The translations under genes and the position numbers were made by a program. A stretch of 64,000 nucleotides of DNA from Bolinopsis microptera (Eukaryota > Ctenophora > Tentaculata > Lobata > Bolinopsidae). Position 1 is the stretch's first letter. Each line of letters starts with the position of its first letter. Below are positions 1 to 64,000 of this stretch, piece after piece. The DNA lies in assembly GCF_026151205.1 (NCBI RefSeq), contig NC_087077.1:12562983-12626982 (forward strand). Direction: 5' to 3'. Under the pieces are notes generated by a model that was not told where the DNA came from, did no database searches, and worked only from the letters and a program-made list of their open reading frames with translations.

Positions 1-1935
1 TACAGGACGTCACTAACTGGCCATCTACCGGTTAACTGAGTTGATATTGTGGAGAAGTGACAGTAAATTAATGGGAAGTTTATTATAGTGTTATGTAATG
101 TTCCTTGCTAGCACATAATTAGTCTCTTATCAGTTTTTATAGAAGAGATATCTGTTTTATCAGTTTTATTTAATGTTATATGTTCCTTATCTTTTATCAC
201 GTTCCTAGTCTTTTATCCTGTTTGTATAAAACATTTATGTTTGCTTCATATAAGGAGGAAGTATTTGATTGATAGGTATCTCCTATATTGATTTAATTGT
301 AGTGCATATTTTTGTTGCTACATGATTTATTTAATTTAATGATATAATATGTGAGATCTTGAACTTAAAACGAAATTGTGTTATGACAATATTTTCTAAA
401 TCATAATTCGAATAGAAATTTCGTTTTTCATTTTTATTCCAGTGATATCGCCCTTTACAAATCGATTAAGTAAAGTAGAGTAAAAAACAAAAAATGAGAA
501 TATATAGTTAGAAATCAAACATGATCTGCTGGGAAAACACAATATGGTAAAATAGTGGTCAATCGTTCTTAATTGTTCTGGTGGAATTTAAGATGGAGTA
601 TTATTTACTGTAAGAATTTACACAGCAACACAATAATAATATACAGTACACAACAAAGATCTGCCGTGCAGGACATTCAAATCAGTCAAAAACTGTTAAT
701 AGACTATAGAGTGCCCTTCTAAGGACTAAGAATCATAACATATTATAGTATATGAATAATAAGTAAATGAGTATAAAGTATGGTAGGTTGAAACATTGAA
801 CTGTGGGCATGAAGGTAACCATTAAATTATTACGAAAATTACATAGATACCCACTTTGACATTTCGTCAGAATTATGAACAATTATATATAGGTACAAGT
901 AAACATTTTGGAGAAGTACAGAACCATTTTAGAATAAAAGGACACCAGGTTGGTTGTGGTAGGGTTGCAAGTAAGAGAGGCATACAGTTCTATACTTCTT
1001 TTAATAAAATTTAAATAAAAACTTTGTGAATTACTTGGTTTGGTAACAAATGCACGTATACACAGGGGACCCCGCTATCCTAGCATATGATGAGACACCA
1101 TTAATTAAATCAAACGTAAACGAGGATTTTATACATTGTGAAAATTTGGCAGTACATACTATATTTCTTATGCTCACTGGGACTGAATTCCAACATTTTG
1201 CTCCCAAATAAGAAAAGCTTTTATGTGTTCTAAATTTGGGTATATAAAGGTTGTACCTCTCAGTATAGTGTACTATGTATACTGTACAAAGTACATAATA
1301 ATGGATAGTGTACGCTGTTCACATCACACTTCATACATTGGAAATATATACACGCTTGCATACCCCGAGATATTAATTGTATATCCTCCCATAACCCTAC
1401 CAGTATTTACCCTATCAACTCAATTAACAGTCCCTCCGACAGACTGCCTCTAACAATTGAATCATCAGTAATCAGTCATCACATACATGTTCATACTTAA
1501 TATCACGTACCGACTTGTCTGTTTCAACTTACCTTTTCGGTTAACTTTATTTTCATCATGTGAATTACGTCCTCTCGTCAACTTTTACTACATCGTGGGT
1601 CATTAATTAAGTTAATTGATTTCATGAATTTTCCTTCCATTGAACCAACTCGTGTTGCTTGTTACCAGCTTGTTACCAGCTTGTTACCAGCTTGTTACCA
1701 GCTTGTTAGCAAGTGTTACATTTGTAACATCACAGTCGCATCGGAGGGTCAAAGAAACAAGAAATGATAACTTGATTGCTTGTCAAACGTCAAGTTATCG
1801 AAGGGCTGAATTAAATCGTATTTCTAATTAATCAAAATCATTCTGATACCGAAGTGAACACTAAACACGTACAAATTTATGCCGTACCTGATAGCGCACT
1901 AATATATATAATTTCAAAATGCAAATGCAGCACAA
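1..1935. other. AT-rich intergenic DNA, no gene recognised
   Basis: I see no coding signal on either strand. The open frames here are short (under 80 codons), of low complexity and without recognisable motifs. The only structure noted is the 11-bp tandem repeat at 1657-1707. Promoter sequence for the tRNA gene at 1936 would be internal to that gene. Confidence 0.6.
1657..1707. repeat. 11-bp tandem repeat (GCTTGTTACCA)n
   Basis: About 4.6 head-to-tail copies of the 11-mer GCTTGTTACCA, nearly without mismatches until the last copy. The unit contains GTTAC, the pentamer that recurs in most minisatellites of this window. Confidence 0.9.
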
Positions 1936-2008
1936 GCCTGGTTAGCTCAGTCGGTAGAGCATCAGACTTTTAATCTGAGGGTCACGGGTTCGAGTCCCGT
2001 ATCAGGCT
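1936..2008 (+). tRNA. tRNA-Lys (anticodon TTT)
   Basis: A 73-nt cloverleaf. The acceptor stem is GCCTGGT/ATCAGGC with one G-U pair, the D stem GCTC/GAGC, the anticodon stem CAGA/TCTG with loop CTTTTAA (anticodon TTT at 1969-1971), and the T arm ACGGG-TTCGAGT-CCCGT. Internal Pol III box A (TTAGCTCAGTCGG) and box B (GGTTCGAGTCC) match consensus, and a T run at 2016-2019 can serve as terminator. No intron is present. It decodes AAA/AAG lysine codons. The T at the discriminator position is unusual for tRNA-Lys. Confidence 0.95.
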
Positions 2009-2329
2009 GCTTGACTTTTGTCTTCCAGCTGCGTTATTCCGATTATTTTTCTGGTAAGGGCAGATGCAATAAGATTTCTGTTTATCTGCCAAATTTATTG
2101 CCATTCTTGTATTTTTGGTAAATGTAACTGATGACAATAGAGTAGTAAAAAGTGGCCGGAAATGTTAGCATTTATTCTGTTTTTTAACAAATAACCAATA
2201 CAAACCAAAATGTTACATTGACTTCGTGAAATCTTGTAAGTAATATGGTCTTGAAACTTTTTTAATTTCACGTTCTGGTATCAAATTGTCCACCTGATCC
2301 AAATCTCGCCGTTTCCTTCGATATTTCTT

Positions 2330-2932
2330 AATCTGATCCCACATCCAGAAACACGCAATCTTGCAAAGCAGCCTTGGAGGAAATTTTTTTTTTGGGAGGA
2401 AAAACGGGGAAAAAGAGGAAATTTTTGAGAAGTTACTCCTAAATTTCGAAATATTTTTTTGGAATAAAGACAAATTAATTGAGGAAATTTTTGAAGAAAA
2501 TGTTTCGATTGTATAAAAATCAAAGAGGAACATCCTGTCAGTTTTGGAACACAGTGAAATATTCTGATTGGAGAATGCAGATTGCTGTTGTGAAGTTACC
2601 AAATTTACGTGAGTACTTGATTCTTTTCATTCCCAGTTTATTGCTGTCCTACAAATTTCTTTAATGCCAAATGCCGTCTAAAACACCCTATTTCGCAAAA
2701 AATTTCCGGGGGCTGCGCCCCCTAGCCCCCGCCAAGGGGCTCCGCCCCTGGACCCCTGCCACAGCTTGCTCGCTTCGCTCGCTGCGCAGCTGGATTGGAC
2801 ACGTCGACTCGCTCCGTTCGCCGACAGCCCCCTCCCCAAACTTGCGAGCGAAGCGAGCGGGCCACAGAATTTAGAAAAAAACGCATCTGGGAGGAAATAT
2901 AAAACTTTCTGGATGTGGGAATCTGATAGTTT
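2330..2932. repeat. GC-rich palindromic block inside AT-rich DNA, with flanking inverted repeats
   Basis: Positions 2706-2865 are a sharp GC island made of small palindromes such as GGGGGCTGCGCCCCC, GGGGCTCCGCCCC and CGCTTCGCTCGCTGCG; a GCGAGCGAAGCGAGC segment near 2845 mirrors the one near 2768. On both sides lies an inverted copy of TTTCTGGATGTGGGA (reverse complement at about 2340-2355, direct at about 2906-2921), followed by similar GATTAAG/GATAG sequence. This looks like a fold-back or MITE-like insertion carrying a GC cluster. No protein is supported; frames through it are a composition effect. Confidence 0.5.
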
Positions 2933-3017
2933 CTTGCATAACAGGCCTTCTTAATTTCGTGAAATGGGGTCTTCTTTCAACTTATGAACATTTTTGGTCA
3001 GGCTGAGGCTCATAATT

Positions 3018-3802
3018 TACTATGAGTACATATAATAGTAGTAGTAGTAAATCTTTCAAAGTACGAAATATCTCTTTAAAAGAGCATCCTAGGCACCTTA
3101 TAGATATCAAAACGCATAAAAAAGAAAACAAAAACATCAACCATCTTCTAACTTCTTCCACTCCTCCCTATCTAAAGCTAAAAATCTAAGGTCTTCGAAA
3201 TCAGTCAAATTCTTAAGTCTAATATCAAGATTTCTACTAGTCAAGTCTTTTCTAATAACATCTAATAAGTTTAAACATGGTCTACCCCGTCTCCCTTCCA
3301 TAAAAATATCAGAATTTATAGCAAATAACATAGAGGTGTATGCTGGTGAGTCTTCCTGTCCTCTTAAGATATGTCCTAACATTCTCCATCGAAACTTAGA
3401 GACCCTCACAGACAAGGGAGTGACATAACAACGAGCATAGAGTGCCTCATTAGAAATAACCCCAGTAGGCCATCTGATGTTGAGGATTCTTCGGAGGTGT
3501 TTGCGATGAGCAATATCAAGTTCATTCAACGAAGCTAGTGGTGCAGCCCAGGAGTTGCAGTTGTAGAGTAGAATAGAGACTACTTGTGCCTCGTAGATTT
3601 TGATCTTCCTTTGGACTGAAATCTTGCTCTTCATCCAAACTTTCTGAAATTTACTAAAGGCAACATTACCAAGGAATATTCGATTCTTGATATCCTTAAC
3701 AGTGCACATCAACGATCCTAAAGTTTTGTTAGAGCGCCACTCTTCATCACCTCTATACATACCTATAATAGTAGTACAATAAAAAATAAATCCATAAAAC
3801 AA
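3018..3802 (-). mobile_element. 5'-truncated LINE (non-LTR retrotransposon) 3' end
   Basis: The minus strand carries 221 open codons (3802-3137) that read as the far C-terminal part of a LINE reverse transcriptase polyprotein. The key segments are a KI-KIYEAQVVSILLYNCNSW thumb motif, an LRRILNIRWPTG segment, an FRWRMLGHILR motif and a terminal LALDREEWKKLEDG. The catalytic palm and the endonuclease are missing, so this is a dead 5' truncation. The 3' end on the minus strand finishes near 3018 in a TAC-rich microsatellite tail, as in CR1/RTE-like elements, not in poly(A). A second, shorter 3' end of the same family lies at 40548-40773. The truncated 5' end is only about 10-30 bp from the tRNA-Asn gene. 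Confidence 0.85.
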
Positions 3803-3809
3803 AAGATCT

Positions 3810-3886
3810 CGCTCCCGGGTGGGCTTGAACCACCAACCTTTCGATTAACAGTCGAACGCAACTGTAACCGATTGCGCCACGGAAGC
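3810..3886 (-). tRNA. tRNA-Asn (anticodon GTT)
   Basis: On the minus strand a cloverleaf folds with acceptor GCTTCCG/CGGGAGC (one G-U pair), anticodon stem TTCGA/TCGAA and loop CTGTTAA (anticodon GTT at 3847-3849), and T arm GGTGG-TTCAAGC-CCACC. The anticodon and T arms match the standard animal tRNA-Asn. The D arm is about four bases longer than usual (GGTTACAGTT before GCG), so it may be a functional variant or a recent pseudogene. A T run on the minus strand (3804-3801) follows the gene. No CCA is encoded. Confidence 0.85.
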
Positions 3887-4384
3887 TCTGGTTGACGGGA
3901 AAAAATGTAAAAAAAATATTATTATTCGTATAATAACCCGATATAAACTGATTTTATTTTTGGACCCCATCGACTGCTGACGTAATAAGTAAAATGCGAC
4001 CAATTTGCTAGTGGGAGTACATCACGTGCCAATGACACCGTCACCAGGGAAGGTTTCAAAACACAATCCCAATGGTTTGAGTTCACTACAGAGTACAATG
4101 TAAAGATACAATATGGTTTTGCATATGTTACTAGCCCTCATCTGTGTTATACTGTTATAACGTTTGCTCATGCTGAAGGTATACATATTGGTGATTTAAG
4201 CGTCATGAGATGAGTTCATCCTGTTATAAAAATACTTTTTTTAAATTTCAGCATTGAATAATCTTACAAAACATTACCTGGGGACCCCAGGCTATTATAT
4301 TTATGTTCATAATCATAATCCTAATAGAGATTTGGCGGAATGACAGGCTGAGCGCTGCCCAGTAAACAAAACACTGACAAATAA
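3887..4384. other. Non-genic spacer before the satellite array
   Basis: AT-rich sequence without a supported gene or repeat. The satellite similarity begins near 4385 with a diverged edge copy. Confidence 0.5.
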
Positions 4385-7300
4385 TTTTAAAAAATTCAGT
4401 CCTGGAAAATGAGTCTTCAAAATCTGAAAATGGGAAAAGAAGTGGGAGAATATTATTTTTCCATATTGTCGGGGATTTTGACTTCAAGAACCTCAATTTG
4501 GTTTCATACCATCATCAATTAACTGACTAATTGGTTTCTGGGCAAAAATTTCATCCAATCTGTCAAGGTTGTGTTCAGAAAATTTCATATTTGAAAATGG
4601 GACAGACTTTTGAAAATACAACTTTTCGTTTTGTTAAGCTTCCTGCTGTGGGCTTCCTCCAACCGAAATCAAACTTCCAGCACCTCAATCGTGTCATATG
4701 CCACCCTTAGTTGACTTACTAATTGGTTGCGGGTGAGAAATTCAGTCAAAACTGTAAAATTTCGGTCCTGGAAATTTCATCTTCAAAAACTGAAAATGGG
4801 ACAGAGATTGGGACAATATGATTTTACAATTTTGTTCGGGATTTTGACTTCCAGTATCCCAATTTGGTTTCATACCATCATCAATTAACTGACTAATTGG
4901 TTTCTGGGCAAAAATTTCATCCAATCTGTCAAATTTGTGTTCAGAAAATTTCATATTTGAAAATGGGACGGATTTTTGAAAATACAACTTTTCGTTTTGT
5001 TAAGCTGTGTGCTTCCTCCAACCGAAATCAAACTTCCAGCACCTCAATCGTGTTAAAAGCCACCCATAGTTGACTTACTAATTGGTTGCGGGTGAGAAAT
5101 TCAGTCAAAACTGTAAAATTTCGGTCCTGGAAATTTCATCTTCAAAAACTGAAAATGGGACAGAGATTGGGACAATATGATTTTACAATTTTGTTCGGGA
5201 TTTTGACTTCCAGTATCCCAATTTGGTTTCATACCATCATCAATTAACTGACTGATTGGTTTCTGGGCAAAAATTTCATCCAATCTGTCAAATTTGTGTT
5301 CAGAAAATTTCATATTTGAAAATGGGACAGACTTTTGAAAATACAACTTTTCGTTTTGTTAAGCTTTCTGCTGTGGGCTTCCTCCAACCGAAATCAAACT
5401 TCCAGCACCTCAATCGTGTTATATGCCACCCATAGTTGACTTACTAATTGGTTGCGGGTGAGAAATTCAGTCAAAACTGTAAAATTTCGGTCCTGGAAAT
5501 TTCATCTTCAAAAACTGAAAATGGGACAGAGATTGGGACAATATGATTTTACAATTTTGTTCAGGATTTTGACTTCCAGTATCCCAATTTGGTTTCATAC
5601 CATCATCAATTAACTGACTGATTGGTTTCTGGGCAAAAATTTCATCCAATCTGTCAAATTTGTGTTCAGAAAATTTCATATTTGAAAATGGGACGGACTT
5701 TTGAAAATACAACTTTTCGTTTTGTTAAGCTTTCTGCTGTGGGCTTCCTCCAACCGAAATCAAACTTCCAGCACCTCAATCGTGTCATATGCCACCCTTA
5801 GTTGACTTACTAATTGGTTGCGGGTGAGAAATTCAGTCAAAACTGTAAAATTTCGGTCCTGGAAATTTCATCTTCAAAAACTGAAAATGGGACAGAGATT
5901 GGGACGACATGATTTTACAATTTTGTTCGGGATTTTGACTTCCAGTATCCCAATTTGGTTTCATACCATCATCAATTAACTGATTAATTGGTTTCTGGGC
6001 AAAAGTTTCATCCAATCTGTCAAATTTGTGTTCAGAAAATTTCATATTTGAAAATGGGACAGACTTTTGAAAATACAACTTTTCGTTTTGTTAAGCTTTC
6101 TGCTGTGGGCTTCCTCCAACCGAAATCAAACTTCCAGCACCTCAATCGTCTTATATGCCACCCATAGTTGACTTACTAATTGGTTGCGGGTGAGAAATTC
6201 AGTCAAAACTGTAAAATTTCGGTCCTGGAAATTTCATCTTCAAAAACTGAAAATGGGACAGAGATTGGGACAATATGATTTTACAATTTTGTTCAGGATT
6301 TTGACTTCCAGTATCCCAATTTGGTTTCATACCATCATCAATTAACTGACTGATTGGTTTCTGGGCAAAAATTTCATCCAATCTGTCAAATTTGTGTTCA
6401 GAAAATTTCATATTTGAAAATGGGACGGACTTTTGAAAATACAACTTTTCGTTTTGTTAAGCTTTCTGCTGTGGGCTTCCTCCAACCGAAATCAAACTTC
6501 CAGCACCTCAATCGTGTCATATGCCACCCATAGTTGACTTACTAATTGGTTGCGGGTGAGAAATTCAGTCATAACTGTAAAATTTCGGTCCTTGAAATTT
6601 CATCTTCAAAAACTGAAAATGGGATAGAGATTGGGACAATATGATTTTACAATTTTGTTCGGGATTTTGACTTCCAGTATCCCAATTTGGTTTCATACCA
6701 TCATCAATTAACTGATTAATTGGTTTCTGGGCAAAAGTTTCATCCAATCTGTCAAATTTGTGTTCAGAAAATTTCATATTTGAAAATGGGACAGACTTTT
6801 GAAAATACAACTTTTCGTTTTGTTAAGCTTTCTGCTGTGGGCTTCCTCCAACCGAAATCAAACTTCCAGCACCTCAATCGTCTTATATGCCACCCATAGT
6901 TGACTTACTAATTGGTTGCGGGTGAGAAATTCAGTCAAAACTGTAAAATTTCGGTCCTGGAAATTTCATCTTCAAAAACTGAAAATGGGACAGAGATTGG
7001 GACAATATGATTTTACAATTTTGTTCAGGATTTTGACTTCCAGTATCCCAATTTGGTTTCATACCATCATCAATTAACTGACTGATTGGTTTCTGGGCAA
7101 AAATTTCATCCAATCTGTCAAATTTGTGTTCAGAAAATTTCATATTTGAAAATGGGACGGACTTTTGAAAATACAACTTTTCGTTTTGTTAAGCTTTCTG
7201 CTGTGGGCTTCCTCCAACCGAAATCAAACTTCCAGCACCTCAATCGTGTCATATGCCACCCATAGTTGACTTACTAATTGGTTGCGGGTGAGAAATTCAG

Positions 7301-10300
7301 TCATAACTGTAAAATTTCGGTCCTTGAAATTTCATCTTCAAAAACTGAAAATGGGATAGAGATTGGGACAATATGATTTTACAATTTTGTTCAGGATTTT
7401 GACTTCCAGTATCCTAATTTGGTTTCATAACATCATCAATTAACTGACTGATTGGTTTCTGGGCAAAAATCTCATCCAATCTGTCAAATTTGTGTTCAAA
7501 AAATTTCATATTTGAAAATGGGACAGACTTTTGAAAATACAACTTTTCGATTTGTTAAGCTTCCTGCTGTGGGCTTCCTCCAACCGAAATCAAACTTCCA
7601 GCACCTCAATCGTGTCATATGCCACCCTTAGTTGACTTACTAATTGGTTGCGGGTGAGAAATTCAGTCAAAACTGTAAAATTTCGGTCCTGGAAATTTCA
7701 TCTTCAAAAACTGAAAATGGGACAGAGATTGGGACAATATGATTTTACAATTTTGTTCGGGATTTTGACTTCCAGTATCCCAATTTGGTTTCATACCATC
7801 ATCAATTAACTGACTAATTGGTTTCTGGGCAAAAATTTCATCCAATCTGTCAAATTTGTGTTCAGAAAATTTCATATTTGAAAATGGGACGGACTTTTGA
7901 AAATACAACTTTTCGTTTTGTTAAGCTTCCTGCTGTGGGCTTCCTCCAACCGAAATCAAACTTCCAGCACCTCAATCGTGTCATATGCCACCCATAGTTG
8001 ACTTACTAATTGGTTGCGGGTGAGAAATTCAGTCAAAACTGTAAAATTTCGGTCCTGGAAATTTCATCTTCAAAAACTGAAAATGGGACAGAGATTGGGA
8101 CAATATGATTTTACAATTTTGTTCTGGATTTTGACTTCCAGTATCCCAATTTGGTTTCATACCATCATCAATTAACTGACTGATTGGTTTCTGGGCAAAA
8201 ATTTCATCCAATCTGTCAAATTTGTGTTCAGAAAATTTCATATTTGAAAATGGGACGGACTTTTGAAAATACAACTTTTCGTTTTGTTAAGCTTTCTGCT
8301 GTGGGCTTCCTCCAACCGAAATCAAACTTCCAGCACCTCAATCGTGTCATATGCCACCCATAGTTGACTTACTAATTGGTTGCGGGTGAGAAATTCAGTC
8401 AAAACTGTAAAATTTCGGTCCTGGAAATTTCATCTTCAAAAACTGAAAATGGGACAGAGATTGGGACAATATGATTTTACAATTTTGTTCGGGATTTTGA
8501 CTTCCAGTATCCCAATTTGGTTTCATACCATCATCAATTAACTGACTAATTGGTTTCTGGGCAAAAATTTCATCCAATCTGTCAAATTTGTGTTCAGAAA
8601 ATTTCATATTTGAAAATGGGACAGACTTTTGAAAATACAACTTTTCGTTTTGTTAAGCTTTCTGCTGTGGGTTTCCTCCAACCGAAATCAATCTTCCAGC
8701 ACCTCAATCGTGTCATATGCCACCCATAGTTGACTTACTAATTGGTTGCGGGTGAGAAATTCAGTCAAAACTGTAAAATTTCGGTCCTGGAAATTTCATC
8801 TTCAAAAACTGAAAATGGGACAGAGATTGGGACAATATGATTTTACAATTTTGTTCAGGATTTTGACTTCCAGTATCCCAATTTAATTTCATACCATCAT
8901 CAATTAACTGACTGATTGGTTTCTGGGCAAAAATTTCATCCAATCTGTCAAATTTGTGTTCAGAAAATTTCATATTTGAAAATGGGACGGACTTTTGAAA
9001 ATACAACTTTTCGTTTTGTTAAGCTTTCTGCTGTGGGCTTCCTCCAACCGAAATCAAACTTCCAGCACCTCAATCGTGTCATATGCCACCCTTAGTTGAC
9101 TTACTAATTGGTTGCGGGTGAGAAATTCAGTCAAAACTGTAAAATTTCGGTCCTGGAAATTTCATCTTCAAAAACTGAAAATGGGACAGAGATTGGGACA
9201 ATATGATTTTACAATTTTGTTCAGGATTTTGACTTCCAGTATCCCAATTTGGTTTCATACCATCATCAATTAACTGACTGATTGGTTTCTGGGCAAAAAT
9301 TTCATCCAATCTGTCAAATTTGTGTTCAGAAAATTTCATATTTGAAAATGGGACAGACTTTTGAAAATACAACTTTTCGTTTTGTTAAGCTTTCTGCTGT
9401 GGGCTTCCTCCAACCGAAATCAAACTTCCAGCACCTCAATCGTGTCATATGCCACCCATAGTTGACTTACTAATTGGTTGCGGGTGAGAAATTCAGTCAA
9501 AACTGTAAAATTTCGGTCCTGGAAATTTCATCTTCAAAAACTGAAAATGGGACAGAGATTGGGACAATATGATTTTACAATTTTGTTCGGGATTTTGACT
9601 TCCAGTATCCCAATTTGGTTTCATACCATCATCAATTAACTGACTAATTGGTTTCTGGGCAAAAATTTCATCCAATCTGTCAAATTTGTGTTCAGAAAAT
9701 TTCATATTTGAAAATGGGACGGACTTTTGAAAATACAACTTTTCGTTTTGTTAAGCTTTTTGCTGTGGGCTTCCTCCAACCGAAATCAAACTTCCAGAAC
9801 CTCAATCGTGTTATATGCCACCCATAGTTGACTTACTAATTGGTTGCGGGTGAGAAATTCAGTCAAAACTGTAAAATTTCGGTCCTGGAAATTTCATCTT
9901 CAAAAACTGAAAATGGGACAGAGATTGGGACAATATGATTTTACAATTTTGTTCAGGATTTTGACTTCCAGTATCCCAATTTGGTTTCATACCATCATCA
10001 ATTAACTGACTGATTGGTTTCTGGGCAAAAATTTCATCCAATCTGTCAAATTTGTGTTCAGAAAATTTCATATTTGAAAATGGGACGGACTTTTCGTTTT
10101 GTTAAGCTTTCTGCTGTGGGCTTCCTCCAACCGAAATCAAACTTCCAGCACCTCAATCGTGTCATATGCCACCCATAGTTGACTTACTAATTGGTTGCGG
10201 GTGAGAAATTCAGTGAAAAGTCAAAACTGTAAAATTTCGGTCCTGGAAATTTCATCTTCAAAAACTGAAAATGGGACAGAGATTGGGACGACATGATTTT

Positions 10301-13300
10301 ACAATTTTGTTCGGGATTTTGACTTCCAGTATCCCAATTTGGTTTCATACCATCATCAATTAACTGATTAATTGGTTTCTGGGCAAAAGTTTCATCCAAT
10401 CTGTCAAATTTGTGTTCAGAAAATTTCATATTTGAAAATGGGACAGACTTTTGAAAATACAACTTTTCGTTTTGTTAAGCTTTCTGCTGTGGGCTTCCTC
10501 CAACCGAAATCAAACTTCCAGCACCTCAATCGTCTTATATGCCACCCATAGTTGACTTACTAATTGGTTGCGGGTGAGAAATTCAGTCAAAACTGTAAAA
10601 TTTCGGTCCTGGAAATTTCATCTTCAAAAACTGAAAATGGGACAGAGATTGGGACAATATGATTTTACAATTTTGTTCAGGATTTTGACTTCCAGTATCC
10701 CAATTTTTACCATCATCAATTAACTGACTGATTGGTTTCTGGGCAAAAATTTCATCCAATCTGTCAAATTTGTGTTCAGAAAATTTCATATTTGAAAATG
10801 GGACAGACTTTTGAAAATACAACTTTTCGTTTTGTTAAGCTTTCTGCTGTGGGCTTCCTCCAACCGAAATCAAACTTCCAGCACCTCAATCGTGTCATAT
10901 GCCACCCATAGTTGACTTACTAATTGGTTGCGGGTGAGAAATTCAGTCAAAACTGTAAAATTTCGGTCCTTGAAATTTCATCTTCAAAAACTGAAAATGG
11001 GACAGAGATTGGGACAATATGATTTTACAATTTTGTTCAGGATTTTGACTTCCAGTATCCTAATTTGGTTTCATAACATCATCAATTAACTGACTGATTG
11101 GTTTCTGGGCAAAAATTTCATCCAATCTGTCAAATTTGTGTTCAGAAAATTTCATATTTGAAAATGGGACAGACTTTTGAAAATACAACTTTTCGTTTTG
11201 TTAAGCTTCCTGCTGTGGGCTTCCTCCAACCGAAATCAAACTTCCAGCACCTCAATCGTGTCATATGCCACCCTTAGTTGACTTACTAATTGGTTGCGGG
11301 TGAGAAATTCAGTGAAAAGTCAAAACTGTAAAATTTCGGTCCTGGAAATTTCATCTTCAAAAACTGAAAATGGGACAGAGATTGGGACGACATGATTTTA
11401 CAATTTTGTTCGGGATTTTGACTTCCAGTATCCCAATTTGGTTTCATACCATCATCAATTAACTGATTAATTGGTTTCTGGGCAAAAGTTTCATCCAATC
11501 TGTCAAATTTGTGTTCAGAAAATTTCATATTTGAAAATGGGACAGACTTTTGAAAATACAACTTTTCGTTTTGTTAAGCTTTCTGCTGTGGGCTTCCTCC
11601 AACCGAAATCAAACTTCCAGCACCTCAATCGTCTTATATGCCACCCATAGTTGACTTACTAATTGGTTGCGGGTGAGAAATTCAGTCAAAACTGTAAAAT
11701 TTCGGTCCTGGAAATTTCATCTTCAAAAACTGAAAATGGGACAGAGATTGGGACAATATGATTTTACAATTTTGTTCAGGATTTTGACTTCCAGTATCCC
11801 AATTTTTACCATCATCAATTAACTGACTGATTGGTTTCTGGGCAAAAATTTCATCCAATCTGTCAAATTTGTGTTCAGAAAATTTCATATTTGAAAATGG
11901 GACGGACTTTTGAAAATACAACTTTTCGTTTTGTTAAGCTTTCTGCTGTGGGCTTCCTCCAACCGAAATCAAACTTCCAGCACCTCAATCGTGTCATATG
12001 CCACCCATAGTTGACTTACTAATTGGTTGCGGGTGAGAAATTCAGTCAAAACTGTAAAATTTCGGTCCTTGAAATTTCATCTTCAAAAACTGAAAATGGG
12101 ACAGAGATTGGGACAATATGATTTTACAATTTTGTTCAGGATTTTGACTTCCAGTATCCTAATTTGGTTTCATAACATCATCAATTAACTGACTGATTGG
12201 TTTCTGGGCAAAAATTTCATCCAATCTGTCAAATTTGTGTTCAGAAAATTTCATATTTGAAAATGGGACAGACTTTTGAAAATACAACTTTTCGTTTTGT
12301 TAAGCTTCCTGCTGTGGGCTTCCTCCAACCGAAATCAAACTTCCAGCACCTCAATCGTGTCATATGCCACCCTTAGTTGACTTACTAATTGGTTGCGGGT
12401 GAGAAATTCAGTCAAAACTGTAAAATTTCGGTCCTGGAAATTTCATCTTCAAAAACTGAAAATGGGACAGAGATTGGGACAATATGATTTTACAATTTTG
12501 TTCAGGATTTTGACTTCCAGTATCCCAATTTGGTTTCATACCATCATCAATTAACTGACTGATTGGTTTCTGGGCAAAAATTTCATCCAATCTGTCAAAT
12601 TTGTGTTCAGAAAATTTCATATTTGAAAATGGGACGGACTTTTGAAAATACAACTTTTCGTTTTGTTAAGCTTTCTGCTGTGGGCTTCCTCCAACCGAAA
12701 TCAAACTTCCAGCACCTCAATCGTGTCATATGCCACCCATAGTTGACTTACTAATTGGTTGCGGGTGAGAAATTCAGTCAAAACTGTAAAATTTCGGTCC
12801 TGGAAATTTCATCTTCAAAAACTGAAAATGGGACAGAGATTGGGACAATATGATTTTACAATTTTGTTCAGGATTTTGACTTCCAGTATCCCAATTTGGT
12901 TTCATACCATCATCAATTAACTGACTGATTGGTTTCTGGGCAAAAATTTCATCCAATCTGTCAAATTTGTGTTCAGAAAATTTCATATTTGAAAATGGGA
13001 CGGACTTTTGAAAATACAACTTTTCGTTTTGTTAAGCTTTCTGCTGTGGGCTTCCTCCAACCGAAATCAAACTTCCAGCACCTCAATCGTGTCATATGCC
13101 ACCCATAGTTGACTTACTAATTGGTTGCGGGTGAGAAATTCAGTCAAAACTGTAAAATTTCGGTCCTTGAAATTTCATCTTCAAAAACTGAAAATGGGAC
13201 AGAGATTGGGACAATATGATTTTACAATTTTGTTCAGGATTTTGACTTCCAGTATCCTAATTTGGTTTCATAACATCATCAATTAACTGACTGATTGGTT

Positions 13301-16300
13301 TCTGGGCAAAAATTTCATCCAATCTGTCAAATTTGTGTTCAGAAAATTTCATATTTGAAAATGGGACAGACTTTTGAAAATACAACTTTTCGTTTTGTTA
13401 AGCTTCCTGCTGTGGGCTTCCTCCAACCGAAATCAAACTTCCAGCACCTCAATCGTGTCATATGCCACCCTTAGTTGAATTACTAATTGGTTGCGGGTGA
13501 GAAATTCAGTCAAAACTGTAAAATTTCGGTCCTGGAAATTTCATCTTCAAAAACTGAAAATGGGACAGAGATTGGGACAATATGATTTTACAATTTTGTT
13601 CAGGATTTTGACTTCCAGTATCCCAATTTGGTTTCATACCATCATCAATTAACTGACTGATTGGTTTCTGGGCAAAAATTTCATCCAATCTGTCAAATTT
13701 GTGTTCAGAAAATTTCATATTTGAAAATGGGACGGACTTTTGAAAATACAACTTTTCGTTTTGTTAAGCTTTCTGCTGTGGGCTTCCTCCAACCGAAATC
13801 AAACTTCCAGCACCTCAATCGTGTCATATGCCACCCTTAGTTGACTTACTAATTGGTTGCGGGTGAGAAATTCAGTCAAAAGTCAAAACTGTAAAATTTC
13901 GGTCCTGGAAATTTCATCTTCAAAAACTGAAAATGGGACAGAGATTGGGACGACATGACTTTACAATTTTGTTCGGGATTTTGACTTCCAGTATCCCAAT
14001 TTGGTTTCATACCATCATCAATTAACTGATTAATTGGTTTCTGGGCAAAAGTTTCATCCAATCTGTCAAATTTGTGTTCAGAAAATTTCATATTTGAAAA
14101 TGGGACAGACTTTTGAAAATACAACTTTTCGTTTTGTTAAGCTTTCTGCTGTGGGCTTCCTCCAACCGAAATCAAACTTCCAGCACCTCAATCGTCTTAT
14201 ATGCCACCCATAGTTGACTTACTAATTGGTTGCGGGTGAGAAATTCAGTCAAAACTGTAAAATTTCGGTCCTGGAAATTTCATCTTCAAAAACTGAAAAT
14301 GGGACAGAGATTGGGACAATATGATTTTACAATTTTGTTCAGGATTTTGACTTCCAGTATCCCAATTTGGTTTCATACCATCATCAATTAACTGACTGAT
14401 TGGTTTCTGGGCAAAAATTTCATCCAATCTGTCAAATTTGTGTTCAGAAAATTTCATATTTGAAAATGGGACGGACTTTTGAAAATACAACTTTTCGTTT
14501 TGTTAAGCTTTCTGCTGTGGGCTTCCTCCAACCGAAATCAAACTTCCAGCACCTCAATCGTGTCATATGCCACCCATAGTTGACTTACTAATTGGTTGCA
14601 GGTGAGAAATTCAGTCAAAACTGTAAAATTTCGGTCCTTGAAATTTCATCTTCAAAAACTGAAAATGGGACAGAGATTGGGACAATATGATTTTACAATT
14701 TTGTTCAGGATTTTGACTTCCAGTATCCTAATTTGGTTTCATAACATCATCAATTAACTGACTGATTGGTTTCTGGGCAAAAATTTCATCCAATCTGTCA
14801 AATTTGTGTTCAGAAAATTTCATATTTGAAAATGGGACAGACTTTTGAAAATACAACTTTTCGTTTTGTTAAGCTTTCTGCTGTGGGCTTCCTCCAACCG
14901 AAATCAAACTTCCAGCACCTCAATCGCGTCATATGCCACCCATAGTTGACTTACTAATTGGTTGCGGGTGAGAAATTCAGTCAAAACTGTAAAATTTCGG
15001 TCCTGGAAATTTCATCTTCAAAAACTGAAAATGGGACAGAGATTGGGACGACATGATTTTACAATTTTATTCGGGATTTTGACTTCCAGTATCCCAATTT
15101 GGTTTCATACCATCATCAATTAACTGATTAATTGGTTTCTGGGCAAAAGTTTCATCCAATCTGTCAAATTTGTGTTCAGAAAATTTCATATTTGAAAATG
15201 GGACAGACTTTTGAAAATACAACTTTTCGTTTTGTTAAGCTTTCTGCTGTGGGCTTCCTCCAACCGAAATCAAACTTCCAGCACCTCAATCGTGTCATAT
15301 GCCACCCGTAGTTGACTTACTAATTGGTTGCGGGTGAGAAATTCAGTCAAAACTGTAAAATTTTGGTCCTGGAAATTTCATATTCAAAAACTGAAAATGG
15401 GACAGAGATTGGGACAATATTATTTTACAATTTTGTTCAGGATTTTGACTTCCAGTATCCCAATTTGGTTTCATACCATCATCAATTAACTGACTGATTG
15501 GTTTCTGGGCAAAAATTTCATCCAATCTGTCAAATTTGTGTTCAGAAAATTTCATATTTGAAAATGGGACGGACTTTTGAAAATACAACTTTTCGTTTTG
15601 TTAAGCTTTCTGCTGTGGGCTTCCTCCAACCGAAATCAAACTTCCAGCACCTCAATCGTGTCATATGCCACCCATAGTTGACTTACTAATTGGTTGCGGG
15701 TGAGAAATTCAGTCAAAACTGTAAAATTTCGGTCCTGGAAATTTCATCTTCAAAAACTGAAAATGGGACAGAGATTGGGACAATATGATTTTACAATTTT
15801 GTTCGGGATTTTGACTTCCAGTATCCCAATTTGGTTTCATACCATCATCAATTAACTGACTGATTGGTTTCTGGGCAAAAATTTCATCCAATCTGTCAAA
15901 TTTGTGTTCAGAAAATTTCATATTTGAAAATGGGACAGACTTTTGAAAATACAACTTTTCGTTTTGTTAAGCTTCCTGCTGTGGGCTTCCTCCAACCGAA
16001 ATCAAACTTCCAGCACCTCAATCGTGTCATATGCCACCCTTAGATGACTTACTAATTGGTTGCGGGTGAGAAATTCAGTCAAAACTGTAAAATTTCGGTC
16101 CTGGAAATTTCATCTTCAAAAACTGAAAATGGGACAGAGATTGGGACGACATGATTTTACAATTTTGTTCGGGATTTTGACTTCCAGTATCCCAATTTGG
16201 TTTCATACCATCATCAATTAACTGATTAATTGGTTTCTGGGCAAAAGTTTCATCCAATCTGTCAAATTTGTGTTCAGAAAATTTCATATTTAAAATGGGA

Positions 16301-16885
16301 CAGACTTTTGAAAATACAACTTTTCGTTTTGTTAAGCTTTCTGCTGTGGGCTTCCTCCAACCGAAATCAAACTTCCAGCACCTCAATCGTGTCATATGCC
16401 ACCCGTAGTTGACTTACTAATTGGTTGCGGGTGAGAAATTCAGTCAAAACTGTAAAATTTCGGTCCTGGAAATTTCATCTTCAAAAACTGAAAATGGGAC
16501 AGAGATTGGGACAATATGATTTTACAATTTTGTTCAGGATTTTGACTTCCAGTATCCCAATTTGGTTTCATACCATCATCAATTAACTGACTGATTGGTT
16601 TCTGGGCAAAAATTTCATCCAATCTGTCAAATTTGTGTTCAGAAAATTTCATATTTGAAAATGGGACAGACTTTTGAAAATACAACTTTTCGTTTTGTTA
16701 AGCTTTCTGCTGTGGGCTTCCTCCAACCGAAATCAAACTTCCAGCACCTCAATCGTGTCATATGCCACCCATAGTTGACTTACTAATTGGTTGCGGGTGA
16801 GAAATTCAGTCAAAACTGTAAAATTTCGGAAAATTTCCTGGAAATTTCACCTTCAAAAACTGAATATGGGACAGAGATTGGGATT
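4385..16885. repeat. Satellite array, 366-bp monomer, about 34 copies
   Basis: About 12.5 kb of head-to-tail copies with a strict 366-bp period (for example equivalent points at 5101, 5467, 5833, 6199, 6565, 6931, 7663 and 8029). Internal copies differ at only a few positions. The first copy (4385-4500) and the last (16800-16885) are diverged or truncated, as expected at array edges. Each 366-bp monomer is itself two diverged halves of about 183 bp: compare CTAATTGGTTTCTGGGCAA with CTAATTGGTTGCGGGTGAG, and GAAAATGGGACAGACTTTTG with GAAAATGGGACAGAGATTGG, at matching offsets. A recurrent 81-codon minus-strand open frame is an accident of the monomer. It matches no family I know and is broken in one monomer type. 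Confidence 0.97.
10187..12407. repeat. Higher-order repeat: two copies of a three-monomer 1.1-kb unit
   Basis: Within the satellite, three distinguishable monomer types are repeated in the same order at a spacing of 1,099 bp. Type A has an extra GTGAAAAG insertion, GACGACATG and AAAGTTTCATCC. Type B has a small deletion giving CCCAATTTTTACC. Type C carries CCTTGAAATTT and TTTCATAACATC, which breaks the minus-strand frame. Copies start near 10187 and 11286. Type A and type C monomers also occur singly elsewhere (A at about 5833, 13876, 14977 and 16075; C at about 7297, 13140 and 14611). Confidence 0.85.
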
Positions 16886-17384
16886 CAGAACGCAGTTATT
16901 TCTGCGGGAATCTTCTTTCCTTCTTTTTTGTTTGTTTATTAATCGTATTTACAGGATATTTGTTTGTTAAATCGACGAAATTTAACTTACAGTTTTGTTC
17001 CAAAAAGTCAGTACTCAGTATTCTTACTTATTTTATTCATAATGTTGACAATATCTGAAAATTTGCAAATATGCTTGGATTTTAAACATAGCCATGAAGT
17101 TCAAAGACTGCTCCGCGAAAGAAAATAAACAAACAATTAAATTAGGTAATAGTCAATTCTAATTGTATTGCAATCTTATTTCTCAATACGTCAAAAGTTT
17201 TAAAGTAACTTATTGATATTATACGCTGAACCAATAGAAAAAAGTAAATACAAAATATGTCCACAATAATAAACGCAATCAAAACCGTGCGTCAGTTATG
17301 AAAAATACTAACTATTCGATACTTTTAACTGTTATTCAAACAGTAACCGTCCCATCTTGGTATTATCTAAACTTTCAAAAAACA
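16886..17384 (-). other. CEP112 3' flank / probable 3' UTR abutting the satellite
   Basis: The 499 bp between the CEP112 stop codon (17387-17385) and the satellite edge contain no other gene. A minus-strand AATAAA (TTTATT at 16935-16940) is a possible polyadenylation signal about 50 bp from the array edge. Transcription of CEP112 therefore ends close to, or runs into, the satellite. Confidence 0.45.
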
Positions 17385-20300
17385 CTATCTAGCTTTCAGG
17401 AATGGACTGCCTCTGGCTGAAACCTTATTAGGAGTTCTGTTTGGAGTGTTCCTTTTAGTTCTGCTATTTAACTCCGATTGTAGGATACCAGCCTTCTGTT
17501 CCAATATAGTACTCTGCGCTTTCAGAGCTGCGATGGTTTCCTCTAACTCCTCTCTTACACTCAGAGGCATTACACCTAGAGGGATAAAATGGTTACCATG
17601 GCAACAGATTGCATTATTCCTTAATATATCATGATAACAAAGGCGTCAAACCATGGCGACTAGACAGGTTAACGTTAGTTATTTTATTTATCGAAAAGTT
17701 TCATTCAGTGTAACAATGTTTGAACTCACCCCTCATTTTCTCCTCATAGATTAGTTTGGTGCGTGTAATCTTCTCCTCCATTTCCAGCTCCAACATCTTA
17801 CATCTCTTATCTTGGTGTCTAATCATACTCCTCTGAGTTTCCACCTCCTGCTCTAATGCCTGGGAACATACAGGAGTACTTTACCGGCACTATTATCCAA
17901 CCAAGGTTACCGGCCCTACTACTCGACCAAGGTTACCGGCCGTACTACTCAACCAAGGTTACCGGCCCTATTATTCAACCAAGGTTATCGGCCGAACAAA
18001 ACGGTTTTACAAAAACCCTAATCCTGACCATAACCCTGAAGCTATCCATAACCCTAACCAAAACCCTAACCTGAGCCCAAAACAATCGAATTCGTGTTTT
18101 ACTAGCCTTTCACGTGACTAAAACAGTTTTTTGCACATAACTCTACAGGGAAGCATTTCTACCCTACATCATGGGGTGATTCGGAATCAGCGTCCAAAAA
18201 TACACCGAGCTGGTTTTCATTCACCCTCAGAGCCTTTTCACACAACAAATTTTTAATTTGGGCGAGCGATTTAGTGGGAGCGACCTTTTTCCCCCGTTAA
18301 ACTAATCTGTATCAAAACATTTCGTTTTTTCAGTCAGCTGATTCCTCGCATATTTTATATTTAGAACCGGAACAGTCGAATGGTGAAATACTATGCATTG
18401 GGATATAGGAGTTTCAGTAATCATCAAAGTAGTAGAACTGTTTCGCTAGTAGCCATATGGCTGTCTACACAGTCTAAAAGGCTGGTGTGGTCACTGATAT
18501 CAGATAGAGGAAGACCCACCTTGACTATTCCTCGCTGTCTCTGTTCCTCGTCTACTTTAGCGAGCTCGATCTCCTGATACAGCTTCTTAATACTTCTCTC
18601 ATACATTACCGCTTGTCTCTTAGTCTCCTCCTGAGCCAAATCAGCTGTAGACTGCGCCTTTTCTAGCCCCTGCAAACAGTTTATTTAATTCTAATTTTTA
18701 ACAGATAGATACTTATAAATTGTTGTTATGTGGTCCTTTGTGTACGTTTGATTGAAGATGATTCCCCCTGAAGTAATTATACCTGTGAGTTTTGTTGGAA
18801 GCGATGGTCGAACTCCTCCTCTATCATTTTAATTCTAGAGTTAGTTTTGTGAGTTAACTTCTCCAGTTCCCTAGCATGTTTTTTGTTGATGTCCTCTAGC
18901 TCAGCTCGGTGTGAGACCGCTAACTTCTCCCCATCTATCTGGTTCTGTTTCCTCTCCTTCTCTCTCAGCGCTGCTGCTTCGCTGACAGTCCTTTTGTGAC
19001 TCTTCCTGGACTCTTCCACCTCGTTAGCAAGACTATCTATTTTACTCCGTAACTCGTCTGATTTCTAGAATGGTATATATTTATCATATTTTAAAGTTTA
19101 ATGTTACCTTAATCAGCGTGTCTTCCTACGTTTTAAAGTAATATATCTATGCGCTGGTTGGGAGGTTTTCATACACATAATACGAGAGGAATGTTCTGTA
19201 GAGTAAGCCTACCCGTCTCAACTAAAATACAACTGTTTTTAGGTAAAAAGTACCTCAATTTCATCAGCAAGACGATTTTTGTTTTTCCGGTCCATCTCTT
19301 CCAATTCGGATGTCTTCTCTTCTTCGAGACGTTTCTGAAAGTCAAGATGAATTTAAGTTACTTGTGTCTTAAGTTAGCTAGTATTAGTGTATGGAATATT
19401 GATTAAACAAAATAAGAAGGCAATTAGGAAGACAACTTTAACAATAAAGATCTGTTGAGAATGCGCTTGTAAATAAATAAGCTAAGATAACGCATTTTGG
19501 AGGATAGTCGACGCAGAACTTTGATATTTAAAATGTCTGCGCGCGTTACAACATTGAAGAAAAACATTGGCGGTAAAATGGCAATTTTTAAAAATCAACA
19601 ACTCTGAATTTAACGATAAATGATAATAGAGATACTAATCAGAAAATAATGTTTAATCAATGAATAAGAACACTGCAATTATCCACGAATATATGTCAAA
19701 GGACACAAGGCAGCTTACTTTATCTGTTAGGCGTTACTAGGTTTAAAATCAAATTCAATCAAATTTGTGTTATCTTTAGTACTGCCCGTTCCCCGCTTAT
19801 CAGCTATCATACGTAATGGAATGGTCTTTCAAACATGACACATTCTATATCTTAAAAGTCAGAAGTCAACATTTCACATGTCACATATTTGTAGTTAGTC
19901 TGTCCGTTTGGATTAAACCGCCATTTCGTCCTTATTTTCGAAATGTTCGACTATGTTAAATCGCAGACAATTCATCAACAATTTTATTCCAAACTTTACT
20001 TCTGTTCATGTTAAGACGTAGCTGGACGGAGTAGAATGCTTAAGAACTGCAAGTGAGCAATGAGCAACAATACAATTAGGTTTTAGTAGACGATCTTATT
20101 GATATAGTCGTACTGTGTTGTGTACAGTACACCATAATTTCAACTCAGCAAGGTCTCCAAGATATATAATATGTGCATATAATATGTGCATATTCTGTAT
20201 TCGTATAGATTAATTCAGTTGTGTGCGCTCTGTTTGTACAAATACCAACTTATAGCGAATACCAACCAGTGTTAGTAGCCGAGTATTCGTTGACATATAA

Positions 20301-23300
20301 TATGGACTATAGTTTTATCAAACTGAGATTGCAGGTCTCTGACATTGCATGTCTTAGTTACTTTGGTCAGGATATGGTCGAGAACTTTCCTGGAAAAGAC
20401 CACATACCTTTGGCCAAGGCGGCTCGTCAAGAAATTGCGCGCCATTAAAAACAATATGAGGATTAGCCCACCACGGAGAACTATATAAGCGTGATTCCGC
20501 CGAATGCCGATAGTTCAGCTTGCATAATATTTACACATAATATTTACACATAATAACAGAGTCTCTCAGTCTCTCACTGCGACTATACTAGGATAATTAC
20601 CACAAGTAAGCTATGCTAATGATCTGCACTAAGATACGTTAAACTAATGACATACAAATATTGTTCACTCCGTCCTCTAGATACTAGATACTAGCAAGCT
20701 ACTTCACTGCACGGCACATCATAATATCCTTTAAACTATGACACCGTGTACCCCCATACATTATGCATATCAATATACGGCTCAATATCTACTACAGCGT
20801 GTAGTTGAACTGTGTTACGGTGCGCTCTATTGTGTAGGGACAAGTAATTAAATGTTATCGTAACTCTTCTCATTGGGGCAGACTCTCTGTCATTCTCCCT
20901 GGGTTTGCTTTGCTCTCTTAGCTCTAGCAGAGCTCAGAAGGGTATATGTACCCTTTGTATTATTATTATTATATGTAATATATCGTATTATATTATGTAA
21001 TATATCGTGTTTTATGTTGTAATCTTTGTTTAGCTTGTTGCTAAATCTCATGTTGTTTATTGACGAAAGCCGACTTTTCATTCCTCGTCATTTTACGTTC
21101 GATTTGGGACTGTTTTCAGTTGTAGTAGTGTAGGTTTTAGGGTGTAAGATTAACGGTTATGTGCAAGGCTCCGTTTAAAATCACTTATTCATTTGCACTG
21201 TGTATAACTAACACAATAACAATGTGCAGTGTGTATAATATAATACATCCCACATGATGCGGGCCACATCTATTCTAAACCATTATAATACAACTAACTG
21301 TATATATAACTAACCCTATCTTCGTCCTGCACTTTCTGTAGGTCTCCTATTTCGCTGTGGTATTTCTCTATCAGCTCTTGTTTCTCTCGTTCTGTCTTCA
21401 TCTGTAATTCAGCCACCTGAACAACAAACTGTTTACTGAATAGATTAATAACTTTCCTTATACTGAGTACATAATATTAAAGTCCTTCATAAACTAATTC
21501 AGTGGGTATCAAACTCAAATGAGCGACGATTTATTCGACAAATACCGCCTTCTAACTTCATCAGAAACAACAGCTCAAACATTGAAACACGATCACCGTT
21601 TTTGTTAAGAAATATTACTCGTAATACTGTCACCATGGTAACAAAATGTTGCCCGTAATACTGCAATCGCGGGGAATGGATGTAGGAGACGAGACACCCA
21701 CGTCATTGGCCATGTTTTTAATTTGATACACCTTCTAAAAATACTGTCCAGTATTTCATTACGTATCCACGATATGGCTTCTGTTTCACTACAATTGGAG
21801 TTCCCTGCTGTTCAATTTTTACAGAACGCTTCAAATTTCATGTTACTAACATTGTTAGCAGCTTCATATTTTCTTTTGCAATCGCCTTTATCACATTGGA
21901 TTTATTTGTCGCTGTGGACTTTTTTAAAGATTTTGTTTTTTCATTTTGTCTGACTCCCTGTTCTCACGTTTCCCTGTTGTCTCCCCCCCCCCCTCCCTGT
22001 CGGTCGGTTGGCAAACTAATACTAACCGTCTCATCGCATCTAAGTTTCTCCTCGTTTATTCGTTTGTTGTATTCCACATCCAGTTTCTCTCTCTCGTACG
22101 CCGCTTTCTCCAGATCTTCCTCCAGGGCAAACACTTGTTGTTGCACTTCTTTATACAACCTGGTTACCAGGGTAACGTCAGTCATTTTACATTCATATTA
22201 GCGATTAGTTTCATAAAAGATAGCTGATAATAAAGTATCTGGATACATACAGACTACAGTCTCGATATCGTCTAGTAAGATTCTAGAAGCAGGATGTAAA
22301 TAACTTGGAGCAGTGCCAAGTACAGGGCAATTAGACCCATTACCACTACATAACGACTTAATTATATATTATACAAGCATGTGATGGGCGTACTACAGAG
22401 ACAGGATTGATTTATATGCTAATATAAACTTTTAGAAGTATGGTTACGCAGTTTCACCTAATTTCATATTTAAGGCGTTGACTTATTATCATTGATTGTG
22501 GAACTATCCCAACAGCTTCAAATATTATAAGTGTTGTTTGGTTTACCGTTTGAATATTTTTATGAGCTGTTTTTTTAACAATTATAAGATGTTTCCGCAT
22601 TCTAAAGATAAAGCGTCAAAACTCGATGTAAAAATATATCTAATATAATTCTAAGAGTTCGAATAACAGGTTTAATAACTGGTTACACTTACAGAGTTTA
22701 CATCTCTTAGTATTAATCACTCAATTAGCACTAATTAACTAGTTAATTACCTGTCAGTATTGTTCTGCATTTCCTTCTTCAGATCGTTCAGGGCTCTCTC
22801 GGATTGTTGGTTCTGAAGCTTCTGGGCTTCGTACAGTTCTCTCACTTCCTTATCTTTTCTCCTGTAACATAAAAACATTGCTAAAATTTCCTTATCTTTT
22901 CTCCTGTAAGATAAACACTAACACACTGCTCACACTTTCTTATCTTTCTTATCCTTCTTATCTTTCCTCCTGTAACACTAACAATCATTACTCTGTAACA
23001 CCGTGTAACACTGATTAACACACCAACTAACACTGTCTGTCTGTTTAGTATCTACTAACCTCAGCTCTCTCTTTAGTTCTGTGACCTCGTTCTGAGATTC
23101 CATATGTTTCTTATCTGCACTCTTTTCAGCACCTCTCAGTTTCTTCTCACAAAGTCTCTCCAGTTTAGTCACCGCTGATTTGTGCTCTGTTTCTAGTTCC
23201 TGACAACAAAAATACAGTCTTGAGGTGGGTTGGGTTTGAGGGTTGGGTTTGAGGGTTGGGTGGGGGTGGAGAGGGGTTCAGCAGTATTTTGAGGCCAATT

Positions 23301-26300
23301 ATTCCTCGTCATTGAGTTAGTTACAGCTCTTACTCTCTTCCAGAGATAATAGTTCCTAGTTATCTTATCTCACGCGGGTAAGTTAACAAGATGGTGTGTT
23401 AGAAATGGGACCTCTACAGCACAAGTGCGAATGTACACACTATAACTACAGTAAAGCCTCTACATTATACCAGTTTATATTCGAAAAGTGCACGGTATAG
23501 AAAAATACCGGTATAGCTGTATAACTATAGAGAGGTTCACATGATCCCAATTCCCAGCAACTTCAGTCACTCAATAACCTGCCAAATCACCACCAAATCC
23601 GATATGGCCTATGTATGATAAATCATATTTCTTGCACAAAACGAGTTAATTAATCTAAATTCCGGGGAAAAGAAGAGACAAGGTACCTGGTACAGAGAGG
23701 CCCGGTACAGAGAGGTTTGACTGTACTTATTGTTATGTAAGTTTATTGTGTAATATCTCTATGTGCAATGTACTAGGCTTTAGCGAGGGGAAAAGGGCAC
23801 GGACAGCCTTTGATACAAATTTACGGATACTGCGATATTCATGTGACTAATATCAGCCCTATACTACTGATATAGTTGTGTAATTTCACGAATAGTTGTG
23901 TAAATTTCAAAAGTTGTGCAATTTCACGAATACTGCGACATTCGTATGACAAACTTCTGCCCAAAAGTTTTATAGCGTAGTAGTCATTTGTCGAACATTG
24001 ATCCCTGTGTGTCGTTTATTCTTCCGAATTGTTCAATTTATTGCACATTATATTGAATTTGTGACAAACGAATAAAGATTAGTTACGGAGGAATACATTC
24101 AAACAGCCATCTCATATTGTTCTTGAAACGTCTCCGTTCACTTGACACCGACTGTTAATTTAATTCAATGAAACAAGAAATTTCAATGAAACAAGAAATT
24201 TAATTTTAGCACATTTTTACAGAATGAAAAGATGTAAAACAATTCATAAAATATAATGCCCATTTGGTGTTTGACTTTTTGTCCTTGACTGCTAGTTTGG
24301 TTTTGGAAGGACAGGTAACTAACGGGGCAAGGAATGCGCGTGCCTGGAAGCTTTTGCACACACCGAAACGCTAGTTCAGTTAAGTTTATAGAGACAAGGC
24401 TCAGATTAGGACTAGAAGAAAAATTGTAAGCAGACATTAGGGGTTCTGTTTATAGTTGTTATTATAGGTTGCAGTCTTGTTGTGATAAAAAGTCGACACT
24501 AAAACATTCTTTAGTTTATATTGTGTAGTTCAAGGATATAAAATGCAGCTTAAAGTTGGATATTGGAGAGCTGGCGAAAGATTATGGCCTTTGTATCAAT
24601 GGTTATAATAAGCTATAAATATCTTAAACTATACAGTGCTAATTAAAAATTTCTTTAAACTTCATTCTCAAATTATATTTTTAAAATTCAAAAGTAAATA
24701 TACAATCATTTTATTAAAACTTTCTCACACATACTTTACTCACAGGACAAGACTTGGAAAACAGTAGCCTAGGGTAATTTTAATTGAGATGTGTGTGACC
24801 AGCCAGTTATAATGTTTGGGAAATAAGATTTGCGCAGTCAATTAGTTCTGTAGATATTATTAATCAGAATGTAGCGTTTCATTAACTTAAATAAGTCCTA
24901 ATGCTGTTTTGTAAATACTCGGAGTTAACAAAGTAGTATCTCATTGTTTTCTATTTCATTACACGGCAGGGCTGGTCTCAAAAATACGTTTGTTCGGTGA
25001 AACAGGAGAAGTTTTCAGCGATCTGCCCTGTGGGGTTCCATATGATTTTTCTCGAACTTTTGCCTCAGTTTAATTCCGGAGGAGGCCTCAATAGTGTTTA
25101 CTAACAGAGTCTGTACATTCAAATAACACCACACATTCTAATTTTATTAGTGTGATCTGATACTCGCCCTGCAGCCTTTAGTACGTTATAATGCGGTATA
25201 TACCGGGTAACTACCAGGGTTTGAATAAGCTCTGTTCTGCGTTTTATTGAGAGCTGTTGTTTTCTTTGTAGTGAGATCATTTGCATTGCAGTAGTGGTGA
25301 CGTCATGACTACACAGAAAATTGTATCATCAGTCTCCGAGATTCGGTGTGACGTTACCAGAGAATATTTTATAAACATTCTCCCTTTTGTTAAAGTTGTT
25401 GTAAGTTGTGACTGTTTACACTCTACCCTGTTGATGACCGTTGTTATCTGGATTTGATTTTCTACACATTCTTAACCAGACTATTAAATATTAATTATTG
25501 TTAACAAACTAAAACATTATCTATTTCTAGATTCTAGAACATTCTAGGACTATTTAAACGTACCCAAACTCTATTATCCAACGTTCTCTGCAGTTCATCG
25601 TTCGTATCTTTACTCTCCTTCAGTTCCCCTTCTAGTGCACCCTTCTTCTCCTGAAAATAACATCACTCAATCAATAATCAGGCTATAAAGTTATAAAGAG
25701 GAAATTTTGATATATTCTTCATTCTCCAGACTGGAAATTTTGGCAAAATGCCAATATTTGCCGGAAAATATTGATGGTGTGGTGAATGAACCATCATATA
25801 CGTTAATTTACAGTGATACGCAGTAATTTGTATACCCTAGACTCCGCGACTATTTTCTAATAGGAAAACTAGCGTTCATAAAATTACGATGATATCATTC
25901 ATCATATTTTTTATGAATATTAACATATTATTGAGTTATTGAACAACCTAACATTGGGTTCGATGTTCCAAATTTCTCAGTTTTTCTTTTGTTCCACCCC
26001 ATTCTTAAGATCGCTTAAGTTACTTGTCGCCCTAAATTGACGGAATGTTTATTTTTAGGTTCGCATATTACAAAAAAGACTGTGGTAAAAGAGACTGTCT
26101 TGTCAGACACATATTGTGAATTGTCAAGTTTAATTTTTATTAACTAGTTCTATAGGAACAGGACCAGGGATGCTTCTTGCAAAATATTCGGAATATTCTG
26201 AACATTGAAACAAGAAAAGAAACAATCACGACGGGTGTGCTTGTTGTTTTGTGTCTGTTATGGTTACCATCACCATGTTTACCTATTAAAACCTATTCTG

Positions 26301-29300
26301 AATGTTTTGCACTAGAATGTAGAAATGTTCACCTAATGACTGGGAACTGTTCATAAATCGTAACCTACCGGCTACCAACTTAGTTCAAGTGCTTATAATT
26401 TCTAAAAAAATGATTGCAGTAAATTAATTAACAGAATAAGGTGATCGATTCTCCGGAAGTATCACTTCTGACGGACGTGGACTAGAGAAAAATATATCCG
26501 ACTATTCTCACACTGCACTATCCGGTTACATCTTTATTTGATCATCGTTCATCTTATCTGAATTGTAAACAGCTGGACGAAAAATAAAATTGATTTGTTT
26601 TATTTTCTAGAAGCCATTTCTCAGTGCATATTTATTTCCTTGATTTCGCTTTTAAACTGCAATATCAATTCTAAAATATAACCGGGGACTCAAGGTTCGA
26701 CCGGGATCCCGGCTTAATCTTTTCGCCAACTTGAAAGACCTTTCACTTGCGACTTAGAAAGGAGTTGGACACAGATAGATCCAGACAAGATGGTTCAGAT
26801 GGGGTACAGAGTGTGATTATTTTCGCCAGAACTCCAAGTGATTACGTCTCTGGGGCTCCAGCGTGTCCTTCAAATATCTAGTAACCTCGTTCCATACCAA
26901 GTTGTTCGGAGATCCGGGCTCGTCTGAAGTACTGCGTAGGAGTTGATCACTTGGTTCCAAGTACCTTAGGGCCAATAAATTTGGTTCACAATAAATTTGG
27001 TTACCATAATTTTGGTCACCATAATTTTATGGCTTTTCGACTTTTCGAGACCATTTTCCATTCCATTTACAACAAATTTAGTCTACCCCGTCTGAGCATT
27101 ACAGATTAAGCTGCAATGCATTACTCAGGAATTTCAATAACATCAGATCCAGAGTTTGTGACTCTGTATCACTAAAGCACTTAGTTCTTCAGTACACTGT
27201 TCAGTTTCTTTTTCGCCCTTTTTCGATTTTACCATTTCTGTCGGTACGACGTAGTTTATGTCGATATGATCCTTCAGCCGTTTCAACAGAGCATGCATTG
27301 GGATGGATCGATTAAAAATATAATGTCCAAGAGGAGCTCTAACCCTTTAAGTGCAATAGGAATTTGGTACGGTTTTGTGCAGTAGGAACGGTGATGTCAT
27401 TATATTGATTATAAAGCCCTATAAACAATGTAAGCTTTATAATATTCAATATTCATGTCATATAATTATATGCTCTACTGAAATTTTGGTCTCCTTTAAA
27501 ATTAGTCGCCGAAAAATTTAGTCTCATGAAATTTGGTTTACAACAATTAGAGTCAAAAGTTTGACTAAATTTATGGTAGACTAAATTTGTTGTTCTTAAG
27601 GAAGCTGCATCATCGTCAATCTCTCTGACTGAGTCGTCAGTATCACTGTTTCTTCCCTTTTCGATATCACTGTCCACACTGTACTCTTTCTTTGTCCGAA
27701 GCCCACTGCACCTCTCTCTTAGACTTAGAGATCAGAAACTCTTTGGCAGCTTGAGATTACTCTCTACAAGTAAAAACAGTTGCCTTGTAAGTAAATTAGA
27801 GTCGCTCTGAGAGAGTAAAACACTTATTAAAAAATCGCCAACAATTTTCATATTTTTCTGGAAAGTTTTGGGCGGTCATGAGCGTGAATAATTATGTCCG
27901 TGAAAAATTTGGTCCGTGAAAAATTTGTCCGTGACAATTATGTCCGATAAGGTATTATTTAAATACTGCACCAACACCATTATAGTTATACATTATTTAT
28001 ATACATTATATAAGATCAAAGAATATTGAAATGAAATTTTCTTAGCTATGATCCCGGTCCCAATCCTCCAATTCCGGCTTAATCCCGGTCCCGGTCGTAT
28101 TCCCGGTCCCGGTCGTATTCCCGGTCCCGGTCTTATTTCCGGTCCCAGTCTTATTCCCGGTCCCGGCTTAATCCTGGTCCCAGCACTTTTTTCCGGTCCC
28201 GGTCGCGGGCCCGGCCAAAAAAGCGGTTCCGGTCGATCCTTGACCGGGGTTATTTTCTTATTTAGGTAGCGAGGTATTAAAGCGAGGAGGTTGGGATATT
28301 CAGCATAATAATTATTGACTGATAACAGAGTATTCCCTCGTAACAAGTTATAGGGGCCTTGTTCTGTGGACCATATTATCACCTTATATGGAAGTGTTAC
28401 CAAGGTGACATGACCATATACGGTGATAAACCATGTAGCCAGAGACAGATGATTCCGGCCTGTTCGTGGTTTTCTCCATCTTAAATTTAATAAGTGACGT
28501 ACTCAAAGCAGGCCGCCATGTCAAGTTAATAAGGAAGTAGAGTTTCTAATCTAGTAGTACTGGTTACCAAAGTGGGAAAGTGAGTGGTGCTAGCCTCTGA
28601 TATATTTGTTAGTGTCACGTGGTCACGCGGTAAATCGGCCTAGTTAACTTGAGTCAGCATTCTGGATTTTAATCGGTTACTAGGTTACTACCCATGCTTG
28701 TGCTCGGTATACGTTTTACTTTGTATCTGTCATTTGCTGTCTTTCATTTCCATAACTAACAAAGGTTGTGGGTTACTTTTCGTGTTACTTTTAAAGTATT
28801 GCGGTGTTCCTGGGTTATCAGTTTTAGATCAGTCCTCTGAGATCTTTGAATCTCATATGACTTATGAGCAGTAAGATATCTCACTATATATAAAGCGAGA
28901 CGATATATATATATAATATATATATATATTTATTTATATATCCGTACCATTTTACTGACACCACGGCATAAATTTTAACACGACTTTTCGCAAAAACCGT
29001 AAAAGATATAGAACTTAAACCTTTTTGACTGGTTCAAATGCTTATGAAAAAATAAAAAATTGGCCAAGGAATAAGAATTTTAGTGCCCAAAATTTGGACC
29101 CCCAAGTGTCCTTTTTTCCTTTTTTTAACAAATATTAAAAATGTTTTAAATCTGCTCTTAAGTAGGTAAGGGTGACTAAAAGGTTGTAACTCAAAACCCA
29201 GTGAGTCCATCACATTACTTTTCCAACACATCATTGTCTGACGTCTGTTCTTTAGTGTTGTTTAAGCACTGCCACTATAATTTATCTTGATTTTAGTTTG

Positions 29301-30254
29301 AATTGAAGTGGAGTTTGACGGGTTCCTGCTAGTTAATAGAAAAGGAGGAGAGTGTTATTTTAATTTGTTTCAGGGACCACTTCCAACTGTCAACACAACA
29401 ATACAGATGTTTTTGCAGTTGCAGTTTTTTCAGATAAGAGACATCTTAAAATAATCTTAATTATTTTAAAATATTAAAATAATTCCTCATTTATTTTAGC
29501 ATATGTGTGTATACTGTACAGAATGTTTCAAAACTCGTGTCCAAATTTTGAATGGCCCTTAAAACCTAACAAATAGGTCAAACAGTTTTTTGTATGTCAT
29601 ATTTTTGTGTATCACATATTTGTACCACATATTTGTATATAATTACTGCTTTAAACATATGCTCTCTTTTCTTATACCCTCACACCAATTGACGCTAGCT
29701 ACTTGTTTTATTATCTTGTGTAACATACATAAGATACATTAGTTCTATATATTTTATTTTAATGTGATTGTCTTCTTTCTGTGCATAACCATCGTTTGTT
29801 ATCGTTACAACGTTAAACTCAACCTCTTCAGCTCTCTTACCGTGCTGCCCATTTAAATATACATTCGAATATTCCTTACGTATCATAGCATGTGACGTAA
29901 CAAACAGTTTTAAAGTATATTTTATTGTCTTGACTTAATAAATGTTTTAAAGTATACTGTTGGTTGGCTACAATACGTTTATTAAACGTATAATAGTATG
30001 TGATTTATTAAAAAGTTTTAAAATATACTGTCAAGAAATATACAAATAAAAGTGCACCTAGAAACGGTTTAAACTGTACCGAAGAACACTGTCTTAAGTG
30101 GCCAGCACCATCAGTTACCTGTAATTTGCAGAGAGAGTGTGTGTATTCTTGTCTCGCTAGTTCTGATGCTGTATGTGCTGAGTTTTGTTGCTCCTCTACA
30201 CTTTCTGTGTACGCTTTCTCTGACTTCTTAATCTCCTCAGACAGTTCGCGTACC
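17385..30254 (-). CDS. CEP112: CEP112 exons 8-18 (main coiled coil and C-terminus)
   Basis: Eleven exons, each with an AG acceptor and GT donor. Exon 8 begins in phase 2 (AG|G) exactly as exon 7 ends. The encoded peptide is continuous coiled coil, for example ELSEEIKKSEKAYTESVEEQ, RELYEAQKLQNQQSERAL and KLDVEYNKRINEEKLR. Exon 15 (282 nt) is the longest coiled-coil piece. Exon 18 gives a Pro/Arg/Asn-rich basic tail after the last coil (SRTKRNTPNRTPNK) before TAG. The 22861 acceptor of exon 11 is the last of three tandem acceptor copies; the next one upstream (22903) would add 14 in-frame codons. Confidence 0.88.
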
Positions 30255-33200
30255 CTTATTAAAGTATGAATAATGTTATAACTTTATTTATACTGAGTAA
30301 TATCAGCCGTAACTTGTAAGCAGTAGCCGGGCGTAGCCCTTCCGTCGAGAAATTAATCCCGGATGGCGGATAGAATAAGAAAAAATAGTTAATCCAGGAA
30401 TTTCATGACTTTTCTACTTTTCTAGAAACATTTACAGTCGAGTATTATTGGATCTATGTTCTTGTGAGTATGAAGTGTGAAATATGCGCCAGCGCCAAAT
30501 TGAATTGCATAATTCAATACCTTTGACTCACGAGTAATATTCCGATTCTGAGAAAAATCAGGTTCGTTTGAAAAATCCTCACTGCCCGATTTTTCGACAG
30601 CCCGTAGTTAAGATATTTAGTTATCATATATATTTACTAGTTAGAGCACTTGAGTTTAATATCATCTGTGTAAGCAAGTTATTAGTTTATGTTCCAATTA
30701 AAAACAGAGTGTTTGTAGATTTTAATTACACTACACAGTGATGTAGCATGTAACTATAGTAACGGTCACCATAACACTAGCAACGTTCACTGTAACCTTA
30801 GTAACGTTCGCTGTAACCTTAGTTACGTGAGATTATACGTAAGATGACATAGCTGCAGAAAGCACACTCAGCACTGAGTTAGTGTTTCAGGAGCTATTCA
30901 GGGCTGCTCATCCACTATGATATTTATTGTTGTGGTGTGTTCACTGTTTATTTGTAACGTTATACCTCACTCCCTCCCCACACCTGTCCATCAGTTGATT
31001 AAATCACTACATTAATAGCGCGTTAATCAAGTGCTAGCTTTTATTTGTTACAGCATCACGAGCATGTATGTTTGTGTTTATAGTTTGTTCTGTTGTGTAT
31101 TTTGGCGAGGTAAAATCTGATTAGAATTAACTGGGGAGTAGAATTACATGTATCGTGTACCGACTCTGCGCATCTATTGCGTCATACGCAATCCTAATGC
31201 GTTTTACGACACAGAAATATAATAATCGGTGTACTGCACAAATTCCGAGTGCGCTATTTACTTCCTTGTTTATACTGCAGTCAGCCAGCTCCTTTCCTTT
31301 TTGTTTGTTCAGTTTATTAAACTTAGCGTTCTTACTTTGCATTGCTTGTTGGTCAACACACACTGTCAGCTCATGCAGCTTTTGATAAACCATCCGTTGC
31401 TTCGTCTGATCCTAACATTCCTTCCCGTTCCCTTCTTCTCTAATCCCTTTCCCTCTCTTTCTCTCTATATCTCGTCCGTTCCGTCCCATCCCTTTCCCAG
31501 TCTTTCCCATCTATTCCGTCCCCTCCTCATCCCTTTCTACCATAACCCTGCCTTTTTCATCCCTTCCTTATCATTCCCATTCGTCCCTCCCTTTCCCTTC
31601 CCGCATTTCCTCATCCCATTCCCTAGCCCTATTTTTTCCCTTTCCTCCCATACCCTCCCTTTCTCATTCCTGCCCTATCTTTCATTATCTTAACTACCAC
31701 AACCAGGACGCAATGAACCAACTGTAGAGGGAACAGGAAGATCACTTTAAAATCAGAAGACGAGATCACTCAACAAACTAGTGACCACACACATTACAAT
31801 TTAGTCTAATGTTAATACGAAACTTCCAAAGTCTATCTGTCGTCTGCTACACATTAGGTAATAGGTAGTTATCATTTGTTATATAATAATCAAGTAAAGC
31901 TTTTGAATTTCGAAACGAACAATGCTTCTGTCGCGGAGTTAGTGAAATATTTCCTGAATGAGTGAAATGTTTGCAAAGTAGGTTTGCAGAGTTAGTACAG
32001 GAAAACACCGATTTTCCGCGTACTTTGGAAAGGGAAAAATTCGCGGTAAATCGGGTTTTGCGGTAAATCGGTTTAAAAATCCATAAAAGCGATAATTTTG
32101 AACGTTTAATGATACACTCAGTAATTTAATAACAGAATTCAGATCAAAATTAAAATTATTGCTGCTTTTGCATTAAGGGATCACGCGTCATGAATTTAAT
32201 CTATACATTATGAAGCGATAGGATTTCATTACATATAATACTGAATAATCATCTTCCTCTGAACGTCTAACTATCATACTGAAGTGAAAAGTGGTGGTCC
32301 AGACAATCGGGGAAACAACTGTTCAATAACTTTATCAAACTAACTATTTGAATCTTTACTTACCCTGCAGCTTGTATAAAATTTCGTATTTCAAGATAAT
32401 GGTAAAACTTTCAAATTGTTGGAAATAGTATTAGTGTCAAATTCGTCGGAAAAAGGCAAATTTTGAAGAAAAATTCGGGGGAGGGAATTACCCGCGGTAG
32501 ATCGGGGTTTTACTGTAAATGTCTGCAAAGTAAGTGAAATGTTTGCGGGTGAGTGAACCAAGAGAAATATTCCAGGATTGTTGGTGATATCAGAGGGCTC
32601 CATATTCGTGCCACCCGAACATACTGGCGGAAATTTTGTGTTTGATCTTGTAGATGTGAACGGGAGTCCGACACAGAATGGTACAGGAATTCTGGTAGCT
32701 AGAGACCCTACACACGACGGGGTGAGTTCACTAACAACATGTTTTATACTGTTTTAGGGGGCCAGGAGGAGTTAGAGGAATTATATGCTACGATGATATC
32801 CATCAGATTACAGACGAAATATATCGTTTTGTATAAATGACCATAATCAGTCTCCTTAAGGAAGAAAAACACTAACCAACTCCCAAACAATGATACCCTT
32901 CATGTCACAAGTAACTGGGTTGGTAACGTTACCGACCTTGGTTACTGATTATAGTGACTTAGATTATAGAATATTATAGTAACCTTGGTTACTGACTCTA
33001 GTAACCAAGGTAACTAAAGTTTGTGTTCCCAGCCTCCAGGAACGGTATGTGATGACGGGTTTACACATATATCTGCTACTGTTATCTGCAAAGAAATGGG
33101 CTACACCTGCGCAGAATATTGGGGAACAGGTAACGTGTTATTATTCATTTCTATCTTTCTACAACTACTGTACTGTGCGAATGAACTACAAAATGAAAAT

Positions 33201-36200
33201 GAAAGCGAAACTTTTGTAAAACATCAAATTATCATTATCAGGTACGCCGAGTCCCTACTTGGAGTCTTTGGACATAGTAATAGATAACATGCAGTGTTTA
33301 GATGTGAACCAGCCCTTCTCCAACTGCAGCTATAATTCGGACCACAACTGTGGACATAACGAGGACATAACACTAAGATGCGGTTAGTAACTCTCAGTTT
33401 CACTAAGTTACTTAGTAACCTTTGTTATGTAATTGAAATCAGTTGTTTGGTAACCGTGGTAACCTTAGTTACGCTCTGATAACCCCCTTCTGTTTCAGAT
33501 AGGTTATGTCAGTTTGATTTTAAACTAGTGGACAGTACTGGTGCACTTTCTACCAACAACTCGGGACTACTGGTCGCTACTAAATTAGGCACCGGCAAGG
33601 TGAGTTCTAAAATCCAACTCTTGTAAAACTGTCTTCCCCCCTTTCGAAACGAAAAATGCTTCTGTCGCGGAGTTAGTGAAATGTCTGCAGAATGGGTGTT
33701 TGCAGAGTTAGTACAGTAAAACCCCGATTTTCCGCGTACTTTGGAAAGGGAAAAATTCGCGGTAAATCGGGTTTTGCGGTAAATCAGTTTAAAAAATCCA
33801 TGCGATATTTTTGAAAGTTTAATGGATATAAAACATAACCTATCTGAAACAGAAGGGGGTTACTGTCTTCCCCCCTCAAAATAAATAAAAAGGTCCTTCT
33901 GTAAACTTCAGTTGAACATTTCAGAACGGGACAGTGTGTGACGATAATTTCGGTGGGGAGGCAGCACTAGTGATATGTCGGGCCATGGGCCATTCTTGTG
34001 CGGCTAGCTGGGCCAAGAGGACCGAGTGGCCCCTTCAGAGTAGCATGGACATCCTGCTGGACGATGTGACGTGCAATGTGGGAGCGCCCAACTCTAGCTT
34101 CACCGAGAGTTGCTCTTGGAAAATAGTCAACAATTGTGATCACAACGAGGATATCCATCTGTCTTGTGGTGAGTAATAATTATACTGTATAATAATCACA
34201 CGTGAATGTGCGCAGTATCACGTGCCTATATCCCTCCCTCCTCGTTACCATGACAACCACTCTCCTGCAGGTTGTATATCAGATAAGTACGAGTTCTACA
34301 CTCTAGGATCAGATGGGCAGAAGAGTGCTGACGGCAGTGGACTCCTCATAGCTAAAGAGAAAGTCTCTGGCGAAGATAAGGTTTCACATTTATCGCGATT
34401 CAAAGCAAGCCAGCAACATTTTGGCTAGAACATTGAGTGAATATCAAGTCCCGAGATTGAGTGATGCTTAGAAAGTAAATTAGTAACTATGTTAAAAGTA
34501 GTTACCAATAGTAACTAAGGTAACACTTATAACCACTAGTAACCACTAGCAACCACTAGTAACCACTAGTAACCACTAGTAACCGCTAGTAACCACTAGT
34601 AACCGCTAGTAACCACTAGTAACCGCTAGTAACCATGGTAACACTATCACTCCAGGGTAAAGAAGGCACAGTGTGCGACGACAGCTTTGCGGAAGCAGCA
34701 GCCAACACAATCTGCAAACAAATGGGATTCAGCTGCTCTGTATTCTACGAGTCAGCTGGGGAAACACCAGACGAGCCGTGGCCAGCGGTGCAAGCTAACT
34801 TCTCAGTGGTACTGGACAATGTGGAGTGTACGGAGGGTCTGTCCGGAGAGGGACACTGTAGTTACTCTATAGAGCCCAACTGTAAACACAGCGAGGATAT
34901 ATTCCTGCACTGCGGGACTGAAGATCAGTGTTCTCGAGCTGCCTTCTCCTTCTTCACGGTTGATAGGAATGGAGAGAAAACTAACAATGGATCAGGGCTG
35001 CTCATAGCTGCTAGATCTTTCCATGAAGCGGTCAGTTGTTTTCTCAAATGTGTTGAGATCTACATCTCTTTACAGCTTAGGGTCGATTTTTTAAAATAGA
35101 AAACAGCCAAAAATAGAAAGATGTTTTTACAAAAGCCCCTTTATTGGGAATTGAAATCGCTTTTATGAATGCTCGCTTTAAGAAAACATGATAATGATAT
35201 TTTACTGACATACTGTAATGTTTACCTACTACTACTACAACAAACACCCTGATAAGTACTATTTATGTTATCTAACATGCATATTTTGCAGGCGGCTGGA
35301 ACAGTATGTGATGACAATTTCAACAGCATCTCCGCTACTCTGATCTGTAAGGAGATGGGCTACGAATGCAGTGTAGGCTGGCATGCGGGAGCTAACTGGG
35401 ACCAACAGAACCTTTATGATATTGCACTTGATAATATCCTGTGTGGCAGCGCCAACAGAACGTTTGCGGACTGTAAGTACGATACCCAACACAACTGTGG
35501 CCACTCTGAGGACATATTCTTGTCGTGTGCGTATGACTGCACTTACAACTTTTATCTTGTGGATGATGCTGGTGCAAAGACTACAACTGGAACTGGACTG
35601 CTTGTCGCTTCAAGAAGTCTCACTCATGAGGTTTTTATTTCACTTCCTTTATACACTTAAAGGCTAGGGGGGAGCGTAGTTGAGTCGTTTAAGCAACCTA
35701 AGATTCCCCCTTAAAATAAGGGCATCCTATAACAACTGAAAAATAGCAGTATGTTCAAAATGGTGTCTAGAAGCTTATTGAATAACGAGTAACGTTTCAG
35801 AACGGTACAGTGTGTGACGACAGCTTCACTGATATCTCCGCTTCTGTTATCTGTAAAGAGATGGGATTCGCTTGCTCTGCCTACTGGAATGCTGGGGTGA
35901 GCACACTAAATTTTACTTTTAATTTTACTTTCACTTTCACTTTGGCGTCCAAGCGTTCACTTGCATGTCTAGTGTTGGAAACTAAACTGGTCACTATTCA
36001 GGGGGAAACAGAATTACAAACGAGTATGAACATGACTATAATGTTGGACAATGTGAAGTGTGTCGACGATACCCTCAACTTTCTAAACTGCAGTTTCAGC
36101 TCGGGTGGACACAACTGCAACCACAGAGAGGACGTGCACCTCGTTTGTTGTAAGTAGGCCCTCGTCTATCCTCCAAATAAAACAGGAAAACATTGACAAT

Positions 36201-39200
36201 ATTCAAGTATCAAATGTTAAAATTTAGCGCAATGTTAAATTGTAGCCAAATGTTACAAATTTAATCTCTTCAGCTGAGAATTGCGAGAAGGAGACAATAT
36301 CGTTTTCTTTGGCAAACAGTGCAGGAGAGGACGCAACAGAAACCGGGTCAGGACTACTGCTTGCTTCCAGAGACATAGCAGACTCTATTCAAGTGGTAAG
36401 TCTTTCCATGGAACAGAGTACGGCCCATTAATCTGATTTAAACAATTCACCTATTCAAAATGGTGGCTTTTCAAGTGGACCAACCTATAAGTAGGAAGTA
36501 ACAGGGGCTATTAAGTATGAGAGTCTTCGTCGTAATCAAAAAGCCCCGAATTATTATTTCAGAAAGGGACAGTGTGTGATGATGAGTTCTCCCTTATAGC
36601 GGGTAATGTGATTTGTAAGGCGATGAACTTCGATTGCGCTCAGTCCTTCCACAGGTAAGATCATTGAGTGTTTTATTTTCAGTGTTCAAATAATATATCA
36701 AATTCATGTTATTATTTTAAAGTTCAGAAATTAAGTTTGATCTAGCGTAATTATTTAATGTGTTGTTCAGTTGTTGTTATGTTATTCTTGTGATTTTTGT
36801 CAGTAATATTGGCGTTTTCATTACTAATTATCAATATTATTTAAATACCGGTTCCACACAGCGGTGAACAATGGGAGGAGTTACAGGGAGGATTTAACAT
36901 AGTCCTAGATAACGTAATCTGTAGTAACGGGGAGAACTTGACCTTCGCTGAGAACTGCACTTACAGTGTCAGTCACAATTGTGGCCACTCTGAGGATGTG
37001 TTTCTTACCTGCGCCAGCGGTCAGTTATAGTTGTTTCTGGACCATGCGATGACATCGTTCAGTCAAATTATAGAACTTAGCACGATGATAATAATATGAG
37101 GGATGTAGATAAACTGTTGTTGCTGTTTTTTCCTTCTAAATATCTAATCATATCTTGTTATCAGGAGATGATTGCTCCATCACTAAAGCTACGAAGTTTT
37201 CTCTCGTTACAAGCACCGGAGCACCATCCACATCAGGATCAGGGCTTCTCATAGCAACTACTGTACAAACCGTAAGTACTAAGTAATCATTGCAACTACT
37301 GTACAAACCGTAAGTACTAATTAATCATTGCAACTACTGTACAAACCGTAAGTAATCATTGCAACTACTGTACAAACCGTAAGTACTAATTAATCATTGC
37401 AACTACTGTACAAACCGTAGGTACTAAGTAATCATTGCAACTACTGTACAAACCGTAAGTACTAAGTAATCATTGCAACTACTGTACAAACCGTAAGTAT
37501 TAAGTAATCATTGCAACTACTGTACAAACCGTAAGTATTAAGTAATCATTGCAACTACTGTACAAACCGTAAGTACTAATTAATCATTGCAACTACTGCA
37601 CAAACCGTAGGTACTAAGTAATCATTGCAACTACTGTACAAACCGTAAGTACTAAGTAAACATTGCAACTACTGTACAAACCGTAAGTACTAAGTAATCA
37701 TTGCAACTACTGTACAAACCGTAAGTACTAAGTAAACATTGCAACTACTGTACAAACCGTAAGTACTAAGTAAACATTGCAACTACTGTACAAACCGTAG
37801 GTACTAAGTAATCATTGCAACTACTGTACAAACCGTAAGTAATAAGTAATCATTGCAACTACTGTACAAACCGTAAGTACTAAGTAATCATTGCAACTAC
37901 TGTCCAAACCGTAAGTACTAAGTAATCATTGCAACTACTGTACAAACCGTAAGTACTAAGTAAACATTGCAACTACTGTACAAACCGTAAGTACTAAGTA
38001 ATCATTGCAACTACTGTACAAACCGTAAGTAATAAGTAATCATTGCAACTACTGTACAAACCGTAAGTACTAAGTAATCATTGCAACTACTGTCCAAACC
38101 GTAAGTACTAAGTAATCATTGCAACTACTGTACAAACCGTACGTAATGATTTAAAAGTAAGCTTAAGTAGAATATATACTACGTTTTTTAGGAAGAAAAG
38201 TAGCACGATAAACCAACTTTACTTTATTTGGTAACCTTGTGTGATCTTGTAAACTCCACTTCCTAAAACCCCTCCCCTCCTAGACTGGAACAGTGTGTGA
38301 TGATAGGTGGTCTGATGTAAGCGCGGCAGCAGTATGCTCCGAGATGGGCTACCCGTGCGCGCTGTCCTGGACCTCCGGTGACTCCTCGTGGGAGATCCAG
38401 AACAGTTACACCATAGCCATGGACAACCTGTACTGCGAGTCAGATAACTTTACCACGTGCACATTTGATCTGGCGCACAACTGCGGTCATACGGAGGACG
38501 TGTTCCTGACATGTTCCCACAAGTGTTTGACTAGCGGGGCGGTGATCAGTGCCCAACTTGTGGATAATGAGGGAATGCTCTCTACTACTGGCCAGGGTCT
38601 ACTTCTGGTCACTTCCAAAGGCGACGACATAGTAAGTTATCTTATCTTTTACTGAATACTTTTTGTTACTTATTCCCTTAAATATTTTGCTAAAAACACA
38701 GTCCACTAGCTGAATTCTGAAAGCTAAAATTTATTAATTCCTTCAGGCAGATACAGTTTGTAACAAAGGGTTCGAAATGGTGGACGGGATGGCGTTCTGC
38801 AGAACAATGGGATACTCATGTGCACTAGCAGTAAGTAGCGCTGAGCAAGATGCCACTGATCCGTGGGCTATACAGAGCACATACGACATCATGATGTCTG
38901 ATGTGGAGTGCCAAGAGGGGGCCAAAAACCTTACTGCATGTAACTACAACTTGGTCCACGACTGTGACCATATTAACGACGTATACCTGACATGTGGCGG
39001 AGTACAGAATATAGCACGTGTAGGGGTGGCTAGTCAGAGTGGCACTCATTTAGATGCAGGAGCTTGGAAAGCTATAGACGGCAACACTCTCGGCAGCTAC
39101 TTTACGTAAGAAACACATTAACTTCACTTAAATCTTATTCATCAACTATTATGACTTTACAATTTACAAATGTGTTATTTCTCGACTTTTATCATCTAGC

Positions 39201-42200
39201 GCTTGCTCTCTTGGAACTAATTGTGTAGAGTGTAGAGATAAATAATATAAGACACTCCTTACAGAGACGATTCCACGACGCACACAGTCCTGAACGATCC
39301 TACAGGTCACGTGTGGAGGGTAACCTGGGACAGAGAGTACACCGTAGGCTCCATAGTGATCTACAACAGGGCAGACTGTTGTCAGGAGAGACTTATTGGA
39401 GCTACAATACACGCTAACGGACAGGTCATCGGCACAGTTAGCATGGCAGGGGGAGGAGACATGTCTAAGTTCGAGTTTACCGGTTTGAACCTGGTAACTA
39501 ACCAGGTGGAGATAGTGGGAGGGACTGAGGGGGCTGCTTTAGAGGCGCTGTCTCTTGCGGAGGTGGAGGTGTTCCTCAGGGAGACCAGCTCAAGTAGGTG
39601 TCATATTTGTATAATATAATGTACTATTTATAGTACTACAAAAACAAACTTTTCGTGTCACTTATATGTTTTGAATAATCCCCCTCCAGACTATTTATAG
39701 TAGTATTTTCCATTTAACTGTGCATTCAACTTTGTAAATTATTTTCAAAGATTTTAAAAAGGTGTAAAATGAAACCTCTCGTAAATAAAACCCGTACCTC
39801 AGCTACAAAGTGTGTTCCCACCTTCTCTCTAATGAACGAGAACGGAACAGCTTCAACCACTGGTCACGGTCTACTGGTGGCACACAGTCCTGGATACACT
39901 GACTCAGAGACTGGTGCTGGCACTGTGTGTGATGACCTCTTCTCAGACGAGAGTGCTAATGTTGTTTGCAAGACCATGGGTTACCAATGCTCTTCTTCTT
40001 GGAGTCATGGCGACAGGTAACACACGTGTTATTGTGTGGCGCGCCCTGTAGTGTAGTTAGTGGTGGATTGGTACATCTAGTAGTTTCTTCCAAGCTTTAA
40101 AAATATTGTGTTCTTGACGCATGTTTCTTATCTATCACAAAAACAGAATAGTTAACCTACAGTACTTTACTTACAGCTGTTTGTTGACTAACAGTACCCT
40201 ACTTAAAGGTGGAGTATACAAGCTACGCTAGATGTGATACTAGACGACGTACAATGTCCCTCCAACACCTCCCCTTTCACCAACTGCACCTACGTCACCG
40301 ACAACCACAACTGCGCGCACACGGAGGATGTGTTCCTGACGTGTGATAACGGTCTCATCCCTCTGGGATGCTGGTTAGATACAGGATTTGCAGGGCAGGG
40401 AGCCGCTATTCCCAGTTTAGAGGGTGGCAACCCTGTATCAGACGAACATTGGACTGCTAGAGAGGATCCTATATCAGTTTGCAAACTGGCTGCTGAGTCT
40501 AAAGGTAAACACTGCTTATCATTTTACTGAATGTTAAATGCTGGTTTTATGCTATTATTATTATATAACTTTATTCAAATCAAAAATAGAACATAAATGA
40601 ACATCTTAAAGATCTGATAAGTAGCCAGAAAAAAAGAAAAACTGATACACAAGCTATAACAACTTCTTCCATCCCGCTCTATCAGAGGCTAAAAGTCTTA
40701 AATTGTACAAATCGTCTGTATTTACAAATGGAATGTTCCTGCTACCTAAATCAAATTTAATAGTCTTAAGCAAGTATGCTATACAATATACAATATACAT
40801 ACCTTATAAGTAATTCATTAATACTTTCAGTATCTTCGATTTAATTAAAGGAAAGATTAAATATTTATCAGTATTTGATTTTGTAGATTATGAATACTTT
40901 TAATCAATATGTTGTCATACGATATCTTTGATTTACATCATGATTTCTGAGTGCGACAGAAATAAGCCCCAAAATTTAGGTTAAATCTGATAAAGTTTTA
41001 ATTTGTTCAATACATTCCAGGCTGGACGGTGTTTGCTGTGCAAGCAGGAGGCTGGTGTTCCAGCTCATTAAACGCAGGGGACTCCTACGACATGTACGGA
41101 ATTTCTACTGACTGTAATGATAACGGGACAGGGGGACCCTGGGCTAACAGTGTCTACAATATAACAGGTTAGATAGATCTTGAGAGCGGACTATTTCTCT
41201 CAGCTGATTTCAGTGTTGCCTAACTAAACACACCATGTTGTGGCCCCATAGTTAACAACATCCTCCCACAGAGTCAGGGCTACAGTTACTGGGTTGCTAT
41301 AGAGACACTGCGTCACGTGCTATACCGTCTCTAGAACACGAGGGTCAGCATCCCATGCTAGACGGGGAACCTTACTACAGAGAGAATCCTGTGGAGAAGT
41401 GCAGACAGGCTGCTAAAGCTAGTGGTAATGTTATTTTAGTTGTTGCTAATGTTACCAGCGTTAAGTAGCATTTTATTATTTTGAATCCGGTAAATTTATT
41501 AAAGTTTTACCAACAAGATAATGCAGTGCTAATTGAGTAATTCAATACGAGAGCTCTAGCTGGGTGACCTTGACAGTACATAACATAAGTTGTTTCCTCG
41601 AGGGTTCTAATCACTAATAATATATTACAACACAATCGTCAATCGTGCCCTATTGGAGCCTACTGCTATACAATTCCAAACACAATGTTTTATTTTTCAC
41701 AGAAGACCAGTATATTTAAAACTTTTACTCTTCACTTCCGTGATGGCTTGCGACCGGGTGTACCCGATTCCCGTGACTGGTACCTAGGAAAAGAGCGAGG
41801 ATATAATATATTGCATGCTGCTATGGAAAACCAAAAATAAGGCGAATTCGTTTGCTGGGTATCCTTGCAGTATGGATATAAACTGCGCAGACTCGCTCGG
41901 ATTACTAGAAACTGTCGTCAGTCAATCACGCACGAGGTGGGAGTATCTTTCGGGTGTAAAGACTTGCTATCTTTACATCAGTCGGGATTAGTACCTAATC
42001 GAGCATAAAAGTAACATTAGGGGAGTACTCTCCCCACTTTTTATCACTGCAGTCGCTTTATGACCCTAGTCGTGTTTTAGTAGGCTTCAAAACTAATGGT
42101 AACGTTCTTTTGGTTTCTACCGATGTTATTACCATCATCAAATAGCATTTTACTCTATTTCTGCGGGAAAATCTATTTAAGTTTTACCAACAAGCTTTGA

Positions 42201-45200
42201 CATTTTACCATGTATAGTGTTTACAAGTCGAATGTCCGATACGATACCTGAATTACCTTTAATAGGTTTAGGAAGCGTAGTTATTCCTTTGCTCGAGGCT
42301 TTCAACCAGGTATTACAACACAATCGTGCTCGATATCAGCCATTGAGTTCCACTCTTAATTAACTACATAATTAAGTAAATAATTGTATTGTTATCATCT
42401 TATCTGGTACTTAATCCCTGATCATCAGATCCAATAAGACAAAGATCTCGCATAATTTCATGAGCCCACTGGGCACGGCTATACAATTCCAAACACAAGG
42501 ATATATCTTCCACAAATGAGCAGTATATAGCTTACTTTTACATACCATATTTGTGGTGGCTGACGACAGGGAGCACATATAATGAACGCATTATAGTCCC
42601 GTGACAGCAGAACGCTCGAGTATCCTAAATATTTATGCTGTATATAATACTTATGTCTTATATGGATTACGTCCAAACGGATCCGTATGCTTCATACAGG
42701 AGAAATATTAGATATAAACTGCGCAGTCTCGTTCGAACTGCTAGAAGCTGTTGTCGGTCATCATGAAGGCGCGAGGTTGTAACTACCGCGAGCTCCGCAA
42801 GGGAGCTCTAGCTACTTACTCTGACGAAAACATAGTACTCAGTATAATGTTAGTATGTCAGTACAGAATGTAATGGGAGACTCATTCTGTAGCCTCATGC
42901 TTAAAAATTACTCTAGGGGAGCATTCTCCCCACCTTTTATTAGCATCATGAAATTTTCATGTTGATGCACATATAAATTTATACTGGATAAATTTATACT
43001 GGAACACTAAATAGTAGAACTAAACTAAAACTACACTTCCTACTTTCTACAATCATTGCTCACAAAAACATTTCAGGTTTCGAATTTTTCGCGGTACAAG
43101 CTGGTGGATACTGTATGAGTTCAGCTCAGGCAGGTACCATGTACAAAGTTAATGGTAAGAGTGATCTGTGCACAGGCGATGGGCAGGGAGGACATCTTGC
43201 TAACGACGTCTATCAAATCAGAGGTAATTTAGTAACTTAGTAACCAGTCGCAGTAACTAAGTACCCATCAATAATACGGTAGCATTAAGTCACAGTAAAT
43301 AAGTAACCATCAATAATAAGTTAGCACCAAGTCACAGTAACTAAGTAACCATCAATAATAAGTTAGCACCAAGTCACAGTAACTAAGTAACCATCAATAA
43401 TAAGTTAGCACCAAGTCACAGTAACTAAGTAACCATCAATAATAAGTTAGCACCAAGTCACAGTAACTAAGTAACCATCAATAATAAGTTAGCACCAAGT
43501 CACAGTAACTAAGTAACCATCAATAATAAGTTAGCACCAAGTCACAGTAACTAAGTAACCATCAATAATAAGTTAGCACCAAGTCACAGTAACTTAGTAA
43601 CCATCAATAATAAGTTAGCACCAAGTCACAGTAACTTAGTAACCATCAATAATAAGTTAGCACCAAGTCACAGTAACTAAGTAACCATCAATAATAAGTT
43701 GGCACCAAGTCACAGTAACTAAGTAACCATCAATAATAAGTTAGCACCAAGTCACAGTAACTAAGTAACCATCAATAATAAGTTAGCACCAAGTCACCTT
43801 AACTAAGTAACCATCAATAATAAGTTAGCACCAAGTCACAGTAACTAAGTAAGAAAAGGACTTATACAAACAGTCGAGAACTCTCGACCCCTGATTCTGA
43901 TGTAGCAGAGGAGTTTAGCTGCGTGTGTGGTCGACGCTTTACAACGGAAAGGGGTAGGAACATTCATCGAGGAAGGATGAAGTGCTCTTGGGAAGGGGAG
44001 CAACCGTTAGATGTTGCATCTGTAAGTTCGGTGGAGGTACCTGGCCAGGACGATAACCACAGTGCCAGGGATATCCAGGCCCTTCTTTCAAAGAGTTCTT
44101 CTATTGACCCACCTGCCCCTAAGAAGCCCAAGGTGAAGTGGCCGGCCGCAAAGGATGAGAGGTGGGTAGAGTTTGATGTGAGTGTTAGTAAGAGAGTGAG
44201 ACAGGAGCAGAAGGGGAAGCCATTCCAGGAGAAGATGGTGAGCCATTGCGACACGGTGTATGATGATGGTGTGAAATGGTTTGGGCTCGTGATTGATGGT
44301 GCAGAGTCAGGTAAAGGTCTCAGGTTTGCCAACAGGAGACAGGAGGAGATTGATAAGTTGGTCATTGAGAGGAGAGTGCTGAGGAGGAAAGCCAGGAAAG
44401 CTTGTTCCCAGTCTGTAAAGGATGGTTTCAATGCTTTGCTTAGAGGCCTGGCAGAGAAGCTGTGTAAGTTGAGAAGAGCAGAGGCAAGGAGGAAGAAGCA
44501 GAGAGAAGTGAGGAGACATAGAGGTGGGTTTACTCGAGATCCTTTCAAGGCTATTAAAGGTATTCTTGAACCAAGCCCTGTGGGAGAGTTAAAGTGTAGT
44601 AAGGAGGAGTTAGACAACCACCTGTCTAATACGTATAGTGATGCCAGTCGGGCAGTTCCTCTTGGCGTTCTGAATGGGTTACCTGAGGCAGCTCCTAGCC
44701 CAACTGTGGGGTTTGACATCAGGAATATAACCAAGAAGGAGTTCGACGAGGTTATTAAGAAAGCCAGAGGTAAGAGTTCACCTGGTAACAACAGCATCCC
44801 GTATACGGTGTACAAGAGGTGTCCAGGAATATCTCAGAACTTGTGGCATGTGCTGAGAGGAGGCTACAAGGCTGAGGAGTACCCAGACAACTGTAGGTAC
44901 TTTGAAGGGATCTACATTCCTAAGGCGGATGGAGATTTTGGACCCAGCACAGGACGGCCTATATCGCTAGGAAACATTCAGGGGAAGATATACCTCGCTG
45001 TGTTGGCGAAAAGATTAACCAACTTTGTTGTCGCTAACGGATATGTGGATCTCTCTGTGCAGAAGGGTGGAGTTCCTGGTGTACACGGATGTACAGAGCA
45101 CTTTGGAGCTATGTGGGAGGTGCTCAAAGATGCTAGAGTTAAGAGAAAGGATCTGAGTGTTGTCTGGTTAGACTTGGCGAATGCTTACGGGGCTGTTCCA

Positions 45201-48200
45201 CATTTACTTATTGTGAAAGCACTCCGCTTCTATCATATCCCCGAGAAAGTTATCAACATCGTAATCAAATACTTCTCGGAGGTTTACGGAAGATTCTCCT
45301 CTAAAACAGTGACATCAGAGTGGCAGCAGTTCGAGATAGGAATATTTATGGGCTGTGTCATCTCGGTGATCTTGTTTGTGCTATGCATGAACCTTTCTGA
45401 CGAGTACTTGAAGATGAAGGTACCCAGGAGTGTCGAGTACATTAAGGATGGAACAGCTATACCACCCCTTAAGCTGTTTATGGATGATAGCTGCCTTACC
45501 ACGGCTAAAATGGTAGATATGCAAACCCTGCTTGATGTTTATCAGGAGTTCGTTGTGTGGTCAAGGTTCAAGCTTAAGTCGTCTAAGTCTAGGGCACTAG
45601 TCTACCAGAAGGGAGTGACAGTGGAGTGGGTTGTAGAGAGTTCAGAAGTTAGTCAGGCGAGGTTGCAGCTTAGCGGGGAGGTGATCCCGAATGTATCTGA
45701 GAAACCAATCAAGTTTCTAGGGAGGTGGATTCGGGCAGAAGGAAAGGACAAAGCTATAATCGAGAAAACACACGAGGATCTTGTTACATACCTCAGTAGA
45801 CTCGATCTTAGCTCCCTCACCGGCCTGCAGAAATGTTGGGGGTATCAGTATATGGTCCTTCCAAAGATGAAGTGGCCACTTGCCATTTATGATATCCCGA
45901 TCAGCACTGTTTCTCGCTGGGAGCAAACAACTAACAGTCATCTCAGAAAATGGCTAGGAGTGGGACACACGCTTAGTAGCTCTTGCCTGTTTAGTCATTC
46001 ATCCAGTGTTGCTCTCCCCATCGACAGCCTAACCGACACTTGGAAAGTAGAAAAGTGCCGTCTCTTGCAGTCATATCAAACATCTCAGGATGCTTTGATC
46101 AGAGCGGTGCAACCCCAGGTGCGGTCTGGGAGAGTTTGGAAGGCAGATGCTCAGCTTCACGAAGCTGAAAGAGACTTGGTGTGTGAGTCAGTGCGAGGTA
46201 TGGTGCAACCTCTTAGTAGAGCGGGAATTGGTTTCGGTGATTGGAAGAAGCCCTGGGAGAAGATGTCAGAAAAGGAGCAGCAGAGGGAGGTGTTGGATAG
46301 GGTTAAGGAGAACATCAGGAAGGAAAGAGAGGTGCAGTTGGGTACGTTGGAGATGCAGTCCAGGTGGGGTAATTGGAGAGAGCTGGTGACAAGGACTGAC
46401 ATGAGCTGGCACACGCTCTTCAAGTATGGGGACTCATTAATCGGTTTTCTGCTTAGTGCTGTGTATGGCACGCTTGTTACACCAGCTTTAGCATCCAAGT
46501 GGAGCGAGGATGAGGATGGGATGTGCAAGCTGTGTGGTGACAAGTTGGGAACTGTGCCGCATATTCTGGCTGGTTGTCCTGTGGCACTAAGTCAAGGGAG
46601 ATACCGATGGCGCCACGATAAGGTGCTTAAACAAATAGCAGACCAAGTGAAATTCCATTGTGAGCGGAGAGTCAACAAGAGGAAGAGCTCTTGTGTCACT
46701 CGGAAAGCCATTGAGTTTGTTCCAGCAGGAGGGAGGTTTAAGGAGGTGAAGAGGTCGAAAGTCAGTGAGTTTGGGATTCTGAGTGGGGCCACTGATTGGA
46801 TAGTATTAGCAGACCTGGATGAGCAGCTGAAATTCCCGTCGGATATAGCAACGACCAGATTAAGACCAGATTTGGTTCTTTTCTCGAAAGCTTCCAAGAG
46901 AGTAATCTGGTGGGAGCTTACAGTACCGTCGGAAGAGAGAATAGCTGCATCCCATGAGCTGAAGCTTGATCGGTATAACAGTCTACAAGCGGAAATACAA
47001 GCTAATGGGTGGTCATGTTTCAGCTTTGCTGTTGAGGTTGGTGCTAGAGGTGTGGTCGCAGCAAGTTTGGAGTGTGCATCAAGGAAGATTGGTCTGACTG
47101 GGAGAGCCCTCAAGAAGTTGGTCAGAGATTGTGGGAAGGATGCAGCCCATTGTTCAAGATGGATTTATCTGCTGTCTAGGAAAAGAGAGTGGGAGATGAG
47201 AGCTGTTTGAGCTTTATGACTTCACCTAACAGCCAGAGGTGCCATAAGCTAACTCGTCGTAAATCGCGAGCTCTAGCAGGTATCCTCGGGTGATTGTCAG
47301 ATCAGATGGTGGTCCAAGAGAGACTGCTGGGGCACCTGACAGAAAACCGTATCGCAATGAAAGCCCCGAAACGGTGTCAGGTTTGTGACTGAAGATTCTG
47401 ATCAAGCTCAGGGTTGAGTCTACACAGTGTCGCCACTTGCCGATGCCAGTTGATGCGAGAAGACACTGATGTAAGTGGGAAGTTATGTCTAAGAAACAGC
47501 GTGTGGTTCGGGTGCCGGTTGAACGCATGTAAAAGGGAGGGTATATCCGTATTTCGCTGCTAGTGATGCAGTCCTTAGCCCGGTAGCTAAGGCTTCCCCG
47601 TTTCTCGCTCATTTGTGCTCCAATGGGCTTGTGACCTCTGCGGGGGTCAAGTGCAGGATGAGGGACATGGCTGACCAGGAGAAGGTTGTTTTTGGGAGAT
47701 AGAGTAAGGTTGGTTTGATGTTGTGCCTTCGCAGTTTGACTGTATCTTTACTCTACCATCAATAATAAGTTGGCACCAAGTCACAGTAACTTAGTAACCA
47801 TCAATAATAAGTTGGCACCAAGTCACAGTAACTAAGTAACCATCAATAATAAGTTAGCGCCAAGTCACAGTAACTAAGTAATAATAACAGAATCTGTCTC
47901 CACAGATAACGCGTGTTCAGTGGTTAATAAGGACTACAAGTTCTACTTTGTAGACGAGAAGGGAGCCAGGGCCATTAACTCAGGCCTCCTTATTGCTGAG
48001 GGAAAGTCAGGCCCTGGGGTAAATATTTTATTTTGCGGCCAATTTTCAGCAACAAAACGGCAAAATTGCTTAAGAGCTGATCTCAGTGTCGGTGTGAGTC
48101 GTGGTGTTACTAACAGTTGTTAGTTGTGATGTTACTAACCACAGCTGTTGTTATGTTAACAGTACAAATTACTCGCAGGAGTTACCAGGCACAGTGTGTG

Positions 48201-51200
48201 ATGATATGTTTAACGACACATCAGCTACTGTTATTTGCAAAGAGATGGGCTTCACTTGTTCTACCGGTAGGATATATTACCTTCGTCATCTCGATTACAT
48301 TGTTGTTAATGTTATCATAGTAATACGGTTTTGTAGTCACGGTTACATTGTTTTTATCATAGTAATACGGTTTTGAAGTCACGGTTACATTGTTGTTATC
48401 ATAGTAACACGGTTTTGTAGTCACGGTTACATTGTTGTTATCACAGTAACACGGTTTTGTAGTCACGGTAAAGTTGCTGTCATGGTAACAGTGAACTGCT
48501 ATCACAGGGTGGAGTAGAAAGTTCTGGGAGGTGATACAGAAACAGTACCCCATAGTACTGGACGACGTGCAGTGTGGGGCTGATAACATCTCCTTTAGTG
48601 ACTGTACCTTTAAAACATCCAGCAACTGCGGCCATAACGAGGACATCTTCTTAGGATGCGGTAAATAGTTTAACTTTTGGTTAATATTTGGTTTTAAAAT
48701 ATGGATTATGGTTGGAGTGCTACTGCATTTATTTTAGCTGATAGGAGCATTGATAATTCAGAATTATTGCTTGGAAAATATTTTTCTGTTAACAGTTTTA
48801 TACATTTGTATTGTATTTCAGATAGCGAGTGTTTGCCTGCTAAGTATGTATTTAAGTTAGTGGACGCCGAGACGGGTCAGACAGCAGCTGCAGGTGGTAA
48901 AGGACTGCTAATAGCTGCCAAGAATGGGACAGACACGGTTAGTAGTTTGTCTTATATAAAATATTTAATATAAGATTTTGAATTTGAAACATTAGCCCAT
49001 AGTCTTTAAAAGTAACATAACTCGTTCAAAGCACTATGGTGAAACATTAATTATTATTACGAATATAATCAGGGGTAAAACAGCTATCAGGCTGTTTCTG
49101 AAAACGAAATCAATTAGATAGTGTATCACAATTCACAACGAAACAAATTACTACAACCCCTCACTAACACCTCTCTCCCAAGAGAGGGACAGTGTGTGAC
49201 GACGAGTTTAACGAAACAGCAGCCACCCTGATCTGCCAGGCTATGGGCTACGTGTGTGCTAAAGGTCACTACTTACAACGACCCAGCACCACACTTCAGG
49301 GCACTCTGGATATCGTGCTAGATAATATCAAGTGTAGTAATACTACCACTTCCTTTGATGAGTGTCCCTATGTTACGGGTCATAATTGTGTACATAGTGA
49401 AGATGTCTTCTTGACTTGCAGTGAGTTTCTGTAGTTATTTAGTGTGTTTTGTCTTCTGATTTTAGTTTAACGCTTTATAAATTGTAACACACTTTGTAAC
49501 GCTATTATATAAACTATAACACACTTTGTAACGCTATATAAACTGTAACACACTTTGTAACGCTATTATATAAACTGTAACACACTTTGTAACGCTATAT
49601 AAACTATAACACACTGTGTTACGCTATTATATAAACTATAACACACTTTGTAACGCTATTATATAAACTGTAACACACTTTGTAACGCTATATAAACTGT
49701 AACACACTTTGTAACGCTATTATATAAACTATAACACACTGTGTTACGCTATATAAACTATAACACACTTTGTAACGCTATATAAACTGTAACACACTTT
49801 GTAACGCTATTATATAAACTATAACACACTGTGTTACGCTATATAAACTGTAGCACCCCATCTCAGAGCACACTCTGGAAGAATGTGAAGCTAAGGAGTT
49901 GTACACGTTCCACCTAGTTGACAGGCAGTTACAAGACGTTACTGCATCCGGGTCTGGACTACTAATGGCTAATAGAACCGAGGAGGGCAAGGTAATACAG
50001 AATACTTTCACTTTCACTTTATATCTCTTTTAACTATTGCTTGTAACTATTCTAAACTATTTGCAGTGCTACCCTCCTTAGTCCTCATAACCAGTTTTCC
50101 AAATAATCTAATGTAACAAGGACTCAAGTTACATGAGCATACATCCTGAATCCAATAACGGTTTACAAAGTTTACAATTACTCGAGTAACAAATCAATAC
50201 ACCAGACAGGGACAGTTTGTGACGACAGATTTAACGAAACCTCCGCTAAAATTATCTGTAACGAAATGGGCTTCAACTGTGCCACCGCTTTCTTCAACGC
50301 AGCTAGCTACAAAGGGGTAATGATATATACAAATAACATGACCAACACATTGTGTTGGTGGATTAATTCAGGGGTTCTTGAGGATGGATTGTAAAGTATT
50401 CTAAAAATGTGTTATCATTGCGAGCACATTCAGTCCACCAGAGAAGACAGAGCGTTGTAAGTTGTAACTCACCAGGTACAAGAGAACGAAACAATAGTGC
50501 TAGATAACGTGGAGTGTGGGGAGGCAGCAGAGAGGTTCACTGACTGTTCCTACCAGTTCCACCATGACTGCACACATAATGAGGACGTCTTCTTGATCTG
50601 TCGTGAGTACCTTTATCGTTTTACTAAAAACTACAATTCCAAGTAAATGATTGCGCTGGTAAGTTAGTACTAGTACTTGAACTGGTACATGTTTTCAGAT
50701 ATCTAAATTCCTTACTACTTCAGAGCAGGAATGCAAGGGTAAACCGTTTGCTTTCAACCTGGTAGACGACCAAGGTCACCAGACTACAGCTGGAGAGGGG
50801 CTACTTTTAGTGCACACTCTCAAATCTATTGAGGTACGGGATGTGAGTAATTATAGTGCGGAGGAGTGACATGTTAGTAACGACACCTCCAACTATATTA
50901 TTGAGATTGTAACATAATCAGTTACCACTATATTGAGATTGTAACATAATCAGTTACCACTATATTGAGATTGTAACATAATCAGTTACCACTATATTGA
51001 GATTGTAACATAATCAGTTACCACTATATTGAGATTGTAACATAATCAGTTACCACTATATTGAGATTGTAACATAATCAGTTACCACTATATAATTGAG
51101 ATTGTAACATAATCAGTTACCACTATATTGAGATTGTAACATAATCAGTTACTACTATATTGAGATTGTAACATAATCAGTTACCACTATATTGAGATTG

Positions 51201-54200
51201 TAACATAATCAGTTACCACTATATCGAGATTGTAACATAATCAGTTACCACTATATCGAGATTGTAACATAATCAGTTACCACTACATTGAGATTGTCAC
51301 CAAACCATGGTTACCACTATTATACATACATAATATGTTGAGTTATGTTTAAATGTAATACGAGTTATGTTATGTTATAATGAGTTATGTCGATCAGCTC
51401 AACCAGAAGTAGTTAAACAATGTGTTCAGGGTGCAACTAGTGGTACAGTTTGTGGGGACAATTTCAACCAGGAAGCAGCAGCGGTAATCTGTAAACAAAT
51501 GGGACACGACCATGCGACCAGCTGGAATACTAGAGATCACAAGGGTATTCAGGTACAGTCAACAAACATACACACGGACTAACTCACGTACAGACAAAAA
51601 TACCTAATTAAATGCGTTTCTGCACCAAGCACAGCGATAAGCAGCTATATTAATTCTTCACTAACTCAACCTTGTTTGGAAGATTCTAACCGAATAATAA
51701 ATTTCAGATGATGTACCCAGCTATCATGAACAATGTGAGCTGCACAAACACAGACCAAGCGTTCGGAGACTGCAGCTACGCGTTTGACCACGAGTGTACG
51801 GCAGACGTGTACCTGGTGTGTCAGGCCAAGGAGACCCTAGTCAGCATGTGCCCAGCAGGTAGTCACTACGAGGATAATACGTGCCAGCCCTGCGCACACA
51901 ACACTTACAAAGCTCTCTATAACGGGGACCCCTGTGTGAGGTGCCCGCCTGGGAGCGTCAGCGGGCCTGGCAGCTCCAGCTGCACGGTGTGTCCTGAAAC
52001 CAGTGTGCATGTGGGGAATAACTGGCATTGTACCTGCGCTGAAGGAACCTACTTCAACATGAACAATGGGAAGTGTGAGACTTGTGCTCCTAACACTTAC
52101 ATCGCAAAGACTTTAAACTCCTCCTGCATAACTTGTCCAGCCGGCAGCACTTCCGCGCAAGGAGCAACTTCCTGCACGTGCAGCCCAGGTAGCGTGTGGA
52201 CCACACTGTTCGATTTAGGCACGTGCAAGGAGTGTGGCGCAAACAGTTACAGCTCAACTGGCGGTACCTGTGAGAAGTGTCTTGATGGTCCCATCCTTGA
52301 AGACAAGTCGGGTTGTAAGTGCGGGTCTGGACGTTTCTGGAATAGCGCTGATAATGCATGTGCTGTGTGCCCAGCGAACAGTGTTAGTGTGTCGGGCGCT
52401 AAAGAGTGCACTCAGTGCCCTCAGTATACTATAGCTAGTTCAGAAACTAAGTGTTCCTTCTGTGAGGAAGGAAAACACTGGGTGGACTACCAGTGTCTGG
52501 ATTGCCCTGAGGGCTCAGTAGGTAATAAAATAGATTGTCTTAAAGTGGGCTCAGCGGATAACCAGGGAGACACACACGCCGTTAAAGCTGGAGCTGCCGG
52601 TAATGCCTGGTTGTGGCCGGTCATAGTGGCGGTGGTTCTAGCAATAGCGTGTGTGGTTCTGGTGTTTTGGGTGATCAACCTCCGGAACAAGGTGAAACGC
52701 AACACTGTGTCCTACGGGACGGACATCCTCGAGGAGGCTGAGTTTATGGAGATGTCTTACGAGCCGCGCATCACGGACCTTAGTTCAGCTGATAACGTGC
52801 AGTTACTTCCTGCTGATGATTAAGTAGACTTACTATAGACTTACTGTGGTGATGTTTGTTGCTATAGTGATATTTGTTGCTATAGTGATACTTGCACCTA
52901 TGGTGGATACATAATATTTGTTGCTATAGTGACTTAAATTGTTGCTTTAATTAATATTCAAGTCACTATTGTGGCTTCGTTTGTTTTCATGGTGAAAAGG
53001 TCGCTATAGTTCGGATAGTAACTGGACTATTTGAAAATATTTTCATCCAATCAGATGGTTGCCATGGTTACCAACTACCAATCAGATAACCCCAACCCGA
53101 GATGTTAGATCTAATTCAGATCTAAATTTAGAGCTGAATATTGTAAAGAAAATATCTTTTTACCAAGAGATTCATAGAATTTATAATTGTAATTGTAAGA
53201 ATTTACTGTTACTGTTGAAATCGAAGGAAACTTTAGGGAATTGGACATTGGTTATTTAGATTTCAAGACAGTGACAAATTTATATGTAATACGAATGAGT
53301 GACCAGAACAGAGAGAGAGAGAGAGTGACCCATATTATTACTATGCAGATAATTTATTCAAACAGTATTAAACATATTAAGATATTGCATGTGTCACAAG
53401 TAAATTTAAACTTTAGAGCACAATCTTTTTAAGTTTTTACATGAAATATAAGAAGACATGAAACCAGGGACTTTAGATTTCATTGATATTTCCGAATTAT
53501 TATGACAGCGTTTTTAACAATTTGATTCAATATTTTTACTTATAATTTTATACCAGGCAAGTAGAAATATATCTAGTATAGTTATAAAATCTTTAGCTGG
53601 ACTCTTTTACTGATTTCCATATAAGGTAATGTTACCATGGACATTGTAACACTACCATATAAGGTAATGTCTAGAAGATATTGATTATCCCTTTCAATGT
53701 AAATACTTAACATTACATTCCCGTTTTTGATTAAACTTAGAATTAGTTTTCAGATTTTGTTTCTTAAACTTTTGATTTCTGAGTTTATAAATAAGAATAT
53801 AATTTTCGACAGTTGCAAATTTTATGAGTGGTGTTTTATTTCTCCCTCAAACTCAAACCTCTCAGACCATGTCTCAGGATCTATTTCGTTTTAACCAATC
53901 AAAGCATATAAGCCGGTAGGGTACCCTTATTCGCTAATATTTAATAGTGACAATCGATCATTTTTCAAAAATAGTGACAACCGATAATTTTTTCAATAAA
54001 TGGCGATGGCATCCTTTACCCTCAGCGCCGTTTCAATCACTCTAAATCAGAGATTTTCAAAAGCATCTTATTCAAACCTGATGTTATAGCAAGCAACATT
54101 TGACAGAGCATAGTGTGGAGTGAGCTATGTGCCCATCCTTGCAGAACCCGGTGGATGTCCTTGCTGTACGGCAGTGTTAAACAAGGAACTGAAACCGAGG

Positions 54201-57200
54201 GGTTCCGTTCAGGCCCTTCACACTTTGTTTCTGTCTAGTTCTAATGTACCGTCACAATAGTGACTTTAATATAAACCTGATGGCAGATTATGATTTAAGG
54301 GACTGGCCCACACGAACTATAATGTTTACAGCTCAACAGTCCGTCTCTGTAACCCGCAGAGCATATCATATTACTAACCCGCCAATGCTTTAAACTTTCA
54401 AACAGCAACCGAACGTTACCATGACAACCTGCAACGACCCCACATATCCAGTGTCATAACAAGAGCGAGTTAACTGTTAATGATATAATAACCAATCTAT
54501 CAAACTCATTATCTCATATTTGGCTTTATTCCAGCACATCCATTACCCCATATTTGGCGTCTGTCAAGATTCTACTTAACACGCTACATATTAAAGTGAG
54601 ACATACATTCAAGCTAATGTTTCCAATAAATACATGGGTGGCGAATATGTAATGGTCCTATTTGCGCTGAGCTGAATTCTATGACGTCACAGCTCTCGTA
54701 ATGAGTTGTGCATGTTGTGCAGCAGTGTGACAGAAACTGTGGTGTTGACTTAATAACTATGCACAGTAGAACTCCAAGTAAAGCTTGCTTATTAAGCAGA
54801 GTTCTGGTGATGGTTGAGTAGTGTAGCGCGTGTAGCATGGCAGTGCTTGTAGAGAGTTATACTGTAATAGTAAGCAGGCACCGTGATGTAATAATACTAC
54901 AAATATAGGTTCTTAACGCAAGCTTAAAAAATATTGGCTTTTTTCTGCTTTAAACTTTTAAAGATAAAAACTACAGCTGTATATATAATTGAAATAGAGG
55001 CTTGAGAAACTACATCCAGGAGTAGCTTTGAAAACTTATCAAAGGAAATTATGGTTGATATTTCTGTTTTACTATATTTACCCTTTGGTTGTGGTACAGG
55101 TATCTCAGAATGATTTTAATTGAAACCACGTTCGATGAAAAACTTACCTCCCGTAATCGTTCATATAATCGGAATTTCTACAATTCATTGAATAAGCTAA
55201 CAATTTGGTTACTTTTATGAACGATGTTCATGAAGATCACGTACTCTTCAGTACCGTAATAAGTACCGTAATAAGTACCGTAATAAGTACCGTAATTACC
55301 TGTCTTCAGACTGAAGTAGGAGCTCCTTATTCTGGGAGACCTCAATCTCCAGCTCGTGTCCCCTCTCCTGCTCCTTCCTTCTTCCAGCCTCGCTCTCTTC
55401 GAAATTCTCTCTCAGTTTTGCACACTTATCCTCGCATTCCTTTATAACTAAACTCTGAGGGGAGGGGTTACAATGGTGCACATTGTACATTCATAAAACA
55501 GTGTAGATGACATCTATCCAGTAGAATAACAAGACAATCATAACATCATTGAAAGTTTTCAGTCTGTAAGTATGTCTGTAAGTATGTCTGCAAGTATGTC
55601 TGTCAGTATGTCTGTCAGTTAATCAGAAAGTATGTCAGTAAGTATGTCTGTTAGTAATCTAAGTATGTCTGTAAGTATGTCTGTAAAGACGTGTAAGTAT
55701 GTACCATGTTGTCAGCTTGAGATTTGTACTCCTCCTCCATCCTACTCATAGAGTTGGTTGTCTCATCTATAAGTTTCTGTAAGTGTTCCTGGTTTTCGGC
55801 TTGTAACCTCACTGTTGCTTCCTCCTGCTCCTCCTTCAGCTTAGATAACTAGGAATAAAGTACAATCTTATTGTCTAGAGTCTCCAAATTCAAATTCTAA
55901 TTTACTATATTAAGTTGAAAATACGTGAAAACTGCCTCAGTCCTGAAATGTGATTTTGATAAAGACCCCCCGGCCTCCTTATGTAATAAACTATTTTGTT
56001 ATCTTACCCTCTTCTCGCACTCCGTCCTCAGATTTGAGGTAGTCTGATTCTGTGCGTTCCTAAAATCATATGCCTGACGTTCCTTTACCTCTCTTAACCT
56101 CACATTTTCCTCTTGTGCCTGTGTGATTTTATGTTTAACCGATTAGGGGATCATGTAACAAATTTAAACGATACTAAATAACGAGATTTATGCTTTGATG
56201 GGTCAAGTTATCTTACTTGTTAAAGGCTTTTTTTTCTCTAAGGCTTAAAAGGTTAATTATATGATGTATAATACTTGAAATTAACTGACAAGAGCTTACA
56301 TAATATATAACTTAATTAAATTGGAAATAATTTTAAGATCGTTTTTCTTGGTGGTTATCAATCTTAAGATTCTACACTCGTTTATCTTGGGGCGACTGCG
56401 GATGAATACCATCATTACTGATTTGTCGATTTCATATGAAACGTCAGCTAACACATCTCATGACAAAGAAAGAGAATGTCTAACATCCTCAATCCTCATA
56501 ACGGTCACACAGACACTGAAGACAAACAATCCCACAGAAACATATGCTAATCATATTAATCTGCTGAAGACGATTTAAAGATGCTTTTTTAAACTTCTGT
56601 TTAACTAACAAACTTAACTAACTATCGTATTACAAATATATTTCAAGAATCTCCCATCATTTCGTTCTAATCGTCTTACTTTACCTGTTGTAACCTCCTC
56701 TCTAAGGTCTTGTTGTTGTTTTCAAGTTGTAAAACTTTATTTCTGTACTCGGATCTAAATTCTTCTACTTCTTTCGTCTTCTTGTCCAGGATCTAGTGGA
56801 TTGATTTAATACATTTTATTAAATTAAACGGTAAAATCGTGACTTGACCATACTACGCATAAAGTTTCCTTTAAATTTTAAATTGAATTATTTTTCTTTT
56901 GTAGGAACGGGGTATTTAATACTTTGTTTCATTTAGTTTCATTTTATTTCGTTAATTTAGTTTTGATTAGACTGTTAAAAATGGCATAAAATTTAAATTT
57001 TTGTTTCACTGAAAGTAACTTCCTTTAAGTGCAACTCTTAAAAACTAATTTCAACTTTACAAGAACATAATATTAATACATAATGAACAATAAACATTCA
57101 CCATGTTGCAATATTTACAACAGAGCTATGTCGTGACTAAAGCTACCTTCTGTAAAAGCTCGTCGTGATGACGCTGAAGTTTCAATCTCTCCTCACTATA

Positions 57201-59502
57201 CCGGTTACTTAGCAACCTCTCTTTCATCTGTACTTCCTTCTCCACTATTCCCTGACACAGTGGCTTATGTTAAAAGTTGGATAGAGAGCTGTAAAATTTG
57301 GGAGGTCAAGTTAAAAAGACTCCGGGTTAAATACGTGACAATAACCGGCAATGACATAAGAAAATCGCGATTATTTGGCCCAAAAATCGCGGCGCCGCGA
57401 CAAGCCAAACTAGGCAAAATCGTGGCGAAAATCTTGAAAATCGCAGCGAAAGATAGCGTATTTGCACGAATAGAATTATGGATTAGGGGTATACTGGTTT
57501 GTAGGGTAATGACTTACTAGTTGGTTTGTGTGTACGACTTAGAGGTGGCTACTTAGAGGTTGCGGCATGTTGCCAGCATTATGGCATCCTTTGTATAAGT
57601 TTTTCACTATCACTATGTTCGTAGAAATATTTCCTTTACCCTCATGAGTTTTTGTCCATATTGTGTTCGCAAAGGTATTATAATGTTATAATATAGATAA
57701 ATTGTCTTAACAATTGATCAATGTTCTCATTATTACTTAGTTACCATGGCAGAGTTACTTAGTAACCAAGACAGAGTTACTAAGTAACCAGATTGTACCT
57801 TGTAGTTAGGGATAGTGTGAGATGTAGCAGCTGAGGGTTGTCTAACTGGTATCTGTACTGCGGGTGAGCTCCCTTTAAATTGTACTGGGGTTAAGTGTTA
57901 CGCTATTTGATAAAACTGATCTACTGTTCAAACTTGTGAGGTGGTTCTGTCAATTTGGAATTTAAGAGGAACATTATGACGTGCACAAGGGGAAATCAAA
58001 CCTGTTTTCATTGGACCGGGAGTGGAGGTAAACATTTTGGGAATACTGAAACTTGTGGGTGTCTGAAACATTCCTGTGTTATCCTGGTTATATTACTATT
58101 GGAGCCGATAAATTCAGTATAATGAATGCCTAATGATAAGGCAAAATATTCTGACACCAGAACAAACGAAATTTTAACTGATGGGAAACAGTGTAGTACA
58201 AATTTTATAAATGCTTGTTGAGAATGGAAGACACACTGCAACCCAGGAATAAACTACGAGGCTACCATCGCTCAATAATTGGTTTGGTATCGACGTTACA
58301 TATTTTTCATTTCTGACCTTAAAGCAACCAATAAACTGACATTTCACAAGTAAAGATTATATCGTTCATTCTATATTATTAAATTGTGTTTATACTAGGA
58401 TATAGTGTATAAATCACTCTGTTTGTAAAATTCCAGTACATTGTGCATAGCTTTGGGATACATTCTAAATTTTAAAGTATGTAGGAGACGCAGGAATGTG
58501 GTGAGTGTTACTTACAGGGGGCGGTGGGTGTTACTTACAGGGGCGGTGGGTGTTACTTACAGGGGGCAGTGAGTGTTACTTACAGGGGGGCGGTGAGTGT
58601 TACTTACAGGGGGGCGGTGAGTGTTACTTACAGGGGGGCGGTGAGTGTTACTTACAGGGGGCGGTGAATGTTACTTGCAGGAGGGCGGTGAGTGTTGCTT
58701 ACAGGGGGGGCGGTGATTGTTACTTACAGGGGGCGGTGAGTGTTACTTACATGGGGCGGTGAGTGTTACTTACAGGGGGGTGGGTGTTACTTACAGGGGG
58801 CGGTGGGTGTTACTTACATGGGGCGGTGAGTGTAACTTACAAGGGGCGGTGAATGTTACTTACAGGGGGCGGTGAGTGTTACTTACAGGGATGTGGTGGG
58901 TGTTACTTACAGGGGGGCGGTGAGTTGGACCTCTCAGTAAGCTGTTCAAGTCCTCGTCTGACTCCTCCTCTGACGTCATGACACTCAGGTCAGGCAATGA
59001 AGCTGTCTTCTTGGGACTGTAAGTCAACTTCCTTTTCCCTGAGTTCCTTCTACTGGAATCCTCTACTGAGGACTGCTTATCTGATGTACTGTCATAGTTG
59101 GATCCCTCGAGGAAGATGGTCATGTAAGTAGGCAAGGGGGCTAAAGGGTCTGATGGAGGGTTTCCTCTGAAGGGCTCGTCGACCACTCCCTTTTCTAGCA
59201 TTGTCTTCATGAGCCGAGCATATAAGTTCCTGGATTTTTTCCACAGAGGGTCTTTAGCATTGGGCTCATTTAACTTCTTGATCCAAGATGCTATTCTCTG
59301 CCTTTCTGAAAATGATTATAATCTATATAATGTGCAAATACATGACCTAAGCAGTATGCACATCGTGTAAAAACTATAATAAAATAGAACCATTAAAATC
59401 CGAATTTAAAAACAACTTACCCTCTCTTACGGGAAGTTTTAGAACTAAAGGTTTTAACTCAGACAGAAGCTCATCGTACAGTGTGTCATATGCTTTTTCC
59501 AT
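17385..59502 (-). CDS. CEP112: CEP112/CCDC46 homologue, centrosomal coiled-coil protein (18 exons, 880 aa)
   Basis: I joined 18 minus-strand exons: 59502-59421, 59305-58911, 57251-57147, 56792-56685, 56118-56008, 55848-55705, 55454-55300, 30254-30119, 25650-25564, 23199-23060, 22861-22751, 22159-22027, 21416-21315, 19334-19254, 19064-18783, 18669-18520, 17859-17730 and 17575-17385. They sum to 2,643 nt, all phases agree and no stop interrupts, giving 880 residues (vertebrate CEP112 is about 950). Residues about 1-90 match the DUF4485 domain (RIASWIKKL, KSRNLYARLMKTML, LPTYM). Residues about 95-155 are a Ser/acidic linker. The rest is Glu/Lys/Gln-rich heptad coiled coil. The C-terminus (PLSVREELEETIAALKAQS) resembles the CEP112 end. 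CEP112 is a centrosome-associated structural protein. The ATG lies two bases after a good acceptor (TTTTCTAG), so a 5' UTR exon probably lies upstream. Exon 7 joins exon 8 across a 25-kb intron that houses another gene. Confidence 0.9.
17865..17996. repeat. About 29-bp minisatellite (CCAAGGTTACCGGCC unit)
   Basis: Four imperfect copies of a unit centred on CCAAGGTTACCGGCC, starting only a few bases upstream (on the minus strand) of the CEP112 exon 17 acceptor at 17860. The unit contains GTTAC. Confidence 0.8.
18003..18076. repeat. Degenerate telomere-like (CCCTAA) tract
   Basis: Five or more CCCTAA/ACCCTA words interrupted by near-miss hexamers (CCTGAC, CCTGAA) within 70 bp, in a CEP112 intron. 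It resembles an interstitial telomeric repeat of the metazoan TTAGGG type that has decayed. Confidence 0.6.
19335..21314. other. CEP112 intron, 2.0 kb, no other gene seen
   Basis: AT-rich intron. It holds short local duplications (TAATATGTGCA near 20170, TAATATTTACACA near 20526) and no supported coding sequence or mobile element. Confidence 0.5.
22861..22972 (-). repeat. Triplicated splice acceptor with exon start (CEP112 exon 11)
   Basis: On the minus strand, TTACAGGAGAAAAGATAAGG, the acceptor plus the first coding bases of exon 11, occurs at the real acceptor (exon start 22861) and again 42 bp upstream (exon start 22903). A third version, TTACAGGAGGAAAGATAAG, starts at 22969. Use of the middle copy adds 14 codons in frame without a stop; use of the outer copy meets TGA after 12 codons. 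Confidence 0.85.
23200..25563. other. CEP112 introns with a MITE, otherwise empty
   Basis: A GT/GGGTTT-rich stretch at 23220-23280 and the MITE at 23449-23723 are the only structures recognised. The short open frame near 24183-24437 has no family resemblance. Confidence 0.5.
23449..23723. mobile_element. MITE with pogo/Tigger-like terminal inverted repeats, TA target duplication
   Basis: A 275-bp insertion bounded by TA on both sides (23447-23448 and 23724-23725). The left end reads CAGTAAAGCCTCTACATTA and the right end, reversed, reads CAGTCAAACCTCTCTGTAC. CAGTMAAACCTCT ends with a TA duplication are typical of the pogo/Tigger branch of Tc1/mariner. There is no transposase frame, so it is non-autonomous. 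Confidence 0.8.
27886..27945. repeat. Short tandem GTCCGTGAAAAATTT repeat
   Basis: Four imperfect copies of a unit near GTCCGTGAAAAATTTG. Related AATTTGGT-rich tracts occur at 26976-27060 and 27478-27595, suggesting one family of degenerate repeats. Confidence 0.6.
28060..28250. repeat. 18-bp GC-rich minisatellite (CCCGGTCCCGGTCGTATT)n
   Basis: Eight or more imperfect copies of CCCGGTCCCGGTCGTATT in strongly AT-rich surroundings. Because 18 is a multiple of three, open Pro/Gly-rich frames occur on both strands; I do not treat them as genes. Confidence 0.9.
28893..28942. repeat. (AT)n microsatellite
   Basis: About 50 bp of alternating AT with a few interruptions inside a CEP112 intron. Confidence 0.9.
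31415..31690. repeat. Polypyrimidine (C/T) tract
   Basis: About 275 bp almost free of purines on the plus strand (TTCCC/CTTTCC words). The open frame through it is a composition effect. Confidence 0.85.
31998..32515. mobile_element. MITE, 518 bp, CAGTAAAACCCCGAT-type inverted ends, TA duplication
   Basis: Flanked by TA on both sides. The left end is CAGGAAAACACCGATTTTCC; the right end, reversed, is CAGTAAAACCCCGATCTACC. Both continue into CGCG. There is no transposase. A related partial copy of the left end together with its flank (from about 31907) is present at 33643-33832. Confidence 0.8.
32594..52823 (+). CDS. Multi-SRCR mosaic transmembrane receptor, nested in CEP112 intron 7 (5' end incomplete)
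   Basis: Thirty-three exons: 32594-32721 (start uncertain), 33033-33129, 33242-33382, 33499-33599, 33925-34168, 34271-34380, 34656-35030, 35292-35630, 35801-35896, 36002-36149, 36274-36395, 36563-36654, 36862-37019, 37165-37271, 38284-38631, 38747-39105, 39265-39593, 39803-40016, 40209-40504, 41021-41167, 41272-41424, 43077-43223, 47906-48018, 48179-48266, 48508-48660, 48822-48937, 49183-49420, 49867-49991, 50206-50316, 50476-50602, 50724-50833, 51430-51552, 51708-52823. Exons 2-33 total 6,543 nt, all phases agree, no internal stop. Order: eight SRCR-like units, FTP domain, SRCR unit, two WSC-like domains, four SRCR units, Cys-rich stalk, one membrane helix, about 50-residue tail. SRCR proteins bind ligands outside the cell; this is inferred to be a surface recognition or adhesion receptor. 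The signal-peptide exon was not found. Confidence 0.88.
33033..38631 (+). CDS. Receptor SRCR-like units 1-8, first block (unit 8 ends in 38747-39105)
   Basis: Each unit starts with a lead of the form F-LVD--G----TG-GLL-A and continues GTVCDD-F---SA-VICKEMGY-C, then I-LDN--C, F--C-Y, HNCGHSEDIFL-C. With the lead cysteine this makes eight cysteines per unit, as in group B SRCR domains. Lead exons enter in phase 1 and leave in phase 0, so unit exons can be shuffled in frame. Intron gain or loss is visible: units 2, 3, 4, 7 and 8 have an undivided core, whereas 1, 5 and 6 have an extra intron after the MGY-C motif. The donor after GTACAAACC (37271) is the first of 24 tandem copies. Confidence 0.85.
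33643..33876. mobile_element. Composite insertion with 15-bp direct repeats and an inverted splice-site copy
   Basis: ACTGTCTTCCCCCCT occurs at 33628-33642 and again at 33862-33876. The roughly 220 bp between them have two parts. 33643-33832 copies the sequence at about 31907-32115 (flank plus left end of the MITE). 33833-33862 is an exact 30-bp inverted copy of 33480-33509, the splice acceptor and first coding bases of receptor exon 4. It lies in the intron between exons 4 and 5. Confidence 0.85.
34531..34634. repeat. 10-bp minisatellite (AACCACTAGT)n
   Basis: About ten copies of AACCACTAGT/AACCGCTAGT, ending about 20 bp before the acceptor of receptor exon 7. Read across copies it gives repeated GTAACC. 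Confidence 0.92.
37254..38141 (+). repeat. 38-bp minisatellite made of an exon end plus its splice donor, 24 copies
   Basis: The unit begins with GCAACTACTGTACAAACC, the last 18 coding bases of receptor exon 14, followed by the donor GTAAGTACTAAG and TAATCATT. Copy 1 is the genuine exon-intron junction (37271|37272); 23 further copies follow, a few 30 bp long, some with GTAGGT or GTAAGTAT variants. Reading past the first donor gives an in-frame TAA after four codons, so use of any later donor truncates the protein after SRCR unit 7's lead. Confidence 0.95.
38747..39593 (+). CDS. Receptor SRCR unit 8 core and fucolectin-like (FTP / F5/8C-type) domain
   Basis: Exon 38747-39105 completes SRCR unit 8 (TVCNKGFEMVDG, a variant lacking the usual CDD) and runs directly into NIARVGVASQSGTHLDAG and AIDGNTLGSYFT. 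Exon 39265-39593 adds DDSTTHT, HVWRVTWDREYTVGSIVIYN, RADCCQERLIGATI and a C-terminal LSLAEVEVF strand. The VDGN-T-S-Y...THT and NR-DCC-ERL-GA signatures are those of the eel-fucolectin/tachylectin-4/pentraxin-1 family, which binds fucose and calcium. Whether the fucose pocket is complete cannot be judged by eye. Confidence 0.85.
40360..43223 (+). CDS. Receptor WSC-like domains 1 and 2
   Basis: Two tandem domains, each split by a phase-1 intron. Domain 1 spans exons 40209-40504 (from LGCWLDTGF) and 41021-41167; domain 2 spans 41272-41424 (LGCYRDTASRAIPSLE) and 43077-43223. The shared pattern is LGC, AIPSLE, a spaced REDP/RENPV---C--AA segment, G-x-FAVQAGG-C-SS--A, Y-x-YG-S--C, GGPWAN-VY-I. I know this pattern from cnidarian extracellular proteins; it resembles WSC carbohydrate-binding domains. 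Domain 2 has lost part of the GPWAN motif (GGHLAND). The intron inside domain 2 contains an old tandem duplication. Confidence 0.75.
40548..40773 (-). mobile_element. LINE 3'-end remnant in a receptor intron
   Basis: The minus strand 40773-40654 reads LLKTIKFDLGSRNIPF, then DDLYNLRLLASDRAGWKKLL and a stop, closely parallel to the C-terminus of the LINE at 3137-3802 (DLTSRNLDI, DLRFLALDREEWKKL). The 3' end falls near 40548 in a TAATAATA tail. It is the same family, truncated to about 0.2 kb, antisense to the receptor gene. Confidence 0.85.
41410..42975. repeat. Old tandem duplication in the intron of WSC-like domain 2
   Basis: Landmarks recur in the same order in 41410-42080 and 42092-42975: an AGTGGTAATG/AATGGTAACG donor-like start, AAGTTTTACCAACAAG, ATTACAACACAATCGT, CTATACAATTCCAAACACA, GATATAAACTGCGCAG plus CTCG, and a small hairpin GGGGAG-NNNN-CTCCCC. 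Copies have diverged heavily between the landmarks. The repeated TATAAA and terminal hairpin also fit two LTR-like sequences, so this could be a decayed small retroelement. Confidence 0.6.
43247..43852. repeat. 42-bp minisatellite, left part (about 14 copies)
   Basis: The unit contains GTAACTAAGTAACC, ATCAATAATAAGTTAGC and ACCAAGTCACA. Copies are nearly identical, and the array starts about 25 bp after the donor of receptor exon 43077-43223. The array is interrupted by the retrotransposon and resumes at 47755. Confidence 0.95.
43853..47754 (+). mobile_element. RLE-type non-LTR retrotransposon inserted in the minisatellite
   Basis: A 3.9-kb insertion, visibly richer in GC than its surroundings, in the same orientation as the receptor gene. 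The left flank ends ...AACTAAGTAA and the right flank resumes ACCATCAATAATAAG, so the 42-bp repeat phase continues across the insertion with at most one duplicated base. There is one long frame (to 47210) and a roughly 545-bp 3' UTR with no poly(A) tail. R2-like elements likewise end without long poly(A) and depend on co-transcription with the host locus. Confidence 0.9.
43854..47210 (+). CDS. Retrotransposon protein: Zn finger, reverse transcriptase, CCHC, restriction-like endonuclease
   Basis: A single open frame of about 1,118 codons without an AUG near the element's 5' end; the first AUG (43977) lies inside the N-terminal zinc finger (C-V-C-GRRFTTERGRNIH----C), so translation may start without AUG, as in R2. 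Domains in order: the finger; a basic Lys/Arg-rich stretch; reverse transcriptase with RPISLGNIQGKIY, GGVPGVHGC, VVWLDLANAYGA (motif A Asp), GIFMGCVISVILF and LKLFMDDS (FMDD catalytic pair), then KFLGRWI; a CKLCGD-12-H-4-C zinc knuckle; and a restriction-like endonuclease with RPDLVLF-10-WWELTVP, the PD-(D/E)XK-type core. All key residues are present and the frame is intact, so it may be active or recently active. It would reverse-transcribe its own RNA at a nicked target. Confidence 0.9.
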   Translation, partial: KRTYTNSRELSTPDSDVAEEFSCVCGRRFTTERGRNIHRGRMKCSWEGEQPLDVASVSSVEVPGQDDNHSARDIQALLSKSSSIDPPAPKKPKVKWPAAKDERWVEFDVSVSKRVRQEQKGKPFQEKMVSHCDTVYDDGVKWFGLVIDGAESGKGLRFANRRQEEIDKLVIERRVLRRKARKACSQSVKDGFNALLRGLAEKLCKLRRAEARRKKQREVRRHRGGFTRDPFKAIKGILEPSPVGELKCSKEELDNHLSNTYSDASRAVPLGVLNGLPEAAPSPTVGFDIRNITKKEFDEVIKKARGKSSPGNNSIPYTVYKRCPGISQNLWHVLRGGYKAEEYPDNCRYFEGIYIPKADGDFGPSTGRPISLGNIQGKIYLAVLAKRLTNFVVANGYVDLSVQKGGVPGVHGCTEHFGAMWEVLKDARVKRKDLSVVWLDLANAYGAVPHLLIVKALRFYHIPEKVINIVIKYFSEVYGRFSSKTVTSEWQQFEIGIFMGCVISVILFVLCMNLSDEYLKMKVPRSVEYIKDGTAIPPLKLFMDDSCLTTAKMVDMQTLLDVYQEFVVWSRFKLKSSKSRALVYQKGVTVEWVVESSEVSQARLQLSGEVIPNVSEKPIKFLGRWIRAEGKDKAIIEKTHEDLVTYLSRLDLSSLTGLQKCWGYQYMVLPKMKWPLAIYDIPISTVSRWEQTTNSHLRKWLGVGHTLSSSCLFSHSSSVALPIDSLTDTWKVEKCRLLQSYQTSQDALIRAVQPQVRSGRVWKADAQLHEAERDLVCESVRGMVQPLSRAGIGFGDWKKPWEKMSEKEQQREVLDRVKENIRKEREVQLGTLEMQSRWGNWRELVTRTDMSWHTLFKYGDSLIGFLLSAVYGTLVTPALASKWSEDEDGMCKLCGDKLGTVPHILAGCPVALSQGRYRWRHDKVLKQIADQVKFHCERRVNKRKSSCVTRKAIEFVPAGGRFKEVKRSKVSEFGILSGATDWIVLADLDEQLKFPSDIATTRLRPDLVLFSKASKRVIWWELTVPSEERIAASHELKLDRYNSLQAEIQANGWSCFSFAVEVGARGVVAASLECASRKIGLTGRALKKLVRDCGKDAAHCSRWIYLLSRKREWEMRAV
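47755..47881. repeat. 42-bp minisatellite, right part (3 copies)
   Basis: The same unit as 43247-43852, resuming in phase after the retrotransposon. Here copies carry GTTGGCACC or GTTAGCGCC variants. It ends about 25 bp before the acceptor of the next receptor exon (47906). Confidence 0.93.
47906..51552 (+). CDS. Receptor SRCR-like units 10-13, second block
   Basis: Exons 47906-48018 (lead), 48179-48266 and 48508-48660 form unit 10. 48822-48937 and 49183-49420 form unit 11 (undivided core). 49867-49991, 50206-50316 and 50476-50602 form unit 12. 50724-50833 and 51430-51552 begin unit 13, finished in the last exon. Unit 13 is atypical: GTVCGDNF replaces CDD and the HNCGHSED motif has become HECTADVYLVC. 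Three of the introns are filled with minisatellites. Confidence 0.85.
48296..48478. repeat. About 43-bp minisatellite in a receptor intron
   Basis: Four copies of a unit with TTGTTATCATAGTAACACGG and TTTTGTAGTCACGGTTACA, ending before the acceptor at 48507. Contains both GTAAC and GTTAC. Confidence 0.88.
49480..49853. repeat. 27/31-bp minisatellite in a receptor intron
   Basis: Alternating 27- and 31-bp versions of a unit TAACACACTTTGTAACGCTA plus TATAAACTG (some CACTGTGTTACG), about 13 copies, ending just before the acceptor at 49866. Confidence 0.92.
50897..51298. repeat. 32-bp minisatellite in a receptor intron
   Basis: About 12.5 copies of a unit reading AGATTGTAACATAATCAG then TTACCACTATATTG, starting roughly 60 bp after the donor of exon 50724-50833. 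Confidence 0.93.
51708..52823 (+). CDS. Receptor terminal exon: Cys-rich stalk, membrane helix, cytoplasmic tail
   Basis: The exon opens by finishing SRCR unit 13. It then encodes about 220 residues of ephrin-receptor-like (GCC2/GCC3) repeats with patterns such as CPAGS--, C--C--NTY and CPPGSVSGPGSSSC. A hydrophobic helix follows (WLWPVIVAVVLAIACVVLVF) with a basic stop-transfer NLRNKVKR. The tail of about 50 residues is acidic and contains SYGTDILEE and SYEPRI, two possible tyrosine phosphorylation sites, and ends in ADD before TAA. This fixes a type I orientation with the SRCR, FTP and WSC-like domains outside the cell. Confidence 0.92.
   Translation: MMYPAIMNNVSCTNTDQAFGDCSYAFDHECTADVYLVCQAKETLVSMCPAGSHYEDNTCQPCAHNTYKALYNGDPCVRCPPGSVSGPGSSSCTVCPETSVHVGNNWHCTCAEGTYFNMNNGKCETCAPNTYIAKTLNSSCITCPAGSTSAQGATSCTCSPGSVWTTLFDLGTCKECGANSYSSTGGTCEKCLDGPILEDKSGCKCGSGRFWNSADNACAVCPANSVSVSGAKECTQCPQYTIASSETKCSFCEEGKHWVDYQCLDCPEGSVGNKIDCLKVGSADNQGDTHAVKAGAAGNAWLWPVIVAVVLAIACVVLVFWVINLRNKVKRNTVSYGTDILEEAEFMEMSYEPRITDLSSADNVQLLPADD
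52824..55249. other. Receptor 3' UTR and rest of CEP112 intron 7
   Basis: The first about 110 bp contain three imperfect copies of TTGTTGCTATAGTGATA. No clear AATAAA close to the stop codon was found, so the receptor's 3' end is open. No other gene is supported down to CEP112 exon 7. Confidence 0.45.
55250..55297. repeat. 12-bp repeat next to the CEP112 exon 7 donor
   Basis: Four copies of AGTACCGTAATA (TACGGTACTTAT-type on the minus strand), beginning three bases inside the intron after the GTAATT donor at 55299. Confidence 0.88.
55300..59502 (-). CDS. CEP112: CEP112 exons 1-7 (DUF4485 domain, Ser-rich linker, first coiled coil)
   Basis: Exon 1 (82 nt) and the start of exon 2 carry the N-terminal DUF4485 domain. 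The rest of exon 2 encodes a Ser/Lys/Glu linker (SVEDSSRRNSGKRK, VMTSEEESDEDLNSLL), a plausible phosphoregion. Exons 3-7 are 105, 108, 111, 144 and 155 nt; exons 2-6 end in phase 0, so cassette skipping of 3-6 would keep frame. Exon 2's donor (GTAAGT, read 58910-58905) is the outermost of about 18 tandem copies of that donor. Exon 7 ends ...CTGAAGACAG with donor GTAATT, followed at once by a 12-bp repeat. Confidence 0.88.
55566..55690. repeat. 12-bp repeat (GTAAGTATGTCT)n
   Basis: About eight imperfect copies in the intron between CEP112 exons 6 and 7. The unit contains GTAAGTAT on the plus strand, antisense to the gene. Confidence 0.85.
57252..58500. other. CEP112 intron 2, repeat-poor part
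   Basis: AT-rich. A stretch at 57350-57470 is full of AAAATCGCG-like words. 57740-57800 has several GTTAC/GTAAC words. No exon, since exons 2 and 3 join in phase 0. Confidence 0.5.
58501..58922 (-). repeat. 22-24-bp minisatellite of tandem splice donors (CEP112 exon 2)
   Basis: On the minus strand about 18 copies of CACCGCCCCCTGTAAGTAAC run inward from the exon 2 boundary. The genuine junction (58911|58910) is the first, so each copy repeats the exon end and a consensus GTAAGT donor. Unit length varies because of the G/C run, so later donors would join in any of the three frames; the first extra donor (24 bp on) adds eight codons in frame. Confidence 0.93.
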
Positions 59503-59623
59503 ATCTAGAAAAGTGATAATCAATACAGCAATCAATTAAATTTGGCAGAACAATGACGGTTTTATCGGATTTATCTACTACGTCTACAACCACCTTTTTC
59601 ATAATCTGTTTATCTAGATAAAC

Positions 59624-59648
59624 TGTCACAAAGATGAACTTTGTGACA
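59624..59648. other. 10-bp perfect hairpin upstream of CEP112
   Basis: TGTCACAAAG and CTTTGTGACA pair perfectly around the 5-base loop ATGAA. It lies about 120 bp upstream of the CEP112 ATG, in a probable 5' intron or promoter region. Function unknown. Confidence 0.6.
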
Positions 59649-59900
59649 CGATATCGGCACCACCTTTTTTCGCTAGCCAGGCTTTACTCGAAGCCCCTTT
59701 ACTCAACATTCAGATTGAGGAACTATTTAAAAATATAACGCCAATTTCAACCGTCATAGTACCTTAGTTTTATTCATCTAGTAGTATAATATACGCCCCA
59801 ATTCCATTTTGTATTTTCCATACTGATCTCATATAGCTAGAATGAAAGGTAAATATTAAAACAAATTAGCCTTAGCACTTAGCAGCATCCCGGAGGAGTT

Positions 59901-60010
59901 TATAACACAAAACGCTGGCACACTTTTCAAAATTATTTTCAACTTTTCCCAGGCGTTGCGGGAAAAATTGAAATTTAATCCTTGTACGTGCCAGCGTTAT
60001 GTGTGTTATA
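59901..60010. mobile_element. 110-bp fold-back/MITE-like element
   Basis: Terminal inverted repeats TATAACACAAAACGCTGGCAC (left, 59901) and, reversed from the right end, TATAACACACATAACGCTGG flank about 65 bp. Both ends carry TATAACAC, so a TA duplication is possible. There is no coding capacity. Confidence 0.65.
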
Positions 60011-60178
60011 GTTCTCTCCTTTGTCATTGTGTAGACTGAACTATTTTTCGCTGCAGGTATCACAGCGAACAAACAATAGCAAAATGAATCTGACCAACCT
60101 CATGGGGAAAAGGGAATTGGTTAGAACAATGGATGATAGGGAGTGTAAACTGTAAATTCTTGAAATTATAACACACAA

Positions 60179-60235
60179 TAACACACAATTTTAGAAATGC
60201 ATTGATACGCAATACATTTCTAAAATATTGTGTTA
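60179..60235. other. Near-perfect 26-bp hairpin with 5-nt loop
   Basis: Arms 60179-60204 and 60210-60235 pair at 23 of 26 positions around ATACG, in the space between the 5' ends of CEP112 and the UNC-93-like gene. It could be a tiny fold-back element or a transcribed hairpin; the loop is short for a microRNA precursor. Confidence 0.6.
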
Positions 60236-60500
60236 CTGAAATGTCAGCTGCATATTCTTTCAATATTTGAGGTGGCAATTTATCTGAGATTGTTCTGTGC
60301 ACCCGAACGAAGATTCTCTGGTTTTATTGAATATTCTGATTGTGAGAAATACTCCGAGTAACAGATTCTTCTTGCGTTAGAATTCTACATTTTTTGAACT
60401 TTTTGCATTTAATTCGTTCAGCCAACTTCACCACCAGCTGGTCAGAGCACTAGGTTTTGTTGCTAACTTTTAAAAACCATGTAACATTGTTCCTAACAAT

Positions 60501-61943
60501 ATGGTTTTATCAAAAGAACTTAGCATGAACTTGAAGAACTGCTGTGATGAGAGAACTAAGAACCTTGTTGTGGCCTCGTTCTGTATGTTTCTGTGTGTAT
60601 TTGCTGGTGGGCCATCCGCAGCACTTCAAAACATGGCCCTTGCTGAGAGCACAGACATCGACCTCTCAGTCGGATATTATTCTGGGGTGGTGAAAATGGC
60701 AGCATCTATCGTCACAGCAATCATTTTTCATCCAGTCTACAAACTGATTGGGATCAAGGTCACTGTACTGCTGTCCACTGTTCTGGTGACTGGCAACTAC
60801 TGGGTGATGATATGGATTGTGAATAAGAATATGATATACTTTGGAGCTGGTCTATCTGGAATTGGCTGGGGAGTTTTGTGGATCTTGTGGCCCATGGTTG
60901 TGGTTGACAAATCAGCAGGAGAGAAATCACAGAAGAATATGAGTTACTGGTTTATGGCAATGTCTAGCGGAATGGTGATGGGGGGATTGGCAAACTACTT
61001 TTACTTCCAAGGAGTGACAAAGATATCCTCAAAAAACAGGGTCTTGATCTACACAATATGTGTAGGAGTTACCATGTTTGCTAGTCTTGTAGCTGCTTTT
61101 GGGATCACTGACATAAAGAAAAGCTCAAAACGACATCAACCACTAAAAGATGAAGATATTGAAAACGTCCCCCAGGATGATTTAGATGATTTGGATGAAG
61201 TAACATACTCCACAAAGGAAGGGGAAGCAGAAGTGAAATTTATGATGCCTGGTAAACCATCTGGAGTGAATAAAGTCAAAGATTGGTTCAAAGTCATGAT
61301 TAAGAAAGCTGGATTGAAAGAAGGTCTTGATTGGTTCAAACTCATGATAAAGATTCCTGAATTCTGGCTTCTGGGCATCCCTCTTATTTACTGGGGATTT
61401 GTATGGGGATACTTCATAAAGATACTTCCTACAGCTACAGCATCCATTTCCGATAAAAGAAACCTTATTCCACTCACATCTGTGATAAATGGGGCATCTT
61501 TTCTAGTTGGAACGACAACTTGGAACCTTCTCTCAAAGATCACCAACAACATCTGTTGCATTTTATTTGCTTCAGCGATGCTCTTGGCATCAATCATACT
61601 TTCTATATTGGTGTTCCCGAAAGGTGCAGCCTCAGAGATTTTGGTACTTGGTTCAGCTGAGACCTACATCACACCGGACTCCATTCACGTTGTTGTGATT
61701 TGTGCTTTGATTGGGCTGGCTGACAGTGGAGTGAGCATCATTTACTATACAACAGCTGGACGGATTTACGGAGAAGGAACAACTCTGGGGTTTTCTCTGA
61801 ACAACATTGGCTTCTGTTCATTCTACATCTGTTCTATGTTTGCTCCTTCCTTGTTTGATCTCCATACCTACTGCTACTGTATGATTGCAGCGGTTGTTGC
61901 AATGTGCCTCGTATTTCCCTTAGGACTGAGAAAATACCTTTAG
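60501..61943 (+). CDS. UNC-93-like MFS membrane protein (single exon, 480 aa)
   Basis: About twelve hydrophobic helices in the UNC-93 arrangement: residues near 24-43, 58-80, 86-107, 112-134, 150-170, 185-206, then an acidic cytoplasmic loop (about 220-285), then 287-305, 324-343, 350-372, 395-415, 425-447 and 452-475. Family marks include GGPSAALQNMALAES near helix 1, GIGWGVLWILWPM and, in helix 10, GLADSGVSIIYYTTAGRIYG. UNC-93 proteins are major-facilitator relatives; nematode UNC-93 regulates a K+ channel and vertebrate UNC93B1 traffics Toll-like receptors, but the role of this copy is not known. The start ATG at 60501 is preceded by stop-rich AT DNA. The gene has no introns, unlike its neighbours, which suggests an old retrocopy. 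The loop contains a tandem duplication (KDWFKVMIK / LDWFKLMIK). Confidence 0.9.
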   Translation: MVLSKELSMNLKNCCDERTKNLVVASFCMFLCVFAGGPSAALQNMALAESTDIDLSVGYYSGVVKMAASIVTAIIFHPVYKLIGIKVTVLLSTVLVTGNYWVMIWIVNKNMIYFGAGLSGIGWGVLWILWPMVVVDKSAGEKSQKNMSYWFMAMSSGMVMGGLANYFYFQGVTKISSKNRVLIYTICVGVTMFASLVAAFGITDIKKSSKRHQPLKDEDIENVPQDDLDDLDEVTYSTKEGEAEVKFMMPGKPSGVNKVKDWFKVMIKKAGLKEGLDWFKLMIKIPEFWLLGIPLIYWGFVWGYFIKILPTATASISDKRNLIPLTSVINGASFLVGTTTWNLLSKITNNICCILFASAMLLASIILSILVFPKGAASEILVLGSAETYITPDSIHVVVICALIGLADSGVSIIYYTTAGRIYGEGTTLGFSLNNIGFCSFYICSMFAPSLFDLHTYCYCMIAAVVAMCLVFPLGLRKYL

Positions 61944-62082
61944 AAGTTGATTCACGATGTCAATCCTGCACTGCACACTGCAAGCACAAAGAATATTGTT
62001 AGAGCAAATAATTTAAAATTTAGAGAAAATATGCTTGGCTTTGGTTAGCCATAACTTTTATTACCGCCTTGCTTTTAGATAA

Positions 62083-62179
62083 AATAAAAATAAGGTACCT
62101 CAAAAAAAACTACTTCATACTTACGCTATTCCATATATTATTTATTATTTGCTGTTGGGCTTTTTTATGAAAAAATAAA
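62083..62179 (+). promoter_or_regulatory. Candidate polyadenylation signals of the UNC-93-like gene
   Basis: AATAAA occurs at 62083-62088 and again at 62174-62179, 140 and 230 bp after the stop codon, each followed by T/GT-rich sequence. Either could end the transcript. Confidence 0.5.
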
Positions 62180-62357
62180 ACAATGTCTTTTAAGTTTAAG
62201 TGTTAAGTAGTATTTCATATTTCGAGTGATTTCATGGTTTGTTTAAATGCACATTTTAATTTTTAATCAGTTCTAAAAGCTAAAAAGATTTTATCTAGAT
62301 TCATGAAGGTTAAATTTTAAACTGGGGGTTCTTATACGTGATACAATACTTTTAAGG

Positions 62358-62492
62358 ATGAATGGAGGGACTGATAGAAGGAAGAAGAGATCGGATAAAG
62401 TTGACAATCGCTTATACTCCCAGACGATGGGTGGTTCCTCTCCTGCTGCTGCTGCGACTCAACAAGGGGAAGGTTACGTACCGTACCCATGA
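62358..62492 (+). CDS. Short ORF preceding and overlapping the LINE ORF2
   Basis: A 44-codon frame with an RRKKRSDK basic patch and a GGSSPAAAATQQGEG Ala/Ser-rich end. Its TGA (62490-62492) overlaps the next ATG as ATGA. That arrangement is used by several LINEs to start ORF2 by reinitiation, so this is probably the tail, or a much-shortened form, of ORF1. It is too short to name a fold. Confidence 0.45.
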   Translation: MNGGTDRRKKRSDKVDNRLYSQTMGGSSPAAAATQQGEGYVPYP

Positions 62493-64000
62493 ATAAATTT
62501 ACCAAAGAGGTATGCCCTGTCTGTACAAAATTCATTTCCATTGGCCAATTCATTGCTGAATGTTGTAGGTGTGACTGTGCTATGCACCATAAATGCTATA
62601 CTAAATCCAGTACAAACAAAATATATGAAGATTTTTACTGCCCTAACTGTGTACACTTAGCAAGTACTCGTTACAATCCGTTTATATATGAAGATACTGA
62701 CTCTGAAAATAATAGTACTGACATTGATGAAACACTTGTAAACATCAACCGATTACTCAATAACTGTAACCCATATAGTGTTAAAGAATTTAATAAAACA
62801 TTTTGCAACCAAATGAACGAGTACTCATCATTATTATTTCAAAATATCGATGGTAATAAATCTAACTTTGATACTCTGGCAATAGAACTACAGAGATATA
62901 TGAAATTTTCGATCATTGCTTTAGCAGAAACAAATGAAGGCCCCGAATTAAGTGACCTTTACCAACTGACTGGATACAATAGTTTCTACCAAAACACTTT
63001 GCAAGATAAAAGAAAAGGCACTGGAGTCGCTCTTTATGTATGTGATACCCTCAGTGCTACAGTAAATGGCAATTTGTCCCATATATCTGAAAACCTAGAA
63101 ACTCTATTTGTTACGATAAGCAGCAAGAATACTCCGGTCACTGTTGGTGTAGTTTATCGCCCTCCAAGTGGTGATGTAAATGTTGCATTATTAGAACTCT
63201 CAGCAATTCTCGATAATTTGCCGAAATGCAGTTACCTGGCAGGTGATTTCAACATTGATCTACATAATAAGGATAATGCGATTGTAAAACGTTATGAGGA
63301 AGTCCTGTTCAGTAGAGGATTTTTTCCCCTAATATCTCTGCCAACTCATGAGAAGCCAGGTTGTAAAGCATCGTGTATTGACAATATTATAACTAACGAT
63401 GTAGAGAGTATAATAGCCTCAGGCACACTTACTGATCGTATATCCCACCACTCACCAGTCTTTCAAATATTTGAAAAGAGTATGGGAACCACTAAGAGTA
63501 GCCTAAAATATAAACAGTATTACGACTACTGTAAGTCTAATGTTACCTCTTTTGTAAAGGACTTAGAACATGAATTAGAGAATAAAGTAATTGAAAACTT
63601 CACGATATTTCATGATGTTTTCAAATGTAGTATCGATAAAACGTGTAAGTTGGCAACCCCTAAGTGTTCCAAAAGAACTACACAAAATAACCCATGGATT
63701 ACACCTGGGCTTATAGCCAAAATCAACCATCAGCACCAGCTCTATGACAATTGGGCTAAAGTTAGAAAGAAAAAATGTAAACTTGGTGAAACTGATTATA
63801 AAGGTGGAACATGTCAATGCTTGAAATGTTGTGAAAAACGTTCTAGATACAAAACTTATAAGGATTATAGAAGGATGGTTAAAAAAGATCGCAAAGATGC
63901 TCAAACTAAGTATTTCATGGGAAAATTTGCAGACACAAACGGTAATAGTAAGAAGACATGGGAACTGATTAATCAAATACGGGGCAAACAGAAACGGCAA
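62489..64000 (+). CDS. LINE ORF2 5' part: PHD-like finger and APE-type endonuclease (continues past the window)
   Basis: 504 codons open to the window edge. Residues about 9-55 form a PHD-like zinc finger (CPVC-15-C-2-C, H-2-C, CPNC). Residues about 115-325 are an endonuclease/exonuclease/phosphatase domain: LFQNIDGN, ALAETNE (catalytic Glu), GVALYV, VGVVYRPPSGD, YLAGDFNIDL (GDFN), SCIDNIITN and ISHHSPVF. The last motif normally reads SDH; here the Asp is His, one base change, which may weaken catalysis. A basic, Cys-containing linker (CQCLKCCEKR) follows; the reverse transcriptase would start beyond 64000. The arrangement is that of CR1/L2-like LINEs. It is in the same orientation as the UNC-93-like gene and begins about 415 bp after its stop. 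Confidence 0.88.
   Translation, partial: MNKFTKEVCPVCTKFISIGQFIAECCRCDCAMHHKCYTKSSTNKIYEDFYCPNCVHLASTRYNPFIYEDTDSENNSTDIDETLVNINRLLNNCNPYSVKEFNKTFCNQMNEYSSLLFQNIDGNKSNFDTLAIELQRYMKFSIIALAETNEGPELSDLYQLTGYNSFYQNTLQDKRKGTGVALYVCDTLSATVNGNLSHISENLETLFVTISSKNTPVTVGVVYRPPSGDVNVALLELSAILDNLPKCSYLAGDFNIDLHNKDNAIVKRYEEVLFSRGFFPLISLPTHEKPGCKASCIDNIITNDVESIIASGTLTDRISHHSPVFQIFEKSMGTTKSSLKYKQYYDYCKSNVTSFVKDLEHELENKVIENFTIFHDVFKCSIDKTCKLATPKCSKRTTQNNPWITPGLIAKINHQHQLYDNWAKVRKKKCKLGETDYKGGTCQCLKCCEKRSRYKTYKDYRRMVKKDRKDAQTKYFMGKFADTNGNSKKTWELINQIRGKQKRQ

Follow-up and report, generated by a model that had tools for sequence, protein, structure and literature searches.

How does a gene cope with an exon end and its splice donor standing 24 times in a row, and which of the copies serves as the junction? 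This question was raised by a locus of the ctenophore Bolinopsis microptera, within a window (the whole stretch of DNA analysed) of 64,000 nucleotides (NCBI RefSeq assembly GCF_026151205.1, contig NC_087077.1, positions 12,562,983 to 12,626,982, forward strand). The assembly containing the window comprises 264.65 Mb, of which 13 contigs hold 97.5%. An earlier note, made from the letters of the window, offered two answers: a strong preference of the spliceosome for the outermost donor, or a regulated, truncated form of the protein. We favor, with a probability of roughly 0.8, a reading in which the array is a tolerated splice-junction minisatellite, or "mirage", whose outermost donor would be spliced and whose duplication would be nearly neutral.

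Anatomy of the receptor-gene array

The features on which the analysis of this locus rests are as follows.

32576 to 39593, plus strand: 17 modelled exons of a multi-SRCR gene, placed by eye, in a single frame
37165 to 37271, plus strand: exon 14, 107 nt, ending GLLIATTVQT
37249 to 38153, plus strand: SRCR array, 24 units of 23 exon-like bases and 15 intron bases (8 in unit 3)
37272 to 37277, plus strand: donor 1 (GTAAGT), the frame-keeping junction, in unit 1
37284 to 37286, plus strand: in-frame TAA, four codons past donor 1
37272 to 38283, plus strand: intron 14, 1,012 nt
38284 to 38631, plus strand: exon 15, starting TGTVCDD

Judged by its predicted protein, the array-bearing gene is a scavenger-receptor (multi-SRCR) gene, with Pfam SRCR matches in eight stretches (E 1.1e-87) and an F5/8-type-C-like domain. 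It extends past both the model and the array. Expansions of SRCR genes are described for another ctenophore, Mnemiopsis, in PMC11797021. The 17-exon model ran without a stop over 1,103 aa with donor 1 closing exon 14, which, as far as the reading frame goes, bears out the earlier claim that unit 1 is the gene's own junction. The coding score at the end of exon 14 ranked in the top 0.6% among 795 control sites. Exon 15 shares its phase with seven sister exons, each of which opens an SRCR domain (model exons 2, 5, 7, 8, 9, 12, and 16), and the match in both start and phase places intron 14 at a recurrent position of the gene, not at a new one.

The array was delimited unit by unit as well as with TRF. 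TRF reported a 38-bp unit in 23.8 copies at 37249–38145 (score 1612, 94% matches), and the unit-by-unit reading gave 24 copies across 37249–38153, 23 of them 38 bp long and one, unit 3, of 31 bp. The copy number of 24 in the earlier note stood, and its unit of 38 bp held for all copies except unit 3. The consensus unit consists of an exon part, TCATTGCAACTACTGTACAAACC, followed by an intron part, GTAAGTACTAAGTAA. Unit 1 departs from it at one base, and exon 14 consequently has 22 of the 23 exon-like bases in common with the consensus; the note was right that an exon end and its donor had been amplified, but the 18 exon bases that it counted per unit were too few. The donors are near-identical, as had been claimed: 20 of the 24 read GTAAGT, three read GTAGGT (units 5, 10, and 15), and the last, in unit 24, reads GTACGT. 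Variants were ordered in a five-unit higher-order repeat, the order seen in units 16–19 recurring in units 21–23, and 17 differences were counted among the 21 internal units. A comparison of selection on the exon and intron parts of the units (7/483 vs. 10/315 differing sites) was set aside for having too few differences. A 24-fold repeat at such identity is no product of chance.

That the assembly falsely expanded a single copy, or a handful of them, into the array appears very unlikely. Minisatellites are hard to assemble and a single assembly was compared, but the scattered unit differences, the 31-bp unit, and the higher-order repeat argue against such an artefact, as do comparable arrays with other units at many loci; the exact copy number at the SRCR locus may still be wrong.

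Reading through donor 1 adds VSTK and then meets the TAA. Every later donor would consequently come after a stop, and the note's statements that the TAA lies four codons past donor 1 and that use of a later donor would truncate the receptor were both correct. The 23 extra copies account for 867 bp, and intron 14 without them would measure 145 nt, like the neighboring introns; the remaining 15 introns of the model measured 102–325 nt.

In the mirage reading, a tandem duplication would have arisen across the border between exon 14 and intron 14 and been copied further, probably through slippage and unequal exchange, so that all copies except the first would sit within the intron. The spliceosome would pair the acceptor of exon 14 with the first, exon-proximal donor, by exon definition. 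The array would be spliced out inside the 1,012-nt intron, and the protein would be unchanged because the array leaves with it. In arrays at acceptors, the mirror case, the last copy would be used. Near-neutrality of such a duplication would explain why arrays recur at the exon edges of many genes in this genome.

Other repeats were present in the window. Further along the SRCR gene, an intron held a 42-bp array that was split into two blocks (43246–43852 and 47755–47881) with ~3.9 kb between them. This insert, apparently a non-LTR retroelement that entered the minisatellite, held a frame of 1,121 aa (43845–47210, plus strand) in which a C2H2 finger at the N-terminus and an FMDD motif like that of reverse transcriptases were recognized by eye. 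Separately, a satellite with a 366-bp unit occupied 4390–16883 (34.2 copies, 96% matches by TRF).

Recurrence in the window and across the genome

A second junction array was found ~20 kb from the first, in an unrelated gene, a recurrence that the earlier note had missed.

58911 to 59305, minus strand: exon of a DUF4485 gene, borders by eye, its end inside the second donor array
58500 to 58925, minus strand: second junction array, 23-bp unit, 18.3 copies (TRF), first phase-0 donor at 58910
57147 to 57251, minus strand: next exon on that strand, GIVEKEVQMKERLL..., by eye, phase 0, fitting the array donor at 58910

The exon at 58911–59305, joined to the preceding one, matched Pfam DUF4485 (E 6.7e-22), and the protein of the next exon starts GIVEKEVQ (by eye). 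Further downstream on the minus strand, two 12-bp arrays without exon sequence began 3 and 18 nt past donors at 55299 and 55704 (by eye); they probably belong to the same gene.

Genome-wide, arrays were sought as donor words occurring three times in succession, and flanks were retrieved for arrays among the matches listed, roughly the first 100 places per search. Outside the window, 31 arrays were retrieved. Two (L021, L022) were dropped since the array start was not reached and two (L031, L050) as duplicates of L030 and L049, leaving 27 independent arrays; the places C1:7503, C3:10448458, and C3:10725660 were left out of the sample. Exons were called from open frames, exon bases common to the units, and a codon score. 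The control for this score consisted of 795 GT sites from parts of the window regarded as non-coding; unmodelled exons may lie in some of these parts.

An exon end together with its donor was amplified in nine of the 27 arrays, one of them a weak case (L002, L003, L007, L009, L010, L019, L024, L029, and L030). Three others (L001, L011, and L025) started at the donor itself, and in the remaining 15 the first donor was without an exon (L004, L005, L006, L012, L013, L015, L016, L017, L018, L023, L026, L027, L028, L049, and L056). The proportion of nine in 27 is no genome rate, and rates from this sample are biased, because the arrays were picked by donor words and list position. Among the nine, the codon score fell within a control tail of ≤0.05 for L003, L007, L019, L029, and L030 and of 0.05–0.07 for L002, L009, and L024; L010 failed it (0.22). 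L015 and L026, classed as lacking an exon, nevertheless scored in the top 5% of the control, which tells either against the score or against their class, and the score is a soft test. For L025 it favored phase 2, against phase 0 by eye. The next exon was in phase at L024, L029, and L001 (by eye).

Pfam searches with flank proteins, in two sets, gave matches for 4/10 and 5/9 and none for 6/10 and 4/9; those of L003 (WD40-like), L011 (kinase), and L048 (MFS) lay under the curated cut-offs. From their coordinates, the arrays at L029 and L024 were ~101 and ~109 units long. In the 14 tabulated loci with a junction or donor-start array, read-through of the first donor met a stop after 1 to 64 codons. 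An idea about unit length modulo 3, suggested by the first loci being mostly 2 mod 3, was dropped because the 14 loci split 8, 4, and 2 (2, 1, and 0 mod 3), tallied by hand with the DUF4485 array counted as 23 bp and L025 as 25 bp.

Word counts give the wider setting, with overlapping hits of three words in a row, not loci, being counted and the reversed word serving as a rough control. GTAAGT gave 16,408 overlapping hits genome-wide vs. 3,050 reversed. Longer donor words gave forward to reversed counts of 451:0 for CAGGTAAGT, 460:0 for AAGGTAAGT, 319:7 for CAGGTGAGT, and 5,033:45 for GGTAAGT, and the acceptor word TTTTCAG gave 741:192. Taking the enrichment of donor words as proof of a donor hot spot was rejected, because the non-splice word GTTACT, at short gaps, reached a higher ratio than GTAAGT (42,481 overlapping hits vs. 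1,889 reversed, genome-wide). GTTACT-type words were also common in the introns of the window.

The abundance of GTAAGT arrays would be in keeping with a dispersed repeat or introner-like element that was inserted at the junction and carried its own donor. Yet a two-unit probe of the SRCR array, searched against the assembly, gave 12 matches among the best candidates scored, all within the SRCR array itself, with no near-identical copy found elsewhere. Each tabulated junction array, moreover, repeats the exon end of its own gene, and units vary from locus to locus. We consider an inserted element highly improbable, the least probable of the explanations weighed here.

At three loci the unit is almost entirely exonic (27 of 29 bases at L003, 33 of 35 at L009, and 33 of 34 at L030), and an exon hexamer one base off the donor lies one period upstream (GCAAGT, CTAAGT, and TTGAGT, respectively). 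These sequences fit slippage between the donor and a donor-like exon word. No such word was found one period upstream at the SRCR locus, and slippage of this kind does not explain the array there.

Arrays at acceptors were sampled with three TTTTCAG words, and 17 of the 19 arrays among the matches listed were examined by eye, without a codon control. In four of the 17 the intron end and exon start were amplified, the last copy adjoining the exon:

L036, acceptor array: TSP1, E 2.8e-15 (Pfam)
L038, acceptor array: no Pfam match
L041, acceptor array: M1 peptidase, E 1.5e-16 (Pfam)
L048, acceptor array: MFS, E 0.0068, under the Pfam cut-off

At L038 and L048 the common exon part was only ~10 bases long. 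A sample independent of splice words was taken from eight 10-kb stretches, in which arrays of at least 4 copies and a period of at least 9 were collected. It contained 13 arrays, three stretches being without any. Flanks were inspected by eye for four of the 13, one of which (L063, 3941–4545, minus strand) amplifies an acceptor and 24 bases of exon start (EDILLAKI...); a further block of the same unit at L063 5451–6190 was tallied separately in the 13. This sample gives a lower bound from few cases, because the other nine arrays were only scored and their scores are maxima over positions.

Several further arrangements were seen along the way. In the 37-bp array at C8:7268823–7269127 (L005), whose first donor is without an exon, the unit ends TTATTTCAG and restarts GTAAGT; on the sequence, an acceptor appears fused directly to a donor, which is the layout of a recursive splice site. 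At L010 (C10:17037541, minus strand), the donor array lies at a small exon, and upstream of this exon the acceptor and exon start stand twice in tandem; the exon may thus be duplicated at each of its edges. A donor-bearing array of AAGGTAAGT units spanned ~7.4 kb at C2:21866316–21873721 (L022, L052), its start not reached. Antisense arrays at L016 and L027 adjoined exons with matches to LMF1_C (E 1.7e-28) and MoCF_biosynth (E 1.9e-13) and apparently lie on the acceptor side of these exons.

Which copy is the gene's junction

Protein homology was used to locate the junction in genes with conserved domains, and in a homeobox, an M1 peptidase, and a CDK gene the junction that it predicts falls on the outermost copy or on the edge of the array. 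In the homeobox gene (L009, C10:4506848), the homeodomain runs LAQIQVQ, array, VWFQNRRAKCKK, and the joined domain matched with E 4.4e-23. Five other homeodomain matches in the genome also span positions 1 to 46, where the exon of L009 ends. For the nuclear-receptor zinc finger, none was found in the genome vs. 111 homeodomain matches, a control that does not prove absence; to our knowledge, ctenophores lack this finger. The M1 peptidase (L041/L053, C2:21467408) runs VIAHEVAHQ, array, WFGNLVT...NEGFAS. At L011 (C1:217513), a CDK-like gene whose Pfam kinase match is under the cut-off, the protein runs GLDLLE, array, AMLEYQPANRI. The greater part of the intron there is taken up by the array, and the acceptor lies in the last unit. 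The L011 units contain a donor and also an acceptor with the first exon bases.

The intron of the homeobox gene would measure 71 nt from the last donor vs. 771 nt from the first. A shortest-intron rule would favor inner sites, and exon definition favors outer ones. Joining of the conserved protein at the outermost site in the homeobox and M1 peptidase arrays lends indirect support to the earlier suggestion that the outermost donor is preferred.

The other suggestion, a splicing regulator, supposes that U1 is held along the 24 donors and that inner donors are used in some transcripts, with array length acting as a dose; the product would be a receptor cut short or else a transcript eliminated by decay. 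In keeping with it, 20 of the 24 donors retain the full GTAAGT, inner donors would allow introns down to 145 nt, ordinary for the SRCR gene, and the in-frame TAA would precede each later donor. However, a young array would show high donor identity anyway, as the few differences among its internal units illustrate, and a like anatomy occurs in the homeobox and M1 peptidase genes, unrelated and conserved, for which routine truncation would carry a high cost. We regard a regulator as unlikely, and continue with the tolerated minisatellite.

We extend this reading to the genome with about even confidence. The Bolinopsis genome may keep making minisatellites from its own donors and acceptors, and by loose extrapolation the genes concerned could number in the hundreds or more; the spliceosome, by exon definition, would ignore up to ~100 competing sites, and some of the arrays would be seeded when a donor slips against a similar word in the exon. 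If this is true, use of the outermost site across unrelated genes would mean that exon edges are read by exon definition, and that competing inner sites are ignored even where the intron would be of short, ordinary length. Studies of the choice among equal splice sites usually work with a small number of artificial copies. Here, natural arrays offer tens to ~100 near-identical donors or acceptors, some of them in conserved genes, and, standing in one genome, they could let existing RNA reads reveal outermost-site use and leakage against copy number. Iso-Seq reads went into the annotation of B. microptera (PMC10232365). The main interest of the locus lies in this recurrence and in the natural test of splice-site choice, not in a regulated truncated receptor.

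Relation to known systems

Amphioxus mirages are said to have been described by Canestro et al. (2002). They are minisatellite-like tandem duplications of exon–intron boundaries (PMC3087553), found in the genes for Adh3, the globins BflGb6 and BflGb9, troponin C, and PGBD5 (PMC3087553, PMC3902484), with PGBD5, Adh, and troponin C given as further cases in PMC3902484. In the globins both 5′ and 3′ boundaries are affected and lengths vary (PMC3087553). The SRCR tandem units likewise join exon and intron sequence over the gene-model junction (unit 1, the end of exon 14), and the junction lies at the array edge with the remaining copies intronic, as read from the frame in the DNA. The arrays thus resemble amphioxus mirages in their boundary-spanning units, in affecting both 5′ and 3′ boundaries, and in the junction at the edge, and their units of tens of bases are like those of Adh3 (10–72 bp). 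They differ in occurring in many genes and reaching up to ~100 unit lengths, whereas the amphioxus mirages lie in few genes and BflGb6 haplotypes carry 3 and 6 units. RT-PCR suggested that regular splicing is undisturbed by the amphioxus mirages (PMC3087553), which also speaks indirectly for preference of the outermost donor.

A human counterpart is the 31-bp VNTR of CBS, c.1444_1467+7(16_21) (PMC2630376). By its name, each unit comprises 24 bases of exon and 7 of intron, so that every copy spans the donor junction. The original paper on it is reportedly that of Lievers et al. Every SRCR copy likewise spans the donor junction, here with 23 + 15 bases in 24 copies compared with 16–21. The CBS VNTR is one human locus whose length varies between people, and the SRCR array is known from one assembly. 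Also in CBS, c.844_845ins68 duplicates the intron 7/exon 8 junction, and splicing strongly favors the more distal copy (PMC2630376). This is a single 68-bp duplication and the SRCR case an array, but both duplicate a junction.

Intron gain by tandem duplication is described in PMC4974935, and the model is discussed in PMC3087553. Splice signals are duplicated here as well, but an existing intron was lengthened and none is new. Mirage-type repeats could nonetheless create new introns according to PMC3087553, and the present arrays show exon sequence captured into introns, the route proposed there. Among open-licence papers, we did not find splice-junction arrays outside chordates or at genome scale in print. 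The SRCR array belongs to a known kind, since amphioxus mirages and the CBS VNTR had already been described; what appears new is the scale of such arrays and their occurrence in a ctenophore genome.
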